Assembly (NCBI GenBank): GCA_030693065.1
Contig: JAUYBL010000010.1
Location: 124,001 to 188,000, forward strand
DNA from: Methylococcaceae bacterium
GTDB lineage: Bacteria; Pseudomonadota; Gammaproteobacteria; Methylococcales; Methylomonadaceae
Length of the DNA stretch: 64,000 nucleotides
Direction of reading: 5' to 3'
Part shown: piece after piece, positions 1 through 64,000 of the stretch
How positions within the stretch are numbered: the first letter of the stretch is position 1
Layout of the letters: the number at the start of each line of letters is the position of its first letter
The notes under the pieces: generated by a model
What the model was told of the DNA's origin: nothing
The model's input: the letters and a program-made list of their open reading frames with translations, nothing else
Databases searched by the model: none
Translations under genes and position numbers: made by a program

Positions 1-411
1 CAGCAAGGCCTGCCTTTTGTCGGCAATGCCGGACAATTGTTAACGGAAATGTTACGGGCCTGTGGCCTGTCTCGCGATGAGGTGTTCATTACCAACATCT
101 TAAAATGCAGACCGCCTGATAATCGCGATCCCAAGCCAGACGAAATTGCCAATTGTCACGACTATCTTGATCGGCAACTGGCATTATTACAGCCGAAAAT
201 CATTGTGGCGGTCGGTCGCATTGCCGCTCAAGCGCTATTAAACACCCATGTTCCAATTGGCAAATTAAGGGGCAAAGTCCATCAATTTGGCTCAGCGCCG
301 TTGGTAGTCATTTATCACCCGGCTTACTTATTGCGCTCCTTATCGGAAAAACGCAACGCTTGGCTGGATTTGCAGTTGGCGATACAAACATATAACAACA
401 ATAAAGGTTAA
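1..411 (+). CDS. Uracil-DNA glycosylase, family 4 (5'-truncated by window edge)
   Basis: The reading frame is open from base 1, so the N-terminal part lies outside the window. The visible 136 residues carry family 4 uracil-DNA glycosylase motifs: GLPFVGNAGQLL at the start (the conserved G-x-PFVG-x-AG segment), NILKCRPPDNRDP (the K-CRPP-NR block) and IYHPAYLLR near the end (the HP-x-x-LLR motif). Known members remove uracil from DNA and usually bind a [4Fe-4S] cluster; the cysteine in KCRPP is typically one ligand. The gene ends 2 bp before rimI, so the two are probably cotranscribed, an arrangement seen in other proteobacteria. The TTG at 37 is only an internal codon, not a start. Confidence 0.9.
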   Translation, partial: QQGLPFVGNAGQLLTEMLRACGLSRDEVFITNILKCRPPDNRDPKPDEIANCHDYLDRQLALLQPKIIVAVGRIAAQALLNTHVPIGKLRGKVHQFGSAPLVVIYHPAYLLRSLSEKRNAWLDLQLAIQTYNNNKG

Positions 412-413
412 TC

Positions 414-953
414 ATGCGCAGCTGGGTAGACAGTTTAAAAGATTTACTAATTTATGATGCCGATAAAGAATTTTATGCCAAGGTATTCCCTGGCTCAGTG
501 GGTAGAAAAGATTTGATGCGCCTTAGAAAAATGACCAGTTCGGATCTGCCCGACGTCGTAAAAATCGAACAAGCCAGCTACCAATTTCCCTGGAGCGAAG
601 ATATTTTTAGAGACTGCTTCAAAGCCCGCTACCATTGCTGGGTTTGTGAGGAGCAAGACAACGTCTTAGGCTATGCAATTTTGTCGATGGCAGTTGGCGA
701 GGCGCATGTACTAAACATTTGTGTGGATCCTGCCGAACAGGGCCAGGGCATCGGCCGCAAATTACTTGAACACTTAATTGATGTCTCGCGAGGTGAAGCG
801 GAGACCATGTTTCTGGAAGTCAGACCGTCCAATCCGGTGGCGATAGCACTATACGAATCGATGGGCTTTAACGAAATCGGTCTCAGAAAAGGCTATTATC
901 CGGCTGAAAACGGCCGTGAAGATGCGCTTATGCTGGCACTGCAGATATTTTAA
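414..953 (+). CDS. rimI: Ribosomal protein S18-alanine N-acetyltransferase
   Basis: GNAT-fold N-acetyltransferase of 179 residues. The acetyl-CoA binding motif is EQGQGIG (about residues 108-114), preceded by the LNICVDP strand and followed by EVRPSNPVAIALYESMGF, the usual RimI C-terminal block. RimI acetylates the N-terminal alanine of ribosomal protein S18. The protein is about 30 residues longer than usual because residues 1-34 precede the fold. The ATG at 414 is preceded by an AAAGG ribosome-binding site and sits 2 bp after the glycosylase gene. An internal ATG at 516 would give a protein of standard length but has a weaker ribosome-binding site, so the start is uncertain. Confidence 0.88.
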   Translation: MRSWVDSLKDLLIYDADKEFYAKVFPGSVGRKDLMRLRKMTSSDLPDVVKIEQASYQFPWSEDIFRDCFKARYHCWVCEEQDNVLGYAILSMAVGEAHVLNICVDPAEQGQGIGRKLLEHLIDVSRGEAETMFLEVRPSNPVAIALYESMGFNEIGLRKGYYPAENGREDALMLALQIF

Positions 954-960
954 GAACAGC

Positions 961-990
961 TGCTGCACGGCGAAAACGCGTCGTGCAGCA
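961..990. terminator. Hairpin between convergent rimI and suhB
   Basis: A perfect 9-bp inverted repeat, TGCTGCACG (961-969) and CGTGCAGCA (982-990), encloses a 12-nt loop. It lies in the 46-bp gap between two genes that converge, so it probably ends transcription from both sides. There is no strong T-run, so termination efficiency is inferred from position only. Confidence 0.5.
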
Positions 991-999
991 AGCTAAAGA

Positions 1000-1794
1000 T
1001 TATTTCAATCTTTCGGTAACATGTGGCTGGATTAACTGGTAAAGCAGCTGATGCATTCTTGGACTTGCTGCAATGATGTTGCCTGATTCCAGGTACTTGT
1101 CATTAAATGAAAAGTCTGTGATCACGCCGCCCGCTTCTTTTATCAGCAAAGCGCCTGCCGCCATATCCCATTCCATCAAACCGATTTCCCAAAAACCATC
1201 TAATCGACCTGCAGCAAGATAAGCCAAATCCAGCGCGGCTGAACCAGCGCGGCGTATTCCGGCAGAATCAATAGTGACAGCTTTGAACATGCCCAAATAG
1301 GCATCCAAGTGTTGTTGGTTTTTAAAAGGGAAGCCGGTACCGATCAGCGTACCTTTCATGCTGGTTTTATTGGTAACGCGCAGTCGACGGTTATTTAACA
1401 TGGCACCGCCGCCGCGTTTGGCCGTAAACAACTCATCCCGTAAAGGATCATAAACAACGCCAACTTCAAGTCTACCTTTATGCTTCAAGGCGATAGAGAC
1501 GGCGTATTGAGGAAAGCCATGCAAGAAGTTAGTGGTGCCGTCGAGTGGATCAATCACCCAGACAAAATCGTTACCGGCATGCTCGCCGCTTTCTTCAGCT
1601 AGTATGCTGTGATCTGGATAAGCGGTTTTAATGATGTTGATAATCTCCCGTTCCGCCATTCTATCGACTTCACTGGCATAATCGTTGATGCCTTTTTGAT
1701 CGATTTGTAGATGGTTGACGTTATCAGCGGAACGAAGGATTAAATCGCCGGCGCTGCGAGCAGCACGAACGGCAGTATTGAGCATGGGTTGCAT
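1000..1794 (-). CDS. suhB: Inositol-1-monophosphatase
   Basis: Lithium-sensitive inositol monophosphatase family. The metal-binding motifs are all visible: LAEESG, VIDPLDGTTNF and the C-terminal EWDMAAGALL. The enzyme hydrolyses inositol phosphates; in E. coli SuhB also binds the NusA/rRNA antitermination complex. The frame is open upstream to 1884, but I choose the ATG at 1794 because the resulting start, MQPMLNTAVRAARSAG, matches the family N-terminus and gives 264 residues, the normal length. The upstream extension would overlap the divergent trmJ start. The gap 1795-1883 is therefore the shared divergent promoter region. Confidence 0.93.
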   Translation of the reverse strand: MQPMLNTAVRAARSAGDLILRSADNVNHLQIDQKGINDYASEVDRMAEREIINIIKTAYPDHSILAEESGEHAGNDFVWVIDPLDGTTNFLHGFPQYAVSIALKHKGRLEVGVVYDPLRDELFTAKRGGGAMLNNRRLRVTNKTSMKGTLIGTGFPFKNQQHLDAYLGMFKAVTIDSAGIRRAGSAALDLAYLAAGRLDGFWEIGLMEWDMAAGALLIKEAGGVITDFSFNDKYLESGNIIAASPRMHQLLYQLIQPHVTERLK

Positions 1795-1883
1795 AGGCTT
1801 AGAATTTTTAATGAGCGTAGAAAGGCCCATAGAATAACAAATCTTTGTTAAACTTTGGGCTTTTTTAAGCACGGGAAAAGACA

Positions 1884-2612
1884 TTGTTAGCCAATATTAA
1901 GATTGTTCTGGTCGAAACCACACACCCTGGCAACATAGGGGGCGTGGCTCGGGCAATGAAGAACATGAGCATGGATAATCTCTGTTTAGTGGCCCCGAAA
2001 ATTTTTCCTAGCGCCGACGCCACCTCGCGTGCTTCAGGTGCTGACGACCTGTTAGCAAAGGCTAACGTTTACCCAACCTTGCAAGAGGCCGTAGCCGATT
2101 GCCAGCTAGTCATCGGCGCCAGCGCCCGCAGTCGAACCATTAGCTGGCCGGAAATAACCCCCAGAGAATGCGCTGAAAAAATCATTATTGATGAACCGGG
2201 GAAGAAGGTCGCTATCCTTTTCGGCCGCGAACATTCAGGACTGAAAAATCATGAGCTGGATCTATGTCATTTTCTGCTACATATCCCTTGCAACAGTGAC
2301 TTTAGCTCTCTTAATATTGCTGCCGCAGTACAAATTGTCTGTTATGAGTTATTCATTGCTGCGGGTGTTAAATCGGAACCCAAAATAATCGTTGGTGATT
2401 ACGGCGATAATCCATTAGCAACGACCTCGCAAATGGAGCTGTTTTATGATCATTTTCATCAAACCCTCCTAGACATCGGTTTTATAAACGCCGATAAGTC
2501 CAAGACCATCATGCGTCGGCTACGCAGAATTTTTAATCGCACTCACCTTGATAGCAAAGAAGTCGATATTCTCAGAGGCATTTTGCGCATGGCTCAGGGT
2601 GGTCCAAAATAA
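1884..2612 (+). CDS. trmJ: tRNA (cytidine/uridine-2'-O-)-methyltransferase TrmJ
   Basis: SPOUT-class 2'-O-methyltransferase of 242 residues that methylates position 32 of tRNA. The start IVLVETTHPGNIGGVARAMK is the TrmJ signature, and the knot motifs LFGREHSGL and SLNIAAAVQIV bind S-adenosylmethionine. Translation begins at TTG (1884); no ATG lies in a position that would keep the conserved N-terminus. The gene is divergent from suhB and precedes iscR, a common gammaproteobacterial order. Confidence 0.92.
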   Translation: MLANIKIVLVETTHPGNIGGVARAMKNMSMDNLCLVAPKIFPSADATSRASGADDLLAKANVYPTLQEAVADCQLVIGASARSRTISWPEITPRECAEKIIIDEPGKKVAILFGREHSGLKNHELDLCHFLLHIPCNSDFSSLNIAAAVQIVCYELFIAAGVKSEPKIIVGDYGDNPLATTSQMELFYDHFHQTLLDIGFINADKSKTIMRRLRRIFNRTHLDSKEVDILRGILRMAQGGPK

Positions 2613-2663
2613 ATCAGCTAATCGATACTACCTGCACTGCCGTATGCCTGAAGACCGCCCATA

Positions 2664-2695
2664 ATAGTTGACTATTCCGCTTGGTTAAGTATAGT
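2664..2695 (+). promoter_or_regulatory. iscR promoter with IscR type 1 operator
   Basis: A -35 TTGACT (2668-2673) and a -10 TATAGT (2690-2695) are separated by 16 bp. The sequence from 2664, ATAGTTGACT followed by TTGGTTAA at 2681, matches the first half of the IscR type 1 box (ATASYYGACT...) well and the second half loosely. It overlaps the -35, which is how holo-IscR represses its own operon in E. coli. A ribosome-binding site AAGGAA follows before the GTG at 2733. Confidence 0.65.
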
Positions 2696-2732
2696 AAATA
2701 GCCTTAACCAGTATTTATGTAAGGAATATCTT

Positions 2733-3206
2733 GTGCGTTTAACTACCAAAGGCCGTTATGCGGTCACTGCGATGCTGGACTTGGCATTTCACAGTCCAGT
2801 CAAACCCGTCACTCTGACTGACATCGCCGCCCGCCAAACCATTTCGCTGTCTTATCTCGAACAGTTATTTGCACGTTTACGCCGCGCAGGTATGGTGAAA
2901 GGCGTGCGTGGTCCCGGTGGCGGCTATACGCTGTGCCAAAAAACCAGCGAAATCAATATCGCCGATATTATTGCAGCCGTCGATGAACCGATTGATTCCA
3001 CCAAATGCGGCGGCGAAGCCAATTGTCAAAAACACCAAGCCTGTTTGACGCATGACTTGTGGGTAGGCTTGAGCGACCAAATCAGAGATTATTTAAAAGG
3101 CATCACCCTTGCTGATCTGCTTGAAAGGCATCATGTTAAGGAAGTCGCAAAAAGACAAGACCAAGAAGCCCAACATGTGATTGAAATTACCCGACCAAGC
3201 CTTTAA
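2733..3206 (+). CDS. iscR: Fe-S cluster regulator IscR
   Basis: Rrf2-family winged-helix repressor of 157 residues. The HTH is at about residues 28-50. The [2Fe-2S] ligands are conserved at the E. coli positions: Cys92, Cys98, Cys104 and His107. Start is GTG at 2733, preceded by AAGGAA. With cluster bound, IscR represses the isc operon. It opens a cluster with the cysteine desulfurase (7-bp gap) and iscA, and an IscR-like operator overlaps its promoter. Confidence 0.95.
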   Translation: MRLTTKGRYAVTAMLDLAFHSPVKPVTLTDIAARQTISLSYLEQLFARLRRAGMVKGVRGPGGGYTLCQKTSEINIADIIAAVDEPIDSTKCGGEANCQKHQACLTHDLWVGLSDQIRDYLKGITLADLLERHHVKEVAKRQDQEAQHVIEITRPSL

Positions 3207-3213
3207 GCCATAG

Positions 3214-4323
3214 ATGATTTACCTTGACCACAACGCGACCACGCCTGTCGATGATCGCGTGCTTGAGGCCATGATGCCGTACCTCACTAACTTCTACGGC
3301 AACCCGTCTAGCTTATACCGCCTAGGCAGAATGGCGCGTAGTGCGTTGGATATTGCTCGCGAGCAAGTTGCCGTCTTAATAAACGCCCAGCCTTCGAAGA
3401 TTATTTTTACCAGTAGCGGCACCGAAGCCAATAATTTGGCTTTAACCGCCCTACCACCTTCAGCTGGTTTGGCTATTTCAGCCATTGAGCACCCATGTAT
3501 CAGCGAACCAGCAGAACGCTTACAAAACCAAGGCCATCAACTCACAACCTTGGCTGTCGATAGCGACGGCGTTATCACTCAAAATGCCATAAACAAAATC
3601 ATTAAGACGAAGCCCGCTTTAGTGTCGATGATGCTGGCAAATAATGAAACCGGCGCGCTCCAGCCGATTGCAGAATACGCACAACAATTAGGCGCGCAAG
3701 GCATTGTGGTTCACACCGATGCTGTGCAAGCGTTAGGCAAAATACCGGTGGATTTTAAACAACTGGGCGTGCAGTTGATGACACTTTCCAGCCATAAAAT
3801 TTATGGCCCTAAAGGCTGCGGCGCCTTGGTATTTGATAAATCCGTCCCCATAAAGCCTTTGCTGTTGGGCGGTGGTCAAGAACAAGGCCTACGCGCTAGC
3901 ACTGAAAATGTCGCCGCCATTGTCGGTTTCGGCAAAGCGGCGGAACTTGCCAAAACCGAATTAATTGCCCGACAAGCGCACACCTTAAAATTAAGGACAT
4001 TGCTGGAGCAAGGCTTAAGCGCCCTGCCCGGCCTGCAGATATTCGCAGACCAAGTATCACGCTTGCCCAATACCACCCAAATCGGCATTACCGGCATGGA
4101 TGGTGAAATGCTGCTGATGAAGCTGGATCAAAAAGGTGTCGCGGTATCCAGTGGTTCTGCCTGTGCCAGCGGTGCCAGAGAACCCAGCCCGGTCCTGCTG
4201 GCAATGGGTATTGATGCCGAACTGGCCTTAAGCGCCATTCGCATCAGCGTGGGCAAAGACAACACCGACACTGAAATTATTAAATTTATCGAGCTGCTAA
4301 CCGCTTTGCTCCCCCAACATTAA
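3214..4323 (+). CDS. iscS: Cysteine desulfurase, NifS/IscS type
   Basis: Class V PLP aminotransferase fold, 369 residues. The PLP lysine is Lys195 in [10 protein letters not shown], and the sulfur-carrying cysteine is Cys317 in [15 protein letters not shown]. It converts cysteine to alanine and a protein persulfide for Fe-S cluster assembly. E. coli IscS is about 404 residues, so this is a shorter, NifS-like member; the symbol iscS reflects its place in the cluster rather than strict orthology. It begins 7 bp after iscR and ends 10 bp before iscA, so one transcript is likely. Confidence 0.9.
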
Positions 4324-4333
4324 CGAGGTCACT

Positions 4334-4657
4334 ATGTCTGTTTCTTTAACTGAAAACGCCGCCCGCCAAATCAAAAAACAACTCGACAAACGCGGCAGCG
4401 GCATTGGCTTAAAGCTGGGCGTCAAAAAGTCCGGTTGTTCCGGTTATGCCTACGTGCTGGATTATGCCGACCAACTCAACGAAGGCGACCAGACCTTCGA
4501 AAAATTTGGCGTTAAAGTCATCGTGCAAGCCGGTGATCTGGAATTCGTTGACGGCATCGAACTTGATTATCGTCGTGAAGGCCTCAATGAAGCTTTCCAA
4601 TTCAACAACCCCAACGTCAAAGGCACCTGCGGTTGCGGCGAGAGTTTTTCGGTTTAA
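4334..4657 (+). CDS. iscA: A-type Fe-S carrier IscA
   Basis: HesB/IscA-family protein of 107 residues with the three conserved cysteines at the E. coli IscA positions: Cys35 ([10 protein letters not shown]), Cys99 and Cys101 (GTCGCGESF). A-type carriers receive Fe-S clusters and pass them to target proteins. The gene is preceded by an AACGAGGTC ribosome-binding site and closes the iscR-iscS-iscA run. The scaffold gene iscU and the hscBA-fdx genes are not found before dnaB. Confidence 0.92.
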
Positions 4658-4783
4658 CTTAACAAACCCCACAAGCCCACGCATTACGCCATCACCCTTC
4701 AGCAGGGAATTAAAAAATAACCGTTTAGCGACTTCAAAGCCAAAGATGAGCGTAACGCATCGGAACCATTAGAAACATGTAAA

Positions 4784-4795
4784 ATAGCGCGCTAT
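4784..4795. promoter_or_regulatory. Palindrome upstream of dnaB
   Basis: A perfect 12-bp palindrome, ATAGCGCGCTAT, lies 63 bp upstream of the dnaB start and directly after a -10-like TAAAAT (4780-4785). It could be an operator or a short structural element. I cannot assign a binding protein. Confidence 0.25.
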
Positions 4796-4858
4796 CCATT
4801 CGCTTTGGCTTTTAACCGACGTTACTCGGTTTTACTTACTCCCTCTGCACAGCGCACT

Positions 4859-6253
4859 ATGTCTGACAATTATTTTATTGAACGTGATTACTCGCTAGAT
4901 TCCCTGAAAGTCCCACCCAATTCGATCCAAGCTGAACAATCGGTGTTGGGTGGCTTGATGCTGGATAATCAGACTTGGGATTCGGTGGCTGAAAAAGTCG
5001 GCAACAATGATTTTTATCGCAAAGATCATCAGCTGATCTTCAAAACCATCGAACAACTGGCTGATAAACAAATTCCCTTTGACGTCATCACCATCTCGGA
5101 AGCGTTGGGCGCCATTGGCGAGCTGGAAAATATCGGCGGCCTGGCCTATCTGGGCGCCTTAGCGCGCGAAACCCCCAGCGCTGCCAACATTGTCACTTAC
5201 GCCAATATCGTCCGAGATCGATCGATATTACGGCAGCTGATTCATGTCGGCACCGACATCTCTGATTCCGCATTTAACCCCGAAGGCCGCGAAACCTCGG
5301 AGCTGCTTGAAAATGCCGAAAGACAGGTATTTAAAATTGCCGAACAGCGACAACGCGGCCAGGGCGGCTTTATGCCAATTAAATCCCTGCTGGCCAAAGC
5401 CGTCGACAAAATCGAAACCTTGTTCGAGCAAGAAGGCTCTATAACTGGCGCGGCCACCGGCTTTACGGATTTTGATCAAATGACCTCCGGCTTGCAGCCT
5501 GCCGATTTAATTATCGTCGCCGGTCGTCCGTCGATGGGTAAAACCACCATCGCGATGAATATGGCCGAAAACATCGCCATCAAAGGTGATAAACCGGTTG
5601 CGGTATTCAGTATGGAAATGCCCGGCGACTCACTGGCAATGCGGATGATGTCGTCGCTGGGGCGAATCGACCAGCACAAGGTTAGAACCGGTAAGCTGGA
5701 TGATGATGAATGGCCGCGGCTAACCTCAGCCATCAATTTACTGGCCGAAACCAAATTATTTATCGACGACACCCCGGCCTTAACGCCGACCGAAGTACGC
5801 TCAAGAGCAAGACGGCTGATGCGCGAACACGGCCAGTTAGGTTTGATAGTGTTGGATTATTTACAGCTGATGCAATCGCCTTCCAGTGGTGAAAATCGCG
5901 TTCAGCAAATTTCTGATATTTCCCGAGGCTTGAAGGCCTTGGCTAAGGAATTGAACGTACCGGTAGTCGCGCTCTCCCAGCTCAACCGCAACCTGGAGCA
6001 ACGCCCGAACAAGCGCCCGGTAATGTCCGATTTACGCGAATCAGGTGCGATTGAGCAGGACGCCGACTTGATCGTGTTCGTTTATCGAGACGAAGTTTAC
6101 AACGAAGATAGCCCTGACAAAGGCATCGCTGAAGTCATTATCGGCAAGCAGCGTAACGGACCTTTAGGTACAGTCAGATTAACGTTCCTCGGCCAATACA
6201 CGCGCTTTGAAAACTTTGCCGGTCCTGCTTATAACAGCGCCGACTATGAATAA
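4859..6253 (+). CDS. dnaB: Replicative DNA helicase DnaB
   Basis: RecA-fold hexameric helicase, 464 residues from the ATG at 4859. The N-terminal DnaG-interacting domain begins PPNSIQAEQSVLGG. The ATPase domain carries Walker A GRPSMGKTT and Walker B LIVLDYLQLM, then the arginine-finger region near LSQLNRNLEQRP and DLRESGAIEQDADLI. No intein interrupts the Walker A site. The frame is open 54 bp further upstream, but MSDNYFIERD gives a normal family start. Neighbour alr follows after 15 bp; dnaB-alr is a common gammaproteobacterial pair. Confidence 0.96.
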   Translation: MSDNYFIERDYSLDSLKVPPNSIQAEQSVLGGLMLDNQTWDSVAEKVGNNDFYRKDHQLIFKTIEQLADKQIPFDVITISEALGAIGELENIGGLAYLGALARETPSAANIVTYANIVRDRSILRQLIHVGTDISDSAFNPEGRETSELLENAERQVFKIAEQRQRGQGGFMPIKSLLAKAVDKIETLFEQEGSITGAATGFTDFDQMTSGLQPADLIIVAGRPSMGKTTIAMNMAENIAIKGDKPVAVFSMEMPGDSLAMRMMSSLGRIDQHKVRTGKLDDDEWPRLTSAINLLAETKLFIDDTPALTPTEVRSRARRLMREHGQLGLIVLDYLQLMQSPSSGENRVQQISDISRGLKALAKELNVPVVALSQLNRNLEQRPNKRPVMSDLRESGAIEQDADLIVFVYRDEVYNEDSPDKGIAEVIIGKQRNGPLGTVRLTFLGQYTRFENFAGPAYNSADYE

Positions 6254-6268
6254 CTGCCAGGATAAACA

Positions 6269-7345
6269 ATGACGCCAGCCGCTTATGCTGTACTCAATCT
6301 GGATGCAGTGCAGCACAACCTAGCCAAAGTCCGTGACATAGCACCAAATGCTAAAATCATGGCCGTCATCAAAGCCAATGGCTATGGACACGGCCTGTTA
6401 CGCATTGCCGAAGCTCTGCAAGGCGTCGATGCCTTTGCAGTCGCGCGGGTAGATGAAGGTATTCGTTTACGTAAAGCCGGTTTCCAAAATCGCATTGCAG
6501 TTCTGGAAGGCTTTACCTGTTGTGAAGAATTGGACGATTTTTTGGAGTATCGGTTGGATGCCATCGTGCATTGTGACCTGCAAATTGAGCTATTGGCCGC
6601 TCGCAATGAATACGAACAACTAGCAGTCTGGTTAAAACTCGACAGCGGCATGAATCGTTTAGGTTTTAAAGCTAAGGAGTTTGCGGCGGCGTATCAACGC
6701 TTGGAGCAATGCCCGATCATTAAACGCCCCATCAATCTGATAACGCATTTTGCCAATGCCGATGATAAAAACGATCCGAAAACCCAGCAGCAAATCGACT
6801 GTTTTAATACCCTGACTGCCAGTTATCCCGGCGAACGCAGCATGGCCAACTCAGCTGGCATATTGGGCTGGCCGTCGTCGATCACCGACTGGGTAAGGCC
6901 CGGCGTGTTGCTTTACGGCATCTCGCCATTTGCTGATATTACTGGCGATGAATTAGGTTTAAAGCCCGTAATGGAGTTGCATTCACGCTTAATTGCAGTC
7001 AAGCAGCTGGAACAAGGCGACAGCGTCGGTTACAGCGGCAGCTGGATTTGCCAACAACCGACCACTCTTGGCGTCGTGGCCATCGGCTATGGTGACGGCT
7101 ATCCGCGCTATGCCAAGATCGGCACACCGGTTTTAGTCAATGGTCAGCGCGTACCGCTGATCGGCAGAATATCCATGGACATGCTAACTGTCGATCTTGC
7201 CAGCCAACCTCAAGCCAAACCAGGCGATCCAGTGACTTTATGGGGCAATGGCTTACCTATTGAAGAAATCGCCCGCTGCGCAGACACTATTCCTTATACC
7301 TTGGTTTGCGGTATTACTCCACGGGTGCAGATTGTTGAGGATTAA
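6269..7345 (+). CDS. alr: Alanine racemase
   Basis: PLP-dependent fold type III racemase, 358 residues. PLP lysine Lys35 is in AVIKANGYGHG. The second catalytic tyrosine lies in the C-terminal domain after GYSGSW, and the GRISMDMLTVDL motif is present. It makes D-alanine for peptidoglycan. It starts 15 bp after dnaB and is probably cotranscribed with it. The gap to the next gene, on the opposite strand, shows no clear terminator. Confidence 0.95.
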   Translation: MTPAAYAVLNLDAVQHNLAKVRDIAPNAKIMAVIKANGYGHGLLRIAEALQGVDAFAVARVDEGIRLRKAGFQNRIAVLEGFTCCEELDDFLEYRLDAIVHCDLQIELLAARNEYEQLAVWLKLDSGMNRLGFKAKEFAAAYQRLEQCPIIKRPINLITHFANADDKNDPKTQQQIDCFNTLTASYPGERSMANSAGILGWPSSITDWVRPGVLLYGISPFADITGDELGLKPVMELHSRLIAVKQLEQGDSVGYSGSWICQQPTTLGVVAIGYGDGYPRYAKIGTPVLVNGQRVPLIGRISMDMLTVDLASQPQAKPGDPVTLWGNGLPIEEIARCADTIPYTLVCGITPRVQIVED

Positions 7346-7427
7346 TAAAATCGAAAAAAAATTTGGTAGCCTCGTTTAAAACATAACAAAACACAAACGA
7401 TGCTTACCTACTATGAATCTTTCACAA

Positions 7428-8510
7428 TCAGCTGTATTTCAATATTGAATAAAACTTCTTTAATGAATAAATCTGACTAGGAAAAATAGAATCATATAAC
7501 TCTTGTTCGCTAACAGTCTGACCTTTAGCAGTGCATTCATCTTGGATGAGCTTCACAAGATAATAGCGGTGCTGATTAATCTTTTCGATTGTCCTCGCAC
7601 GTATGAACTCACCGCTTATGTCGCGATCAAGTATCATATCCAAACCTACTTTTACTGCTGCACTGTTGTCATCCACCAATACTACGTAATCTTCTTCAAA
7701 AAATATATCACGCCCCCCTGAACTATAAGTACTAACTATAGGAAGCCCACACAATAAATATTCTATAGAAGCGAACATCGCCCCTTCTAGCTTTGACAAA
7801 CACAATCCTGCACGCGCCAAATTCAAATGCGTCGCGAGATCTTTTTGTGGAATATTTTGATAATTATCAACTTGCACATCATTATTTGGAAAATTCAACC
7901 AAGAAGCACCTCTAAGCGATTCTTTAGTTTCTGCCAGTAATTTTTCGCCCGATGAATTTTTCACAGCAGTAATTAACGCTAAGTCTTTTATATCGTAAGT
8001 AAGATAATGTCTTTTATATGGCGCCATTAGTGCATTGTATATTGCACTATATTTTTTCTGAATTTCTGGCATATAAGTGAACAATCTCTCATCAATAATC
8101 GCATTCTGGTTAAAAAAGATAGCTGGGAGTGATCTCTTTGTTAAACCATCTAGTTGTTCTTGATTGTTTGCCAAATAAATTAAACGATGTTCAGGATATG
8201 TTAATTGTTGCTGTTTGAAATCCTTTAAGGTGTTATCAAAGCCAACCTCACCTCCAGATTCAAGCGCTCCTCGTATAAGACAAACAAAAACAACTTCTAC
8301 TCCCGCAAGGGCATCAAAGAAAATTGACCACAAATCAATATCGTCATTGAAATCTTCGGGTATTAAAATTATCAGGGGCGATTCTCTCAATACATGGTAA
8401 TACCCTTGTTTTACCGGAAAAATTTGTCTCAATCTTTTCGATACCAGCCATGGTAACTGGTCTATCAAGCTATCGATCATCAGCCGTACTTTGTTCAAAG
8501 AAAATTTCAT
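7428..8510 (-). CDS. GT-B-like glycosyltransferase (GT4-type C-terminal domain)
   Basis: A 360-residue protein without signal peptide. The only strong family signal is the C-terminal segment LCLSKLEGAMFASIEYLLCG, with the E-x7-E pattern, followed by LPIVSTYSSGGRDIFF. This matches the nucleotide-sugar site of GT-B retaining glycosyltransferases. The N-terminal half is poorly conserved to my eye. The substrate is unknown. The gene stands alone between alr and a cytochrome gene and is visibly more AT-rich than its neighbours, which suggests acquisition by transfer. Confidence 0.6.
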   Translation of the reverse strand: MKFSLNKVRLMIDSLIDQLPWLVSKRLRQIFPVKQGYYHVLRESPLIILIPEDFNDDIDLWSIFFDALAGVEVVFVCLIRGALESGGEVGFDNTLKDFKQQQLTYPEHRLIYLANNQEQLDGLTKRSLPAIFFNQNAIIDERLFTYMPEIQKKYSAIYNALMAPYKRHYLTYDIKDLALITAVKNSSGEKLLAETKESLRGASWLNFPNNDVQVDNYQNIPQKDLATHLNLARAGLCLSKLEGAMFASIEYLLCGLPIVSTYSSGGRDIFFEEDYVVLVDDNSAAVKVGLDMILDRDISGEFIRARTIEKINQHRYYLVKLIQDECTAKGQTVSEQELYDSIFPSQIYSLKKFYSILKYS

Positions 8511-8593
8511 TTTGCCCCAACTATATTAATGATTTGGTAAGGAGATTTAGTAATTCGGCTATTTTGCGCCTTGTGGACTTAAAATTACAAAAA

Positions 8594-8622
8594 AAAGGCC
8601 ATCTCTTGTAGAGATGGCCTTT
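8594..8622 (-). terminator. Rho-independent terminator of the multihaem cytochrome gene
   Basis: A perfect 12-bp stem, AAAGGCCATCTC (8594-8605) and GAGATGGCCTTT (8611-8622), with a TTGTA loop. Read on the minus strand, the stem is followed by a T-run (the A-run at 8589-8596). It lies 30 bp after the stop codon of the cytochrome gene. Confidence 0.85.
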
Positions 8623-8651
8623 CCAGAATCAAGTCTTAATGCATTAAATCA

Positions 8652-10865
8652 TTAAGGATTTGGCCCGTTGTGACAGCTGAAACAGCTTACTTGATAGCCG
8701 ACGGGCCAATTTTTGATGCCGAACTCTCCAGCATTGATAGTTTTTGCCACTTTAATCGCACTCAACGGCGTACCCGCACTGGAGGTGCCGTGACAGTACG
8801 CACAGCTAGGCGTTGTTGCGCTGCCGTTTTTGTTAGCATCTTCATGTGATTTAACCCAGGCATCGCCAGTAGTATGCATGCCATGCGGTCCGCCATTGAC
8901 GGTAGTTGGCACGGTTGTGTGGCACGCCTTACATTCGGCAACTGTGCCGCTATGACCTTGAACCGCTATGCTTTGGGTGTTGTCGTCAACATGAAGAGAT
9001 GGATACTCGGCATGTGTCGAACCATGGCAGGCTTCACATTGCAGACCACCGTGTCCGGTACTAAAACGATATAAATTCAGACCAGGCACAGGTGCATTGG
9101 CATTAGTAGCGAAGGTGTGGTCGGTTGGTACAATCTCTTTGCCGCTCACATTAACGCCAGAAATAGCGCGTTTGCCTGGAGCTGCGCTGTTGTGGCAAGA
9201 CTCGCAGGTTGGCTCATTAAACCAGCCTTGACGAGTTGGACTAGCCACAGCCGCCATGTTGCCGTGACAACTTTGGCAACTCATTAAGGATTGGCCGTTG
9301 GTATCCACGGCCTTACCCATCGCACCACGCAGACATTTTGTCGCTGATCCAGGATGACACAAGTAACATGCGGTGCGATCGCCACTGCTATCGAGTGCTA
9401 GCTGGGTGGCGGGATCCTTCACTGTGGCATGTTTGTTATGCAAATCTTGAGTAAACGGTTTAATCCCGGCAATTCCACCCATCACAGTTTTCTTGTTCAA
9501 CTTATCGAAATAAGCGTTGCTGGCATGACAGCCTACACACAATACCGGTTTGCCGGAATCAGCTGTCGCTAACAACCCCTGAGCTTTGTAACCAGTTTGG
9601 ACCAACGCTGATTGATACAATGTATTGGACAATTGCTTTTCATCATGCAGCCGCAAGATGTTTCGCTTCCAGTCTTTATCCGGATTGGCATCGTTCACCC
9701 AACCTGCAATTGGTTTAGCGGCAATTTCAGCTGGATTGGTTGAGGCTGTAGACGCATGACAACCACTACAAGTCATTTCATCGCTGACTGGTAATACAGT
9801 AGTCGTGGTCGCCAGTTCTTTGCCGGACAAATCTTTCGCCACAACTTTAACGGTCGGATAGAAATTCTTCTTACCGGCATCATCAAATGGCGTGATAGGA
9901 ATACCCTCTGCTTCAAACCAACGATATTCGGTGTTATATGTCATTGGTGCAGGTGCTAGCGAAGGCGTTTCATTACCTGGCGCGGGGGTCCCAGAGGCAA
10001 GGCCATCTAAATTCACACCTACGTCTTTAGCGGGATTTAAACCTACTAAACTGCCAGCCCAATCCCAAAAATTAGTTTTAGTGTAACTACTGGTATTAAT
10101 AGAGCCAGTACTGTCAGCAACCGCTTCATAAGTCAGAGTGACGCCGCTGTTGATCAACTTGCCTGACTTATCCTTTAATTGTGCATGTAAAGTATTGTAA
10201 GGCGGCAATATGGCAAAAACGGAGAAATCCAGACCATCCATGCAATGCATGCCTAAATCATTCCAGGCTAACAATGTGTAGTTGCCTGACGCCGCTGGAG
10301 GCGGAACAGAAGTACTCAACACGGTTACCTGAACTTGTCTCGACGTCTTGCTGTCTTTTACGGTTAACGTGGCGGAACCCGCCTTGATGCCTTTCACAGT
10401 GACAGACCCATTGGCATAACTACCGGTCGCTACTGAATTATCCGATGATGTTACTGTGACGGTGCCGGAAGCATTGGTCACTGCAACATTGGCCGATACC
10501 CCCACATTAAAAGATAAGAAAGAAGGTGATACCGTCAGCGAAGAAACTGGAGCATCTACAACCGTCACAGTCACTTCCTTACTTTTTTTTCTGTCCTTTA
10601 CTGTTATTTTAGCCGTCCCTGCCTTAACGCCTTTAATAGTGGCAACCCCTTTCGTATAGCTTACAGTAGCCACGGAGGTCTTAGATGAAGTCACCTGCAC
10701 TGTCCCCGAGTAGCCAGATACAGTGACATTACTGCTAGAGCCAGCGACAACATTAAGAGATGTCGGACTCACGCGTAGCGATGATTCATCAGCAATCACA
10801 TTACCAACAACCAGCAACGTGAATAAAACCAATAAATATCTTGAAATAGGAATAAAAGCTCTCAT
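8652..10865 (-). CDS. Secreted nine-haem cytochrome c with two Ig-like (BIG2) repeats
   Basis: A 737-residue protein from the ATG at 10865, chosen because a GAGGT ribosome-binding site sits just upstream and the start leads straight into a signal peptide (RAFIPISRYLLVLFTLLV, cleavage near VIADES). Two tandem Ig-like BIG2-type repeats follow (about residues 30-105 and 107-185), each containing a TITVKD- or TLTVKD-like strand. The rest carries nine CxxCH haem motifs: CSGCH, CVGCH, CYLCH, CQSCH, CESCH, CEACH, CKACH, CAYCH and CFSCH, plus a DLGMHC motif. It should be exported and carry out electron transfer in the periplasm or at the surface. Redox partners are not evident nearby. Confidence 0.88.
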   Translation of the reverse strand: MRAFIPISRYLLVLFTLLVVGNVIADESSLRVSPTSLNVVAGSSSNVTVSGYSGTVQVTSSKTSVATVSYTKGVATIKGVKAGTAKITVKDRKKSKEVTVTVVDAPVSSLTVSPSFLSFNVGVSANVAVTNASGTVTVTSSDNSVATGSYANGSVTVKGIKAGSATLTVKDSKTSRQVQVTVLSTSVPPPAASGNYTLLAWNDLGMHCMDGLDFSVFAILPPYNTLHAQLKDKSGKLINSGVTLTYEAVADSTGSINTSSYTKTNFWDWAGSLVGLNPAKDVGVNLDGLASGTPAPGNETPSLAPAPMTYNTEYRWFEAEGIPITPFDDAGKKNFYPTVKVVAKDLSGKELATTTTVLPVSDEMTCSGCHASTASTNPAEIAAKPIAGWVNDANPDKDWKRNILRLHDEKQLSNTLYQSALVQTGYKAQGLLATADSGKPVLCVGCHASNAYFDKLNKKTVMGGIAGIKPFTQDLHNKHATVKDPATQLALDSSGDRTACYLCHPGSATKCLRGAMGKAVDTNGQSLMSCQSCHGNMAAVASPTRQGWFNEPTCESCHNSAAPGKRAISGVNVSGKEIVPTDHTFATNANAPVPGLNLYRFSTGHGGLQCEACHGSTHAEYPSLHVDDNTQSIAVQGHSGTVAECKACHTTVPTTVNGGPHGMHTTGDAWVKSHEDANKNGSATTPSCAYCHGTSSAGTPLSAIKVAKTINAGEFGIKNWPVGYQVSCFSCHNGPNP

Positions 10866-11156
10866 AAAGACCTCACTCAAATAGAGGAAATAAAATCGCA
10901 TAGTACATTAGCAAATTCTAAAAAACTAACGTCTCGAATAATTTGCTAAGAATTCATGACTTAGCTCACAAAACCATCAAATAACAGATCCGTTTTTAAT
11001 AAATTAGCGAGCCTTACTGGCCTTCTGCTCAAACAACTCTGCCCTAATAGCTATTAGTCAACGGACAAAGTTACTTGCTTTGATTCTAATCAATAGGTTA
11101 AGCATGTATTATGTGAACAATGCTTCTGTTTTCACACTTCTGCACCTGAATATCGT

Positions 11157-13418
11157 ATGCCATCCAAGAAAAAACCCGTTGATTTTGTATCAACAAAAGA
11201 CCCCTACGCTCAGCGTGAAGCTGATAAATATGAGAAACCCATCCCCAGTCGGGAGCTAATCCTGCAGCTGATCGAACATACCGGCAAGCCGTTGTCACGC
11301 CAGGACATTAGCGATGCATTTGCTCTGGACTCGGAAGATGATGAGGAAGCCTTGCGCCGACGATTGCGAGCGATGGAGCGTGATGGTCAGTTATTATTCA
11401 ATCGCAGCAAGCAGTATTGTCTGGTTAATAACAAGGATTTGCTGGTTGGCCGAGTAATTGGCCATGCCGATGGCTTTGGTTTCTTAAGACCAGACGACGG
11501 CTCCGATGATTTGTACTTATCACCGCGAGAAATGAATCCCCTGCTGCATAACGACCGGGCAATGGTGCGCATTGCCGGTGTCGATAAAAAAGGCCGCCGT
11601 GAAGGCGCGGTGGTAGAAATTCTGGAACGCAACACCCACCAGATTGTCGGCAGGCTTTATAAGGAAGACGGCTTTACTTATGTGGTCCCCGATAACAAAA
11701 ATATCGCGCAAACAGTGCTGCTGCAAAAAGGCGGTATCGGCAAAGCCAAACAAGGCCAGATTGTTATCGCCGAAATTGTTGAGCAACCTACCAAACTGCA
11801 CCAACCGATCGGCCGCATCATTGAAGTACTGGGCGACCATCTGGCACCTGGCATGGAAATCGAAATGGCCATTCGTTCGCACGAATTGCCGCACATTTGG
11901 CCGGATGAAGTGCTTGATCAAATTAAAAGTTTGAGTGCCGAAGTCCCTGAGTCTGCCAAAGAAGGTCGCGTAGATTTGCGCGACACGCCTTTAGTCACTA
12001 TCGACGGAGAAGATGCGCGCGATTTTGACGATGCGGTGTTTTGCAAAAAAACTCAAAAGGGCTGGAAATTATTAGTCGCGATTGCTGATGTCTCGCATTA
12101 CGTGCAAGTCGGCAGCCCGCTTGATATTGAAGCCAAAAACCGCAGCACTTCAGTGTATTTTCCTGAGCAAGTTATTCCAATGCTACCGGAAATTTTGTCC
12201 AATGGACTGTGCTCAATCAATCCGAATGTCGACCGCTTATGTATGGTCTGCGAAATACTAATTGACGACGAAGGTACGGTGTCACGCTCACGCTTTTTTG
12301 AAGCGGTGATGCGTTCTCATGCCCGTCTGACGTATACCGAAGTAGCGCAGATGCTGGTTGAAAATAACCAAGTACTGGCCGAAAAATACAGCGTATTGAT
12401 GCCACATCTACGCGAGCTATATGCCTTATACAAAGTCATGCGCATCAGCCGCGAGCAGCGTGGCGCGATGGATTTCGATACCCAGGAAACCCGCATTGTG
12501 TTCGGCAAAGACCGGAAAATCGAAAAAATCATCCCGGTAGTGCGCAACGATGCCCACAAACTGATTGAAGAATTCATGATTACCGCCAACTGCGCGGCAG
12601 CCAAGTATCTGAATGCCAAGAAAATCCCGAAACTGCTCCGCATTCACGAAGGCCCCAACGCCGACAAATTGCTTAACCTGAAAACCTTTCTGGGTGAACT
12701 GGGCTTGAAGTTTGGCGGCGGCATCAATCCGACACCGCTGGATTACATGCATCTGATCGACTCCATCAAAGATCGTCCCGATGCGCATTTGATTCAAACC
12801 GTATTATTGCGCTCCATGTCGCAAGCGGTTTACAGCCCGGAATTAAAGGGCCATTTTGGCTTGGCGCTAGATGCTTATGCGCACTTTACCTCACCCATTC
12901 GTCGTTACCCCGATTTGTTAGTTCACCGGGCGATTCGTCATTGTTTGCAAGGTAAGAGCGTGGAAAGTTTTGCTTACGGACTTCCCGACATGGTATTGCT
13001 CGGTGAGTCTTGCTCAGCCAACGAGCGCCGCGCCGATGAAGCCACCCGCGAAGTCGTCAGCTGGCTGAAGTGCGAATACATGATGGATAAACTCGGCGAG
13101 GAATTCGTTGGTATTATTTCCGCTGTCACCTCGTTCGGCTTTTTTGTCGAACTTGCTGAAATTTATGTCGAAGGCTTGGTGCATATCAGTAACTTAGGCC
13201 AGGATTACTTTCATTTCGATCCTACCAGCCATCAGTTAAAAGGCGAGCGTACCAACACCAACTTCCGCTTAGGCGACACAGTGAAAGTAAAAGTCGCGCG
13301 GGTTGATCTGGATGAGAAGAAAATCGACTTCGATCTGATCCAAAAACAAGCTGAAGTAAAAAAAGGTTCTGAAACAGCTAAAACTGGAACCGCTAAAAAA
13401 AGGCGTCGCAAAAAATGA
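11157..13418 (+). CDS. rnr: Ribonuclease R
   Basis: RNB-family 3'-5' exoribonuclease, 753 residues. An N-terminal winged-helix-like region (about 30-95) is followed by cold-shock domains, then the RNB catalytic centre TIDGEDARDFDDAVF with its metal-binding aspartates and the FTSPIRRYPDLLVHRAI block. The S1 domain (about 640-725) includes GIISAVTSFGFFVEL. The C-terminus is lysine- and arginine-rich (KKRRRKK), typical of RNase R. It degrades structured RNA and takes part in rRNA quality control. The stop overlaps the rlmB start by 4 bp. The 291 bp upstream of the start hold the divergent promoters; I see no other feature there. Confidence 0.96.
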   Translation: MPSKKKPVDFVSTKDPYAQREADKYEKPIPSRELILQLIEHTGKPLSRQDISDAFALDSEDDEEALRRRLRAMERDGQLLFNRSKQYCLVNNKDLLVGRVIGHADGFGFLRPDDGSDDLYLSPREMNPLLHNDRAMVRIAGVDKKGRREGAVVEILERNTHQIVGRLYKEDGFTYVVPDNKNIAQTVLLQKGGIGKAKQGQIVIAEIVEQPTKLHQPIGRIIEVLGDHLAPGMEIEMAIRSHELPHIWPDEVLDQIKSLSAEVPESAKEGRVDLRDTPLVTIDGEDARDFDDAVFCKKTQKGWKLLVAIADVSHYVQVGSPLDIEAKNRSTSVYFPEQVIPMLPEILSNGLCSINPNVDRLCMVCEILIDDEGTVSRSRFFEAVMRSHARLTYTEVAQMLVENNQVLAEKYSVLMPHLRELYALYKVMRISREQRGAMDFDTQETRIVFGKDRKIEKIIPVVRNDAHKLIEEFMITANCAAAKYLNAKKIPKLLRIHEGPNADKLLNLKTFLGELGLKFGGGINPTPLDYMHLIDSIKDRPDAHLIQTVLLRSMSQAVYSPELKGHFGLALDAYAHFTSPIRRYPDLLVHRAIRHCLQGKSVESFAYGLPDMVLLGESCSANERRADEATREVVSWLKCEYMMDKLGEEFVGIISAVTSFGFFVELAEIYVEGLVHISNLGQDYFHFDPTSHQLKGERTNTNFRLGDTVKVKVARVDLDEKKIDFDLIQKQAEVKKGSETAKTGTAKKRRRKK

Positions 13419-14155
13419 AGTTAAGCAAAATATTTGGTCTGCATTCGGTACAGGCCGCCCTGGATTACTCCCCCACCAAAATTCACGGCGGCTGGGTGGA
13501 TGGTCAACGTCAAGACAAACGACTGACAGAAATACTCGATGATTTAAAAAAGCTCGGGGTAATTCCGGAAAAAGTCGACCGTAAGCGCCTGGATAAACTG
13601 GCCGACGGTAGTAATCATCAAGGCATCGTCATAGAAGTGGAAATGCCCGCCGAGCTTTCCGAAAGCGACTTAAAAACCGCCGTGGAAAATCTTACCGGCA
13701 CACCGTTGTTCCTGGTATTGGACAATGTGCAAGACCCGCATAACCTTGGTGCTTGCTTACGTAGCGCCGATGCCACCGGCGTGCATGGCGTAATCATCAC
13801 TAAAGACAACGCCACCGGCATCACTCCGACAGTTTGCAAAGTCGCCAGTGGCGCGGCCGAAACTGTGCCGGTCTATCAAGTGACCAATCTAGCCAGAACC
13901 TTACGCTGGCTGAAAGATCAAAATATTTGGGTAATGGGCGCGGCCGGTGAAGCCACCCAAACCGCCTATCAAACCGATTTAACCGTGCCACTGGCGCTGG
14001 TATTGGGTGCAGAAGGCAAAGGCTTGCGACGGCTGACTAAAGAAGAATGTGACATGCTAATCAAGCTACCCATGTTCGGCCAGGTTGAAAGCTTAAACCT
14101 ATCGGTAGCTACCGGCGTATTGCTATATGAAGCAGTACGTCAGCGACTTAAATAA
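13415..14155 (+). CDS. rlmB: 23S rRNA (guanosine-2251-2'-O)-methyltransferase
   Basis: SPOUT-family methyltransferase of 246 residues. An N-terminal L30e-like substrate-binding domain (FGLHSVQAAL) precedes the knot domain with LVLDNVQDPHNLGACLRSAD, LVLGAEGKGLRRL and SLNLSVATGVLLYE, the three SAM-binding motifs. It methylates G2251 in the peptidyl-transferase region of 23S rRNA. The ATGA overlap with rnr indicates translational coupling, the usual rnr-rlmB operon. Confidence 0.95.
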   Translation: MKLSKIFGLHSVQAALDYSPTKIHGGWVDGQRQDKRLTEILDDLKKLGVIPEKVDRKRLDKLADGSNHQGIVIEVEMPAELSESDLKTAVENLTGTPLFLVLDNVQDPHNLGACLRSADATGVHGVIITKDNATGITPTVCKVASGAAETVPVYQVTNLARTLRWLKDQNIWVMGAAGEATQTAYQTDLTVPLALVLGAEGKGLRRLTKEECDMLIKLPMFGQVESLNLSVATGVLLYEAVRQRLK

Positions 14156-14204
14156 ACCAGCTTACCTCTGCGTTATACCTATCACAATAAGTTCACATGC
14201 CATG

Positions 14205-14224
14205 CCTTCTCCAACGGGAGAAGG
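14205..14224. repeat. Palindromic intergenic repeat
   Basis: CCTTCTCC (14205-14212) and GGAGAAGG (14217-14224) form an 8-bp hairpin with a 4-nt loop, followed by TTAGGATGAGGG. This resembles a dispersed intergenic repeat found in many proteobacterial genomes. It may also end the rnr-rlmB transcript. Confidence 0.5.
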
Positions 14225-14357
14225 TTAGGATGAGGGTTTCAAAATAAAAACTTATTGGGATTGGCATTACTCCGGCATGATCAATCATCATTGCCGGATT
14301 CGTCACCTTCGATATATCTTGCGCCTTCCCACTCTGCATTTAATTTAAAGATCACCG

Positions 14358-16019
14358 ATGGACTGGCTTCTACAATTATTTAACCAAGACTCCGTTCCCC
14401 ATACTTTGCTGATTCTAAGCTTAGTAATTTCAACCGGCTTGATTTTAGGACGACTATCGCTGGCCGGTATTCAGTTAGGCATTGCCGGGGTGCTGTTTTC
14501 CGGACTGATTTTTGGTCACTTCAAAATCAACATCAATGCCGAAGTGATGCATTTTGTTCGCGAATTCGGTTTAGTGCTGTTTGTCTACGCTATCGGCTTG
14601 CAAGTGGGACCCAGCTTTGTCAGCTCGTTTTTCCGTTATGGACTACGTTTGAACGGCATGGCGGCTGTAGTCGTTTTATTGGGGGCTTTGATCACGGTAT
14701 TGATCAGCGCTTTCGGCAATATTCCAATACCGGTCGCAGTCGGCCTGTTTTCCGGTGCAACTACCAACACGCCATCGCTGGCGGCCGCTCAGCAAGTGCT
14801 AGGCAGCCTACCCGGTATCAATACTGAAACCCTAAAAATGCCCGGACTGGGTTATGCGGTGGCCTATCCATTCGGCATCGTCGGCATTATTTTGTCCATG
14901 CTGCTGACCAAACGGCTGTTTAAAATTGATATTGCCGACGAAACCCAGCGCTTTGATGATAAGCAACAGCAACAAGCGCGCGTGCCGATCTGGAAGGATT
15001 TGCGCGTGGAAAATCCCAATCTCAACGGTTTGAAACCCAGTCAGATTCCGTATTTTGCCAGCATGAAAGTTGTTATGACGCGGATCATGCACAATGGCGA
15101 AGTCGATGTTGCCGGACAAGACAGCCGCTTGACAGTCGGCGACACTATCCGCCTAGTCGGCGAGCGCGAGCAGCTCGAACAGCTAAAAATTCTGATTGGC
15201 CCTGAATCGGACATCGATTTGAAGCAGATCGCCAGCAATCTGCAAAGCAAGCGTTTAGTCGTCACTAATAAGACAGCAATTAACCAAACAATCGGCAGCT
15301 TGTGCCTAATGTATGGCGTCATTATTTCTCGAATTCATCGTCCCGATGTGGAATTTTCGCCAACCAGCACAGTTCATCTGCAATTTGGCGATGAGTTGCA
15401 TGTCGTGGGCAGCCCGGATGCGCTGAAGTCTATAGAAAAAGCCTTGGGCAACTCGCTGGAAGAAATAAATCATCCGCAAATCGTACCGATTTTTATCGGC
15501 ATCACCCTAGGCATTTTACTGGGTAGCTTGCCGCTTTATTTACCCGGCATGCCGTCGGCAGTAAAGCTGGGCATGGCCGGAGGACCGTTGTTGGTAGCGA
15601 TCATGCTTAGCCGTATCGGCAATTGGGGCACGATGACCTGGCACTTGCCGAAGAGCTCAAATATTATCCTTAAAGACATCGGCATTGTGCTGTTCTTAGC
15701 TTGCGTGGGCTTGCATTCCGGCGACCAATTCGTCGAAACGCTGGTAGGCGGGGATGGGGTCTATTGGATGGCTTGTGCGGCACTGATTACATTGTTACCC
15801 TTGCTGATTATCGCCGCAGTCGCTCGCGCCGTATTCAAACTGAATTTTCTGTCTTTATGCGGATTACTGGCCGGTAGTATGACTGATCCACCGGCATTGG
15901 CCTTCGCCAACAACCTCAGTCCATCGGCAGCGGTATCAATGACTTATGCAACGGTGTATCCGTTGGTGATGATCTTGCGGATTATTGCCGCGCAACTGAT
16001 TATTTTGTTGATGAACTAA
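14358..16019 (+). CDS. YidE/AspT-type transporter with two RCK_C (TrkA-C) domains
   Basis: A 553-residue inner-membrane protein, the length of E. coli YidE. About five transmembrane segments (20-180) precede two cytosolic TrkA-C-like domains (about 205-285 and 290-370: VAGQDSRLTVGDTIRLVGE and FGDELHVVGSPDALKSIEK), then a second set of about six segments (380-553). The membrane halves share inverted-repeat-like motifs, including GATTNTPSLAAA and GSMTDPPALAFA. AspT relatives exchange aspartate for alanine; YidE substrates are not settled, so I name only the family. Confidence 0.85.
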   Translation: MDWLLQLFNQDSVPHTLLILSLVISTGLILGRLSLAGIQLGIAGVLFSGLIFGHFKININAEVMHFVREFGLVLFVYAIGLQVGPSFVSSFFRYGLRLNGMAAVVVLLGALITVLISAFGNIPIPVAVGLFSGATTNTPSLAAAQQVLGSLPGINTETLKMPGLGYAVAYPFGIVGIILSMLLTKRLFKIDIADETQRFDDKQQQQARVPIWKDLRVENPNLNGLKPSQIPYFASMKVVMTRIMHNGEVDVAGQDSRLTVGDTIRLVGEREQLEQLKILIGPESDIDLKQIASNLQSKRLVVTNKTAINQTIGSLCLMYGVIISRIHRPDVEFSPTSTVHLQFGDELHVVGSPDALKSIEKALGNSLEEINHPQIVPIFIGITLGILLGSLPLYLPGMPSAVKLGMAGGPLLVAIMLSRIGNWGTMTWHLPKSSNIILKDIGIVLFLACVGLHSGDQFVETLVGGDGVYWMACAALITLLPLLIIAAVARAVFKLNFLSLCGLLAGSMTDPPALAFANNLSPSAAVSMTYATVYPLVMILRIIAAQLIILLMN

Positions 16020-16192
16020 GCGAAGATCATTTTAGTTAACACATACAAATTGACACTAAGCACTGCTATTCATAGAATTGCTCCATGAACCAAACATATT
16101 TCACTATTTCCCTAAAACAAAACACACGTTGGCTGCGAAAACTACTTCGCTTTCGCCGCAGTGTTGTTTTATTGGTTTATTAGCTTCAACTT

Positions 16193-16230
16193 ACCAAAGC
16201 AACCGCGGGTCTTGCCTCGGTTGCTTTGGT
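16193..16230 (+). promoter_or_regulatory. Stem-loop in the leader of the EamA gene
   Basis: A perfect 13-bp inverted repeat, ACCAAAGCAACCG (16193-16205) and CGGTTGCTTTGGT (16218-16230), with a 12-nt loop, ends 46 bp upstream of the GTG start. No T-run follows, so it is not a classic terminator. It could be a leader control structure or a dispersed repeat. The rest of 16020-16276 shows no gene. Confidence 0.4.
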
Positions 16231-16276
16231 ATTCTGTCCCGCAAGATTCGCATTTTTCATATGAAAGGAGAATCTT

Positions 16277-17203
16277 GTGCCCCACTCAGTACCACCTGCC
16301 TCACGTATTATCGGCTGCTTGTTCGTATTACTTGCTGCCTTTGGTTTTTCGGCCAAATCCATTCTGGTTAAATTAGCATACGGAGTCAGTCCGGAGCTTG
16401 ATACCATCACCTTGATGCTGCTGCGCATGGCGATTTCGCTGCCATTTTTTCTGGTCGTTGCATTATTGTCTGCCCGCAAATCAGCGCAAACATCAACAAA
16501 TCAATATTTGAACAGACAAGACAAATTGATGACTTTGGGCTTAGGCGTGCTGGGTTACTACCTATCCAGCTTGCTTGATTTTGAGGGACTAACTTATATT
16601 TCAGCTGGCCTTGAGCGCTTGATTTTATTTCTTTATCCGACGTTTGTGGTGTTATTAACAGCCGGTTTACAACGCCGTGCGATTAATCGTTATCAGGGAT
16701 TAGCACTGTTACTTAGCTATGGCGGGATGGTTTTAGTGTTTGTCGATAACCTGATGCAGTCAGTTTCTACCAACTTATTGTTGGGCTCAGTATTTGTCGC
16801 CAGCAGCGCACTGACCTTTTCTATTTTTATGATCGGCAGCGGCGTGGTGATTAAACGGGTAGGCGCCATGCGATTTACCGCTTATTCCATGACCGTTGCC
16901 TGCCTGGTTACCTGTTTGCATTTTCTGGTGCTGCATGGTGTTTATCCATTGAATCTTCCGCTCAACGTGTATGGCTTGGCTGCCATCATGGCGATTTTTT
17001 CAACCGTACTCCCGGCATTTTTAATGAATGCAGGAATCCAACGTATTGGCGCCGGCTCAGCATCGATTATCAGTTCAGCAGGACCTGTAATTACTTTAGC
17101 GTTAGCCTTTTTCTTGCTGGACGAGGCGTTAACAATTATCCAACTAGCAGGCACTGTGTTGACTTTGGTCGGCGTGTACGTTGTCAGTCAGGCAAAAACT
17201 TAA
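16277..17203 (+). CDS. EamA/DMT-family transporter
   Basis: A 308-residue inner-membrane protein with about ten predicted transmembrane segments and two EamA repeats (about residues 10-145 and 160-305), the drug/metabolite transporter architecture. The second repeat ends GTVLTLVGVYVVSQ, a typical EamA end. Start is GTG at 16277, fixed by an AAAGGAG ribosome-binding site 6 bp upstream. The substrate cannot be told from sequence. A 13-bp stem-loop precedes the gene and a palindromic repeat follows it. Confidence 0.85.
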   Translation: MPHSVPPASRIIGCLFVLLAAFGFSAKSILVKLAYGVSPELDTITLMLLRMAISLPFFLVVALLSARKSAQTSTNQYLNRQDKLMTLGLGVLGYYLSSLLDFEGLTYISAGLERLILFLYPTFVVLLTAGLQRRAINRYQGLALLLSYGGMVLVFVDNLMQSVSTNLLLGSVFVASSALTFSIFMIGSGVVIKRVGAMRFTAYSMTVACLVTCLHFLVLHGVYPLNLPLNVYGLAAIMAIFSTVLPAFLMNAGIQRIGAGSASIISSAGPVITLALAFFLLDEALTIIQLAGTVLTLVGVYVVSQAKT

Positions 17204-17214
17204 CGAAGAAATCC

Positions 17215-17253
17215 ATTCCGTTCATGGTTTGACAAGCTCACCATGAACGGAAT
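17215..17253. repeat. Palindromic intergenic repeat
   Basis: A perfect 14-bp inverted repeat, ATTCCGTTCATGGT (17215-17228) and ACCATGAACGGAAT (17240-17253), with the spacer TTGACAAGCTC. This closely resembles a dispersed proteobacterial repeat of the form CGTTCATGGTTCGACAAGC. It lies between the convergent EamA and L,D-transpeptidase genes and may also act as a terminator. Confidence 0.7.
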
Positions 17254-17320
17254 CCTTTGATTTATAAGATTCCTCTCGAACTTATAATCTTTGGGTGCTG
17301 GTTTGATAGAAGTACAGGTT

Positions 17321-18649
17321 TTAATTAAGCTCACTGACTTTGATTTGCTTAACACCGTCAATTTCAAAATCAGCATGCAGTCGATTGGCTACTGCTTTAA
17401 CTTCTTTTTTGTTTTTAAAAGGTCCGGCAACGACATGATAAGCGTTGTTGCCGTCAACCTTTCTAGCGGGAATCTGCGGGCCTTGGTGATTGAGCATAGC
17501 GGCCAATTGCTCCGCTTCAGTTTCTGAATTGTATGTTGCAACCAACATTGCCAGATCACTATCATCAAGCATATCGGCAACGGGCTGACCGTAGAATTTG
17601 TCGGGATGCGCAAGCAGTACCGCAGTTTTTGCAATCTCAGCGACATCAGGACTACTCACTAACACCGGAGTTGGTATACCGTCCGCACGTTCCACAACGC
17701 GATTAACCTTATCCCAATCAACGCTGACCTTATGTTGCTTGCTGATTTTACGTAACTCTTTTACGGCCTGTGCTTTCAATTTCGACTTACTGGCAGACCA
17801 ATTTTCCAGAGGATTGTTAGCTTCAAGATAAAGCATGCCATCTTGCCAGGCAGTCAAGTAAGGTTGATGAACAATCCGAACCGGGGTTCCTACTGAGGTT
17901 TTTTTAAACATGACTTCAATGTCTTCAGGATACATTTGTACGCAACCATGGCTTACCTGCATGCCAATACCATAAGGCTTGTTGGTGCCGTGGATTAGAT
18001 AACTAGGAATTGCCAAACGCATTGCAAATAATCCCAACGGATTATCCGGACCGGCACGCACGGCACTGGGTAGAGGTTGGCCTTTTTCTTCATGTTCGCG
18101 CTGAATTGATGGCGGCACATGCCAGGTAGGATTTGCAGTTTTGACTGCCACGCTGGTCAACCCCATCGGGGTATTCCAGCCATCTCGACCGATACCAACC
18201 GGGTAGGTAAAGACCTTATCGCGCTGTTTGGCTGGATAATAAAACATGCGCATATTGGCAAGATTCAGCACAATGCCTTTGCGCGGTGCATCCGGCAAGA
18301 TGAACTGCAATGGCAAAAACACCCGACTACCCGCTTTGGGCGTCCAAGCAGAAAGCCCAACGTTAGCATTGGTAATGTCGTTATAACCTAAGCCAAAATG
18401 CCGGGCGATATCGGACAGGGTATCGTTTTCGCGTGTTTCAATTGCCCCCACTTCACCGATCATCTCTTGATCAGCCGATAGATCAAACTCGTGTTTAGCA
18501 ATATCTGTTTGCAGCTGAGGTTTGGGCACCTCCACGACTGATTGCTCATCATCAGCGGGGAAAAGTCCTGTAAATGTTTGACAGCCAGTCAACAGCGACA
18601 AAGCGCTGAACAGGATAAGTAATGAAAGGGATTTGCTAACAATGGACAT
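17321..18649 (-). CDS. L,D-transpeptidase lipoprotein with LysM and SPOR domains
   Basis: A 442-residue lipoprotein: signal peptide with lipobox LLTGC (Cys23). A LysM domain (about 67-112; ENDTLSDIARHFGLGYNDI) is followed by the YkuD catalytic domain (about 122-262) with VSHGCVQMYPEDIE carrying the catalytic cysteine. The C-terminal SPOR domain (about 365-440) ends with the YHVVAGPFKNKKEVKAVANR block. YkuD enzymes cross-link peptidoglycan 3-3 or attach proteins to it; LysM and SPOR both bind peptidoglycan, SPOR preferring denuded glycan at division sites. The combination of both binding domains on an ErfK/YbiS-like enzyme is uncommon. The lipobox lacks Asp at +2 (Cys-Gln), favouring the outer membrane. 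Confidence 0.92.
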   Translation of the reverse strand: MSIVSKSLSLLILFSALSLLTGCQTFTGLFPADDEQSVVEVPKPQLQTDIAKHEFDLSADQEMIGEVGAIETRENDTLSDIARHFGLGYNDITNANVGLSAWTPKAGSRVFLPLQFILPDAPRKGIVLNLANMRMFYYPAKQRDKVFTYPVGIGRDGWNTPMGLTSVAVKTANPTWHVPPSIQREHEEKGQPLPSAVRAGPDNPLGLFAMRLAIPSYLIHGTNKPYGIGMQVSHGCVQMYPEDIEVMFKKTSVGTPVRIVHQPYLTAWQDGMLYLEANNPLENWSASKSKLKAQAVKELRKISKQHKVSVDWDKVNRVVERADGIPTPVLVSSPDVAEIAKTAVLLAHPDKFYGQPVADMLDDSDLAMLVATYNSETEAEQLAAMLNHQGPQIPARKVDGNNAYHVVAGPFKNKKEVKAVANRLHADFEIDGVKQIKVSELN

Positions 18650-18811
18650 ATTTAATTGTTCTTATCTCAATTGTGAATCAACAGCGCTTAAGTCAACTGC
18701 GCCGGAGCCGCTTATAGTTCAAATTGGCTGCATGATATTGGCATAATGACAAAAAAAGTCTGGCATGTGTCACAATTTTGTAACAAAAATAATATAAGAG
18801 GACAAAGATAA

Positions 18812-20185
18812 TTATTGTTCAGCTGCTATTTTATAACGTTGCTTGGCAATTTCGCTCTCACGGGAGTGGCTCAGCATCGGAGCTGGATAATCACAAACAA
18901 CTTGTCTTTTATCCCATTGATGAATGTTTTTCGCTGAAACCTGGCTCAGCTCCGGCAACCAGCGAGCAATATATTGGCAATCGGGATCGAATTTTTCCTG
19001 CTGCCGCCAAGGATTGAAAATACGAAAATACGGCTGGGCATCGCACCCTGTGGATGCCGCCCACTGCCAATTGCCGTTGTTGACGCAAGGATCATAATCA
19101 ACCAGATGCTGGGCAAAATAACGCTCGCCCCAGCGCCAGTTGATATGCAAATCTTTCACTAAAAATGACGCCACAATCATCCGCACTCGATTGTGCATAA
19201 AACCGGTAGCATTTAACTCGCGCATGCCGGCATCGACAATAGGAAAACCGGTTTTTCCTTCGCACCAGGCTTGAAAATATTCCAGGTTATTATCCCATTG
19301 CACCCTTGCAAACTTTTCCACGAAAGCGTGGCCGAACACTTGCGGAAAGTGATAAGCAATATGGCTAAAAAAATCTCGCCAGTACAATTGCCGCTGCAAT
19401 GGATTCTCAGCGCCTAATTGCTGAGTGATGGCGTAATAGGCTTCTCTAACCGAACAGGTACCGAATTTTAAGTGTGCCGACAATTTGCTGGTGGCGTCCT
19501 GAGCAGGAAAGTCGCGGGTATTTATGTAATCCGTGCATTGCTCAATTGCAGCCAATATCGCCAATGCCTGCACTCGCCCGCCCGGCATGACTTCTGGATT
19601 CATCGTCAACGGCACGACCGCAAACGGATCCGTCAGTTCTGTTGTTACGTTAAGAAAATGTTGACTGACAAGTGGTGCCGGTAATGACACCGGAAAGCGC
19701 CGGGCATTGTTGTAAAACGCGGTAAATACTTTGTACGGCGTGTGATCATTTTTTACGGCTTGCTCAGGTTCGTTAAGCAACGCATCTGGAAGACAATGCA
19801 ACACAATACCTAGCTCATTACATAATTCTGCCAAGGCATAATCACGGCGGCGACTGAAGGGCGTGTAGTCTCTATTAATAAATACAGCCTGGATATGATG
19901 TTTTGCAACAAGCTCTCTGATGACTTGTTCCGGCGTTTGCTGGTAAAGCGCCAAGCTACCGCCAACTGTTTGTAATTGCTGCTGTAAATCGCTGATCGAC
20001 TGCAACATAAACTGCAAGGCCGGTTTACTTTGGTAAGGATGCGATTCTATTTGTGCGGGATCAAAAATAAAACACGGCAATACTTGCTCGGAGAGCCTTA
20101 ATGCTTCGTTGAGTGCAGTGTTGTCATAAAGACGCAAATCGCGACGAAAAATAAATACAGAAACAGCGTAGTGACTCATCGACAA
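18812..20185 (-). CDS. phrB: Deoxyribodipyrimidine photolyase
   Basis: Cryptochrome/photolyase family, 457 residues. The N-terminal antenna-binding alpha/beta domain starts FIFRRDLRLYDNTAL; the C-terminal FAD domain includes FPIVDAGMRELNATGFMHNR and WASTGCDAQPYFRIFNPWRQ. The enzyme uses blue or near-UV light to split cyclobutane pyrimidine dimers. Two in-frame starts exist, ATG 20185 and ATG 20179. It lies 12 bp downstream of the DUF1499 gene on the same strand, so the pair should share the divergent promoter region 20636-20799. It belongs to the surrounding light-response cluster. Confidence 0.94.
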   Translation of the reverse strand: MSMSHYAVSVFIFRRDLRLYDNTALNEALRLSEQVLPCFIFDPAQIESHPYQSKPALQFMLQSISDLQQQLQTVGGSLALYQQTPEQVIRELVAKHHIQAVFINRDYTPFSRRRDYALAELCNELGIVLHCLPDALLNEPEQAVKNDHTPYKVFTAFYNNARRFPVSLPAPLVSQHFLNVTTELTDPFAVVPLTMNPEVMPGGRVQALAILAAIEQCTDYINTRDFPAQDATSKLSAHLKFGTCSVREAYYAITQQLGAENPLQRQLYWRDFFSHIAYHFPQVFGHAFVEKFARVQWDNNLEYFQAWCEGKTGFPIVDAGMRELNATGFMHNRVRMIVASFLVKDLHINWRWGERYFAQHLVDYDPCVNNGNWQWAASTGCDAQPYFRIFNPWRQQEKFDPDCQYIARWLPELSQVSAKNIHQWDKRQVVCDYPAPMLSHSRESEIAKQRYKIAAEQ

Positions 20186-20197
20186 ACCACTACCTGT

Positions 20198-20635
20198 TTA
20201 ATCTAAAACACCAGCTTGCTGTAACTGGGCGCGGAGGGCTTCTACCCGCTTGCGATTGACCCCAAAATCACTATAGCCGGTGCGCGATGCAGAGCGAATA
20301 TGAATCAGCTTGGCCTCCGTGTCCATAAGCACATCAATATCATCGACAAAACGAAAAATAAGACTGGTAGCAGTAGCGTGTAACGTGTTGTCCGCATCTA
20401 ACGTAATAACTGTTCTACTTTGGCGGAGCAGCGCATTTTTTAATGCCGTCCATACGTCATCAGGCTGGCCGGAAAATTTAAACGGCTCGATAAAATGTCC
20501 GGCATCGCTAGCTTGGCTGGAGACGCAATTAGGTGTTTCAGGACAGGGCAATAATCGTTTTTCTGCGGTCTCAGCAGTCGTAATGGTAAATGATAGAGTC
20601 ATGGCAATAATACATAGAAGAGGTTTGATGGACAT
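20198..20635 (-). CDS. DUF1499 family protein, exported
   Basis: A 145-residue protein with an N-terminal signal peptide (about residues 1-22, ending TAETAE) and the DUF1499 signature LLPCPETPNCVSSQ. The rest is a compact domain ending with DIDVLMD and RSASRTGYSDFGVNRKR, both typical of the family. Function is unknown. It is the first gene of a two-gene minus-strand unit with phrB and is divergent from the DUF523-DUF1722 gene. I see no catalytic motif. Confidence 0.85.
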   Translation of the reverse strand: MSIKPLLCIIAMTLSFTITTAETAEKRLLPCPETPNCVSSQASDAGHFIEPFKFSGQPDDVWTALKNALLRQSRTVITLDADNTLHATATSLIFRFVDDIDVLMDTEAKLIHIRSASRTGYSDFGVNRKRVEALRAQLQQAGVLD

Positions 20636-20672
20636 AATTGTTTAGTTTTCAGAGCCTTAAAAGCCCAACCAA

Positions 20673-20699
20673 TTTGACAGAAAATATCGCCGTGTCAAA
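20673..20699. promoter_or_regulatory. Inverted repeat in the phr divergent promoter region
   Basis: A perfect 7-bp inverted repeat, TTTGACA (20673-20679) and TGTCAAA (20693-20699), with a 13-bp spacer. Each arm contains a consensus -35 hexamer TTGACA, one facing each way, in the 164-bp gap between DUF1499-phrB and DUF523-SDR. A repressor binding here could control both units. The CarH-like regulator in this window is a natural candidate, but that is inference. Confidence 0.45.
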
Positions 20700-20799
20700 C
20701 TTTAAGCGATTTTCGCCCAACTGATTGCTGCTTGCCATATCTACTTTATTAATGGAATCAGCAAATCTTTCTTAACTATTTTAGCTCTAACTCAAGCCC

Positions 20800-21735
20800 A
20801 TGAAAAAAATCCCCATTGGTATCAGCAGCTGTCTACTCGGCCATAATGTCCGTTTCGATGGCGGCCATAAACGCGATGCATATATTGCCGGTACGCTCAG
20901 CGAATATTTTGAATTTCACCCGTTCTGCCCGGAAGTGGAAATTGGCTTAGGTACGCCGCGGCCGACTATTCATTTAGTAAAGATTGCTAACGAAATACGC
21001 TGCGTGGGCGTTAAAAATCCTGAGTTGGATGTCACCGAACGCTTGCGCGATCATGCCGACCAGCAAAAACATCTGCATGCCCAGTTGTGTGGCTATATCT
21101 TCAAAAAAGATTCACCCAGTTGCGGCATGGAACGCGTCAAAGTTTATGGCGGTGCGCAACCGCATCGCGAAGGTGTAGGCATGTACGCAGAGGTAATGAT
21201 GCGCAACAACCCGTTAATACCTATAGAAGACGAAGGCCGCTTAGGCGACGCCGGCTTGCGCGAGAACTTTATCCAGCGGGTATACATCTATTACCGCTGG
21301 CAATGTTTATTGGCAGAAGGCATCAGCCCGCGCAAACTGACCGAGTTTCATGCCCGCCATAAGCTCATCATCATGAGCCATGCCGACTATGCGCCATTAG
21401 GACAATTATTAGCCGGTGTCACTCCAGGCAATGTGTCAGAAATTGCCGATATTTACATCGCGCGACTGATGAAACTACTAAAAAAAGTCGCCTCACGTAA
21501 AAATCATGTCAACGTGCTGCAACACATTCAAGGCTATCTGAAAAAGGAATTGACCGCCGATGACAAGGCTGAAATGAGTGAATTGATAGAACGTTATCGT
21601 GACGGTGAAGTACCGCTGATTGTGCCTTTAACTTTACTGAAACATCACTTCCGTAAAGCCCCTGATCCGTATATTGAACAATCGTTCTATATGTCGCCGT
21701 ATCCGCAGGAACTGCAACTGATCAATCAACTGTAA
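20800..21735 (+). CDS. DUF523-DUF1722 fusion protein (TudS/YbgA-like)
   Basis: A 311-residue protein with an N-terminal DUF523 domain (about 1-150) and a C-terminal DUF1722/YbgA domain (about 190-305, including KNHVNVLQHIQGYLKK). DUF523 has three conserved cysteines, Cys11 (SSCLLG), Cys43 (FCPEVEIGL) and Cys108 (DSPSCGM), expected to hold a [4Fe-4S] cluster; TudS members of this domain remove sulfur from thiouracil. DUF1722 is often found next to photolyase genes in gammaproteobacteria, as here. The gene is divergent from DUF1499-phrB and 3 bp ahead of the SDR gene. The exact function of the fusion is not settled. Confidence 0.85.
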   Translation: MKKIPIGISSCLLGHNVRFDGGHKRDAYIAGTLSEYFEFHPFCPEVEIGLGTPRPTIHLVKIANEIRCVGVKNPELDVTERLRDHADQQKHLHAQLCGYIFKKDSPSCGMERVKVYGGAQPHREGVGMYAEVMMRNNPLIPIEDEGRLGDAGLRENFIQRVYIYYRWQCLLAEGISPRKLTEFHARHKLIIMSHADYAPLGQLLAGVTPGNVSEIADIYIARLMKLLKKVASRKNHVNVLQHIQGYLKKELTADDKAEMSELIERYRDGEVPLIVPLTLLKHHFRKAPDPYIEQSFYMSPYPQELQLINQL

Positions 21736-21738
21736 GCC

Positions 21739-22602
21739 ATGGCGAATATACTCATTATCGGCTGCGGCGCAATTGGCTCAACGCTCGCCAACCTGCTGGC
21801 CGCACAAGGTCACCAAGTTACCGGCCTGAAACGAAAGCCACCGGCTCAACCCGGCATCATAAATTATGTTGCCGCCGACATTACGCAAGCTGCAGACCTT
21901 GAAAAATTATCCTCAGAATTTGATGTCGTGTTTTTTATCCTGTCGGCAGGTAGTCGTAATGAACAAAGCTACCGCGATATTTACGATACCGGCTTACATA
22001 ATTTGCTCCGTTACTTTGACAAGCAAAACAGCAAGCCACGTTGGGTTTTTGTGTCATCCACCAGCGTTTACGGCCAAAACAACGGTGAGTGGGTCGATGA
22101 AAGATCACTCGCCCAACCAACCAATGGCACCAGCCTATGGATCAGACAAGCCGAACAAATCCTACAGCAGCTAAGTCCTAGAAACATTATTGTGCGCTTT
22201 TCTGGGATTTATGGACCGGGCCGGGAATATTTATTAAGAACGGCACAACAAGCACCACTAATTCAACAATCTCCGCCTTATTACACTAACCGCATTCATC
22301 AAGATGACTGTGTGGGCGTATTGGCATTTTTACTGGAGCAGCATTTAGCAGGTGCAGTATTGCAATCATGCTACCTGGCCAGTGACGATGATCCCGCGCC
22401 GATGTGGGACGTTATTGCCTGGCTAGCTGCTGCTATGAACTGCCCGCCGCCGCAAGTAAAACAGGTGCCCGATAACGCGCCGATGAACAAACGCTGTAAC
22501 AATCAACGTTTGAAATCATTGGGCTATCAATTTAAATATTCCAGCTATCGAGAAGGCTATCTGCCGCTGATACTCAACCGCAATCAAGCAATTGACATTT
22601 AG
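21739..22602 (+). CDS. NAD(P)-dependent extended SDR, YeeZ-like
   Basis: A 287-residue Rossmann-fold protein of the NAD-dependent epimerase/dehydratase family. The nucleotide-binding loop is IIGCGAIGSTLANLLA near the N-terminus; VFVSSTSVYGQNNGEWVDE carries the Ser and Tyr of the SDR active-site region, and VRFSGIYGPGREYL follows. The classic YxxxK is not obvious (SLWIRQAEQIL takes its place), so the catalytic activity is uncertain. The gene begins 3 bp after the DUF523-DUF1722 gene. SDR genes accompany photolyase genes in known light-induced and singlet-oxygen regulons. Confidence 0.8.
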   Translation: MANILIIGCGAIGSTLANLLAAQGHQVTGLKRKPPAQPGIINYVAADITQAADLEKLSSEFDVVFFILSAGSRNEQSYRDIYDTGLHNLLRYFDKQNSKPRWVFVSSTSVYGQNNGEWVDERSLAQPTNGTSLWIRQAEQILQQLSPRNIIVRFSGIYGPGREYLLRTAQQAPLIQQSPPYYTNRIHQDDCVGVLAFLLEQHLAGAVLQSCYLASDDDPAPMWDVIAWLAAAMNCPPPQVKQVPDNAPMNKRCNNQRLKSLGYQFKYSSYREGYLPLILNRNQAIDI

Positions 22603-22664
22603 CAATCAGTTAATTAATAAGCGTATGATTACAGCCACTCAAAACGCAGCTGATACTATTTGAG

Positions 22665-22708
22665 TTGACAGTTTCATATATAAATATAAGTTGGACTATT
22701 AGTTCAAC
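22665..22708 (+). promoter_or_regulatory. Candidate promoter and operator of the LOV-MsrPQ operon
   Basis: A -35-like TTGACA lies at 22665-22670, and an AT-rich stretch (CATATATAAATATAAG) provides possible -10 hexamers. A near-perfect inverted repeat, GTTGGAC (22690-22696) and GTTCAAC (22702-22708), follows at the expected transcription start. A strong ribosome-binding site, GGGAGGA, precedes the first gene. The regulator is unknown. Confidence 0.4.
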
Positions 22709-22723
22709 AATAGGGAGGACGTA

Positions 22724-23209
22724 ATGCAAATCAAATTTCCATTTGATTCATCAAAACCGGTTGTCGGCGAAGCGAGTGTTGAGATTAATAAATCAATTAA
22801 TGATGTTTTCTCTTATGTCGGTGAAAATTTCTTTAATAACTACCCTAACTGGGCAGTAGAGGTTATTAAATTTCAACCCTTAGATGGAGACAAAGTTTTC
22901 ATCGGCGCAAAAGCAAAACAAGTTCGCAAAGAAAGCGGAACGGAAATTGAATCAATATTTGAAATTACTGATTATAAGCCGACGATAAGACTTTGTTTTC
23001 AAGGAGTAAACACCAACTATAAACATAGTTATTTATTAGAAACCGGCGAAAATAACCAACCCACCAAATTAACTTTTCGCTTTGAACTATCAGAACTTGA
23101 AATTTTTATGCGCCCGTTTGAAAAAATGATACGAATTGCCATTGAAGACGGCGCAGAAAATACCGTTGAAAACATTAAAAATCTAATTGAAGTGGAAACC
23201 ATTCACTAA
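22724..23209 (+). CDS. SRPBCC-fold protein
   Basis: A 161-residue soluble protein whose pattern fits the SRPBCC (START/polyketide cyclase-like) fold: an opening beta strand with VGEASVEINKSINDVFSYV, central strands ending with PTIRLCFQG, and a long C-terminal helix (MIRIAIEDGAENTVENIKNLIE). Such proteins bind hydrophobic ligands in a cavity. The ATG at 22724 follows a strong GGGAGGA site. It is the first of five closely spaced plus-strand genes running to msrQ. The ligand is unknown; being in an operon with a LOV sensor and a lipid hydroxylase suggests a lipid or pigment. Confidence 0.7.
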   Translation: MQIKFPFDSSKPVVGEASVEINKSINDVFSYVGENFFNNYPNWAVEVIKFQPLDGDKVFIGAKAKQVRKESGTEIESIFEITDYKPTIRLCFQGVNTNYKHSYLLETGENNQPTKLTFRFELSELEIFMRPFEKMIRIAIEDGAENTVENIKNLIEVETIH

Positions 23210-23254
23210 ATTAATAGCAATTATTTTTTTTAAAAAAGATTATGGAGTTTAATT

Positions 23255-23713
23255 ATGGCTTTTTTTGTTGTAGATAAAGATAACGGTCTTATTCCCCAAG
23301 TTCTATCCGCCATCTTAGATGAATGTATTAACGGCATTACTTTATCAGACCCGGATTTAGAAGATTCACCCATTATTTATGCCAATAAATCATTCGAACG
23401 TTTAACTGGTTATAGCCAAGAAGAGATTATTGGCCGTAATTGCCGTTTTCTTCAAGGCGAAGATACCGAACAAGAGGCAAGGCATCAAATTGCCGAGGCT
23501 ATGAGTAAGCACGAAGCGGTTGAAGTTAATTTACGTAATTATAAAAAAGACGGTACTTTATTTTATAATCATTTAAAAATAGTACCTTTGTTCGACAGAA
23601 AGCAGCGTGTTCTTTACTACCTTGGCGTGCAGTACGATATAACTAAAGATATTAACGCTAAAAATGAGATAAAAACCTTAACTGAATTATTAAACGCAGT
23701 GCCAAAAAAGTAA
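23255..23713 (+). CDS. Short LOV photoreceptor (PAS/LOV domain protein)
   Basis: A 152-residue protein that is essentially a single LOV domain. The flavin-adduct motif GRNCRFLQG has the photoactive cysteine at Cys63, followed by NLRNYKKDGTLFYNHLKI, where two asparagines and the NYKKDG block contact the flavin ring, and GVQYDIT, which carries the conserved glutamine. A short C-terminal helix (about 130-150) is the only extension, as in the short LOV proteins of Pseudomonas putida. Such proteins sense blue light by a cysteinyl-FMN adduct and signal by dimer rearrangement; no output domain is fused. It lies 45 bp after the SRPBCC gene and 39 bp before the hydroxylase gene. Confidence 0.9.
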   Translation: MAFFVVDKDNGLIPQVLSAILDECINGITLSDPDLEDSPIIYANKSFERLTGYSQEEIIGRNCRFLQGEDTEQEARHQIAEAMSKHEAVEVNLRNYKKDGTLFYNHLKIVPLFDRKQRVLYYLGVQYDITKDINAKNEIKTLTELLNAVPKK

Positions 23714-23752
23714 TCCAGCGTTTATTTTTCACTTAAAATTGTAGGTAAGCTT

Positions 23753-24580
23753 ATGAATACAAATAATACTTCAAATAGTGGCGGCCTATTTTTTAATGAA
23801 GCCTTATTTGGTCTGGCTATTCTGGCTTTTATTTTGTTATTAGTTATTGAGAAAAAACATCCTTTCCGCCACTTTCCAGTCAAAATTTATAAAGATTCTT
23901 TTGTTACCAATACCACGGCCTTTTTAATTAATAATCTGATATTGACGGTACTTCGGGCCTCTTCATTATTTTTAGTCGCACAACAATTTGCATCTTATGG
24001 TTTATTAGGTGGCTTAGAAAACGGCCCTATAAAATGGCTACTTGCTTTCGCTTTGTTTGATTTGGCCATTTATGCTTGGCACGTTGCCAGCCATAAATAC
24101 GAGTGGCTGTGGCGCTTCCATAAAGTGCATCACAGCGACAAAGGCTTTAACGTCTCTACTGGCTTTCGCTTTCACGTTTTCGACCTATTGTTAGAAATAA
24201 TTTATAAGTGTGCGTTTGTTGTCGTCATTGGCGTCAATGCGTATTTAGTTCTTTCTATTGAAATAGTCGAACTGTTTTTTATAATGTTTCATCATGCCAA
24301 CATTCGCGTGCCTAATGAAGATATTATTTCAAAATTTTTTATAACTCCATCATTACACCGAACGCATCATTCAACCGCACGTAATGAACATGACAGTAAC
24401 TATGGCATTGTCTTATCGATATGGGATCAAATGTTCGGCACACGAAAAGAATTGATTCCTCAACATATTGGCCTGGATTTGATTGAGGCTGAAAATTATA
24501 TTCAGCTTTTTTCATTAGCTTTTATCACCGAAAGAAAAATAAAAGCTTTATTTGGTTGGATTCCGAAAGGAAAGAAATAG
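23753..24580 (+). CDS. Fatty-acid hydroxylase/sterol desaturase family membrane protein
   Basis: A 275-residue integral membrane di-iron oxygenase. Histidine clusters typical of the family are seen: WHVASH, RFHKVHH, MFHHANIRVP and LHRTHHS. About four transmembrane segments precede and separate them (18-36, 60-80, 95-115, 145-175). Members hydroxylate or desaturate lipids, sterols or carotenoids. The substrate here is unknown; operon context with LOV and MsrPQ suggests a membrane lipid change under light stress. Gaps are 39 bp upstream and 31 bp downstream. Confidence 0.88.
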   Translation: MNTNNTSNSGGLFFNEALFGLAILAFILLLVIEKKHPFRHFPVKIYKDSFVTNTTAFLINNLILTVLRASSLFLVAQQFASYGLLGGLENGPIKWLLAFALFDLAIYAWHVASHKYEWLWRFHKVHHSDKGFNVSTGFRFHVFDLLLEIIYKCAFVVVIGVNAYLVLSIEIVELFFIMFHHANIRVPNEDIISKFFITPSLHRTHHSTARNEHDSNYGIVLSIWDQMFGTRKELIPQHIGLDLIEAENYIQLFSLAFITERKIKALFGWIPKGKK

Positions 24581-24611
24581 TATTTTAACTATTTAAAATA
24601 TATCACCAAGT

Positions 24612-25568
24612 ATGATTATTAAAACTACAAAAGAGTTAGTTGCTAGTGAAATAACTGATATTTCGGTATTTAAACGGCGGCGGCAAATTATTAAAGCTGC
24701 ATTAGCAGCGATGGTTGCAGGTGAGTTTATTGCGCCAGCAATAGCCGCTAACAACAACTCGAATTGGGCGAATTTACCTAAGAGTAATTATGCGGATAAG
24801 TCATTAACACCGACACCTGCTGGGCTTATTAAAAATTATACTAACTATTATGAGTTTGCATTTAATAAACAAGACTCAACAGATTTAGCAAAAAATCTTC
24901 GCACCGATGCTTGGTCTGTAGAAATAACTGGCGAAGTGGAAAAACCAGGACATTATTATCTTGAGGACATTTTAAGTCAGCAGTCTCTTCAGGAATATAT
25001 CTACCGTTTTCGTTGTGTCGAAGCTTGGTCAATGGTTGTACCGTGGATTGGTTTTCCATTAGCCGACTTATTAAAGTCAGTACAGCCTTTGTCAACCGCC
25101 AGATTTGTAAAATTTACCTCTGTTTATCAACCTGACACTATGCCAAAACAAGCCAGTAACCAAATGCTGGAATGGCCGTATGTTGAAGGTTTACGTATTG
25201 ATGAAGCGATGCATCCTTTAACAATATTGGCCGTCGGGTTATATGGGGATATTCTGCCAAATCAAAATGGTGCGCCATTACGTTTGATTGTGCCCTGGAA
25301 GTACGGCTTTAAAAGTATTAAAGCCATTGTAAAAATTGAACTTTTAAAAAGGCCGCCGATTACCAGCTGGAATAGTTTTGCACCTAATGAATATGGCTTT
25401 TACGCAAATGTAAATCCCGACGTCGCTCATCCACGTTGGAGTCAAAACAGCGAACGTCAATTAGGTAGCACTTTTTTTACGCCACGTAGGCAAACAGAAT
25501 TATTTAATGGCTATGGCGAGCAAGTAGCGTCACTTTATAGTGAAATGAATTTAAGGCATTTTTTCTAA
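24612..25568 (+). CDS. msrP: Protein-methionine-sulfoxide reductase catalytic subunit MsrP
   Basis: Periplasmic molybdoenzyme (YedY family), 318 residues. The N-terminal twin-arginine signal is KRRRQIIKAALAAMVAG, cleaved near APAIAANN. The molybdenum-coordinating cysteine is Cys135 in FRCVEAWSMVVPW. The C-terminal block LIVPWKYGFKSIKAIVKIEL is typical. MsrP repairs oxidised methionine in periplasmic proteins using electrons from MsrQ. Its stop overlaps the msrQ start. It is the fourth gene of the LOV operon. Confidence 0.95.
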   Translation: MIIKTTKELVASEITDISVFKRRRQIIKAALAAMVAGEFIAPAIAANNNSNWANLPKSNYADKSLTPTPAGLIKNYTNYYEFAFNKQDSTDLAKNLRTDAWSVEITGEVEKPGHYYLEDILSQQSLQEYIYRFRCVEAWSMVVPWIGFPLADLLKSVQPLSTARFVKFTSVYQPDTMPKQASNQMLEWPYVEGLRIDEAMHPLTILAVGLYGDILPNQNGAPLRLIVPWKYGFKSIKAIVKIELLKRPPITSWNSFAPNEYGFYANVNPDVAHPRWSQNSERQLGSTFFTPRRQTELFNGYGEQVASLYSEMNLRHFF

Positions 25569-26188
25569 TGACTTATTTAATCAGCAGATTATGGACACTA
25601 TCAATTGTCGGATGTTTAATTCCATTTCTGTGGTTAATTGTTGATATTACTTTTGATAATTTAGGATCAAATCCGATCCAAGAATTACATATCCGCTTAG
25701 GTGATTGGTCATTGCGTTTTTTATGGATAACGCTGGCCATTACACCAATTCAAACCATTACCAAATGGCGCGGCATGACAGATTATCGGCAATTATTTGG
25801 CTTGTGCGCATTCTTTTATGCAACGCTACATGTGCTGGGTTATTTAGTTGTTGACCATTACTTTCAATGGCGAATTATTGGTATAGATATACTGGAAAGT
25901 TCTTATATTTGGTTTGGCATAATTGCTTATTTTATAACGTTGTTATTAGCTCTTTCATCGCCAAAATGGGCCAAAAAGCGTTTGGGCAAAACCTGGAAAA
26001 AATTGCATCGTTTTATTTATATTGCCGCTTGTGCAGCGATTATGCATTATTTCTGGCAACTGAAAGGCAATCTGGCCGACCCGTTATTTTATCTATTAGT
26101 CATTTTTATATTATTGGGTTTCCGAGGTTTAGTTTGGTTAAAGGATCGCCAATTAGCCCAACTAATGCTCCCCAAAAGTACCAAGTAA
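25568..26188 (+). CDS. msrQ: MsrQ, haem-binding membrane subunit of MsrPQ
   Basis: A 206-residue ferric-reductase-like membrane protein (YedZ) with about six transmembrane segments. Candidate haem-b histidines include those in ATLHVLGY, KLHRFIY and MHYFWQ. It passes electrons from the quinone pool or flavin reductases to MsrP. The ATG overlaps the msrP stop codon (TAATG), so the two are translationally coupled. It ends the five-gene run and converges with the BLUF gene 6 bp away. Confidence 0.94.
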   Translation: MTYLISRLWTLSIVGCLIPFLWLIVDITFDNLGSNPIQELHIRLGDWSLRFLWITLAITPIQTITKWRGMTDYRQLFGLCAFFYATLHVLGYLVVDHYFQWRIIGIDILESSYIWFGIIAYFITLLLALSSPKWAKKRLGKTWKKLHRFIYIAACAAIMHYFWQLKGNLADPLFYLLVIFILLGFRGLVWLKDRQLAQLMLPKSTK

Positions 26189-26194
26189 TACTCC

Positions 26195-27067
26195 CTATTC
26201 CTTATTTTGAATTAGCCAATAAGTAACACCCAATGCCACCAGCACCAATGCGGAGGCGCTTACATATTCAGACGACAAACTTTTGTAGTCAAATACGATG
26301 ACTTTTCGAGAAATAGCCATCAGTGCCGTTGCCACTACCAGCTTAACTGGGATGACATCGCTTCTTATATATAACGTGATATTCAAAAATATTTCGATGG
26401 CAATTAACACCGCAAGAAAGGCCCCAAAAGTTTCCAGCATGTCGTTAATGCTCAATAACAACATTGGTGGCTCGACTATTTTTTGGTACATGACATAAAC
26501 CACGTCGACAATGCCAAACAGAATGACGACAACCATTAACAACGCTAAAAACTTCACGCCAATGCGAATAGTTCGATGCAATAACTGTATGAAGGGATCT
26601 TCATGCTGCATCGGCAATTCTTCGTGGCTTACTGACGGCCCCACTTGACTAATCAATTTTGCTCGCAAATGGGACAACAATGGTGCGATTACATATTTAT
26701 GAGCCGCTAAGCCTGAAGGCGTAAAGTCCTGGGCAAAAAAATCGTTAAAGCCAGGTATCGCCGTTAATTGATTGCTATCAACACTTTCAAATCCCATGCT
26801 CCAATAAGGAAAAGCGCGCTCAACGATGGGTTGTTTTTCAATAATGGTGACATCGGTATGGCGCGGGTCTTTTTCAATTAAGGCATACATGCTGTTGACA
26901 CTGGCTTCATCGCCTTCCAGTACCTGTAAAAAAGTGTTGTTCGAAAACAATAAAATTCCGGTAATGTTCTTGGCACTATTGTGCGCCCGACATTCTTTTA
27001 ATAGTTTTAACAGGTCTTCGGTGCCCCATGCACTCAACGCGGTACTGGCATAAATTAATCTGATCAT
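26195..27067 (-). CDS. BLUF blue-light sensor fused to a PsiE-like membrane domain
   Basis: A 290-residue protein. Residues 1-95 are a BLUF domain with every key residue at the spacing known from AppA: Tyr6, Asn30, Gln48 (FLQVLEG), Trp89 and Met91 (YWSMGF). After a linker (96-160), residues 165-287 hold four hydrophobic segments (171-192, 210-232, 240-258, 268-286) with the PsiE-family signature MAISRKVIVFD. BLUF binds FAD and senses blue light through a Tyr-Gln hydrogen-bond switch. PsiE is a phosphate-starvation-inducible membrane protein of unknown action. The fusion implies a light-gated membrane output. The gene is divergent from the MerR/B12 regulator across 156 bp. Confidence 0.88.
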   Translation of the reverse strand: MIRLIYASTALSAWGTEDLLKLLKECRAHNSAKNITGILLFSNNTFLQVLEGDEASVNSMYALIEKDPRHTDVTIIEKQPIVERAFPYWSMGFESVDSNQLTAIPGFNDFFAQDFTPSGLAAHKYVIAPLLSHLRAKLISQVGPSVSHEELPMQHEDPFIQLLHRTIRIGVKFLALLMVVVILFGIVDVVYVMYQKIVEPPMLLLSINDMLETFGAFLAVLIAIEIFLNITLYIRSDVIPVKLVVATALMAISRKVIVFDYKSLSSEYVSASALVLVALGVTYWLIQNKE

Positions 27068-27160
27068 GGCCGCCTTCCTCGAAATTTTTATTATTGTTAT
27101 GTTGCCCAGTCGAACCTATCACAAAAACCAAGTGGTCATATTAAGTTTTTTGCACATATA

Positions 27161-27192
27161 TTGTCTAAGTTTTGTAAAGGTTCTGATACAAT
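27161..27192 (+). promoter_or_regulatory. Candidate promoter/operator of the MerR-B12 regulator gene
   Basis: A -35-like TTGTCT (27161-27166) and -10-like TACAAT (27187-27192) are separated by 20 bp, the over-long spacing often seen at MerR-family promoters. An inverted repeat TTGTA (27172-27176) and TACAA (27187-27191) lies in the spacer and -10. This may be an autoregulatory site in the gap shared with the divergent BLUF gene. Confidence 0.35.
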
Positions 27193-27223
27193 GTGACCTC
27201 ACTCATCCTATGCGAAGAAGCCT

Positions 27224-28210
27224 ATGTCCACTCAAAAGGATAATTCTGCACAATACCTTATCAGCACGGTAACCAAGCGCTCTGGCGTTAAGTCCGATTT
27301 GGTCAGAGCCTGGGAAAGACGATACCAAGCAGTCAGTCCAACCCGCACTGCAGGCGGACATCGTGTTTATACCGATTTGGATATTGCTCGATTAAAATTA
27401 TTGAATGAGGCCACCAGCAGTGGTCACAGCATTGGTCAAATCGCCAATTTATCATTGGATGATTTGAAAAAACTATTGCAACATGAGTCTTCAGCCCCGG
27501 TTTCGGCTTATAGATCAAGCACTCCACCCGCTGCGGTCACTAGCGAACGACGTTTTCTTGCCGAAGATTACATAGAAAAATGCTATGCCGCAGTGCTGGC
27601 TTTTGACGCACATGCCTTGGAATCACATTTTGAAAATGCCATCGTCGAACTCGGGCCGCAACTATTTATTGAAAACCTGTTAACCCCTCTATTAACTCAG
27701 ATTGGTGAACGCTGGCGAGACGGCGAGTTAAGACCCGTCCATGAACACATGGCCTCGTCTATTATTCGTTCGTTAACCTACATTTTGCGCAATAACACGC
27801 CTTGCGCAGCAAATGCCCCAAGAATGATTGTGACCACGCCAATTGGTCAGCTCCATGAACTTGGCGCCTTGCTGGCAGCAATCATTGCCGAGTTTAAAAA
27901 CTGGAAAGTGACTTATCTGGGTGCTAATTTGCCTTCTGAGGAAATAGCGGCTGCAGTGAAGTACACCCAAGCCAATGCCGTTACCTTGAGCATTAGTTTT
28001 AGCGCTGATGATTTGGTGGTACCTCGAGAATTGCGCAAACTGAGAAAACTGATCGGCAATGACAAAGCATTGATAGTTGGCGGCAGATCGGCCGGGCATT
28101 ATCAAGCCGTACTGGATGAAGTCGGTGTACTAAAAATTCAAAACTATGATCATTTCAGATTACTGCTTGATGAACTCGCAGCCAAGCATTATGCAGAGCA
28201 GTCAACGTAA
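27224..28210 (+). CDS. MerR-family regulator with B12-binding domain (CarH/LitR-like)
   Basis: A 328-residue protein: MerR winged HTH (about 10-85; AWERRYQAVSPTRTAGGHR), a four-helix cap (about 113-190) and a Rossmann B12-binding domain (about 198-320). The CarH adenosyl-capping motif W-x9-EH is intact: Trp164, Glu174, His175. His211 in GQLHELG matches the lower cobalt ligand. CarH/LitR proteins bind adenosylcobalamin, hold their DNA as tetramers in the dark and let go on illumination. The residue after the tryptophan is Arg165, where Thermus CarH has the histidine that caps cobalt after light exposure, so the photoproduct may differ. The cob operon starts 48 bp downstream on the same strand. 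Confidence 0.88.
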   Translation: MSTQKDNSAQYLISTVTKRSGVKSDLVRAWERRYQAVSPTRTAGGHRVYTDLDIARLKLLNEATSSGHSIGQIANLSLDDLKKLLQHESSAPVSAYRSSTPPAAVTSERRFLAEDYIEKCYAAVLAFDAHALESHFENAIVELGPQLFIENLLTPLLTQIGERWRDGELRPVHEHMASSIIRSLTYILRNNTPCAANAPRMIVTTPIGQLHELGALLAAIIAEFKNWKVTYLGANLPSEEIAAAVKYTQANAVTLSISFSADDLVVPRELRKLRKLIGNDKALIVGGRSAGHYQAVLDEVGVLKIQNYDHFRLLLDELAAKHYAEQST

Positions 28211-28258
28211 GATCCCCATTTATCTGCCCGCGTGGTCAGTCAAAACGTCTAAGTCGAC

Positions 28259-29005
28259 ATGCCCCACCCCAAACTCTTTTTAGTAGCGTTAAGTTTTTAT
28301 ACCCGCTTGCCGATGCCGCCAACACTGAATCATCGACGCCTACCCGAAGCCATTTTATATTTACCGCTAGTCGGTTGGCTGGTTGGCAGCATTTCTGCAT
28401 TTGGTTTTTATCTAGCCCTGTCGCTTTGGCCTTTATCGACAGCAATACTCCTGACATTGCTTGTTGGCATTATGATCACCGGCGCTTTACATGAAGATGG
28501 CTTTGCCGATGTCTGCGATGGCTTTGGCGGTGGCTGGGGCAAGCAACGTATTCTTGAAATCATGAAAGACTCACACATTGGCGTTTACGGTGTACTGGGC
28601 TTACTGTTACTGATACTGTTAAAATTCACCACCCTCAGCAGCCTACCAGCCGTTGCAATCCCGCTAATATTGATTGCCGGACACAGCATCAGCCGACTCA
28701 TGCCATTACTGTTGATGCATAAGCTGGACTATGCCCGTAATGATCAAAGCAAATCTGCCGCAGCTATTTACCGACCTAATCGCCAACAATTAGCCGTTGC
28801 CGGATGCACCGCATTACTACCGCTATTGCTGTTGCCACCGTTATGCATACTGGCGATTATTCCGGTACTGCTCAGCACTGTATTTCTGGGCAAATATTTT
28901 TTCCGTCATATCGGCGGCTATACCGGCGACTGCCTGGGCGCAAGCCAGCAAGTCGCCGAAGTGTTTTTTTATTTAAGCGTGAGTGCCTTATGGAAATTTA
29001 TTTAA
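28259..29005 (+). CDS. cobS: Adenosylcobinamide-GDP ribazoletransferase
   Basis: Polytopic membrane enzyme of 248 residues that joins adenosylcobinamide-GDP to alpha-ribazole (phosphate), the last assembly step of cobalamin. Family motifs are SFYTRLPMP near the N-terminus and GALHEDGFADVCDGFGGG with the metal-binding acidic residues, then KDSHIGVYG. About six hydrophobic segments follow. It is the first gene of the cob run, 48 bp after the B12-dependent regulator, with no riboswitch-sized leader between them. Its 3' end overlaps cobC by 16 bp. Confidence 0.93.
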   Translation: MPHPKLFLVALSFYTRLPMPPTLNHRRLPEAILYLPLVGWLVGSISAFGFYLALSLWPLSTAILLTLLVGIMITGALHEDGFADVCDGFGGGWGKQRILEIMKDSHIGVYGVLGLLLLILLKFTTLSSLPAVAIPLILIAGHSISRLMPLLLMHKLDYARNDQSKSAAAIYRPNRQQLAVAGCTALLPLLLLPPLCILAIIPVLLSTVFLGKYFFRHIGGYTGDCLGASQQVAEVFFYLSVSALWKFI

Positions 29006-29553
29006 TTCGCCACACCCATACCGCTAATGATCCAGGGGTCTGCTATGGACAAAGCGATGTGGCGCTGGCGGACAGTTTTGAAACAGAACTGGCTGTTATT
29101 CACAACAAATTACCGGAATTTAACGACGATTGCTTAGTGTTTAGCAGTCCGCTGAGTCGTTGTTTGACCTTGGCTGAAACATTTTCAGACGATGTAACCA
29201 CCGATGCGCGCCTGCAAGAACTGAACTTCGGCGACTGGGAAGGCCAACGCTTTGATGACTTGCCCGCTGATGTCTTGCAACATTGGACTGATAACTATGT
29301 CACCGCTGCCCCGCCCAACGGCGAAACCTTTGAAGATTTATATCAACGTAGCGGCGATTTTTGGCAAGAGCTATTGGCAACCAAAGCGGAACAAGCATTA
29401 GTCGTCACCCATGCCGGCGTTATCCGGGCATTACTGGCCCGGGCATTGAATCTGCCCTTAGCCAATTCATTTCAGCTACGTATTGACTCGGGTTCCGTAA
29501 ATAAACTGCGGCACACTGATGATTATCTTTATGTTGAATACATCAACCTGTAA
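28990..29553 (+). CDS. cobC: Alpha-ribazole phosphatase
   Basis: Histidine-phosphatase family protein of 187 residues. The catalytic RHG-type motif is LIRHTHT at the N-terminus, and the second histidine lies in LVVTHAGVIRALL. It removes phosphate from alpha-ribazole phosphate or the cobalamin phosphate. The frame is open upstream inside cobS, but MEIYLIRHTHTAND at 28990 is the family start. It overlaps cobS by 16 bp and its stop overlaps the cobD start (TAATG), indicating translational coupling. Confidence 0.9.
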   Translation: MEIYLIRHTHTANDPGVCYGQSDVALADSFETELAVIHNKLPEFNDDCLVFSSPLSRCLTLAETFSDDVTTDARLQELNFGDWEGQRFDDLPADVLQHWTDNYVTAAPPNGETFEDLYQRSGDFWQELLATKAEQALVVTHAGVIRALLARALNLPLANSFQLRIDSGSVNKLRHTDDYLYVEYINL

Positions 29554-30620
29554 TGCACGGCGGCAACATTTATCAGTTTGCAGCACAACTGGGCTGCCTG
29601 CCGGAACAGGTGCTGGATTTTTCCGCTAACATCAACCCCGAGCAGGCGGCCGACTTAAGCTGCCTGCAACAAGTACAGCTAACCCCGTATGCTGAGCCTC
29701 AATATCACCTGCTAAAACAAGCCTTTAAAAACCGTTATCCCTTACCGGCAGCCGCGGATATTGAGCCTTTTAACGGCGCCAGCGCGGCCATTTTCGGCTT
29801 ATTGCGGCATTTAAAGCCTAAGGATTTGGTGCTGTACACCCCGCTCTACGGAGAATACCGGCATAGCGCAGAACAACTGGGCTGCAAGCTACATACTGTT
29901 AACCGGCTGATCGACATCAACGCCGATATTCCGCCAAACAGCACGGTCATTTTTGTGAATCCATCCACACCGGATGGCCAGCTGTATGATCTAAAAGCCT
30001 TAATGAAAGCTTGGCAAGCAGCCAACTGCACCATCATCATTGACGAGTCTTTTCTGGATTTTTGCGATGCCGAATCAATAACCCAGCTAATCGGTACTAT
30101 CGATAAGCTTTATGTCGTTAAGTCGTTAAGCAAGTTTTACGGCTGTGCCGGTATTCGAATCGGTTTTATTGTTGCGGCTGCCCAAGCTATTGCCGATCTG
30201 CAACTCGGTGAACCGGCCTGGAAATGCTCCAGCCTGGATATGGCTTACATGCAGCAAGCGCTGGCAAATACCGACTTTATAGAACGCACCCGGCAGCAAA
30301 CTGATTATCTAAGAAACTTGCTCAACATAGCCTTGCAAGAGTCCGGTCTGTTTGAGACCATCTACCCTAGCCAGGCCAATTTTTTGCTGGCGCGCTTGGC
30401 TCAAGGCATGGATGGTTACCAATTGCAGCAACATCTGGCGACTGACCGAATCCTAATTCGGGTGTGTGAAAATTTCGACGGGCTAGACAACTACCATGTC
30501 CGCTTTGCGGTCAAAAATGAGCCGTCCATCAAACATCTGGCGCTCAACTTAAATACATTAAGCCCTCAGTTGGTGGGAGCGACGCCTACGTCGCGACTAA
30601 AAACTCAAATCGCGACGTAG
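29553..30620 (+). CDS. cobD: L-threonine-O-3-phosphate decarboxylase CobD
   Basis: Fold type I PLP enzyme, 355 residues. It begins MHGGNIYQFA, a CobD hallmark, and Lys194 in VKSLSKFYGCAGIRIG binds PLP. It makes aminopropanol phosphate for the cobalamin side chain. Other naming systems call it CobC. The last 15 or so residues (from about 340: VGATPTSRLKTQIAT) are encoded by a palindromic repeat whose right arm supplies the stop codon, so the natural C-terminus was probably shorter or different. CbiB, its partner, is two genes downstream. Confidence 0.92.
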   Translation: MHGGNIYQFAAQLGCLPEQVLDFSANINPEQAADLSCLQQVQLTPYAEPQYHLLKQAFKNRYPLPAAADIEPFNGASAAIFGLLRHLKPKDLVLYTPLYGEYRHSAEQLGCKLHTVNRLIDINADIPPNSTVIFVNPSTPDGQLYDLKALMKAWQAANCTIIIDESFLDFCDAESITQLIGTIDKLYVVKSLSKFYGCAGIRIGFIVAAAQAIADLQLGEPAWKCSSLDMAYMQQALANTDFIERTRQQTDYLRNLLNIALQESGLFETIYPSQANFLLARLAQGMDGYQLQQHLATDRILIRVCENFDGLDNYHVRFAVKNEPSIKHLALNLNTLSPQLVGATPTSRLKTQIAT

Positions 30621-30634
30621 GCGTCGCTCCCACC
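30572..30634. repeat. 25-bp palindromic repeat overrunning the end of cobD
   Basis: A perfect 25-bp inverted repeat occupies 30572-30596 and 30610-30634 with a 13-nt loop. The arm begins GGTGGGAGCGACGCCTACG, similar to the GTGGGAGCG-type REP sequences of gammaproteobacteria. The left arm is read as coding sequence and the right arm contains the cobD stop codon at 30618-30620. Confidence 0.9.
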
Positions 30635-30672
30635 CGTTTGCTTGCTGTGCATAACTCTATAAACATCAACTC

Positions 30673-32073
30673 ATGAAGTCTCTAGCCATTTTCGGCACCA
30701 GCTCAGACGCCGGCAAAACCACGCTCGTAATGGCTTTATGCCGTATTTTTGCCGACCGCGGCATCAACGTCGCGCCCTTTAAGGCACAAAACGTTTCCAA
30801 CAATTCCGCGGTGACCATTGAAGGTCGTGAGATTTCTCGCGCTCAATGCCTGCAGGCAGAAGCGGCGCGGGTCGAGCCTAGCTACCTGTTTAATCCGGTG
30901 CTGCTCAAATCGCACGGCAACAGTTCGGTGCAAGTAATCGTCAATGGACTGGTCACTGACAATCAGTCAGTAGTCGAGTATTACCAGAAAATCGACGGCC
31001 TAAAAGAACACGTCAAATACGCCTTTAACCAGCTCCAGCAAGACTACGATTTGGTCATTGCCGAAGGCGCAGGCTCGCCGGTTGAGCTGAATTTATTACA
31101 TAAAGACTTGTCTAACACCTTCGTTGCCAACACCTTTAATACGAAAAACATTTTGGTCGCGGACATTGAACGCGGCGGCGTGTTTGCCTCCATTTACGGC
31201 ACCTTGGAACTGATGGACCCGGTCATGCGCAGCAATTTAATCGGCGTTATCGTCAACAAGTTTCGCGGCGACCGGCGTTTTTTTGACGAAGGCGAAACCA
31301 TCATCCGCGAGCGCTTTGGCGTGCCGGTGTTAGGCGTGTTGCCGTTTCAGCCGATGAATATCGACATGGAAGACTCGCAATCGTTAAGTAATTACCGGCA
31401 GCGTCTTGATGACGTCAAACTGCGCATTGCCGTAATTGCTTATCCGGGCTTGAGTAATTACAACGATCTGGATGCGCTGATGGCCGACCCAGAATTGCAT
31501 ATTGAAATGATTCACGCATATAGGCCATTGACTGACTTTGACATGGTGCTGTTGCCCGGCAGTAAAACCGTGATTCGGGATTTGCACTGGTTAAAACATC
31601 AAGGCTTATTTAACGAACTGCAACACTTTGATAAACCCATCTTCGGCATCTGCGGTGGCTATCAAATGCTGTGCGGGCAGCTGCATGATCCCAATGCGCT
31701 TGAACATGACCATGCCATTGTTGAAGCAGGCTTAGGGTTTATTCCAGACGATGTGCATTATCAGCAACCCAAAATCCTAGCGCGCGGCGACTACCAACTG
31801 TTTTCTCATGACGCCATCAAAGGCTATGAAATTCATTGCGGTCGCATGGCTAAATACCCACTTTATTACCAAGATGGCCTCTACAGTGGTACCCATGTCC
31901 ATGGCGTCTTTGATGATGACGGCTTGCGCACCAATTACTTCAAGACCATCAACCCAAATTACCAAGGTTATGCCTACGCATCCTACCGAGAAGAGCAAAT
32001 TCAGGGCTTTGCCGACATGGTGGCAGACAATCTCGATCTATCAGCCATCTTAGAAGCGCTACAGGCCGACTGA
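30673..32073 (+). CDS. cobQ: Cobyric acid synthase
   Basis: Glutamine amidotransferase of 466 residues (CbiP type). The N-terminal ATPase domain starts FGTSSDAGKTTLVMALC, with KAQNVSNNSAVT next. The C-terminal class I-like amidotransferase domain has LLPGSKTVIRDL and the nucleophile cysteine in GICGGYQMLCGQL. It amidates four carboxyl side chains of adenosyl-cobyrinic acid a,c-diamide. It starts 52 bp after cobD, across the palindromic repeat, and abuts cbiB with an overlap. Confidence 0.95.
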   Translation: MKSLAIFGTSSDAGKTTLVMALCRIFADRGINVAPFKAQNVSNNSAVTIEGREISRAQCLQAEAARVEPSYLFNPVLLKSHGNSSVQVIVNGLVTDNQSVVEYYQKIDGLKEHVKYAFNQLQQDYDLVIAEGAGSPVELNLLHKDLSNTFVANTFNTKNILVADIERGGVFASIYGTLELMDPVMRSNLIGVIVNKFRGDRRFFDEGETIIRERFGVPVLGVLPFQPMNIDMEDSQSLSNYRQRLDDVKLRIAVIAYPGLSNYNDLDALMADPELHIEMIHAYRPLTDFDMVLLPGSKTVIRDLHWLKHQGLFNELQHFDKPIFGICGGYQMLCGQLHDPNALEHDHAIVEAGLGFIPDDVHYQQPKILARGDYQLFSHDAIKGYEIHCGRMAKYPLYYQDGLYSGTHVHGVFDDDGLRTNYFKTINPNYQGYAYASYREEQIQGFADMVADNLDLSAILEALQAD

Positions 32074-32969
32074 TGTTTTTTGAATTAGCCCTATTGGCCT
32101 ACCTGTTCGATAAACTATTCGGCGAACTGCCCGGAAAACACCCGATCATGTGGATGGGCGATTTTATTGCCGGATTTGAACGGCGTTTTTATCGCAACCG
32201 GCTGTTACCCGGCGCGCTATTGGTGATCAGCCTGTTGCTGGTGACCTTTCTTATCAGTATCGGTTTGGTGGCATTGACTGACTCCCTGCCCGGCTGGCTG
32301 GCGTTGCCCATCCAAGCAATACTGGCGTCCACCGGTCTGGCGATGAACATGCTCCATACCAGCGTTGCAGGATTACTCACCACAGACCAGCCCAGGCAGG
32401 CAATACGTTATTTGGTCAGCCGCGACACCGAAACCATGACCAATACTGAAATTTACAAAGCCGGACTGGAAACCTGGGCAGAAAACTTAAGCGACGGCGT
32501 TATTGCGCCGCTGTTTTATTTGCTACTGTTCGGCCTGCCCGGCATTGCCGTGTACAAAGCCATCAACACCATGGATTCGATGATTGCCTACAAAACCGAA
32601 CGCTATTTTTACTTCGGCAAAACCGCCGCTATCATCGATGACATCGCCAATTTTATCCCGGCGCGCCTGACCGCTTTATTGATCGTGTGCCTGGCAAAAA
32701 ATAAACGCCACGCCTGGCAATGCTGCCTGAGTGACGGCAATAAACTGGAAAGCCCCAATGCCGGTTACCCAATTGCGGCGATGGCGGGCGGCTTAAGTAT
32801 CGCATTGGGTGGCGACGCCAGTTACCACGGCCAAATAAAACATAAACCATCGTTGGGCGTTTCGATCAACCCGCTCGACAAAAGCACGCTTGAACAAGGG
32901 TTACACATGCGCACCAGCATCGACCGAACCGTATTAACTTTGTTGCTAACAGGCGCATTACTGACATGA
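32073..32969 (+). CDS. cbiB: Adenosylcobinamide-phosphate synthase CbiB
   Basis: Polytopic membrane protein of 298 residues. Family motifs are FDKLFGELPGKHPIMWMG at the N-terminus, RYLVSRDTETMTNTEIYKAG, ETWAENLSDGVIAPLFY and INTMDSMIAYK. It attaches aminopropanol (phosphate), made from CobD product, to cobyric acid. Start overlaps the cobQ stop and the end overlaps cobU by 4 bp, so the operon is tightly coupled. Synonym cobD in the Pseudomonas denitrificans naming. Confidence 0.94.
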   Translation: MFFELALLAYLFDKLFGELPGKHPIMWMGDFIAGFERRFYRNRLLPGALLVISLLLVTFLISIGLVALTDSLPGWLALPIQAILASTGLAMNMLHTSVAGLLTTDQPRQAIRYLVSRDTETMTNTEIYKAGLETWAENLSDGVIAPLFYLLLFGLPGIAVYKAINTMDSMIAYKTERYFYFGKTAAIIDDIANFIPARLTALLIVCLAKNKRHAWQCCLSDGNKLESPNAGYPIAAMAGGLSIALGGDASYHGQIKHKPSLGVSINPLDKSTLEQGLHMRTSIDRTVLTLLLTGALLT

Positions 32970-33463
32970 AAACCCTATTCATCGGCGGCATCAAAAGCGG
33001 TAAATCGCGCCTCGCGGAAAGCCATATCCTTGCCATTGCAGGTAACACCAAGCCTTATTATTTAGCCACGACCGAGTTTTTTGATGACGAAATGCAAGCT
33101 CGCATTCAAGTTCATAAGCAACAACGCCAAGATGCCTTCATTACTATTGAAGAGCCGCTTAAACTATTTAGCGCCGTGCAATCCTGCCCCGGCCCGGTGC
33201 TGATCGAATGCATCTCCATGTGGCTCAACAACCAGCTGTATCACCAAATCCCCGAAGTCGACACACTACAAGAATTGGCTGCCGTATTAAAACTGCCCAA
33301 TGATTTGGTGCTGGTACACAACGAAGTCGGTCTTGGTATCATCCCCGACAACCCACTGGCTCGCCAGTTTGTCGACCTATCCGGCCGTGCCGCACAGCTA
33401 ATGGCCCAGCATTGCGACCACGTATTTTTTTGCAGTGCGGGCCTGAAGTTGCAGATGAAATAA
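32966..33463 (+). CDS. cobU: Adenosylcobinamide kinase/guanylyltransferase
   Basis: A 165-residue P-loop enzyme with Walker A GGIKSGKSRLAE at the N-terminus. Later motifs are LIECISMWLNN and VLVHNEVGLGIIPDNPLARQF, both typical of CobU/CobP. It phosphorylates adenosylcobinamide and activates it with GMP for CobS. The ATG overlaps the cbiB stop (ATGA). It closes the cob operon. The partner cobT, which makes alpha-ribazole phosphate, is not in the window. Confidence 0.94.
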   Translation: MKTLFIGGIKSGKSRLAESHILAIAGNTKPYYLATTEFFDDEMQARIQVHKQQRQDAFITIEEPLKLFSAVQSCPGPVLIECISMWLNNQLYHQIPEVDTLQELAAVLKLPNDLVLVHNEVGLGIIPDNPLARQFVDLSGRAAQLMAQHCDHVFFCSAGLKLQMK

Positions 33464-33552
33464 GTCTTCGAATATTTTTACTAAAAACCGTACTTATTAC
33501 ATTGAGATTACTATAATGGCCTGCTAATCCGTTGCCACGAAAGGACTTTTCT

Positions 33553-34386
33553 ATGTCAGATAAAAATAACGATACCAAAGAACAGAATGCCGACAAGGTA
33601 CAAATCTGGGTAAAAAAAGATGCACTGGAATATGAAGAAGAACTGCGCAGGCTACAGGTCGAGCTATTAAAGTTTCAAAACCATGTCAAAGAACAAGGCC
33701 TACGCGTGTTAATGCTGTTTGAAGGCCGCGATGCCGCGGGCAAAGGCGGTACTATCAAGCGCATTACCGAACATTTAAATCCGCGTGGCGCGAAAGTCGT
33801 GGCGCTGGAGAAGCCGTCTAATACCGAAAGAACTCAGTGGTATTTTCAACGCTACGTCAATTACCTGCCATCAGCTGGCGAAATGGTGCTATTTGATCGC
33901 TCTTGGTATAACCGAGCAGGTGTTGAACCGGTGATGGGTTTTTGCAGCGAGGTAGAGCACAAGGAGTTTTTACGCGAGACGCCGGAATTTGAAAAAATGC
34001 TGGTGAATTCCGGGATTATTTTTATCAAATTCTACTTTTCAGTCAGTAAAAAAGAACAGGCTCGACGCTTTAATGGCCGCATTAACGATCCGTTAAAGCA
34101 GTACAAAATTTCACCCGTTGATATGGAAGCGCAAAAGCTATGGGACAAATACACTATCGCTAAGTATTCCATGCTGCTTTCCACTCACATGCCTTATGCG
34201 GAGTGGACGGTAATTAAATCCGACAATAAAAAGAAGGCGAGAATAAACTGCATCAAATATATTTTATCGCACGTGGATTACCCGGATAAAATTGCCGATG
34301 ACCAGTTACAAATAGATCAATCCATTCTGTTAAACGGCTCGAATGAGCTAAAAAGAATGGAATTGAACATGAATAAGGCTTTATAA
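33553..34386 (+). CDS. ppk2: Polyphosphate kinase 2
   Basis: PPK2-family kinase of 277 residues from the ATG at 33553, which has a GAAAGGAC ribosome-binding site; an upstream in-frame alternative at 33532 lacks one. Walker A is FEGRDAAGKGGTIKR, Walker B is MVLFDRSWYNRAGVEPVMGF, and the lid module with basic residues follows the FYFSVSKKEQARRF block. Single-domain members phosphorylate nucleoside mono- or diphosphates with polyphosphate. A -10-like TATAAT lies at 33512-33517, so it has its own promoter apart from the cob operon. Confidence 0.93.
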   Translation: MSDKNNDTKEQNADKVQIWVKKDALEYEEELRRLQVELLKFQNHVKEQGLRVLMLFEGRDAAGKGGTIKRITEHLNPRGAKVVALEKPSNTERTQWYFQRYVNYLPSAGEMVLFDRSWYNRAGVEPVMGFCSEVEHKEFLRETPEFEKMLVNSGIIFIKFYFSVSKKEQARRFNGRINDPLKQYKISPVDMEAQKLWDKYTIAKYSMLLSTHMPYAEWTVIKSDNKKKARINCIKYILSHVDYPDKIADDQLQIDQSILLNGSNELKRMELNMNKAL

Positions 34387-34399
34387 GCGAGGTTCCCCA

Positions 34400-35431
34400 A
34401 TGAAAAACGCACTTCGTAAACGTAAATTAATCAGCGCGGTAATTCTGGGGCTATTGACCAGCAGTTGCGCCGAAGAACCTTTAGTTAAACCAACTGAACC
34501 TGATGACTCTGTCGTGCCTTATTCGGACACGCTTGCTACGCCTGGACAGACTGATAACTTGCCGGGACGCAAACCCTTAACCGGTATTTATGCTCAGTAC
34601 TCACCAGTAAAAAACTTTATTCGGCACATGGTGCGCACCCATGGTTTTTCGGAAGATTATCTGAATGGACTATTTTCAAATGCGACGCGCTTGGAATCGG
34701 TACTGCGTTTGGAAAATGCGCAAGGCTATCAAGGCCCTGTAGCACCAAAACCGGGCAGCTGGTCTCGCTATCGCAAACAATTTCTGACTGACGCCCATAT
34801 CAATAACGGCGTGCAATTTTGGTCAAGCAATGCAGATGCGGTACAAAAGGCCAGTGCAACTTATGGCGTTGATCCTGAATATATTATTGCGATTATTGGC
34901 GTGGAAACTTTTTTTGGCCGTAACGTCGGAAAAACTCGAACGTTTGATGCGCTGGCAACCTTGGCATTTGATACGCAACGACGTTCGAAGTTCTTTACAA
35001 CTGAACTGGAAAATTTCTTACTCATGAGCCGCGAAGAAGGCTTGTCTGCGCGTGAAACTGTCGGCTCTTGGGCGGGCGCATTGGGCTTAGGACAGTTTAT
35101 GCCCAGCAGTTTCCGCAGCTTAGCGGTCGATTTCGATCATGATGGCAAACGTAACCTCTGGCAACCCAATGACGCCATCGGCAGTGTCGCGCACTATTTT
35201 TCTAAAAACGGTTGGCAAGCCAAGCAACCGGTGACTGAACCGATTCGCGATAATGCCGGAGCAAGCAGCATTACGCTCAGTACGGATCATGGTAACGAAT
35301 ATTGGCGGGTCCACCCCAACTTCAAAGTCATCAAAAAATACAATAACAGCGACAAATATGCGATGGCGGTGCATCAATTGGCGCAAGCCATTAAACAGCA
35401 GTATTCCGCAGCCGCAATCAGCCGCTACTGA
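34400..35431 (+). CDS. mltB: Lytic murein transglycosylase B, lipoprotein
   Basis: A 343-residue lipoprotein with the lipobox LLTSSC (Cys23). The catalytic glutamate is in GVETFFGRN, followed by TFDALATLAFDTQRR, SWAGALGLGQFMPSS and the EF-hand-like DFDHDGKRNLW, all MltB signatures. It cleaves peptidoglycan to give 1,6-anhydromuramyl products. It lies 13 bp after ppk2 with a GCGAGG ribosome-binding site and 11 bp ahead of the phosphatase-like gene. Confidence 0.94.
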   Translation: MKNALRKRKLISAVILGLLTSSCAEEPLVKPTEPDDSVVPYSDTLATPGQTDNLPGRKPLTGIYAQYSPVKNFIRHMVRTHGFSEDYLNGLFSNATRLESVLRLENAQGYQGPVAPKPGSWSRYRKQFLTDAHINNGVQFWSSNADAVQKASATYGVDPEYIIAIIGVETFFGRNVGKTRTFDALATLAFDTQRRSKFFTTELENFLLMSREEGLSARETVGSWAGALGLGQFMPSSFRSLAVDFDHDGKRNLWQPNDAIGSVAHYFSKNGWQAKQPVTEPIRDNAGASSITLSTDHGNEYWRVHPNFKVIKKYNNSDKYAMAVHQLAQAIKQQYSAAAISRY

Positions 35432-35442
35432 ATTATCTAAAA

Positions 35443-36291
35443 ATGACCAACCAGATAATGACTACTTTATCGCTACCGGCAAACACTAAAGGCCGCGATT
35501 TTGTCGTAGGTGATTTGCGCGGTGCCTTCGATTTGCTGGAGCATGCGTTGTCCGCCGTATTTTTTAATCCAGATACCGACCGGCTGTTTTCAGTCGGTAA
35601 TGTGGTGGGTAAAGAATCAGATTCTGCTAATTGCATTGATTTTCTTAACAAGCCATACGTGCATGCGGTACTTGGCGATAACGAAGCCAGCCTGATTAAT
35701 TTGTATAACCAGATCGGCACGGATACACCCAATTATCTACTTCGCGGCGAACAACTCTACAAAAAAGGCTTGAACTGGTGGCTTGAAATTAGCGCTGAAT
35801 TAAAACAAGCAATCATTAGTTCTTTGAAAACTTTACCTGTGCTGATTGAAACTGAAACATTGTCAGGCTTAAAAGTCGGAGTGATACACGGAGAAGTACC
35901 GCTGGGTATGGATTGGCAGACATTTAGGACACAAATTGAAGCTGATGATCAGCAAATATTAGTCACAGTCATGCTGGGCGGCGACCGGGTTAAAGCCAAT
36001 AACAGAACACCAGTTGCCGGTATTGATCGGATCTTTGCCGGTCACTCTATTGTCTTTCCAGAAGACGAAGAAGGTTTGCCGATTTACGGCAACGTCATCA
36101 TGACCGATACCGGCGCGGCCGTTACGCTAAAGCCTCAATCCGGCGGGCTTTCTATCATCGACATGGATTCGTTAAACAGCATCATGATAGAAACCCACAA
36201 ATACAGCAAAGCACGTAAAACCGGTGATCCAGCACGACTGGACATTCCAGATGTTTTTAAGATTTTGGAAGATGATTCGTTGTTAAATTAA
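35443..36291 (+). CDS. PPP-type phosphatase-like protein with degenerate metal site (probable pseudoenzyme)
   Basis: A 282-residue protein that follows the bacterial serine/threonine or ApaH-like phosphatase layout but with altered catalytic motifs. GDxHG is GDLRG (23-27), GDxVDRG is GNVVGKE (52-58), and GNHE is GDNE (78-81). Later family motifs remain: VIHGEVPLGMDW and FAGHSIVFPE. Loss of a histidine, two aspartates and the GNHE histidine should abolish the dinuclear metal centre, so I infer no phosphatase activity. The reading frame is long and intact, which argues for a retained, possibly regulatory or structural role. It follows mltB by 11 bp. Confidence 0.75.
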   Translation: MTNQIMTTLSLPANTKGRDFVVGDLRGAFDLLEHALSAVFFNPDTDRLFSVGNVVGKESDSANCIDFLNKPYVHAVLGDNEASLINLYNQIGTDTPNYLLRGEQLYKKGLNWWLEISAELKQAIISSLKTLPVLIETETLSGLKVGVIHGEVPLGMDWQTFRTQIEADDQQILVTVMLGGDRVKANNRTPVAGIDRIFAGHSIVFPEDEEGLPIYGNVIMTDTGAAVTLKPQSGGLSIIDMDSLNSIMIETHKYSKARKTGDPARLDIPDVFKILEDDSLLN

Positions 36292-36304
36292 CTGAATCCC
36301 ACAA

Positions 36305-37165
36305 TCAACCACGTACCTGCCCCACCTTCTCACCCAGCTTAACCGGCTTTTCAGCGCTAAAATCTTCAGCCCATTGCACTGCATCTTTGCCAAACAGCAC
36401 GATAATGGTTGAGCCCATATTAAATCGCCCCATTTCTTCACCCTTTTGCAAGATCGGAGCGTTGTCTTGATATTGCCAGGTTTTAACTGTGCTGACTGTA
36501 GGCGGCGTTACCACGCCATGCCAGACGGTTTCAACGCTGGCGACAAAAATCGCCCCCACCAGCACTAATGCCATCGGACCAGCTTCGGTATCGAAAATAG
36601 CGACTACACGTTCATTTCTGGCAAACAAGCCCGGCACGGAACGAGTAGTTGCAGTATTGACGCTAAATAACCGGCCTGGCACATGCACCATTTCTCTTAA
36701 CGTGCCGGTCAATGGCATATGCAGCCGGTGATAATCTTTTGGGGACAGGTAAATGGTAGAAAACACCCCGTTATTAAAGGGCTCGGCACGCTCGGCGCTA
36801 CCGCCCAGCAAATCGATTGCGGTAAAGCTTTTGCCTTTGGCCTGAAAGATATTGCCGTCGGTAATATTGCCCGCTTGACTAACCACACCATCCGCAGGGC
36901 TGGCGATTGCGCCCTGCTCGTCTACCAATGGCCTGACGCCGGGTTTTAACTCTCGGGTAAAGAAATGGTTAAAACTCTTGTAAGCGTTAATGTCGGGCTG
37001 TAACGCTTCATCCATGTTAACGCCATAATGTTTGATGATTTCGCGGATAAACAAGTTTTTCCAAGTTTTATTTTCGCAATGGGTCAACTTGCTCATCAGG
37101 CCCGACATGGCATGATGCGGCAGCAAATATTGGGGTAAGGTAGTCAGAGTGTCTTTAATAGTCAT
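36305..37165 (-). CDS. psd: Phosphatidylserine decarboxylase proenzyme
   Basis: Pyruvoyl-dependent enzyme of 286 residues making phosphatidylethanolamine at the inner membrane. The self-cleavage site is FNMGSTIIVLF near the C-terminus, where the serine becomes the pyruvoyl group (the family form is LGST; here MGST). Other motifs are ASPADGVVSQ and YLSPKDYHRLHMPLTG. It is convergent with the phosphatase-like gene across 13 bp. Upstream neighbours on the same strand are the FlhB-like gene and queF, at gaps of 17 and 3 bp. Confidence 0.95.
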   Translation of the reverse strand: MTIKDTLTTLPQYLLPHHAMSGLMSKLTHCENKTWKNLFIREIIKHYGVNMDEALQPDINAYKSFNHFFTRELKPGVRPLVDEQGAIASPADGVVSQAGNITDGNIFQAKGKSFTAIDLLGGSAERAEPFNNGVFSTIYLSPKDYHRLHMPLTGTLREMVHVPGRLFSVNTATTRSVPGLFARNERVVAIFDTEAGPMALVLVGAIFVASVETVWHGVVTPPTVSTVKTWQYQDNAPILQKGEEMGRFNMGSTIIVLFGKDAVQWAEDFSAEKPVKLGEKVGQVRG

Positions 37166-37182
37166 GTGTTCGCAGGCTGTTT

Positions 37183-37455
37183 TTACTGGGGAGTTTTGCC
37201 GCTTAAAAAATACGCGAAGGCGATGATTTCTGCGACGGCAAGATAAAGTTCTTTAGGGATTTCATCACCGAGCGGAATCTGGGCAAGAATATTGACCAGC
37301 TCCGGATCGTTTTGCAGGGGGATATTGTGTTTTTCGGCTATCTCAAGAATTTGCTGGGCGGTAAGACCGGTACCTTTAGCCGTTACTTTTGGTGCATTTT
37401 TGCCGTCGTATTTTAACGCGACGGCAATATCGCTGGTGTAGTAGGTTTTGGTCAT
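37183..37455 (-). CDS. Stand-alone FlhB C-terminal-domain protein
   Basis: A 90-residue cytosolic protein matching the C-terminal domain of FlhB/YscU export-switch proteins: [19 protein letters not shown] followed by [19 protein letters not shown] and [19 protein letters not shown]. The membrane domain is missing, and the autocleavage NPTH motif is absent ([10 protein letters not shown] takes its place). Small FlhB-like proteins (FhlX type) occur in many flagellated bacteria and can partly replace the FlhB domain. No flagellar gene is nearby; it sits 3 bp after queF and 17 bp before psd. Confidence 0.8.
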
Positions 37456-37458
37456 GCG

Positions 37459-37848
37459 TTACGGCAGAGTAACTAACTCCGGTGCCTGCCAGTTTTTGTC
37501 TTTATGCTCAACAATCACGCTGGTGTAAACGCCGCCACGAACATTAAACTCGCCGCGAATACGAATAAAGTTGGGCTGGATAGCTTTAACAATGTCGTTA
37601 AGAATGCTGTTGGTTATCGCTTCATGAAAAGCGCCTTCTTCACGAAACGACCACATATATAACTTTAGTGATTTAAGCTCTACACAGAGCTTGGCTGGCA
37701 CGTATTCGATGTAAAAAGTAGCAAAATCAGGTTGGCCTGTTTTCGGGCACAAACAGGTAAATTCAGGTACTTCAAAGCGAATGGTGTAATCGCGGCCAGG
37801 CTGAGGATTATCGAAGGTTTCCAGATTTTTGCTTGGTTGTGTAGTCAT
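37459..37848 (-). CDS. queF: NADPH-dependent 7-cyano-7-deazaguanine reductase, type I
   Basis: T-fold enzyme of 129 residues that reduces preQ0 to preQ1 in queuosine biosynthesis. The catalytic cysteine lies in [14 protein letters not shown], and [19 protein letters not shown] carries the QueF signature. The frame is open 45 bp further upstream, but I choose the ATG at 37848 ([12 protein letters not shown]) because it gives the type I length and avoids extending towards smc. It is divergent from smc across 98 bp and leads the queF-flhB-like-psd run. Confidence 0.93.
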
Positions 37849-37946
37849 GTTATCTTTAATTTTATGTGTTAAAAAAGTCGAATCCCGAGGCAATATCGTT
37901 AATAATGCCCGGCTACTTACTAATATACCGGGACATTCTACCAGTT

Positions 37947-40900
37947 ATGCGACTGGAAAAAATCAAACTTTCTGGCTTCAAATCCTTTGTTGATACCACC
38001 GTTATCCCGATTACCGGCAACTTAACTGCGATTGTCGGCCCCAATGGTTGCGGCAAATCCAACATCATCGATGCGGTGCGTTGGGTGATGGGGGAAAGTT
38101 CAGCCAAGCATTTGCGCGGCGGCAGTATGGCCGATGTTATTTTTAACGGTTCCTCCGGCCGTAAACCAGTCAGCATGGCGTCGGTAGAGCTGGTATTCGA
38201 CAACACCGAAGGCAAACTGGGCGGCGAATACTCCCAATACGATACTATTTCCATTAAGCGCCAGGTCAGTCGTGACGGGCAATCTTTATACATGCTCAAT
38301 GGCTCGCGTTGCCGACGTAAAGATATTACCGATATTTTTCTGGGCACCGGCTTAGGCTCCAGAAGTTACGCGATCATCGAACAAGGCACTATCTCACGGA
38401 TGGTAGAAGCCAAGCCGGAAGACTTGCGCGTTCACATCGAAGAAGCGGCCGGTATTTCCAAATACAAGGAGCGCCGCAGCGAAACCGAAACCCGCATGCA
38501 ACACACTCGCGAAAATCTGGAACGCCTGGATGATTTACGCGAAGAAGTTGAAAAACAAATCAAGCACCTGCAAAAGCAAGCCGAAAAGGCCGAAAAATAC
38601 ACTGAACTAAAAAAAGAAGAACGCCGCTACAAATTGGAATTACTGGCAATGCGCTGGCAAACCTATCACCAAGCCGCGCAAACGCTAGAAAACAAATTAC
38701 ACACCGTCGCCGCTGAACATAATCGCCTGTTTGTCGAATTGCGTGATCTTGATACCAGCATCGAAAACAAACGCGCCGAGCATAAAGCCCAGCAACAACA
38801 TCTGGACGTTGCCCAAGGTGATTTTTACGGCATCGTCGCCCAAGTCAGCAGTCTTGAGCAAACCATCAAGCACAACGAACTGAGCCACGAAGAAACCAGC
38901 AAAGAAATAAGCCGTTTGCAACAACAAGCCGAGCAATCTCAACAACAATTGGAGATTGATTTTCAGCAACTGGAAGAAATTAAAGAAACCTTACTTGAAA
39001 CCGAAGAAGCCCTGATCATTGCCCAAGAACGGCAAGAAGACTTTTTGCACAACCAAGAAGACATGCAGCAACAGCGCAGCAACTGGCAAAAGCAATGGGA
39101 TGAATATCGCACCACTAGCGCCAAATACCGGGAACAGGGTGAAATTCAACGGGTAAAAATCACCCAATTGGATAACCAAAACCGACAGCTGCAAAGCCGC
39201 AAGGACAGGCTGCAAGAAGAGCACAGCCAACTTGCTGGTAGCCAATTGCTAGAAGATATCGCCACACTGGACAACCATATCGAGCTGATTGAAGACCAAC
39301 GCGACGAGCTTCACAACAGGCTTGAGCAACTGCATCAAGAAATCGGCGAACGCCGCCAGCAAGTCAAACATCATCATGACCAGCTGCATCATCACCGATC
39401 CGAACTGCACAGCATGCGCGGCAAAATCACCTCGCTGGAATTGTTGCAGCAACATGCCATGGGCAAGGACAACAAACACTTAAGTGCTTGGCTGGAACAA
39501 AATCAATTAACCGGCAGTCAGCGTCTAGCCGAAATAATCAACGTGCAATCCGGCTGGCACAATGCTGTGGAAACCGTGTTAAGCAGTTATTTAGAGGCGA
39601 TTTGCATCGACAATGCCGATGCAGTTATTTCAGCGCTGGCGCAACTTAGCGAAGATTCCATCGCCTTGCTGGAAAAACGCGACGCTCAGTCCAGCAACAG
39701 TAATCCAGGCGCCCAACGTTTACTCGAAAAAGTCACCGCCCCTTGGAATTTAAGCGCCCTGCTTGCTGGCGTTTACATTGCTGACAGCATTACACAGGCT
39801 CGGCAACTGTCTTTACAGCTGCAAGCGCACGAATCGGTGATTACCGCAGATGGCACTTGGTTTGGCCCCGGCTGGATAAAAATCATCCGCAGCAAAGACA
39901 GCAAGACCGGCGTACTGCAACGCGAGCAGGAATTGCGCCTGCTTAAACAGCGTCAGGAAGAACTGAATCTGCAAATTGATGAACTTGAAGAACAGCTGGA
40001 AAGCACCGAAACCAGCCTGAAACATGCCGAGCATCAGCGCGAATCCATGCAGAGCCAGCACAACCAGCTAAGTTCAGAACTATCGCAAAAAAAATCCCAA
40101 GTCAGCGCCCAGGCCGCGCACCTTGAACAACAACAACGCCGTTTAAAACAATTGAGTGATGAGCTGGAAGACATCCAACGCACCAGTTCTGATCATGCCG
40201 AACAAATCGCCGAAGCCAATATGCTATTGGAGCAAGCCGAAACCGTGACAGAAAGCCAGGAGCAACAACGACAAACCCTGGAATCATTAAATCAGGAACT
40301 GCAAGCGCGCCAGCAAAATACCGAGCAAACGGTCAACGAAGCTAGACAACAGGTGTATAGCCTGATCGCTAAGATTGAATCGTTGCGCAGTTCTGAGGGC
40401 TCGACCACCAAACAAATCGAACGATTGCAATTGCAACATGAGCAATCGTTGGAACGCATCGGCGAACTGGAAAATAAACTTCATCACACACTGGCGCCGC
40501 TTGATGATGAAAAATATCGTCTGGAACAACTTAGCCTGCAAAAAAATCAACTGGAAGCCGAGTTAAAAACCCAACGTTTGCTGCAAACGGACATTGAAAC
40601 TGCCATCAGCCAAGCTGCCGAGCAACATACCCGCGTGCAGCGTGCGCTGGAAAATCAAAAAGAAGCCCTGGACAAACTGCGTTTTGAACTGCAAGAAAGC
40701 CAGGTGCGCCAGCAAACCGTCAATGAACAACTTAAAGAAATCGATGCCGATGCCAGCCTTGTCCTGCAAACGCTGCCAGCCCATGCCGATGAACACAGCT
40801 GGAAACGGACCGCTGATGATTTAGCCGGGCAAATCGAACGTTTGGGCACCATCAACCTGACAGCGATAGAAGAATATCAAGCGCAATCGGCCCGGATGAA

Positions 40901-41456
40901 TTTTTTAAACGAACAACATGCCGACTTAATTGAGGCATTACAAATGCTGGAACAAGCCATTAATCAAATTGATAAGGAAAGTCGGCTGCGCTTCAAGGAA
41001 ACATTCGATAAAATAAACACCGGTTTGCAGGAGAAATTTCCTAAATTGTTTGGTGGCGGTCAGGCGTATTTGGAGTTGACGGAAGATGATTTGCTAGAAT
41101 CCGGCGTTAACATTATTGCCAGACCGCCCGGTAAGAGAAACAGCTCCATTCATTTATTATCGGGTGGAGAGAAAGCACTGACCGCGGTAGCGCTGGTGTT
41201 TTCAATTTTTGAGCTCAATCCCGCGCCGTTTTGTTTGCTGGACGAGGTTGACGCGCCACTGGATGATGCCAACGTGGGGCGGTTTTCAAAAATGGTCGAA
41301 GAGATGTCGGCATCGGTACAGTTTCTGTATATTTCCCATAACAAAGCCACCATGGAAATTGCAAAGCAGCTGGCCGGTGTTACCATGAAAGAGCCCGGGG
41401 TATCCCGGATGGTCGCAGTTGATATTGAAGAAGCAGTGAGTCTGGCGGAAAACTAA
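37947..41456 (+). CDS. smc: Chromosome segregation protein SMC
   Basis: A 1169-residue SMC ATPase from the ATG at 37947 (MRLEKIKLSGFKSF), which matches the family start; the open frame reaches 81 bp further upstream. Walker A is GPNGCGKSN near residue 34. Two long coiled coils (about 170-500 and 670-1000) flank the hinge (about 510-660). The C-terminal head has the signature LLSGGEKALTAVAL and Walker B FCLLDEVDAPLDD. It organises chromosome arms with ScpA/ScpB. Its presence, rather than MukB, separates this genome from the enterics. The stop overlaps the zipA start. Confidence 0.96.
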   Translation: MRLEKIKLSGFKSFVDTTVIPITGNLTAIVGPNGCGKSNIIDAVRWVMGESSAKHLRGGSMADVIFNGSSGRKPVSMASVELVFDNTEGKLGGEYSQYDTISIKRQVSRDGQSLYMLNGSRCRRKDITDIFLGTGLGSRSYAIIEQGTISRMVEAKPEDLRVHIEEAAGISKYKERRSETETRMQHTRENLERLDDLREEVEKQIKHLQKQAEKAEKYTELKKEERRYKLELLAMRWQTYHQAAQTLENKLHTVAAEHNRLFVELRDLDTSIENKRAEHKAQQQHLDVAQGDFYGIVAQVSSLEQTIKHNELSHEETSKEISRLQQQAEQSQQQLEIDFQQLEEIKETLLETEEALIIAQERQEDFLHNQEDMQQQRSNWQKQWDEYRTTSAKYREQGEIQRVKITQLDNQNRQLQSRKDRLQEEHSQLAGSQLLEDIATLDNHIELIEDQRDELHNRLEQLHQEIGERRQQVKHHHDQLHHHRSELHSMRGKITSLELLQQHAMGKDNKHLSAWLEQNQLTGSQRLAEIINVQSGWHNAVETVLSSYLEAICIDNADAVISALAQLSEDSIALLEKRDAQSSNSNPGAQRLLEKVTAPWNLSALLAGVYIADSITQARQLSLQLQAHESVITADGTWFGPGWIKIIRSKDSKTGVLQREQELRLLKQRQEELNLQIDELEEQLESTETSLKHAEHQRESMQSQHNQLSSELSQKKSQVSAQAAHLEQQQRRLKQLSDELEDIQRTSSDHAEQIAEANMLLEQAETVTESQEQQRQTLESLNQELQARQQNTEQTVNEARQQVYSLIAKIESLRSSEGSTTKQIERLQLQHEQSLERIGELENKLHHTLAPLDDEKYRLEQLSLQKNQLEAELKTQRLLQTDIETAISQAAEQHTRVQRALENQKEALDKLRFELQESQVRQQTVNEQLKEIDADASLVLQTLPAHADEHSWKRTADDLAGQIERLGTINLTAIEEYQAQSARMNFLNEQHADLIEALQMLEQAINQIDKESRLRFKETFDKINTGLQEKFPKLFGGGQAYLELTEDDLLESGVNIIARPPGKRNSSIHLLSGGEKALTAVALVFSIFELNPAPFCLLDEVDAPLDDANVGRFSKMVEEMSASVQFLYISHNKATMEIAKQLAGVTMKEPGVSRMVAVDIEEAVSLAEN

Positions 41457-42142
41457 TGGATAAAGAAATTTTAAGAATCGTAATTATTGCCACCGGTCTA
41501 TTGATCGTACTGGTGATGTTGGCATGGGCCTATTTAAAAGATAAAAAAGCCCGCGAAGATCATGAAATCTTCGGCGACGAAATCGATGTCAACCCGGATC
41601 CATCTCTGATCGTAGACAATGACGACGATTTTGACGTTGTGCCTGTGCACACAACCAAAGCGCCAATATCAGAAGATAATTACTTCGATGATGAGGATCA
41701 TGACACTGATTGGTACGGTGATGATGAAGCTGAAGACCAACAACCTCGACTTATTACCCCAGCTATCATCCAGTTCAGTATTATTACTAAAGCTGACGAA
41801 GACTTTAACGGCGCGGATTTAGTCAATGCCTTTAATCAAGTCGGCCTTGAATACGGCAGTTTGAAGATATTTGAACGCTTGGATGCTAATCGTCTGGTTG
41901 ATTTTGGCGTCGCCTGCATGGTTGAGCCAGGCACCTTCCCTGATCATGATCTGGAAAGTTTTTATTGCCCCGGGATAGTGTTTTTCATGCAGCCTGAAGC
42001 CTTGGATGATGCGCAAGCAGTGTTTGATGATTATGTTGAAACCATCAAATTGCTAGCCGAACAACTCGACGGCGTGATTCTGGATCACAGAAGACAACCC
42101 CTCACTGACGCTACCGTTACCGCCATCCGGCAAAGTTTATAA
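41456..42142 (+). CDS. zipA: Cell division protein ZipA
   Basis: A 228-residue bitopic protein: N-terminal membrane anchor (about 7-27, IVIIATGLLIVLVMLAWAYL), a charged acidic linker rich in Asp and Glu (40-95), and the C-terminal FtsZ-binding domain (about 98-225; AIIQFSIITKADEDFNGADL). It tethers FtsZ to the membrane. ZipA is limited to gammaproteobacteria, which supports the taxonomic call. The linker is shorter than in E. coli. It overlaps smc and precedes ligA by 20 bp, the usual smc-zipA-ligA order. Confidence 0.94.
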   Translation: MDKEILRIVIIATGLLIVLVMLAWAYLKDKKAREDHEIFGDEIDVNPDPSLIVDNDDDFDVVPVHTTKAPISEDNYFDDEDHDTDWYGDDEAEDQQPRLITPAIIQFSIITKADEDFNGADLVNAFNQVGLEYGSLKIFERLDANRLVDFGVACMVEPGTFPDHDLESFYCPGIVFFMQPEALDDAQAVFDDYVETIKLLAEQLDGVILDHRRQPLTDATVTAIRQSL

Positions 42143-42162
42143 GCACGACATAATCACAAGTA

Positions 42163-44091
42163 ATGCGTAACGAAGACCCTGTAAAATCTGTACAAATTTC
42201 AGCTGAACGCATTCACCAAATCGCCAGCCTCAGCAATGCCAGCAAGCTATCTGATGAGGAGTTACTGGCATTTTTGCAAGTGTGCAATGCTGATTATCGT
42301 AGCGGTGAGCCAATCATTTCCGATGCGCTCTACGATGCAGTATTTCTAGCAGAACTACAAAACCGCCATCCACACCATCCGTTTTTGGACTCTGTCGAAC
42401 CGGAACCGGCCAAAGCCTTTGGCGCTAAAACTGTCACTCTGCCCCAGCACATGCTGTCCACAGAAAAGACGTATTCGCTGGACGGTATAGAACGCTGGTT
42501 AGCCCGCATCGCTAAAGCCGCAGAAGAAACCGGCCTGGACTTCGCCAGTCTGACATTTAGAGCCACACCTAAGTTAGATGGTTTTGCCGCTTATGATGAT
42601 GGCAGCCTGCTTTATACCCGTGGTGATGGTCGCAAAGGCACCGACATCAGTCGTGTCTTCGAACGCGGCTTAATCGTTGCAGGCAACGGCAAGCGCGGTC
42701 AAGGCGCTGGAGAAATCGTGGTCGGTAAAAGCTATTTCGAAGCCTATCTGGCAGATGTTTTTGATAATGCCAGAAACTTTCAGGCCAGTATCATCAAAGA
42801 AAAAGAGCTTGAAGAACATGCTCTGGAAGCTATCCAGCAGCATGCCGCAGTATTTTATCCCTTTGCCCAGCTTCCAGATTGGACCGGTGTAGCCGCTGAC
42901 TTGACTGCGCAGTTTGAGGATATAGTTGCAAAGGTATTCAAGTCTGTTGATTTCGACGTCGATGGCGTAGTTTTTGAAGTTACCAATGAGCTTATCAAGC
43001 TGCATGTGGGTGCTACACGGCATCACCATCGCTGGCAAATTGCCTATAAAAGTAATGTGGAAACCGCTGAAGTCAGCGTGCTTAAAGTCACGCCGCAAAC
43101 GTCTCGATCCGGCCGGGTTAATCCGGTGGCTGAATTGGAACCTACCAAGCTAAGCGGTGCAATTATTGCCCGTGCCACCGCCCATCATTACGGCATGGTC
43201 AAAGAACAAGGCATTGGTCCAGGTACGTTAATTGAATTAACCCGCTCCGGCATGGTTATCCCAAAAATTGAGCGAGTTATCAAAGCCCAAACGCCACAAA
43301 TTCCCGACCACTGCCCCAGTTGCGGCAGTAAACTTATCTGGGATGGCGATTATTTATTTTGCTTGAACAATACCCACTGCCCTGCGCAAATTGAACATAG
43401 CATCGAACATTTTTTTAAAACCCTGGCTAATGTCGATGGCTTCGGTGAAAAGACTATTGAAAAGCTGCACGCTTGCGGGATCAATTCCGTCTATGCCACG
43501 TATCAATTGACCTTACAGCAGCTGCAGAACATGGGGTTTGGCGACAAAAGTGCGCAAAACCTGTTGGACCAATTGCAACGAAGTAAAACCGAAGCGATTG
43601 AAGATTGGCGTTTTTTAGGCGCTTTTGGTATCCACCGTATGGGCCTTGGCAACTGCGAACGCCTGCTTGGCCACTTTCCATTACTGGAAATTTTTAACTT
43701 ATCTGTAGCCGATATTGTCAACATTGAAGGTTTTGCCGAAAAAACGGCCGCCGCTGTTGTGGAGTCTTTGAGCAAAATTAAACAAGATTTCATGCAATTG
43801 TATGAATTGGGCTTTAATCTGCTGACGACACCGCTAGTTAGCGAAAACCAGGCTAAAACCAGCCCGATTGCCGGTAAAATCATTGTCTTTACCGGCACTA
43901 TGGAACATGGCAAGCGCGATGACATGATTAAAGAGGCCAAACGGTTAGGCGCAAAAGTAGCCAGCGCCGTTACCGGAAAAACTGATTTACTGGTCACCGG
44001 TGCGGACGTGGGCGCAGCAAAGCTCAACGCCGCTCGAGAAAAGAACGTGTCCATCATCAGTGAAAATGACTATTTGGCATTATTCAACTAA
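42163..44091 (+). CDS. ligA: NAD-dependent DNA ligase, divergent LigA
   Basis: A 642-residue ligase with full LigA layout: Ia domain, adenylation domain (KLDGFAAY with the AMP-accepting lysine; TRGDGRKGTD), OB fold, four-cysteine zinc finger (CPSCG...CLNNTHC), helix-hairpin-helix repeats and a C-terminal BRCT domain (IAGKIIVFTGTM). It seals nicks in replication and repair. The adenylation domain departs from normal LigA: the RGEV block reads AGEIVV, NPRNAAAGS reads NARNFQASI and AFKFP reads AYKSN. The place after zipA is that of the housekeeping gene, so this may be a displaced or fast-evolved ligA. Confidence 0.87.
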   Translation: MRNEDPVKSVQISAERIHQIASLSNASKLSDEELLAFLQVCNADYRSGEPIISDALYDAVFLAELQNRHPHHPFLDSVEPEPAKAFGAKTVTLPQHMLSTEKTYSLDGIERWLARIAKAAEETGLDFASLTFRATPKLDGFAAYDDGSLLYTRGDGRKGTDISRVFERGLIVAGNGKRGQGAGEIVVGKSYFEAYLADVFDNARNFQASIIKEKELEEHALEAIQQHAAVFYPFAQLPDWTGVAADLTAQFEDIVAKVFKSVDFDVDGVVFEVTNELIKLHVGATRHHHRWQIAYKSNVETAEVSVLKVTPQTSRSGRVNPVAELEPTKLSGAIIARATAHHYGMVKEQGIGPGTLIELTRSGMVIPKIERVIKAQTPQIPDHCPSCGSKLIWDGDYLFCLNNTHCPAQIEHSIEHFFKTLANVDGFGEKTIEKLHACGINSVYATYQLTLQQLQNMGFGDKSAQNLLDQLQRSKTEAIEDWRFLGAFGIHRMGLGNCERLLGHFPLLEIFNLSVADIVNIEGFAEKTAAAVVESLSKIKQDFMQLYELGFNLLTTPLVSENQAKTSPIAGKIIVFTGTMEHGKRDDMIKEAKRLGAKVASAVTGKTDLLVTGADVGAAKLNAAREKNVSIISENDYLALFN

Positions 44092-44110
44092 TGCCTAAAT
44101 AAGCCGCCTA

Positions 44111-44134
44111 GCCAGCACTACGCTTAGTGTTGGC
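44111..44134 (+). terminator. Hairpin downstream of ligA
   Basis: GCCAGCACTA (44111-44120) pairs with TAGTGTTGGC (44125-44134) over 10 bp, with one G-T wobble and a CGCT loop. It lies 20 bp after the ligA stop. No T-run follows, so termination is inferred from position. Confidence 0.4.
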
Positions 44135-44215
44135 TGCCTCGAACGCAGGGCTCAGTCACTGGTATATGTATAATTAACTGCTAGTCTTTAGGCCTTACAA
44201 TCAAGAGAGCATCCC

Positions 44216-45361
44216 GTGGAAGAAGATTTATCCATAGAGTTATCAGTGCTGGAAAGCCACCTGGAAAGCATGCTTGGCCGGGCTAAAAAAAATAGTGTGA
44301 CCTTGCAACGCTTTCAAGCATTTGAAATTCGCCTGCATAATCTCGACTCTCTAGCCGGCATGATTGAACATATTCTTGAAGATGCCAAACAAGCTTTCGA
44401 CCTTGATGTGATTAGCTTGTGCTTAATCGATGAAAAAGCTGATATTGCTAAGTTCCTTGACGATGACGCCTATGCTCACGCCTCACGAGATGGTCTGATA
44501 CTTTTGCAAAACAAAGATTTGCTGCAGGCTATCTTCGGACACAACTGTCGCCCTTTTTTAGGCCCTTACGATAAGTCCTTCTACGCCGGTTTTTTTGCTC
44601 ACAATCAAACCAAACCTGCCAGTGTTGCTATTACCCCGTTGACTCGCCGGGGCAGATTTCTCGGCGCGTTAAATTTGGGTAGCTATCAAGCCGATAGATT
44701 TGATGACAAGATGGCCACCGATTTTGTTGAACACCTAAGCTCTGTAGTAAGTATCTGCTTAGAAAATAACTTTAACTTCGAAGAAATGCGCCGGATTAGT
44801 TATATTGATACCTTAACCGGGGTCAATAACCGGCGCTTTTTGGAACAGCGTATTAGCGAAGAATTAGACCGCTGCCAACGTAATGGCGATCCACTGTCCT
44901 GCCTGTTCTTTGATATTGATTTTTTCAAATCTGTAAATGACAAATACGGTCATCAAGGCGGCGATATGGTGCTGGCTAACGTCGCAGGCGCTATCAAAAC
45001 CCAGCTGCGCAATAATGATGTTCTCGCCCGTTATGGCGGTGAAGAATTTGTCGCGTTGTTAAGTAGCATCAATGAAAGTCAATCGCTGGACATCGCCGAA
45101 CGTATTCGCAAAACTATTCAGGATCTACCGATACAGATTAATGATTCAGCCGTCTCCGTGACTATTTCTATCGGCTCATCGACTTATGCACCAGCGGTAA
45201 TGTCTTCAGCAGAAGGTAACGAAATAGCCGCTCAATTGCTTGAAGTAGCCGATACTGCGTTATACAAGGCTAAGCATCATGGTCGTAATTGCGTGGTCAA
45301 TGGTGGTGTAATTAAACCCAACCCGAAACTAACTGTGTTACCGAAAACAGCTTCTGGCTAA
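44216..45361 (+). CDS. DUF484/GAF-GGDEF diguanylate cyclase
   Basis: A 381-residue cytosolic protein. The N-terminal region (about 10-195) has a short coiled coil followed by a DUF484/GAF-like sensor. The GGDEF domain (about 200-365) has active site RYGGEEF and, five residues earlier, RNND, an intact RxxD inhibitory site. It should make cyclic di-GMP with product feedback. Start is GTG at 44216; no ATG upstream keeps the frame. It is followed 46 bp later by the exosortase gene, so c-di-GMP may bear on the exopolysaccharide/exosortase functions nearby. Confidence 0.88.
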   Translation: MEEDLSIELSVLESHLESMLGRAKKNSVTLQRFQAFEIRLHNLDSLAGMIEHILEDAKQAFDLDVISLCLIDEKADIAKFLDDDAYAHASRDGLILLQNKDLLQAIFGHNCRPFLGPYDKSFYAGFFAHNQTKPASVAITPLTRRGRFLGALNLGSYQADRFDDKMATDFVEHLSSVVSICLENNFNFEEMRRISYIDTLTGVNNRRFLEQRISEELDRCQRNGDPLSCLFFDIDFFKSVNDKYGHQGGDMVLANVAGAIKTQLRNNDVLARYGGEEFVALLSSINESQSLDIAERIRKTIQDLPIQINDSAVSVTISIGSSTYAPAVMSSAEGNEIAAQLLEVADTALYKAKHHGRNCVVNGGVIKPNPKLTVLPKTASG

Positions 45362-45407
45362 GCAGTTTATAATCGCCCACACTTCTAGTATTTATCCGGT
45401 ACAGAAA

Positions 45408-46313
45408 ATGAACACTATCGCTATTGAAAATCCCACTATCAACACTGAAGTAACTTCAGAAACCCAGCATCGCTGGCTGCTTTGGCTGGTGCTTGGGCTC
45501 ATTGGAATCTTATACGCCCCCACTTTACAATGGCTTTGGGAGCGCTGGACCATGAGCGTATGGCATAACGGCCATGGCATTCTGGTGGCAGCATTAGTGG
45601 CTTATCTAATTCGTGGCGAATTGCAGAAACTTTCGCAATTGCCGGTAAGCTCCAGCCCTTGGGGCTTTGCCATTTTAATTCCTGCACTGTTTCTACATAT
45701 GCTGGATACCGGCATTAACTCGCAACTCCTTTCAGCTTTCGCACTACTACTGTCCCTACCAGGGTTTTCCTTGTTGTTTTTAGGGCTTGAACGCACCAAG
45801 GCTATTATTTTTCCGCTCGGCACTCTTGTACTTACTTTGCCGATACCACTCGCATTTACCGAAACATTGCACCTTGCCCTGCGCCATATCGCCACCAAAA
45901 GCGTGGCATGGCTACTCAAACTTTTTGGCGTACCGGTGTTTTCTTACGCGACGACGCTGGAAGTAGAAGGCGGCAACTTAATGGTGGCTGATGCCTGTAG
46001 CGGTTTTTCAACACTGTATGCAGCGATAACCATAGCTATTTTGACTGCTTATTTTTGCCATTCCACTTGGCGCAGAATCTTAGTGTTGCTCATCGCCGCA
46101 CCGCTGGCAATTGCCGTTAATATTGTGCGCGTGTTAATACTGACACTGTTGGTTAACTGGTTTGGTCTGGATGTGTTAGCAACATCAGCCCATGAGCTTT
46201 CCGGCTTGCTGACATTCATGATCGCCTTACCGATCATTTTCTTTTTAGGACGCAATCCAGCTATTGCAGCAGAAGCTGATTTGGCACCACCAATAACTGA
46301 GAGCAAGCAATGA
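45408..46313 (+). CDS. Exosortase
   Basis: Eight- to nine-pass inner-membrane cysteine protease/transpeptidase of 301 residues. The catalytic triad is visible: Cys in VADACSGFSTLYA, Arg in VNIVRVLIL and His in SAHELSGLL. Exosortases recognise PEP-CTERM tails and process secreted proteins, usually next to exopolysaccharide genes. EpsI is often fused to the end of long exosortases; here it is a separate gene that overlaps by 4 bp. A PEP-CTERM protein is encoded 7.6 kb away. Confidence 0.93.
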   Translation: MNTIAIENPTINTEVTSETQHRWLLWLVLGLIGILYAPTLQWLWERWTMSVWHNGHGILVAALVAYLIRGELQKLSQLPVSSSPWGFAILIPALFLHMLDTGINSQLLSAFALLLSLPGFSLLFLGLERTKAIIFPLGTLVLTLPIPLAFTETLHLALRHIATKSVAWLLKLFGVPVFSYATTLEVEGGNLMVADACSGFSTLYAAITIAILTAYFCHSTWRRILVLLIAAPLAIAVNIVRVLILTLLVNWFGLDVLATSAHELSGLLTFMIALPIIFFLGRNPAIAAEADLAPPITESKQ

Positions 46314-46924
46314 TTTCCAGCCGTTTTGCCCTGCCTGCCATTATCGTTTTAATAATTGCCTTAGTACCTACGGTTATTCATAGCTATTTAGGCTTAACCA
46401 AGCATGACGACCGATCAGTTTCATCAATCAACACCGTACTAAACAACTTTTCTTCAAACCCCAGCAACCGCAATCCAGGTTGGGGTGAAGAAACGTTTGA
46501 CAGTTTTGACTGGACAGAACGTATTTACAGGGATGAACGCGGCCATGCCGTCCGTCTATTTGTCGGGCGTTCTTACGACCATAAACGCTTGTATCATCAT
46601 CCTGAATTAGCATTGTCCTATGCCCGAGACTTAGGCCATCAGAAGCTGGTGCATTTACCCAGCGACCCAACTATCGCCATCAATGTACTGCAAAATCCAA
46701 CTCGCCCGGGCCTTGCCGCTTATGCTTTAGTGGTTGACGACGAATTTATCGACAATCCCATACTTCACCAATTGCAAGATTCACTGCATCTGTTAATCGG
46801 TGCCAGAAAATCGATGACCTTGTTTTACGTAGCCGATGATCTTACTCCCACCAATACGCCCTTCGAACAAACCCCAGCCGCTAGCGTTTTGATCAGCGCC
46901 ATCAAGGATTTTTTGGCCAAATAA
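46310..46924 (+). CDS. EpsI-family exosortase-associated protein
   Basis: A 204-residue protein with one N-terminal membrane anchor (about 7-28) and a periplasmic EpsI/DUF3485 domain. It overlaps the exosortase gene by 4 bp (ATGA). EpsI proteins are linked to exosortases, and the E-x-R-like pattern WTERIYRDERGHAVRLFVG sits in the domain start. The biochemical role is unknown. After it, 125 bp precede the GH17 gene. Confidence 0.85.
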   Translation: MISSRFALPAIIVLIIALVPTVIHSYLGLTKHDDRSVSSINTVLNNFSSNPSNRNPGWGEETFDSFDWTERIYRDERGHAVRLFVGRSYDHKRLYHHPELALSYARDLGHQKLVHLPSDPTIAINVLQNPTRPGLAAYALVVDDEFIDNPILHQLQDSLHLLIGARKSMTLFYVADDLTPTNTPFEQTPAASVLISAIKDFLAK

Positions 46925-47049
46925 AGGGGCTGTAATCCGCTATTATCAAGCCCTCCGCATATTCAAAACCCGGTTAGTATGAGAAGATAAGCGCTGTTGA
47001 TTATTCGCCAGCGCCATTCCTTAAACCTTCTCATCCTCCTGTTTTAGAT

Positions 47050-48744
47050 ATGAAATCGAGTTTCTCCGTTGTTCTGGTAATTGTTCTTTACAGTTTATTT
47101 TCCTGGTTAACCAATCTGCCCCAAGACGTCGGTTCGGATGTGCCGCAAGGCAAGCTTAATAGCCTATCTTTTGCACCTTTTAGAGAAGGTCAGGGACCGA
47201 TGGAAAAACGCTTTCCAACCCCTGAACAAATAGATGCCGATTTAAAATTAATGGGTGAAACAACCCACACCATCCGCACCTATGCCAGCTCGGAAGGCAG
47301 TATGCCGGTAATCCCCGAATTAGCTGGAAAATACGGTCTGGAAATGATTCAAGGCGCCTGGTTAAATCCTTTAGTAGCGGATAACAAAAGAGAAGTTGCC
47401 GAACTCATTCGCTCTGCCAACGCCCACCCCGACGTCGTCAAACGCGTCATGGTCGGTAATGAAGTGCTATTGCGGGGCGATTTAAAAGCAGATCAAATCA
47501 TTGACTATATCCGCGAAGTTAAGCGTGCCGTTAAACAGCCGGTTTCTTATGCAGACGTCTGGTCTGAGTATATGAAACACCCGGAATTGATTAAAGAAGT
47601 AGATTTCATCACCATCCATATTCTGCCCTACTGGGAAGATAAACCCATCACGGTTGACCAAGCACCTGCCCACATTGAGCGTATTGTTAAGCAAGTCAAA
47701 GAAGAAGCAGAAAAAATCGCTCCCGGCAAAGCTATTTTAATTGGCGAATCCGGTTGGCCAGGTGAAGGTAGACAGCGCGGCTGGGCCGTTCCCAGCGTGG
47801 TTAATGAAGCAAAGTTTATACGCGCGCTCATCGAAGTCGCCAACAAAAACAGCTTTGACTACAACATTGTTGAAGCCTTCAACCAACCCTGGAAAAGTGC
47901 CTTCGAAGGCGTGGTCGGTGCTAACTGGGGGCTTTATTCGGTTGATCGAGAAGAAGTTTTTCCACTAACTGGCACAGTCTACGAAAACCCCGATTGGTAT
48001 AAACACGTGGCCACATCGCTGTTGCTATTTTTGATTGTGGTGGTATTCAGTTGGAAGCATCTTCAGTCCTTATCAAGTCTGCAAAATTTCTTCTTCCTGC
48101 TATTTGCGCAAACGCTGGCTGCCTTGTTGGTAAGCCAGGCAGAACACCTTTGGTATACCAGTTACAGTGATTTCCAAAGGCTACAAACCAGTTTGCTGGT
48201 TGCATTAAATGTGCTGATAGGCGGATTGGTCTTGCACCGAATCCAGGTACAATTAACAAACACTGCTATCAAGCCAAAACTAAGCCAAGGGCTCTATGCG
48301 TTATACATCGTATTTGCCGGCTACGTCGTTTTCAAAACTTATGGTTTGGCGCTCGCGGGTCGTTACATCAGCTTCCCTATCTTAACCGCCAGTATTCCTG
48401 CGGCTGGAATCATCGCCTTAATCATCACGCATTACTACAAAAGCGCGGTTTTAACGCTTGGATTCGACGGTTTACTGGGCTTTACCAGCCCTAAACCTCA
48501 CGAAAACAAAGCACTCGGCTATTTACTGATTACCATAGGCGCTGCATTGCTTGTTGGTGAATCCAGTGCCTTCTTTGTTAGCCGTGACTTCATCGCTGAG
48601 CATCCTGGCGTTCTTGAAAGACTAGGCTGGTCGCTGCTGCATACCTTTACCAATGCGCAACTCATTGAATGGCTAACCTGTTTGAGCGTTATCGCCTTGC
48701 CGCTTATTAGCTACCAGAAAGTTGATGAATCGCAGATTTCATAG
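47050..48744 (+). CDS. Membrane-anchored GH17 family glycoside hydrolase
   Basis: A 564-residue protein: N-terminal membrane anchor (about 5-20), a periplasmic GH17 domain (about 35-315) and seven or so C-terminal membrane segments (320-555). GH17 acid/base and nucleophile are VMVGNEVLL and LIGESGWPGEG. Related domains in NdvB-like proteins make branches in beta-1,3/1,6 glucans by transglycosylation. A hydrolase bearing a long polytopic tail is better suited to modifying a glucan at the membrane than to degrading external food. It lies 125 bp after the exosortase pair on the same strand. Confidence 0.87.
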   Translation: MKSSFSVVLVIVLYSLFSWLTNLPQDVGSDVPQGKLNSLSFAPFREGQGPMEKRFPTPEQIDADLKLMGETTHTIRTYASSEGSMPVIPELAGKYGLEMIQGAWLNPLVADNKREVAELIRSANAHPDVVKRVMVGNEVLLRGDLKADQIIDYIREVKRAVKQPVSYADVWSEYMKHPELIKEVDFITIHILPYWEDKPITVDQAPAHIERIVKQVKEEAEKIAPGKAILIGESGWPGEGRQRGWAVPSVVNEAKFIRALIEVANKNSFDYNIVEAFNQPWKSAFEGVVGANWGLYSVDREEVFPLTGTVYENPDWYKHVATSLLLFLIVVVFSWKHLQSLSSLQNFFFLLFAQTLAALLVSQAEHLWYTSYSDFQRLQTSLLVALNVLIGGLVLHRIQVQLTNTAIKPKLSQGLYALYIVFAGYVVFKTYGLALAGRYISFPILTASIPAAGIIALIITHYYKSAVLTLGFDGLLGFTSPKPHENKALGYLLITIGAALLVGESSAFFVSRDFIAEHPGVLERLGWSLLHTFTNAQLIEWLTCLSVIALPLISYQKVDESQIS

Positions 48745-48852
48745 ACATCAGGTAGTTATTTTTAAAAATGATTTTTTGGCGTGGTTGTATAGTGATAAGT
48801 TTGACTGAGTTATACCGATTTTAAGCTCTGAATGATTGATTAAAAGTTTCAA

Positions 48853-50313
48853 ATGAAATTAAAAAAATTAGAGATAACCAATTTTCGTTGCTTCGACTCA
48901 TTATCGATCGATTTGGATGAACAGCTGACTGTGCTTGTGGCGAAAAATGGACAAGGTAAATCGTCAGTACTGGATGCTCTTCGTATCGGTTTGTGGCCAT
49001 TTGTGAGCGGTTTTGATTTGGCGCACACCGGCTATAACGATCCAGCTAACGCTATTAGTATTGATGATGTACGGATGCTAAGAAAGCATGACTCGAAAAT
49101 TCGTCATGATCAATCATCGCGACTTGATGAAATGGTACGACAGTTCCCTTCCGAAATTGCTTTGCAAGGTGATTTTGATGACGACTTGAAAGGCTCTAAG
49201 TCATTAGACATCAGGCAGCTTTTTAAAACACAGCCATGGAAACGCTTCCGCAACAGTGAAGCCAAGGGTTCAAAAACAAAAGATGATAATTTTTCTAAAT
49301 TGCTAAAAAATATGGCATCCATTGCTCAAGATCAAGTTAGAAATTCTGATGGGCCAGATATTGATTTACCTGTTATAGGTTATTACGGCACAGGACGGCT
49401 TTGGAGCCAGAAATCCTCAACAAAAGCAAAATCAGCAAAAAGCAGACGAAACCCTGATTTTTATATGCGCTTATCTGCGTATAGAGATTGCTTGGATCCG
49501 GCATCTTCCTATAAAGATTTTGCCGAATGGTTTATCTGGCTTTTTGAAAGCTATAGAGAAGAACAAAGCATAAGAGCGGAAAAGGGCTTATCTCCAGAGA
49601 TGGGTTCTTTATGGAAAAATGCTATTCGAGTAATACAACAAGCTATCGATAATGTTTTACAAGAAACTGGCTGGCATACCTTGGAATACAGTGTCAGCCA
49701 GGAAAAATCTTTAATTTTGAATCATGATCTGTATGGCACTTTAAAAGTTGAGTCACTAAGCGATGGTATTCGTGGTGTATTGGCAATGGTCGGCGATATT
49801 GCTTATCGCTGTATCAAGCTTAATTGGCATTATTTGCATGAGGATGAAGTTTTAAATGCCGCGAAAAAAACACGTGGCGTGGTCATGATTGACGAAGTGG
49901 ATATGCACCTCCACCCTGCCTGGCAACAGACGATATTGGGCAATCTGATTAAAGCCTTTCCTAAAATTCAGTTTATTGTTACTACTCATAGTCCACAGGT
50001 TATATCAACCGTACCTAGTCATCAAATTAGAATACTGGCGGACAATCAAGTTATTTCAGCAGAAGCCGGAACTCAAGGCGCAGAAGCTTCCCGTATATTA
50101 AATGAAGTATTTGGCGTTGAATTACGTGCTCAAAATTTGAAAATTGTTCAAGAACTGAACCGTTATCTTGAATTAATTGATAATGATAAGTGGGATACTG
50201 AAGAGGCATTAACTTTACGTCAGGCGCTTGATGAATGGAGTCGTGGGAACGAGCCGGAACTGGTAAAGGCAGATATAGACATTCGTATGAAGGAGTTTCA
50301 ACGGCAATTATGA
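48853..50313 (+). CDS. ptuA: Septu-type defence ATPase PtuA-like
   Basis: A 486-residue AAA/ABC-type ATPase of the RecF/OLD-like group. It starts MKLKKLEITNFRCFDSLSID, with Walker A VAKNGQGKSS (residues 30-37), a signature near VESLSDGIRGVLAMV, Walker B VVMIDEVDMHLHPAWQ and the H-loop VTTHSPQVIS. PtuA partners PtuB, an HNH nuclease, in the Septu anti-phage system, and the same pair also joins retron Ec78. The stop overlaps the ptuB start by 4 bp. No reverse transcriptase or retron RNA is seen in the 108 bp upstream. Confidence 0.8.
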   Translation: MKLKKLEITNFRCFDSLSIDLDEQLTVLVAKNGQGKSSVLDALRIGLWPFVSGFDLAHTGYNDPANAISIDDVRMLRKHDSKIRHDQSSRLDEMVRQFPSEIALQGDFDDDLKGSKSLDIRQLFKTQPWKRFRNSEAKGSKTKDDNFSKLLKNMASIAQDQVRNSDGPDIDLPVIGYYGTGRLWSQKSSTKAKSAKSRRNPDFYMRLSAYRDCLDPASSYKDFAEWFIWLFESYREEQSIRAEKGLSPEMGSLWKNAIRVIQQAIDNVLQETGWHTLEYSVSQEKSLILNHDLYGTLKVESLSDGIRGVLAMVGDIAYRCIKLNWHYLHEDEVLNAAKKTRGVVMIDEVDMHLHPAWQQTILGNLIKAFPKIQFIVTTHSPQVISTVPSHQIRILADNQVISAEAGTQGAEASRILNEVFGVELRAQNLKIVQELNRYLELIDNDKWDTEEALTLRQALDEWSRGNEPELVKADIDIRMKEFQRQL

Positions 50314-51095
50314 AAGCCTGTTTAAAAGGAACGAGTCCCGCTTTAATGGAGCAGTATCAAACTGAAAATCCAATTGCGAACTGGGAACAATTTAAAAACG
50401 AATGCCAACAAGGATACAAAGATGTTCGAGACCAATTGCGCTCAGATCAAGGCAATCTTTGTTGTTATTGCGAAATTGATACAAAACAGGGCTTGGGAAT
50501 TGGAATAGATGATTTTAGAGTTGAGCATTTTCATCCCAAATCGGACGCCGACAATGCTAATCATAACTGGGCATTAGATTGGCATAACATGCTGGGATGT
50601 TGTCATGGTGGTTCTAACAACGCTGTAACCAATAACAAAACTCGATTTATCTCAAATAGTGCTGATAGACACTCTGATGTATTAAAAGCCAATTTTCCAT
50701 GGGATGATCAGATTTTAAATCCACTTGAAATTCCAGCATTTCCGATACTATTTCAAGCGAACCGCCGGGATGGAAGCTTATCTGTACACGAGGATCATTG
50801 CCGTAATGCTGGCGTTGATATACAAAAAGCTAACAATTGCTTGCATCCCCAAAAACTCAATTTAAATTCAGCTCGATTAAATTCTCTAAGAAAAGCAACA
50901 TTGGATGCTCTTAATGAACAAATTAAAGAGACACTTTCTGCTGGCTTAACAATAGAAGATGCTTTATTGAACCTTGCTAAAGCTGAGTTACGGAAAGACA
51001 ATAACAAACATTGGCCACGTTTCTTTACTACGATTAGAAGCTATCTCGGAAAAACTGCCGAAGAACATTTAAAAAACATAAATTATGATGGATAG
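50310..51095 (+). CDS. ptuB: HNH endonuclease PtuB-like (TIGR02646 family)
   Basis: A 261-residue protein from the ATG at 50310, which overlaps the ptuA stop (ATGA). The HNH core is clear: CCYCEID (Cys51 and Cys54), RVEHFHPKS (Glu72, His73, His75), LDWHNMLGCCHGGSNN and NNKTRF. This matches the TIGR02646 HNH family found with AAA ATPases in Septu and retron systems. PtuB is the presumed effector nuclease, held in check or loaded by PtuA. A 9-bp hairpin follows directly after the stop. Confidence 0.82.
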   Translation: MKACLKGTSPALMEQYQTENPIANWEQFKNECQQGYKDVRDQLRSDQGNLCCYCEIDTKQGLGIGIDDFRVEHFHPKSDADNANHNWALDWHNMLGCCHGGSNNAVTNNKTRFISNSADRHSDVLKANFPWDDQILNPLEIPAFPILFQANRRDGSLSVHEDHCRNAGVDIQKANNCLHPQKLNLNSARLNSLRKATLDALNEQIKETLSAGLTIEDALLNLAKAELRKDNNKHWPRFFTTIRSYLGKTAEEHLKNINYDG

Positions 51096-51119
51096 CTAGT
51101 AGCCCTTAGAGCTACTAGC
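51095..51119 (+). terminator. Hairpin after ptuB
   Basis: A perfect 9-bp inverted repeat, GCTAGTAGC (51095-51103) and GCTACTAGC (51111-51119), with the loop CCTTAGA starts on the last base of the ptuB stop codon. No T-run follows, but the location fits a transcription end for the ptuAB unit. Confidence 0.5.
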
Positions 51120-51185
51120 GTAGTAAATTGATTTATATTGGTTTCTAATAAAGCGATACAAATCTTTCCCTATAAAGCGCCCCAA

Positions 51186-53012
51186 CTACATCCGGTAACG
51201 AAAACCCACCCAGCCTCCAAACGGTGGCGCAGGACCGAGAAACCGGGGATTACTAAAATTCTGAAAGCCCGGTAATTCATTCGCTTCCCCCAACACACCA
51301 AAGGTTTCATAGTTACCGTCAAACAAGTTTTCCATCATCACAAACGCTGAAAGATTAACCGTTACTTTGTAATTAGCATGGATGTTCATCACGAAATAAG
51401 GATCTGTTTCGCCCAGAAAATTACCCTCATCGACGCGCAAAAATTGCCCTGAATTGAAGTTACCATCACCACCGATAGTCAAATCGCGTGTCACCGGCAC
51501 ATCTAAACCGACTTTCAAACTATGTTGGGGTATGCCTGGAATTCGATCGTCTTTTTCTACAGGAATCACGGCGCTAAATTCATTATTCGGACCGATAGTT
51601 TCTACTCTATTAGGATGCGTCGGACTGCTGACCAAAAAATTGTTTTGGAAAGACGCATCAACAAAGCTGTAGCGTGCAAACCATTCCCAGTCATCCAGAA
51701 AAATACCTTCTAAGCCTGCCTCCATACCGACACGGAGTGTATTGCCGACATTGGAAAAGTAACCAATATTGGAGGTGGCGCCGCCCGTCGACTGAAAGAT
51801 AATGTCGTTCTTATTGGTAGTATGGAAAAAACCCAAATTCCAAACCAGCGTTTTGCCGAAATTGCCTCGCAGTCCCGCCTCAAAGCTATTGGCAACCACT
51901 TGATTCAAATGCGGATCGGCCAAAAACGCATTGGGCAATCGGCAATCTGCGTTTGGATCGGCACAAGCCAACTCAACGATAGTCGGAGCCCGCGCTGATT
52001 CGCTATAACCTCCGTATAAGCCCAGCTTGTCGTTGATTTTCCAAGTCAAACCGGTAGAAGGGTTGAAACGATTGTAATGATGAGTGCCGTTTAATTCCGG
52101 CCCATTGCCCAAGCTGTCCTTGATGCCGACATTGGTATCGTTAAATCTGCCGCCGAAAGTCAACGTGACAGAATCGGTTAAATCCAAGGCATCGTTGAAA
52201 AAGCCTGACCAGGTCGTCGTTGATCCTTTCATGCCGGTAGCATCCGCGGGAATAAATATCTCGGTACGGCTGGTGCTGCGATTGGCAAGTAATCGAACAA
52301 CTTCCACTTCAGAATTGAAAGAGATCAAACCGCGGTTATAGCCAAAACCGGCAATAAACTGATTATTAAAACGGAATAGTTTTTGTTGGAAGGTAATCTG
52401 TCCGGTGCCGCCAAAGCTTTCCTGGTTCCTGCGACTTATATTATTGATGGCGTTTAGTTTTTCACTTTTATCGTCGTTATAACCGACCGGATTACCGTTT
52501 TGATCTCTGATAATCTTCTCTGCCAGTGAATCCGATCCGGCCAATGCCAGAATATCGTCCGGGCATTCACCCGGTTGCAAAGGTTCTCTAGCCACACCGT
52601 TACTGGATAGATAACTCCAAAATTCATCATTATTAGGAAATAACGGGAAAGCTGGTTTCCCTTCCAGAACAGGATCATATAAGCCGATTCCTGCCTCGGA
52701 ACAATCAACATAAGCAGAATCATCACCGTTAAACGAGTTGCTGACGGAGTCTCGGTAGAAGCTGTTACCAGCCAGCTGAATGTCATCGTTCAACCAATGC
52801 GTGCCTTCCAGGGTAAAAAACTTCATGTCGTTTTGAGTGATGTCCGGCGAAGTAAAAATGGCATCCCGTTGTTGCTTCATCAATTCCACCGGAATGGCAC
52901 CGTTGCCAAACAACTTACTAGCACCGTACAAGGTCGAGAAATCGAGAGTCGACAAAATTGACGCAATACAGTGAACCAATAGGCTTTTACGACCCCAAGG
53001 CGACATTCGCAA
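51186..53012 (-). pseudogene. 5'-truncated TonB-dependent receptor
   Basis: The 608-codon frame encodes only the barrel of a TonB-dependent receptor. It aligns by eye with residues from about 310 to the end of the intact receptor at 55182-57896 (LFGNGAIPVELMKQQRDAIF against LVGNGLLPYETAEINREAVF; SARAPTIVELACADP against GARTPSVIELGCAND). It lacks the signal peptide, TonB box and plug, so it cannot act as a receptor. The first 20 or so residues (MRMSPWGRKSLLVHCIAS) are unrelated, so the break is near 52950. The barrel end, WVGFRYRM, is intact. The two copies differ strongly, so they are old paralogues rather than a fresh duplication. Confidence 0.75.
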
Positions 53013-53878
53013 ACGTTGAATTGTTGATAATACAAAGTCAAATTGAAACGAGATAGCTGACTTTCAATCTTATGTAACTGTTATCAACAATATTAAAAAC
53101 CATCTGTTGACTTGCCAAACACTGACATTGGACATTGTGCCATTACCTAAGCGAAATTCATTATCCGAGCAGGTATTCTGTGGTTTATTTAGCGTAGTGT
53201 TGTTTTCTGCGATGTTACAAAACAAATGTGATCGTTCACACCAGACTAGAGTCTCTTTAGGGATAATCTGGGACCCTTGGTCGTGGACACCGATGAACTC
53301 GTTAATCTTTATTGATACGCTAAAAAAGAAGGTCGTTGAGCAACGGTGGGTGAAAATTTTTCAACGCACTTTTCCGAAGAATTCTTGAAAGTTTTGGCAG
53401 CCGGTTAACAGCACTGCGCAACGATCATGAAAAATCAAAACGCAGAGCAGCGAATTTTTGATCGGGATGCAGAATTGTCTTTGATTTTTGTTGGTTTTAG
53501 ATATTGCTAACGTTATGCTGATTTGAATCGGTTTATCGCGCCCGAATAAGTCCGATTGATTTTTTTATCGTTGAGGCTATTGGCGTCAACAAAGGCATTT
53601 TGATTGTTCAGTGGCGATAATCAAATTGTCTCGGGTATCTCCGGCAGTAATAGAATAAACATAAGGGTTTTATGAAGTCTGGAATTTTGTTGATATTTTT
53701 CGTACCAAACTTTTTGAAAAAGAATACGCAAGGTACCAAACATTGAAGCGACTAGATGAGTCGTATGTAATATACTCTCAGCACTTCAAAATTTAATTTG
53801 ATAATATATAACGTATTGTTTTATATAAAATCCATTAAAACTTTGGCGTGCAAAGAGCATAATTACACATTTATACTG
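53013..53878. other. 866-bp gene-free region between receptor fragment and PEP-CTERM gene
   Basis: I find no recognisable gene on either strand; a 93-codon plus-strand frame at 53107-53388 has no familiar motif or clear ribosome-binding site. The missing plug region of the truncated receptor is not found here. A short direct repeat, GTACCAAAC, occurs at 53702-53710 and 53733-53741. The last 100 bp are very AT-rich. This is probably the scar of the rearrangement that removed the receptor 5' end. Confidence 0.6.
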
Positions 53879-54745
53879 TTAAGCTTTTTTTCCTCGACGT
53901 GCTGATAAACCCAAAAAGCCCAAACCTGTTGCTATCAAAGCAAAAGTTCCCGGTAAAGGGACAACGGCGGTAGGAACAAAACCACCAATATATCCACGCA
54001 CAACCGCTTGGCCTTCTTCACCTGCTTGTGCAAAACCGATTGCTTTATCACCCAAGATGTAATCAGATGCATTTGTTTTCACGAGAAACAATCCACTCCA
54101 TGGATTACCTTCCGATAAACTAACATCGCTTCTTTGACGAACGGCATCTGCATCAAAAGATAAATTACTAGTACTGGTGCTTATGCTATCAGTGCGCGCG
54201 GCCTGATACTGCCTTAGGTCATCGTCGGTTGAAAACGTCCAGGCTGATGCTGTTTCTAATCCGGTAAAGCCATAGCGGTACAGAAAGTTTACCTCCTCGT
54301 TATTGTCAAGTTGATTGAGTGCGCGTGTGCCAAATACCAAGTTGTTGTCTGCACTGTCGCGATACACAAAATCGAAATAATCAAATTGGTTTGGCAGCCC
54401 CAAAGTCACATCACGCGTTACTTGCCAATCCAGTAAAGTCAAGGTTCCTGTAGAAATTGTATTGGTGCCTGAAAATGCCCGATAGCTCAGTGAATCAGCT
54501 ACCACTTCACCCGATGTATTTGATGGGTCATAACCGCTTAAATAGGAAGCAGAAGTCTCTATATACAATTTGTCCGCATTTGAATTAGTTGAACCAGTAA
54601 TGATGCCGCCATTAGCTGTGCTTAAAAGGCCGCTAACACCATCGGTTAAAGGCACAAAATTACCCGCTTGAGATGCTGTTGCGCTTGCAAAAAACGCTGT
54701 TGCCAGTAGTGCTTGTATGCCTAGTTTTTTAAACATCACTTTCAT
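53879..54745 (-). CDS. PEP-CTERM sorting-domain protein
   Basis: A 288-residue exported protein: signal peptide MFKKLGIQALLATAFFASA with cleavage near SQAGN, a beta-rich body without familiar domains, and a C-terminal PEP-CTERM tail: VVPLPGTFALIATGLGFLG followed by LSARRGKK. The tail has the VPLPG variant of the motif, a hydrophobic helix and a basic end, which exosortases recognise. The ATG at 54745 has an AGGAGA site 6 bp upstream. A likely substrate for the exosortase at 45408. The role of the body is unknown; such proteins often mark biofilm or exopolysaccharide-linked functions. Confidence 0.88.
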   Translation of the reverse strand: MKVMFKKLGIQALLATAFFASATASQAGNFVPLTDGVSGLLSTANGGIITGSTNSNADKLYIETSASYLSGYDPSNTSGEVVADSLSYRAFSGTNTISTGTLTLLDWQVTRDVTLGLPNQFDYFDFVYRDSADNNLVFGTRALNQLDNNEEVNFLYRYGFTGLETASAWTFSTDDDLRQYQAARTDSISTSTSNLSFDADAVRQRSDVSLSEGNPWSGLFLVKTNASDYILGDKAIGFAQAGEEGQAVVRGYIGGFVPTAVVPLPGTFALIATGLGFLGLSARRGKKA

Positions 54746-55181
54746 GAACTTCTCCTAAAAAATAACTGATCTTTTTGTTTGTACCTACTAAACTTAGAAC
54801 CCTTTTTAATAAACATCTTTGACCACTATAAATTCATACACAAATGAGAGACTTGCAAAACCCATTTAGGTGATTGGAAATAGTGACCGACGTACTAAAA
54901 AGAAAATTTGAACTGCGTAAAAAACAGAGGCTTTACCTACTGTATACGCAATTCAGAGGCAACCATATCACAAACATGGCTTGAGTTAGAGGCAGTGGGG
55001 TGAGGGAGGGTAAAAACAGGAATTTTTCTTGTCATAAACTTGACTTAAGTTTAAGAGCTTAGGGGCATCAGAGTAAAAAAATAAAGAGATTTTCCCGTCG
55101 CCCTTCAGCCACAGATTGACACAGATACAGACTGATAAACTGAAATTTAAAAAGAGGAAGTTCATTAGATGCCCTCAGATT
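54746..55181. other. 436-bp intergenic region upstream of the PEP-CTERM gene
   Basis: This region holds the minus-strand promoter of the PEP-CTERM gene and the 3' flank of the TonB receptor gene. It is AT-rich near the start codon. The string CCACAGATTGACACAGAT at about 55109 resembles dispersed intergenic repeats. I see no RNA gene and no clear terminator. Confidence 0.5.
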
Positions 55182-57896
55182 TTATTTAAACGATGCCCAG
55201 TCCAAATCGACATCTAACCCTATCCACGCTGCCAGGGGCGCTCCTGGCCCAATAAAGGTGGTTTTATTCCACGTATCAGAATTAGTAATAAAGTTACCCG
55301 CGGCGTCAAAGCTATTGCGACCTAAATCACCTGCGGTGGCATATTTTTTATTAAACAGATTGTCTACTTTGGCAAATAGGGTAATGTTTTTATTAAAATT
55401 ATAATTTGCTCTCAGGTTAAACACGATATAGCCCGCAGTTTTTCCGCCACCGATATAGTCGTTTGGGTCGCGATTAAAGCCGCCGCCAATGGCGTTGCTG
55501 GCAGCTCTTGGTTGATGGTCATTATTTTCGTTGCCGCGTACAAAGGCTGATGAGTGCGCTATCATGTTAATAGTGAAATCAAATTTGTCGTTAAACTGAT
55601 GATTCCAACCCGCTTGAATTATATGGTTAGGCAGGCCAGGTAAAGAATCACCGGGTTCTATTTGGTTATAAGCTTGCAAGGTTATTGGCGCGGTGTTGCT
55701 GCTATTACTTTCGTTGATAGTGCGCGCTGCTGATTCAAACGTCGCTTTTAAGAATGTGTAGCTTAAATGCAGCTTGTTTTTACCTAATGTTCCATCTAGC
55801 CCCATCTCTATGCCTTGACGTCGTGTTTCCCCAAAATTATCAAATAAGCCACGGTTTTTCCTGCCTAGAGGCACAAATAAAATATCGTTTGTTAAATCGG
55901 TATGAAACAAACCCACGTTCCATTGCAGCATGTCTGTGGCACCGCGCATGCCTGCCTCGTATGAAGTGGAGCGCACCTGTTCTAAATAAGGGTCAGATGA
56001 GAGAGCGGTGGGGATTGAGCAGCCAAATTGATAATTAGTGCTACCAAGGCTATTGTCTTTTGTTTTATCGTTGGCACAACCCAACTCAATGACTGAAGGC
56101 GTTCTTGCGCCTCTGCTGAAGTTGGTATAAACAGCCAAATCCGGCTTCACTTCCCAGGAAACACCAATGGCCGGGTTGAAGCTTTGATAATCATAATCTC
56201 CATCACTACAGATAAAACGGCCACGAAAATCGGTAGTATTTAATGCACAACGTTGTCGACTGGGGTCTAGCAATCCTCGATTAGGCCTGTTAGGGTCAAC
56301 TTCAAATTGATATAAATCATTGCCGCGATCTGATTTCAACTTGTTCGTTACGTTAGTTAAGTTATAACGTGCACCATAAGTAACATGTAAGTTATCCAGC
56401 GGTGACCAGGTATCTGTAAAAAAGATACTTTTTGTTGTGCTTTGGCCATTCAAATCATTTCTAATCACAGGAAAAATTGCCGCATACAAGCCCGCGATGG
56501 AATAAGCCTCATCTCTGAGAGGCCTCACGACATGCGATGCATCGTTAAGCTCACCATACTTTTGGTCTTGCAAAAATTGGATTTTATTCGTGTCCAATGT
56601 TGCGCCAAGCACCATTTGATGTTTTTCTGTATCAAACGTCATTTGCAAGGCCAATCCTTCAGAATTTTGCTTTAAATCAGACAAATTAAATACGCCGTTT
56701 ATATATTCAACATCTGCTACACGCCCTTGCAAATCATTGTAGGTATCGTAAATATCGCCATTAATCGCCGATTGGCTTATTTTACGTTTGTAGGCCAAAC
56801 CTGATAGGCTGATGGCGTCACTTAAATAAGCTTGCGCATTAACGTTGTAGTGGCCCATACGATTTTTCGATTCGTCTGGCGAAGTAAATACAGCTTCTCG
56901 ATTAATTTCAGCAGTTTCATACGGCAACAGGCCATTTCCCACTAATTTGTTTTCGACATTAAGTGCACTTACATTAATCTCGCCAAAAGGTAATCGAAGT
57001 GTTAACTGGTTAAATAACTGCATTATGTTACTCGGCGAGTTATCACGCCAACCGTCTTCTTCTAAGTGGTTATAAGAAGTAAATAAACCCAAAGTGCCGT
57101 TATTCATGCCATTAGAAATCTGACCTTGCAGCCTGCCCCAACTTCCACCTAGTATCTGCGCCCTAGCATGTTCGTCACTGAAGCCGGTTTTGGTTCTTAA
57201 CGCCAGAGCGCCGCCTAAGGTATTTAACCCAAACATGGGATTGGTGCCAGGAATCAAATCCAAACTGTCTAATGCATTCATGGGAATTGAACCCCAATTT
57301 ACAATCTCGCCAAATGGCTCGTTAATGCGCACACCATCCATATAAACCGAAATGCCTTGAGGTGTTCCGATCGCAGGTGATGCAGAAAACCCACGAAAAT
57401 TAAGATCCTGCTGAAAAGAATTGCCCGCATAATCTGTGATGCTAACCGATTGCATTTGACTATTCAAAAATTCAGTAACATTCAGTGCTTTGGATTCGGC
57501 TAACTCTTTACCAGAAGCACTTTGAATATTGGTGGTTGACATACCGCGATCAATTGCCAATCCTGGTAGAGGCGTAATGATGCTACGATGACGCCCTTTA
57601 ACTTCAATTTCTTCTAATTGAATAACATCTTCTTGCTGGTCGGTTGACTTATCTGGTATTTGATTTGGCGGCTCGGAGTCTTTAGGGGCTTCAGATTTTG
57701 CTTTCGGCTTTGCGGGCTGTTGTGAGCCTTGTGTTTGTTTTTCAGGGGGTGATTGCCCGCTTTCCAAAACTATATTTTCTGCCTCTACGGCTACACTTTC
57801 ATTTGCTTGTGCTTTGAAAGATAACAAACCAGCGCTTGCTGCACTATAAAACGCAATACCTGCAATAAAATACTTTTTCACAATATATTTAGCCAT
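55182..57896 (-). CDS. TonB-dependent outer-membrane receptor
   Basis: A 904-residue receptor. Signal peptide (about 1-31, ending FKAQAN) is followed by a Pro/Lys/Glu-rich stretch (45-85) and a TonB-box-like IEVKG segment. The plug (about 110-240) has NVTEFLNSQMQSVSITDYAG, FRGFSASPAIGTPQGISVYM and the GVRINEPFG block; the barrel runs to the C-terminus. Ligand unknown: no siderophore, copper or vitamin genes lie beside it, though related receptors often carry iron or copper chelates. The IS1595-type element ends 77 bp upstream of its start and may have cut it off from its original promoter. Confidence 0.92.
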   Translation of the reverse strand: MAKYIVKKYFIAGIAFYSAASAGLLSFKAQANESVAVEAENIVLESGQSPPEKQTQGSQQPAKPKAKSEAPKDSEPPNQIPDKSTDQQEDVIQLEEIEVKGRHRSIITPLPGLAIDRGMSTTNIQSASGKELAESKALNVTEFLNSQMQSVSITDYAGNSFQQDLNFRGFSASPAIGTPQGISVYMDGVRINEPFGEIVNWGSIPMNALDSLDLIPGTNPMFGLNTLGGALALRTKTGFSDEHARAQILGGSWGRLQGQISNGMNNGTLGLFTSYNHLEEDGWRDNSPSNIMQLFNQLTLRLPFGEINVSALNVENKLVGNGLLPYETAEINREAVFTSPDESKNRMGHYNVNAQAYLSDAISLSGLAYKRKISQSAINGDIYDTYNDLQGRVADVEYINGVFNLSDLKQNSEGLALQMTFDTEKHQMVLGATLDTNKIQFLQDQKYGELNDASHVVRPLRDEAYSIAGLYAAIFPVIRNDLNGQSTTKSIFFTDTWSPLDNLHVTYGARYNLTNVTNKLKSDRGNDLYQFEVDPNRPNRGLLDPSRQRCALNTTDFRGRFICSDGDYDYQSFNPAIGVSWEVKPDLAVYTNFSRGARTPSVIELGCANDKTKDNSLGSTNYQFGCSIPTALSSDPYLEQVRSTSYEAGMRGATDMLQWNVGLFHTDLTNDILFVPLGRKNRGLFDNFGETRRQGIEMGLDGTLGKNKLHLSYTFLKATFESAARTINESNSSNTAPITLQAYNQIEPGDSLPGLPNHIIQAGWNHQFNDKFDFTINMIAHSSAFVRGNENNDHQPRAASNAIGGGFNRDPNDYIGGGKTAGYIVFNLRANYNFNKNITLFAKVDNLFNKKYATAGDLGRNSFDAAGNFITNSDTWNKTTFIGPGAPLAAWIGLDVDLDWASFK

Positions 57897-57973
57897 AGAT
57901 AAGCCAGTTTTTATTTATTCTTAGGCCTTTGCACAAATTCCTGCACTTATAACTACGGCTAAAGGGTTAAAAG

Positions 57974-59024
57974 TTTGGCTATGTCACTGTTTCTTGTTGA
58001 ACATAGTTGATCCCCAATACGGCGGACAAGAATGCCGTCGATGGCATGGCGGAATTCCTGCGATCGACCAGCCTGCGCCAACCGAGATAGTTGGAAAGAT
58101 AATGCGTCGCCACGCCATGGAAGCGTTGCATCCACATTTTCAGCCGACTGTCGTAGGCATTAACATTCTGGACGTGATAGACCTTGGCGACCACGCGAAT
58201 GCCGGCGGCTAGATTGATTGGCCGATGGGTGATGCCTATTTCCCGAGCAACGGCTCCCAAGGCCTTAGCGCTGTCGGTGCAGAGCACGGCATCACTGGCC
58301 AGCAGGGGCTTAAGTGCCGCACTAATATGCGCCTTGTCCGCCTTATCCAGCACAAAGTCAGCGGTGCTGCCGGTTCGGTCACGGCAAATCAGAACCGGAA
58401 TCTGTTCAGCGGATAGGCCGCGTTTGGTCGCCTTGCCGCCGTGCTTGCGGGCCGCTCTCTCCATGCCTTGTTTCTTGCCTTTGAACGATTTCAGAAAAAA
58501 GGTTTCGTCCGCTTCGGCAATACCCACCAGTCGCGTTGCTTTTTGTGCATTGGGCAAGGCGAGAAAACGATGACGCCAGCGGAAGGCGGTGTTGCGATGC
58601 ACATCACAAGCACTGGCGCTGTGACGGACAGTGTGCCCATCGGCCAGTTGTTGCGCATAGTCCAGCCATTTGTCCTTGTGACGTAATCGAGCCAGCGGTG
58701 TCCCGGTCAACGCATTGAAGGTGGCCTTGCAGGCTTTGCAACGATAGCGCTGCAAGCCAGACGCTGACCCCCAGTGTGCAATATGACTGTGACCACACTT
58801 CGGGCAGGCGGGTGAAGCCTGTATGCGACTTTCGATGAGTGGGGTGACCGATTGGATATGCCCGAGTTTGTGCAAGTGCGCCGTCACTAGCCCTCTTTGG
58901 TGGGGCGTTAGATTTTCAAGGGCTTCATCAAATACTTTGAATTCGTCGGCTTTCATTGCGCCACCTACCTCATTGATTTATATGAAAAAATTATAAACCA
59001 CTAACTAACAGTGACATAGCCAAA
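57974..59024 (-). mobile_element. IS1595-family insertion sequence
   Basis: A 1051-bp element bounded by perfect 18-bp terminal inverted repeats, TTTGGCTATGTCACTGTT (57974-57991) and its complement at 59007-59024. It contains one transposase gene, whose stop codon lies inside the left repeat. I see no exact 8-bp target duplication: flanks are GTTAAAAG on the left and TAAAGTGC on the right. The element lies directly upstream of the TonB receptor gene and interrupts a short reading frame. Confidence 0.93.
57979..58956 (-). CDS. IS1595-family (ISXO2-like) transposase
   Basis: A 325-residue transposase. The N-terminal zinc ribbon (CPKCGHSHIAHWG, then YRCKACKATFN) is followed by a helix-turn-helix-like segment (HTVRHSASACDVHRNTAFRW) and a DDE/DDN-type ISXO2-like catalytic domain starting VGIAEADETFFLKSFKGKK, with a further aspartate in AVLCTDSAKALG. 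The frame is intact and ends at a TAG within the terminal repeat, so the element may still be active. Confidence 0.93.
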   Translation of the reverse strand: MKADEFKVFDEALENLTPHQRGLVTAHLHKLGHIQSVTPLIESRIQASPACPKCGHSHIAHWGSASGLQRYRCKACKATFNALTGTPLARLRHKDKWLDYAQQLADGHTVRHSASACDVHRNTAFRWRHRFLALPNAQKATRLVGIAEADETFFLKSFKGKKQGMERAARKHGGKATKRGLSAEQIPVLICRDRTGSTADFVLDKADKAHISAALKPLLASDAVLCTDSAKALGAVAREIGITHRPINLAAGIRVVAKVYHVQNVNAYDSRLKMWMQRFHGVATHYLSNYLGWRRLVDRRNSAMPSTAFLSAVLGINYVQQETVT

Positions 59025-59314
59025 TAAAGTGCGAGAAATTGAACTAGGATTGTGTTTCATAAACTCTCCTGAAAAAATTAAAAAAGAACAATCGAATAGT
59101 ACCCGGCAATTGTCAGGAAAATTGCCTATTCAAAGCTAGGGAGAAATTCCCTTTTTTGGCCAAAACCGCTATGAAAAACTCCTTTTCGAACCAGGACCTC
59201 TTTTTTTTCTACTCGAATAATCTATGGCATTAGCATTGTCTTTTTGCTGCCACCCGGGTTAAGGTGTTTTTCAACTTGTTTCGATGCTGATTTTTATTAA
59301 AACCTGACACACAA

Positions 59315-60220
59315 ATGCACCCTATCCTATCCAGCTTAAAAAGCATCTTCGCGCCCTCGCCGCTTAGCCAGATTACGCACCCGCTACTTGAACAACATCA
59401 CATCGAGTTATGGCTAAAACGTGATGATTTATTGCATCCTGTAGTGTCCGGCAATAAATGGCGCAAACTTAAATACGTGCTTGATCATGCGTTATCGATA
59501 GGTTCCGATACCCTCGTCAGTATGGGAGGGGCTTATTCCAATCATCTGCATGCCTTAGCTTATGTGGGTCGTGAGTTGGGATTAAAAACTATCGGCCTGG
59601 TTCGTGGCGAGCCTGGCCCAAGCCTGACGCCGACCCTAATCGACTTACAACAATGGGGGATGGAGCTTAGATTTGTCTCTCGATCCGACTACCGCTTGCT
59701 GCGGCAATATCGTGATTGCCAAGCATTGCCTGGCTTACAAGCAAAGCAATACTGGCTACCTGAAGGCGGCGCGCAAGCACCGGCGTTACAAGGTGTCGCC
59801 GAAATAGTGGCTGAACTGGATATTGATTACGATATGCTCTGCGTACCTTGCGGCACGGGCACGACCTTGGCAGGTTTAATTAGCGCTGCGCCGCCACAGG
59901 TTAGCGTGATCGGCTTTGCTGCATTGAAAAACGCCGGATTCTTAATTAACGATGTGGCCGCGATATTGCCCCAACAATACGATACCTGGCAGATCAACCT
60001 GGATTATCACTTTGGCGGCTTTGCTAGCACTACGATTGAACTAATGGCTTTTATTGAAGATTTTGAGCGACAAACCGCAATTGAGCTGGACCCGGTGTAC
60101 ACCGGCAAGATGATGTTCGGGCTATTTGATTTGATTGCCAAACAGCAGCTCAAACCCGGCCAGCGAATTATTGCCATTCATACGGGGGGGTTGCAGGGGA
60201 AACGAGGATTTACTTGTTAA
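59315..60220 (+). CDS. D-cysteine desulfhydrase/ACC deaminase-family PLP enzyme
   Basis: Tryptophan-synthase-beta fold (type II) PLP enzyme, 301 residues. The PLP lysine is in VVSGNKWRKLKYVL; SMGGAYSNHLHALAY binds the substrate carboxylate and CGTGTTLAGLI holds the PLP phosphate. The family converts D-cysteine to pyruvate, sulfide and ammonia, or opens 1-aminocyclopropane-1-carboxylate; sequence alone does not separate them. The usual length is 300-340, so it is complete. It stands alone between the IS region and hsdR. The 284 bp after it contain only repeat-like sequence. Confidence 0.85.
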   Translation: MHPILSSLKSIFAPSPLSQITHPLLEQHHIELWLKRDDLLHPVVSGNKWRKLKYVLDHALSIGSDTLVSMGGAYSNHLHALAYVGRELGLKTIGLVRGEPGPSLTPTLIDLQQWGMELRFVSRSDYRLLRQYRDCQALPGLQAKQYWLPEGGAQAPALQGVAEIVAELDIDYDMLCVPCGTGTTLAGLISAAPPQVSVIGFAALKNAGFLINDVAAILPQQYDTWQINLDYHFGGFASTTIELMAFIEDFERQTAIELDPVYTGKMMFGLFDLIAKQQLKPGQRIIAIHTGGLQGKRGFTC

Positions 60221-60504
60221 CCATATTCATGAGTTTGAATTGGCAATATCGACCACTTTGCGACATTCAAAAATTTTAGCGTATGTCCGCAATAAAACGG
60301 AAAACCGTCACATAACGCCGCTCCCACCGGCGGCAATGTAGTGAAGCGGAGTTCCCATCCGAATGTAACGCATTGTTATGCATGGTTTAACCACAATTTG
60401 TTTAACATTAAAGCATGCCTAAACGGTGGCGGCGCTATTTTCTCGGATTGCTTTGTACAGTTGTATAACTACTTTAAAAACGTTAACACCTTAAAATACG
60501 TGGA

Positions 60505-63500
60505 TCAAACCTGCCCACCCACGCCTTTAAACTTCTCCACAAAAGCGGCGATTTTCTGAAACACGCTGTGCTTTTTGGTCAGGTATTGCGGATTAAGTGG
60601 GCTCATTTTGGGCAGAATGGCATTCAGCTCAGTGCCATTGTCACTGGCAAATTCCCGTTTTAGTGAGGTGGTGATGTAACGCCTCGCGGCCTCGGCGTTC
60701 AGGCTCTCGTTGCTAATCAGCTCTTGTGCCTCGCGCTGTTGTTCCGCTTGGGCAAAGGTGAAGAAGGCGTCAATCACACTGGCCTTATCGCCAATCTTGT
60801 CCAGGTCGGTTTGGTTAATAAAATCCACCAGCAAGCTCTCTTTAGCGCGGTTACCCAAGCTGGCACGAATCACCCGGCGCACGTCTTCAACCAGTGTCGC
60901 TTTATCTTTGACTTTCTTATTATTTTCAAAAATCAATTCCAGAATGTAGTCCAGGTTGATCTCTTGTGACTTCAGCAGATCTACCTCAAACACCACGTCA
61001 TCCCAATCGATGGTGGATTGTTCTTTTTCAGCGGCAGATTTTTCCCGACGCAGCCAATCGCGTATGTCGTTGTAGGTGGATCGATAATCCTGAATTTTCC
61101 GCTCGGCAGGGATTCTGATGGCTTGCAGCGTGCTCAGGTCGCCATCGCTCAGATAATGCTGGGCTTTGAATGCCTCAACCGCCTGCGGGTCGCTCATGTC
61201 AACACTTTGCAGAGCTTTGAGGCTGGCAAATTCATCGTAGTTTTGCAGCACGTTTTCAACTCGCAAATACTCGCCGAACAGTTTCGCGAAGGCCTTTTTG
61301 TCGGACTCCTTTTCAATGGCAGATGGATCAGGAAAGCGCTGCTCCAACTCCGCGACCACCTCCACAAAGCCACGTCGCGCCTCACCGGTAACCACATCGG
61401 TAAAGCCCTCCATGTATTCCTTGTAGCTCTTCTCCAGCACCACATTCTTGGTGTTTTTATCGCCAAACAGGGTAATGGCATCGATAGTGGCCTGCTCCAG
61501 ATCGCGGAAAGTGACGATATTGCCAAAGGTCTTGGTGGCGTCAACAATACGGTTGGTGCGCGAATAGGCCTGCATCAAACCGTGGTAGCGCAAGTTTTTA
61601 TCAACAAACAAGGTATTCAGCGTGGGGGCGTCAAAGCCAGTCAAAAACATGCCCACCACAATCAGCAAGTCGATTTCCTTAGCTTTCACTTGCTTGGCAA
61701 GATCGCGGTAATAGTTTTGAAATCCGTTACCATCCACACCAAAATTGGTTTTGAACAGTGCGTTATAGTCCGCAATAGCCGCGCTCAAAAACTCTTTGGC
61801 GCTGCTATTCATGGCTGAAACATCAAAGTTTTCATCCACAATATCGCCCACCGCATCTTGTTCTTCATTAGCCGCAAACGAGAAGATGGTGGCGACTTTC
61901 AGCGGTTTATCGCTGTCTTTTTGCAAATCTTTTAATGACTCGTAATAGAGCTTGGCTGCATCTACACTGCTCACGGCAAACATGGCATTGAAGCCTTTTG
62001 CCCCAGCCTGCAGACGGTGGGTTTTTTGCCGGAAGTTATTCAGGATGTACTGTGAAATTTCCCGTATTCGCTCGGGGTGCAACAAGGCTTGCTTATTTTC
62101 TGCCGCGCTGAGCTTAAGCTCGTCCTGCTCGCTTTCGATGGCTTTAAACTGCGGGCGCACATCGTTGTAATCCACCTTAAACTTCAACACCTTTTCATCA
62201 CGAATGGCATCGGTAATGACATAAGAATGCAGCTCGCGGCCAAACACACTGGCCGTGGTATCGGCACCCAAGGCGTTTTGCGGGAAGATCGGCGTGCCGG
62301 TAAAACCAAACTGGTAAAACTTCTTAAACTTCTTCTTCAGGTTAAGCTGCGCTTCGCCAAACTGGCTGCGATGGCATTCATCAAAAATAAACACCACTTG
62401 CTTGTTGTACAAGGCTAAGTCGTTTTCACTTTTTATGAGGTTGTTAAGCTTCTGGATGGTGGTGACAATGATTTTGTTGTCGTCTTTATCCAGATTACGT
62501 TTCAGTCCGGCAGTGCTTTCAGAGCCATTGACGCTATCCGGCGAAAATCGCTGGTATTCCTTCATGGTCTGGTAATCGAGGTCTTTACGATCCACCACAA
62601 AAAATACCTTGTCGATGAAATCCAGCTCGGTGGCCAAACGCGCCGCTTTAAAACTCGTTAACGTTTTACCGGAACCCGTGGTGTGCCAGATATAGCCGCC
62701 GCTTTCGGTGTTGCTCCAGTTTTTGGCCTGATAAGCGCTGTTAATCTTCCACAGAATCCGCTCGGTGGCAGCAATCTGGTAAGGGCGCATTACCAGCAAA
62801 GTATCACTCACATCAAACACCGAATAATGCAGCAGCACATTAAGCAAGGTGTTTTTCTGGAAGAAAGTGGCGGTAAAGTCCTTTAAGTCTTTAATCAGAC
62901 CATTATCGGATTTCGCCCAATTCATGGTGAAATCAAAGCTGTTTTTGTTGCGCTGCGTGGTGTTGGCAAAATAACGGCAATCGGTGCCGTTGGAAATCAC
63001 AAACAACTGCAAATATCTATACAGCGAATTCTCGCTGTTAAAGCTCTCTTTGCTGTAACGGTGCAGCTGATTAAAGGCCTCGCGAATCGCCACGCCGCGT
63101 TTTTTCAGCTCCACCTGCACCAGAGGCAAACCATTCACCAAAATCGTCACATCGTAGCGATTGGCGTGACTGCCTTTTTGCTCAAATTGCTTGATGACTT
63201 GCACCTTGTTGCGAGCAATGTTCTTTTTGTCCAGCAGGTAGATGTTCTGAATACGGCCATCGTCAAACACAAAATCATGAATATAGTCATCATGAATCTT
63301 GCGGGTTTTATCGACGATGCTATCGCTGGGCTTATCTAAATACACCTCAACAAATCGCCGCCATTCACTCTCTAAAAACTGCACATTGTTCAGGGCCTGC
63401 AAAGCTTCGCGGACATTGGCCAGCAGCTTCTCGGGCGTGTTTAAATCGGGCGCATAGTCATAACCCTGATTCTGCAAATCCTGAATGAATTCTCGCTCCA

Positions 63501-63603
63501 AATCGTATTCGCTTTGGTAGCTTTCGCTAACTTTATAGTCCTTGGTGTATTTATCCAGAACGATAAAATTAGTGGATTCGGCAATGGTTTTATAATTGGT
63601 CAT
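60505..63603 (-). CDS. hsdR: Type I restriction enzyme R subunit (EcoR124-like, type IC)
   Basis: A 1032-residue HsdR, close to the 1038 residues of EcoR124I. The PD-(D/E)xK nuclease residues fall at the same numbers as in EcoR124I: Asp151, Glu165 and Lys167 ([10 protein letters not shown] and VQVELKKRG). The translocase motor has Walker A HTTGSGKT (Lys313), FIFDECH and GFTGTPIF. A helical HsdM-binding C-terminal region follows (about 750-1030). It cuts unmethylated DNA after ATP-driven translocation. hsdM and hsdS should lie upstream, beyond the right edge. A RAYT and REP hairpin sit just upstream of the gene. Confidence 0.96.
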
Positions 63604-63677
63604 TTGCTGATTTGTCCCTGATTAACCACGAAACGCACGAAAAAATAGGAAAAAGCGACATTATTTGTCATTTTTCT

Positions 63678-63703
63678 CGTTCCCACGCTCCCGCGTGGGA
63701 ACG
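63678..63703. repeat. REP hairpin next to RAYT gene
   Basis: A perfect 11-bp inverted repeat, CGTTCCCACGC (63678-63688) and GCGTGGGAACG (63693-63703), with a TCCC loop. This is a well-known REP core (CGTTCCCACGCTCC...) and lies 9 bp after the stop of a RAYT transposase gene, the usual relation of the two. The 63604-63677 stretch also carries CCACGAAACGCACGAAAA, another common dispersed string. Confidence 0.85.
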
Positions 63704-63712
63704 CATACCCAG

Positions 63713-64000
63713 TTACCATGTTGTACAAACCTCCAATAGCCCGGACGACCCAGCATAATCTCTAGCACTGGAGTATCGCCAATGCACCGCCTCATCTACA
63801 TAGCCACGCTTAACTGGATTTTGGTGAATATATTCAATTTTTTGCCGCATCATCTCCTCGCCTTGAATCAGCTCAGGATGCACACCTTCCTGCCAAAATT
63901 GATAGGCACGATCATTTTTATGGGCTTTTTTGTAAAACGCTAATTGCTCCAGAATTTGCCTGACATTGTGCTCAGCAAGATATTGAATCAGGTTTTTTGC
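63713..64000 (-). CDS. REP-associated tyrosine transposase (RAYT), C-terminal part
   Basis: The minus-strand frame is open from the right window edge to a TAA at 63713-63715, giving 95 residues of a truncated-by-window protein. It carries the Y1-transposase/RAYT C-terminal signature: YQFWQEGVHPELIQ, then KIEYIHQNPVKRGYVDEA and HWRYSSARDYAG. RAYTs are single-copy HUH-like transposases that mobilise or maintain REP repeats. The catalytic tyrosine and HUH motifs would lie beyond the edge. A REP hairpin follows its stop. Confidence 0.9.
   Translation of the reverse strand, partial: AKNLIQYLAEHNVRQILEQLAFYKKAHKNDRAYQFWQEGVHPELIQGEEMMRQKIEYIHQNPVKRGYVDEAVHWRYSSARDYAGSSGLLEVCTTW

Follow-up and report, generated by a model that had tools for sequence, protein, structure and literature searches.

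In BLUF proteins, blue light switches the flavin pocket, and AppA of Rhodobacter senses redox as well as light. PsiE is a named family for which we know of no established function; the psiE gene of Escherichia coli is controlled by PhoB, and the family was found in 95 of 398 sampled Pseudomonadota genomes. In the E. coli stress island tLST, a PsiE homologue, orf14, adjoins kefB within a module for oxidative stress (PMC8290217); when it was deleted, neither chlorine resistance nor lipid oxidation changed (PMC8407380). Light responses at the gene level are described for Pseudomonas, where LitR and photolyase clusters are light-induced and a short LOV protein inactivates or releases LitR (PMC9758184). 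Light-responsive B12 domains carry a signature made up of GxxW, EH, GxxH and GxxxP (PMC11796333), and CarH binds tandem 11-bp repeats of the form nnnnTnnACAn, imperfect repeats included (PMC9304148).

The DNA analysed here, a 64,000-nucleotide stretch from a Methylococcaceae bacterium (the window), encodes a protein in which a BLUF domain and a PsiE domain are joined. The gene occupies an open reading frame at 26195-27067 on the minus strand, starts with ATG, carries a Shine-Dalgarno-like AGGAAGG (27073-27079) directly 5′ of the start and specifies 290 amino acids; besides the reading frame, it is recognised by two Pfam matches and by conservation across loci and genomes. BLUF covers residues 1-92 (26792-27067; PF04940, E 1.3e-30, complete profile 1-92 of 92) and PsiE covers residues 171-289 (26201-26557; PF06146, E 1.1e-34, profile 3-120 of 122). 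The PsiE match scores 119.7 bits against a gathering cut-off of 23.9, the BLUF match is likewise far over its own cut-off, and the Pfam search returned no third significant domain. In the host genome this is the sole PsiE and one of two BLUF proteins. The dN/dS values, 0.04-0.23 in the BLUF part and 0.02-0.10 in the PsiE part (ten pairs, some with saturated dS), indicate that both domains are under purifying selection; together with the retention of the fusion across many genera, they argue against a chance joining.

The BLUF half retains the residues of the photocycle. A profile built from 36 relatives was compared with BLUF structures in the PDB, and on AppA (2iyg) query positions 3-93 fall on chain positions 18-108 with a constant offset of 15 and no net shift. 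Because of this constant offset, Tyr6, Asn30, Gln48, Trp89 and Met91 can be equated with AppA Tyr21, Asn45, Gln63, Trp104 and Met106. Asn30, Gln48 and Met91 are invariant in all 41 aligned BLUF domains (40 BLUF-PsiE fusions and one short BLUF) and Tyr6 is present in 40 of them, the remaining one having Phe, so that the complete Tyr-Gln-Met set occurs in 40 of 41. The BLUF part of the AlphaFold2 model, with pLDDT mostly above 90, matches the fold of BLUF structures at E 2.4e-11.

Between the two domains lies a linker (residues 93-170, 26558-26791), delimited by conservation and the AlphaFold2 model, which consists of the C-terminal BLUF helices (110-142) and a hinge with the motif HEELP (residues 148-152, nt 26612-26626). 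The model of the whole protein (mean pLDDT 86.7, pTM 0.60) comprises the BLUF fold and helices at 158-198, 207-236, 241-258 and 266-288; a flexible hinge at 149-157 precedes these PsiE helices, with low pLDDT at 149-151. HEELP is invariant among the 36 close relatives and is present too in many stand-alone PsiE proteins of the same subfamily. With four membrane segments by hydropathy, the PsiE half is a predicted four-helix membrane domain, in which E225, N229, Y233, R254, K255, D260 and Y283 hardly vary, whether the PsiE domain is fused or stands alone. Its predicted fold had no match in the PDB (best E 2.5), and neither did its sequence. These results uphold the structural part of the original prediction, which had proposed a fusion of BLUF to PsiE: both profiles lie far above their gathering cut-offs, and the C-terminal half, in which a missing PsiE match would have spoken against the proposal, matches at the E value given above. 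The prediction had placed PsiE at residues 165-287, within a few residues of the profile match; its four-helix membrane domain agrees with the hydropathy segments and the modelled helices, and its reading of the five pocket residues at AppA spacing agrees with the profile alignment. Elsewhere, a plasmid of Azonexus hydrophilus (L131:5031-7344) carries a stand-alone PsiE gene flanked by nhaR and by the gene of a mechanosensitive ion channel, neighbours that hint at a role for PsiE in ion or osmotic stress.

The most informative evidence on function is the surrounding cluster of light genes. Judged from its gene content, the BLUF-PsiE gene sits in a light and photo-oxidative-stress cluster, which includes a DNA photolyase on the minus strand (18812-20185; PF03441 2.5e-80, PF00875 1.3e-41). 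A DUF1499 gene is listed between the photolyase and a 2-thiouracil desulfurase (DUF523)-DUF1722 protein (20800-21735; PF04463 8.9e-38, PF08349 1.1e-38), which is encoded on the plus strand, as are an NAD-dependent epimerase family protein (21739-22602; PF01370 7.8e-16) and an SRPBCC/Polyketide_cyc2 family protein (22724-23209; PF10604 3.9e-9). There follow, on the same strand, a short LOV protein (23255-23713), recognised by PAS/LOV matches and a motif in its sequence and matching the YtvA family at 2.7e-48, below that family's cut-off, and a fatty acid hydroxylase family membrane protein (23753-24580; PF04116 1.5e-26). After these come msrP, for the periplasmic methionine sulfoxide reductase (24612-25568; NCBIfam MsrP 2.7e-132), and msrQ, for the haem subunit of MsrPQ (25568-26188; NCBIfam MsrQ 1e-44), also on the plus strand, so that msrQ converges on the BLUF-PsiE gene. 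Farther off in the window, a minus-strand gene at 8652-10901 encodes a protein of 749 amino acids with a signal-like N-terminal segment, Ig-like repeats and repeated CxxCH haem motifs, resembling multihaem cytochromes.

On its other side, BLUF-PsiE has as divergent neighbour a LitR/CarH-type MerR-B12 regulator (27224-28210, plus strand) with MerR, B12-binding_2 and B12-binding domains. This protein matches NCBIfam CarH at 7.8e-35, below the equivalog cut-off, and from its sequence GERW, EH, GQLH and GANLP can be read, the full AdoCbl light-response signature; a search of the host genome gave no second match to such a regulator. Directly after the LitR gene come cobalamin synthesis genes (28259-33463), of which cobS was confirmed by profile and cobC-, cobD- and cobQ-like genes and further ones were recognised by eye, an arrangement that would fit a link between the sensor and the supply of its chromophore. 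LitR adjoins BLUF-PsiE in only about eight of 59 loci; in the window and at L003 and L036 the two genes diverge from one promoter region. In the intergenic region of the window lies a putative CarH/LitR operator, TTTACAaaactTAGACAatataTGTGCA (27151-27178, minus strand), composed of two 11-bp direct repeats with TnnACA and one pseudorepeat with TnnGCA. It is the single match in 64 kb, with none in 100 shuffles, under an 11-bp repeat model that was adopted from the CarH study (PMC9304148), i.e., chosen after the sequence was seen. The element is conserved in L003/L077, and its two full repeats are found in L036, another locus at which BLUF-PsiE and LitR diverge. The two-repeat pattern appears in four of 55 BLUF-PsiE upstream regions, those of L004 and L030 being unrelated in sequence or position; the putative operator is confined to the nearest relatives. 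Across the genome the pattern was matched four times, with three of these matches overlapping within a single repeat array, and was no commoner than its reversed control. We therefore propose no genome-wide LitR regulon from it, and the operator is a prediction for the BLUF-PsiE/LitR promoter only. The Pseudomonas LitR motif T(G/A)TACA was also considered and discarded, with no occurrence in the intergenic regions of the cluster and a count in the window below expectation. The same genome contains, between toxin-antitoxin-like genes, five tandem 11-bp repeats of the form TATACAnnTGT (L125:1501-1550), which look CarH-like and may be of unrelated origin. By analogy with the Pseudomonas clusters, the BLUF-PsiE gene would probably be light-induced via LitR in this genome.

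The association with light genes extends beyond the window. When its ten light-cluster genes were used as queries, with one fixed set of thresholds and a search within 6 kb, at least one homologue was found at 29 of 59 BLUF-PsiE loci, as against three of 25 loci with PsiE alone and none of 21 with a short BLUF, the comparison loci being drawn mainly from the same order. The corresponding Fisher p values, 0.0013 against PsiE alone and 1.3e-5 against short BLUF, are too small, since related loci are not independent. The commonest neighbour is DUF523-DUF1722, near 16 of the 59 loci. The association persists at 38-55% identity and recurs in another family, where loci L067 and L068 have photolyase, DUF523, lipocalin and MerR genes. 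Three further categories, added after looking, are lipocalin genes (12 fusion loci), Fe-SOD (eight Methylobacter loci) and a SodC-like gene recognised by eye (four Nitrotoga-type loci). The other 30 loci have none of the light genes of the window within 6 kb, and they include several divergent fusion clades (L053, L056-L060, L062-L064). The three exceptions among the PsiE-alone loci (L098-L100, family f2) place a stand-alone PsiE amid photolyase, lipocalin, MerR regulator, DUF523, TIGR01777-like oxidoreductase and further lipid-related genes, which indicates that PsiE itself, with or without BLUF, is a member of the light cluster. This f2 cluster adjoins genes resembling those of the Pseudomonas ufaM cluster.

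The fusion is shared by several groups of bacteria. One scan of species genomes yielded 37 loci, of which 35 carry the fusion (L003-L037, where L032 is cut at a contig end and the end of L030 is altered) and two carry PsiE alone (L038-L039). The loci come from Methylobacter, Methylovulum, Crenothrix, other Methylococcales and Candidatus Nitrotoga; L017, labelled just Betaproteobacteria, has neighbouring genes in common with the Nitrotoga loci. Within the Methylococcales, 53 two-domain matches occur in 51 of 311 genomes and 19 genera, and in class- and phylum-level samples the fusion was confined to that order and one other proteobacterial family (f212). The plasmid collection held one fusion, from the purple sulfur bacterium Candidatus Thiodictyon syntrophicum, annotated only as a "phosphate-starvation-inducible PsiE family protein". 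Counted in this way, as had been proposed from the single sequence, the architecture is not an isolated one. Two BLUF-PsiE genes lie at L016 (1019-1885 and 4733-5599), with epimerase and DUF523 genes between them, and likewise on one contig of genome G112; a homologue at L061:6546-7388 (genome G295) has one in-frame TGA and may be a broken gene or a sequencing error. In the tree of PsiE domains, fusions require three state changes on the best topology, and a single fusion clade, i.e., one origin, is not rejected (p-AU 0.32). The Nitrotoga sequences (L022, L028, L031) nest in the Methylococcales clade beside Crenothrix and a Methylococcaceae genome, and this position inside a methanotroph clade suggests horizontal transfer of BLUF-PsiE between methanotrophs and the nitrite-oxidising Nitrotoga. 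In the open-access literature we found no paper linking BLUF with PsiE and nothing relevant on the PsiE family and light or on BLUF in methanotrophs. The sequences are already in databases under the PsiE name, and the fusion architecture is apparently undescribed, in line with the original claim that a PsiE membrane output is unusual for BLUF.

In the reading we prefer, BLUF-PsiE would be a blue-light receptor that is anchored in the membrane and serves the photo-oxidative stress response, with BLUF switching a PsiE membrane effector, an account to which we give about an even chance of being correct. In the dark, LitR with AdoB12 would occupy the operator between the two genes, and illumination would release it and induce BLUF-PsiE. 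The N-terminal BLUF domain, on the cytoplasmic side, would bind flavin; blue light would switch its Tyr6-Gln48 hydrogen-bond network, and the signal would run along the C-terminal BLUF helices, cross the HEELP hinge and reach the PsiE helices. The four-helix PsiE domain, situated in the inner membrane, would then serve as the effector and protect or adjust the membrane, or its ion balance, under light stress. The proposed action of PsiE is the weakest step of this scheme, and the lack of a measured effect of the tLST orf14 deletion (PMC8407380) counts against a part for PsiE in photo-oxidative defence. On a wider reading, which we regard as tentative, these proteins would form a family of one-component, light-gated membrane effectors that passed horizontally between methanotrophs and nitrite oxidisers and gave an immediate membrane response to blue light, in addition to the slower responses that LitR and LOV proteins bring about at the level of genes.

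Other explanations place the output elsewhere. The protein could act as a membrane-tethered anti-repressor, with the lit BLUF domain binding LitR at the membrane, thereby freeing the light genes, and PsiE being mainly an anchor. Such an arrangement has precedents in E. coli BluF, which directly antagonises the MerR-like BluR (PMC3509220), and in the short LOV protein that antagonises class II LitR (PMC9758184), and it would suit the window, L003 and L036, in all of which the two genes diverge from a common promoter region. However, LitR is adjacent in so few of the 59 loci, and the LitR of the window has its own B12 light signature, which would make a second sensor superfluous; a short LOV protein is present too. 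Conservation of the PsiE half moreover equals or exceeds that of the BLUF half and extends to charged residues of the membrane helices that a mere anchor would not need, and we therefore consider this explanation unlikely. Somewhat less likely again is light-gated transport or ion flow, transport having been one suggestion of the original prediction; here PsiE would be a small channel or carrier gated by BLUF, for example in ion or pH balance during photo-oxidative stress. The conserved charged and polar residues of the membrane helices (E225, N229, R254, K255, D260) would fit such a function, as would the position of PsiE beside kefB in the tLST module (PMC8290217) and, in Azonexus, its two flanking genes, nhaR and that of a mechanosensitive channel; the predicted fold, however, is unlike any known transporter or channel (the best PDB match being the one at E 2.5), and no substrate-specific gene recurs beside BLUF-PsiE.

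A different doubt concerns the stimulus. Replacement of the key BLUF Tyr by Phe is a change known to abolish the photocycle, and among the close relatives two Methylobacter loci (L027:6001-6867 and L029:6001-6867) have Phe in place of Tyr6, with the BLUF part still under purifying selection. The BLUF domain might thus sense redox state or flavin supply, for which the dual sensing of AppA offers a precedent, or might have lost photoactivity; with the Tyr-Gln-Met set complete in all but one of the sampled BLUF domains, and photolyase and LOV genes recurrent nearby, this explanation, suggested only by these two loci, appears improbable. The least probable explanation, to which we attach very little weight, retains the phosphate-starvation link of the original prediction, with PsiE acting in that response and BLUF adding light control. 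It draws on the family name, on the PhoB control of E. coli psiE and on a polyphosphate kinase 2-like ORF, recognised by eye, at 33532-34386 (plus strand), 6.5 kb from the fusion and about 5 kb downstream of LitR. A motif scan found no PHO box near the BLUF-PsiE gene and a count across the window equal to chance, no phosphate genes recur among the neighbours, and the open-access literature held no relevant paper on BLUF and phosphate starvation. The predicted link is therefore unsupported, as the gene lacks a PHO box and its neighbours are light and oxidative-stress genes; PsiE takes its name from the regulation of the E. coli gene and not from any function of the protein.

The chief value of BLUF-PsiE is that it makes PsiE testable with light, since fusion to a light sensor means that PsiE activity could be switched on and off and measured. 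A BLUF protein with an integral membrane output would also interest optogenetics, and the fusion suggests that methanotrophs and the nitrite-oxidising Nitrotoga are under real pressure from light stress.

Among known systems, E. coli BluF (YcgF)/BluR (YcgE) resembles this locus in its N-terminal BLUF domain, its effector in a second domain and the proximity of a MerR-type repressor gene (PMC3509220). BluF nevertheless has a degenerate EAL domain and no PsiE, and BluR is of the MlrA kind, whereas the MerR protein of the window is of the B12-binding LitR/CarH kind. The BLUF fold and photocycle residues are common to BLUF-PsiE, Rhodobacter AppA, Synechocystis PixD (Slr1694) and BlsA; the output of AppA, however, is haem-binding and Cys-rich, PixD and BlsA are short, and a PsiE membrane domain is absent from all three. 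E. coli PsiE and tLST orf14 are PsiE family membrane proteins like the fusion, and orf14 belongs to an oxidative-stress module (PMC8290217), yet both are stand-alone proteins with no light domain, and the PhoB control of E. coli psiE was not found here. The Pseudomonas class II LitR/short LOV cluster (pmlR, phrB, ufaM) has, like the window, a LitR-type regulator, a short LOV protein and a photolyase (PMC9758184); no BLUF-PsiE is reported from it, and its class II LitR lacks the full B12 light signature that the LitR of the window possesses. The stand-alone PsiE of family f2 (L098-L100) has no BLUF domain, but it shares with BLUF-PsiE a related PsiE domain (52-54% identity), here with an HDELP motif, and a place in a light cluster.

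Follow-up and report, generated by a model that had tools for sequence, protein, structure and literature searches.

A predicted CarH-controlled promoter may couple late B12 synthesis to AdoCbl and light in one genus of Methylococcales

The 64,000-nucleotide stretch of DNA analysed here (the window) carries a carH/litR-type regulator gene immediately in front of six late B12 synthesis genes. On balance we favour the reading that an autorepressed CarH promoter drives late B12 synthesis and would thereby establish an AdoCbl- and light-dependent feedback.

The host genome is 3.96 Mb in size and 99.93% complete; its nearest kin are methane-oxidising gamma-proteobacteria of the Methylococcales. The original prediction gave the same-strand order carH-cobS-cobC-cobD-cobQ-cbiB-cobU with 48 bp between carH and cobS, and both order and gap were confirmed by open reading frames and family matches (Table 1). 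All six cob genes after carH lie on the + strand and several abut or overlap, cobC and cobS by 16 nt. The 8 kb to the left of carH is a cluster of light-stress genes, and the carH neighbourhood is like the light-response clusters of LitR regulators described in the available part of PMC9758184. Three chemically distinct light sensors, based on flavin-LOV, flavin-BLUF and B12, are encoded inside 5 kb. The BLUF-PsiE gene, as well as a hairpin between cobD and cobQ that is described below, had been missing from the earlier account of this DNA.

Table 1. Features of the carH-cob locus and its neighbourhood (positions in the window).
Feature	Position	Strand	Remarks
Light-stress genes	18812-26188	.	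photolyase, DUF1499, RudS, SDR, START-like, LOV, fatty-acid hydroxylase, msrP, msrQ
Short LOV protein	23255-23713	+	GRNCRFLQ motif; in light cluster adjoining carH
BLUF-PsiE gene	26195-27067	-	blue-light sensing BLUF domain joined to PsiE membrane domain; divergent from carH
Promoter-like site for the BLUF gene	27138-27167	-	TAGACA-18-TAATAT; consensus scan only
Predicted CarH operator	27148-27180	+	three tandem 11-bp repeats; TGTnnA on + = TnnACA on -
Extended -10 like element of presumed carH promoter	27184-27192	+	TGATACAAT; inferred from sequence
carH/litR-type regulator	27224-28210	+	MerR HTH + four-helix B12-binding_2 + B12-binding domains
Codon for the residue after the conserved Trp	27716-27718		CarH residue 165
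carH-cobS gap	28211-28258	+	48 bp; no promoter, terminator or riboswitch match
cobS, adenosylcobinamide-GDP ribazoletransferase	28259-29005	+	family match
cobC, alpha-ribazole phosphatase	28990-29553	+	family match; start codon taken from sequence
cobD, threonine-phosphate decarboxylase-like	29553-30620	+	TIGR01140 245.8 bits, under cut-off 290.55
Perfect inverted repeat, 25 bp	30572-30634	+	between cobD and cobQ, at cobD end
cobQ, cobyric acid synthase	30673-32073	+	family match
cbiB, adenosylcobinamide-phosphate synthase	32073-32969	+	family match
cobU, adenosylcobinamide kinase/guanylyltransferase	32966-33463	+	148.3 bits, cut-off 161

The nearest solved structures to the regulator are those of Thermus CarH. 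The window protein contains RAWERRY at residues 28-34, and RxWERRY is present in all 44 Methylococcales homologues. The Wx9EH motif is intact at residues 164-175 (W164, E174 and H175), with the Trp kept in 41/44 and the Glu-His pair in 44/44 of the homologues. The B12 motif of CarH, defined in the available text of PMC9304148 as D/ExHx2G-x41-SxT/V-x22-27-GG, is represented in the window protein by H211, G214, S256, S258 and G286-287 at exact spacing; the lower-ligand His corresponding to His211 is kept in 43 of the 44 homologues and the final GG in every one. The D/E position is a Gln and the T/V position a Ser, each in 43/44. The residue following the conserved Trp is Lys or Arg in 39/44 and His in none, so a Thermus-type bis-His light adduct would be unavailable in the same form, and the light state of these proteins has to be unlike that of Thermus CarH. 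The NCBIfam equivalog model for CarH (NF052513) gave the window protein 120.5 bits, below its cut-off of 400, which was reached in none of 398 sampled genomes of the phylum; the model is therefore narrow. Both B12 domains are present in the window protein, unlike the B12-binding_2 domain alone that characterises class II LitR. AdoCbl binding and light-driven release of DNA are putative properties of the regulator.

CarH tetramers bind tandem 11-bp repeats of the form nnnnTnnACAn, according to the part of PMC9304148 that was available. Three such repeats, which overlap the presumed promoter, are predicted upstream of carH, the first of them imperfect (27148-27158) and the other two perfect (27159-27169 and 27170-27180). 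Just downstream lies the -10 like element of the presumed carH promoter, whose -35 is poor; the same element, TGATACAAT, and the same operator are found in the sister species (L075). By consensus scan, the BLUF gene has a promoter-like site of its own, whose -35 falls inside the repeats. With the window and L075 left out, 39 loci served to build a weight matrix, which scored the carH operator at 35.3 bits, the next best site in the window at 15.2 and the maximum over 20 random 64-kb sequences at 18.2. With duplicate contigs across locus sets counted once (44 loci and the window), the strict pattern TTGTnnA-N4-TTGTnnA was present upstream of carH in 40 of the 44 Methylococcales loci long enough to be tested (L055 was too short) and upstream of 1/466 other ORFs in the same loci. 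Among the operator sites, that of L046 was misplaced and that of L066 is probably a chance match. The weight-matrix scan found no CarH operator above chance before the photolyase, RudS and LOV genes of the window. Tandem 11-bp repeats that overlap a promoter are the arrangement of CarH / class I LitR, and the carH promoter is probably shut off by a sensor of the CarH type, as judged from the sequence.

The 48-bp gap contains no terminator in a terminator scan, and its RNA folds no better than shuffled sequences (z +1.14). A consensus scan found no sigma-70-like promoter on the + strand inside carH or the gap; promoter-like sites were not enriched (8 found vs 11.5 expected in shuffles). Rfam returned no match at gathering score in the whole 64-kb window. 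With the threshold relaxed to E<=5, positions 26000-34000 gave no riboswitch either, only five eukaryotic or viral small-RNA families at chance level. The original prediction that neither a terminator nor a riboswitch is visible between carH and cobS is upheld by both searches, and cotranscription of carH with the cob genes is likely. Three of the five chance-level Rfam families fall on one hairpin, formed by the inverted repeat at the end of cobD, with a folding energy of -60 kcal/mol (z -9.5) and no T run after it. The exact repeat is absent from 166 loci compared. This hairpin is a possible damper of readthrough, so one message spanning all six genes should not be taken for granted.

Cobalamin riboswitches (RF00174) are present at two places elsewhere in the genome. 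One precedes a TonB-dependent receptor gene (L127); the other precedes an operon with cobB, cobM, cobH-type, cbiD, cobL-type, cobI, cbiG-type and cobJ genes, which also has cobalt-transport-like genes (named by eye). No gathering-score match to RF00174 lies upstream of carH or cobS. The placement of both riboswitches at early genes and the TonB receptor, with none at the carH-cob locus, suggests a division of labour in which ring synthesis and the receptor would follow an RNA switch and nucleotide-loop assembly would follow carH.

The carH neighbours vary across the Methylococcales. Among 45 carH loci of the order, the gene that follows on the same strand within 300 bp belongs to the YcgN family in 22, is a cob gene in two and another gene in one; the remaining loci have an opposite-strand gene (14), a more distant gene (2) or a contig end (4). 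A YcgN-family cysteine-cluster gene, for example L071:9031-9459, is the usual downstream partner. Cob genes after carH occur only in this genome and the sister species of the same genus, where a carH 87% identical to that of the window is followed after 31 bp by cobC and then cobQ, and cobS is located elsewhere with bluB and cobT. A conserved carH-cob coupling across the order was accordingly rejected (2/45 loci). In the phylum sample, 54 of 398 genomes had a match to the CarH model at E<=1e-15. The search for cobS covered the 38 genomes with the stronger matches, this genome included, together with the sister genome (G003); the 16 omitted genomes had weaker matches, some of them to the HTH alone. 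No carH headed cob genes in the 37 other CarH-bearing genomes, 31 of which have cobS. Two cases of proximity were considered and rejected: in G137 the genes are separated by ~4 kb, in which a phytoene-desaturase-like ORF runs on the opposite strand, and in G083 by 18 kb. The CarH-like gene of G137 is divergent from that phytoene-desaturase-like ORF (L165:1005-2675). The carH-cob link is young.

A likely origin of the link is indicated by 16 further relatives whose cobS is close (58-69%). carH precedes cobS in none of them; cobT was found upstream of cobS in seven, within -1 to 90 nt in four of these, where cobS is closely packed inside an operon. No riboswitch was found near the 16 cobS genes in the stretches examined, which reach at most 1.5 kb to either side. 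The genome of the window has bluB-cobT alone on another contig (C9). As the simplest history, a break between cobT and cobS probably freed the late operon, which was re-attached behind carH. If the late block formerly relied on a promoter further upstream, it would now rely on that of carH.

With the operator model, a scan of the whole genome gave two strong sites (E 1.3e-5 each), the next having E 0.21. The window operator is one of the 41 rows of this model (R1), so its match at the window is not independent. The second site (L126:3058-3087) is on the same contig (C26), 148 kb from the carH site and ~150 bp upstream of a gene for an RpoD-like 459-aa sigma factor, behind a lipocalin gene. Across 61 genomes at E<=0.1, under strict filters that may lose weak sites, operators were found before carH in nine and before a homologue of the sigma gene in seven (G000, G001, G003, G015, G020, G026 and G036), with a doubtful eighth (G033). 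The sigma homologues in other genera are 43-51% identical, so that their orthology is presumed. No operator lies near cob genes in 35 loci (L121-L155), apart from the two carH-cob loci; this set holds mostly the E<=0.1 matches in the 61 genomes, with own-genome matches to E 5 and three regions chosen by place. Because operators recur before carH and the sigma gene and not before cob genes, the conserved regulon would comprise carH and a sigma factor, and the conserved job of CarH would seem to be control of its own gene and of a sigma-factor cascade, not of B12 synthesis.

In the proposed mechanism, a rearrangement in the genus would have put a promoterless late B12 block behind carH, and the carH promoter would transcribe cobS-cobC-cobD-cobQ-cbiB-cobU. 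In the dark and with AdoCbl, CarH would occupy its three 11-bp repeats, in the stretch that separates carH from the BLUF gene, and repress carH, the late cob genes and probably the BLUF gene too. In light, or when AdoCbl is lacking, the tetramer would fall apart and all of these genes would be expressed. Sufficient AdoCbl in the dark would then lead to repression, and shortage of the cofactor or its breakage by light would lead to resupply. The feedback between a B12 regulator and B12 synthesis put forward in the original prediction is mechanically plausible, given the CarH signature, the conserved operator, the absence of a visible separate cobS promoter and the position of cobS inside an operon in four relatives, but as a general design it is unsupported (2/45 loci, 0/37 genomes). 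An adaptive coupling of light and B12 control to the cob genes is also plausible. A wider version, in which the B12 photoreceptor acts as a protein substitute for a riboswitch, light resets the loop and the second operator feeds a sigma cascade for light defence, is tentative, and we would place it somewhat short of an even chance.

The favoured feedback model has several observations against it. The cob link occurs in just two species, both in one genus, and common ancestry could by itself account for it; the first cob gene differs between them, the sister species having cobC and not cobS after carH; and with carH neighbours so fluid across the order, and none of the 37 other CarH genomes showing the link, the juxtaposition might be a product of chance. 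A recent rearrangement would then have brought cotranscribed cob genes under light and B12 control without benefit and without selection. Yet the adjacency holds in both species despite the reshuffling of cob genes behind carH, and the regulator and the cob genes share one small molecule. We regard chance as unlikely, if still a serious contender.

Further points weigh on the feedback model itself: the second conserved target is a sigma gene and not a cob gene, the very stable hairpin between cobD and cobQ could cut readthrough, the D/E site of the lower-ligand motif holds a Gln, no His follows the Trp, and the -35 is poor. The late cob genes might instead be served by a promoter of their own, concealed within the gap or the 3' end of carH, and escape CarH control. 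The sigma-70 scan is blind to promoters of other sigma factors; nevertheless, no match was seen on the + strand in carH or the gap, and in four relatives cobS sits a short way behind cobT; we hold such a promoter to be improbable. CarH might also act as a MerR-type activator on a long-spacer promoter, where loss of B12 or exposure to light would lower cob expression and not raise it. In favour of this, the repeats stand ahead of the extended -10 element, and the closest -35-like hexamer is ~20-21 bp away. In the available part of PMC9304148, however, the characterised B12-binding CarH proteins repress and their operators overlap promoters, and we consider activation very improbable.

If the feedback model is true, a B12 light sensor would govern how much of its chromophore is made, and the cell would replace light-damaged coenzyme as the need arises. 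A review (PMC8123684) describes the genes under B12 photoreceptors as having no apparent relation to B12 metabolism, and among open-licence PMC papers none was found on CarH control of B12 synthesis. Through the conserved operator, the CarH regulon of methane oxidisers, carH and one sigma-factor gene, can now be tested; the operator and the predicted sigma-factor target raise the interest of the locus beyond its first reading.

Among known systems, CarH / class I LitR of Thermus thermophilus, Bacillus megaterium and myxobacteria have the same domain order, RxWERRY, Wx9EH and lower-ligand His, and the same operator of tandem 11-bp TnnACA repeats over a promoter; the known ones stand before carotenoid genes, whereas the window regulator stands before late B12 genes. 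In Streptomyces, LitR controls the sigma factor LitS. The likeness lies in a B12 light repressor placed before a sigma-factor gene, and the difference in the type of sigma factor, an RpoD-like 459-aa factor here and a small ECF factor in LitS. Control by a cobalamin riboswitch would serve the same end, an AdoCbl-dependent shut-off, through RNA and not through a protein and operator as predicted here. Class II LitR regulators (PmlR2/PmSB-LOV of Pseudomonas mendocina and PplR of P. putida), in the portion of PMC9758184 available, share the setting of photolyase and short LOV genes. They differ in lacking a functional B12 domain and in their site, TGTACA-N12-TGTACA; the window regulator has a complete B12 domain, and its repeats recur every 11 bp. 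Seen against these systems, the carH-cob circuit as a B12 feedback would be a form of the known CarH control that is peculiar to one lineage.
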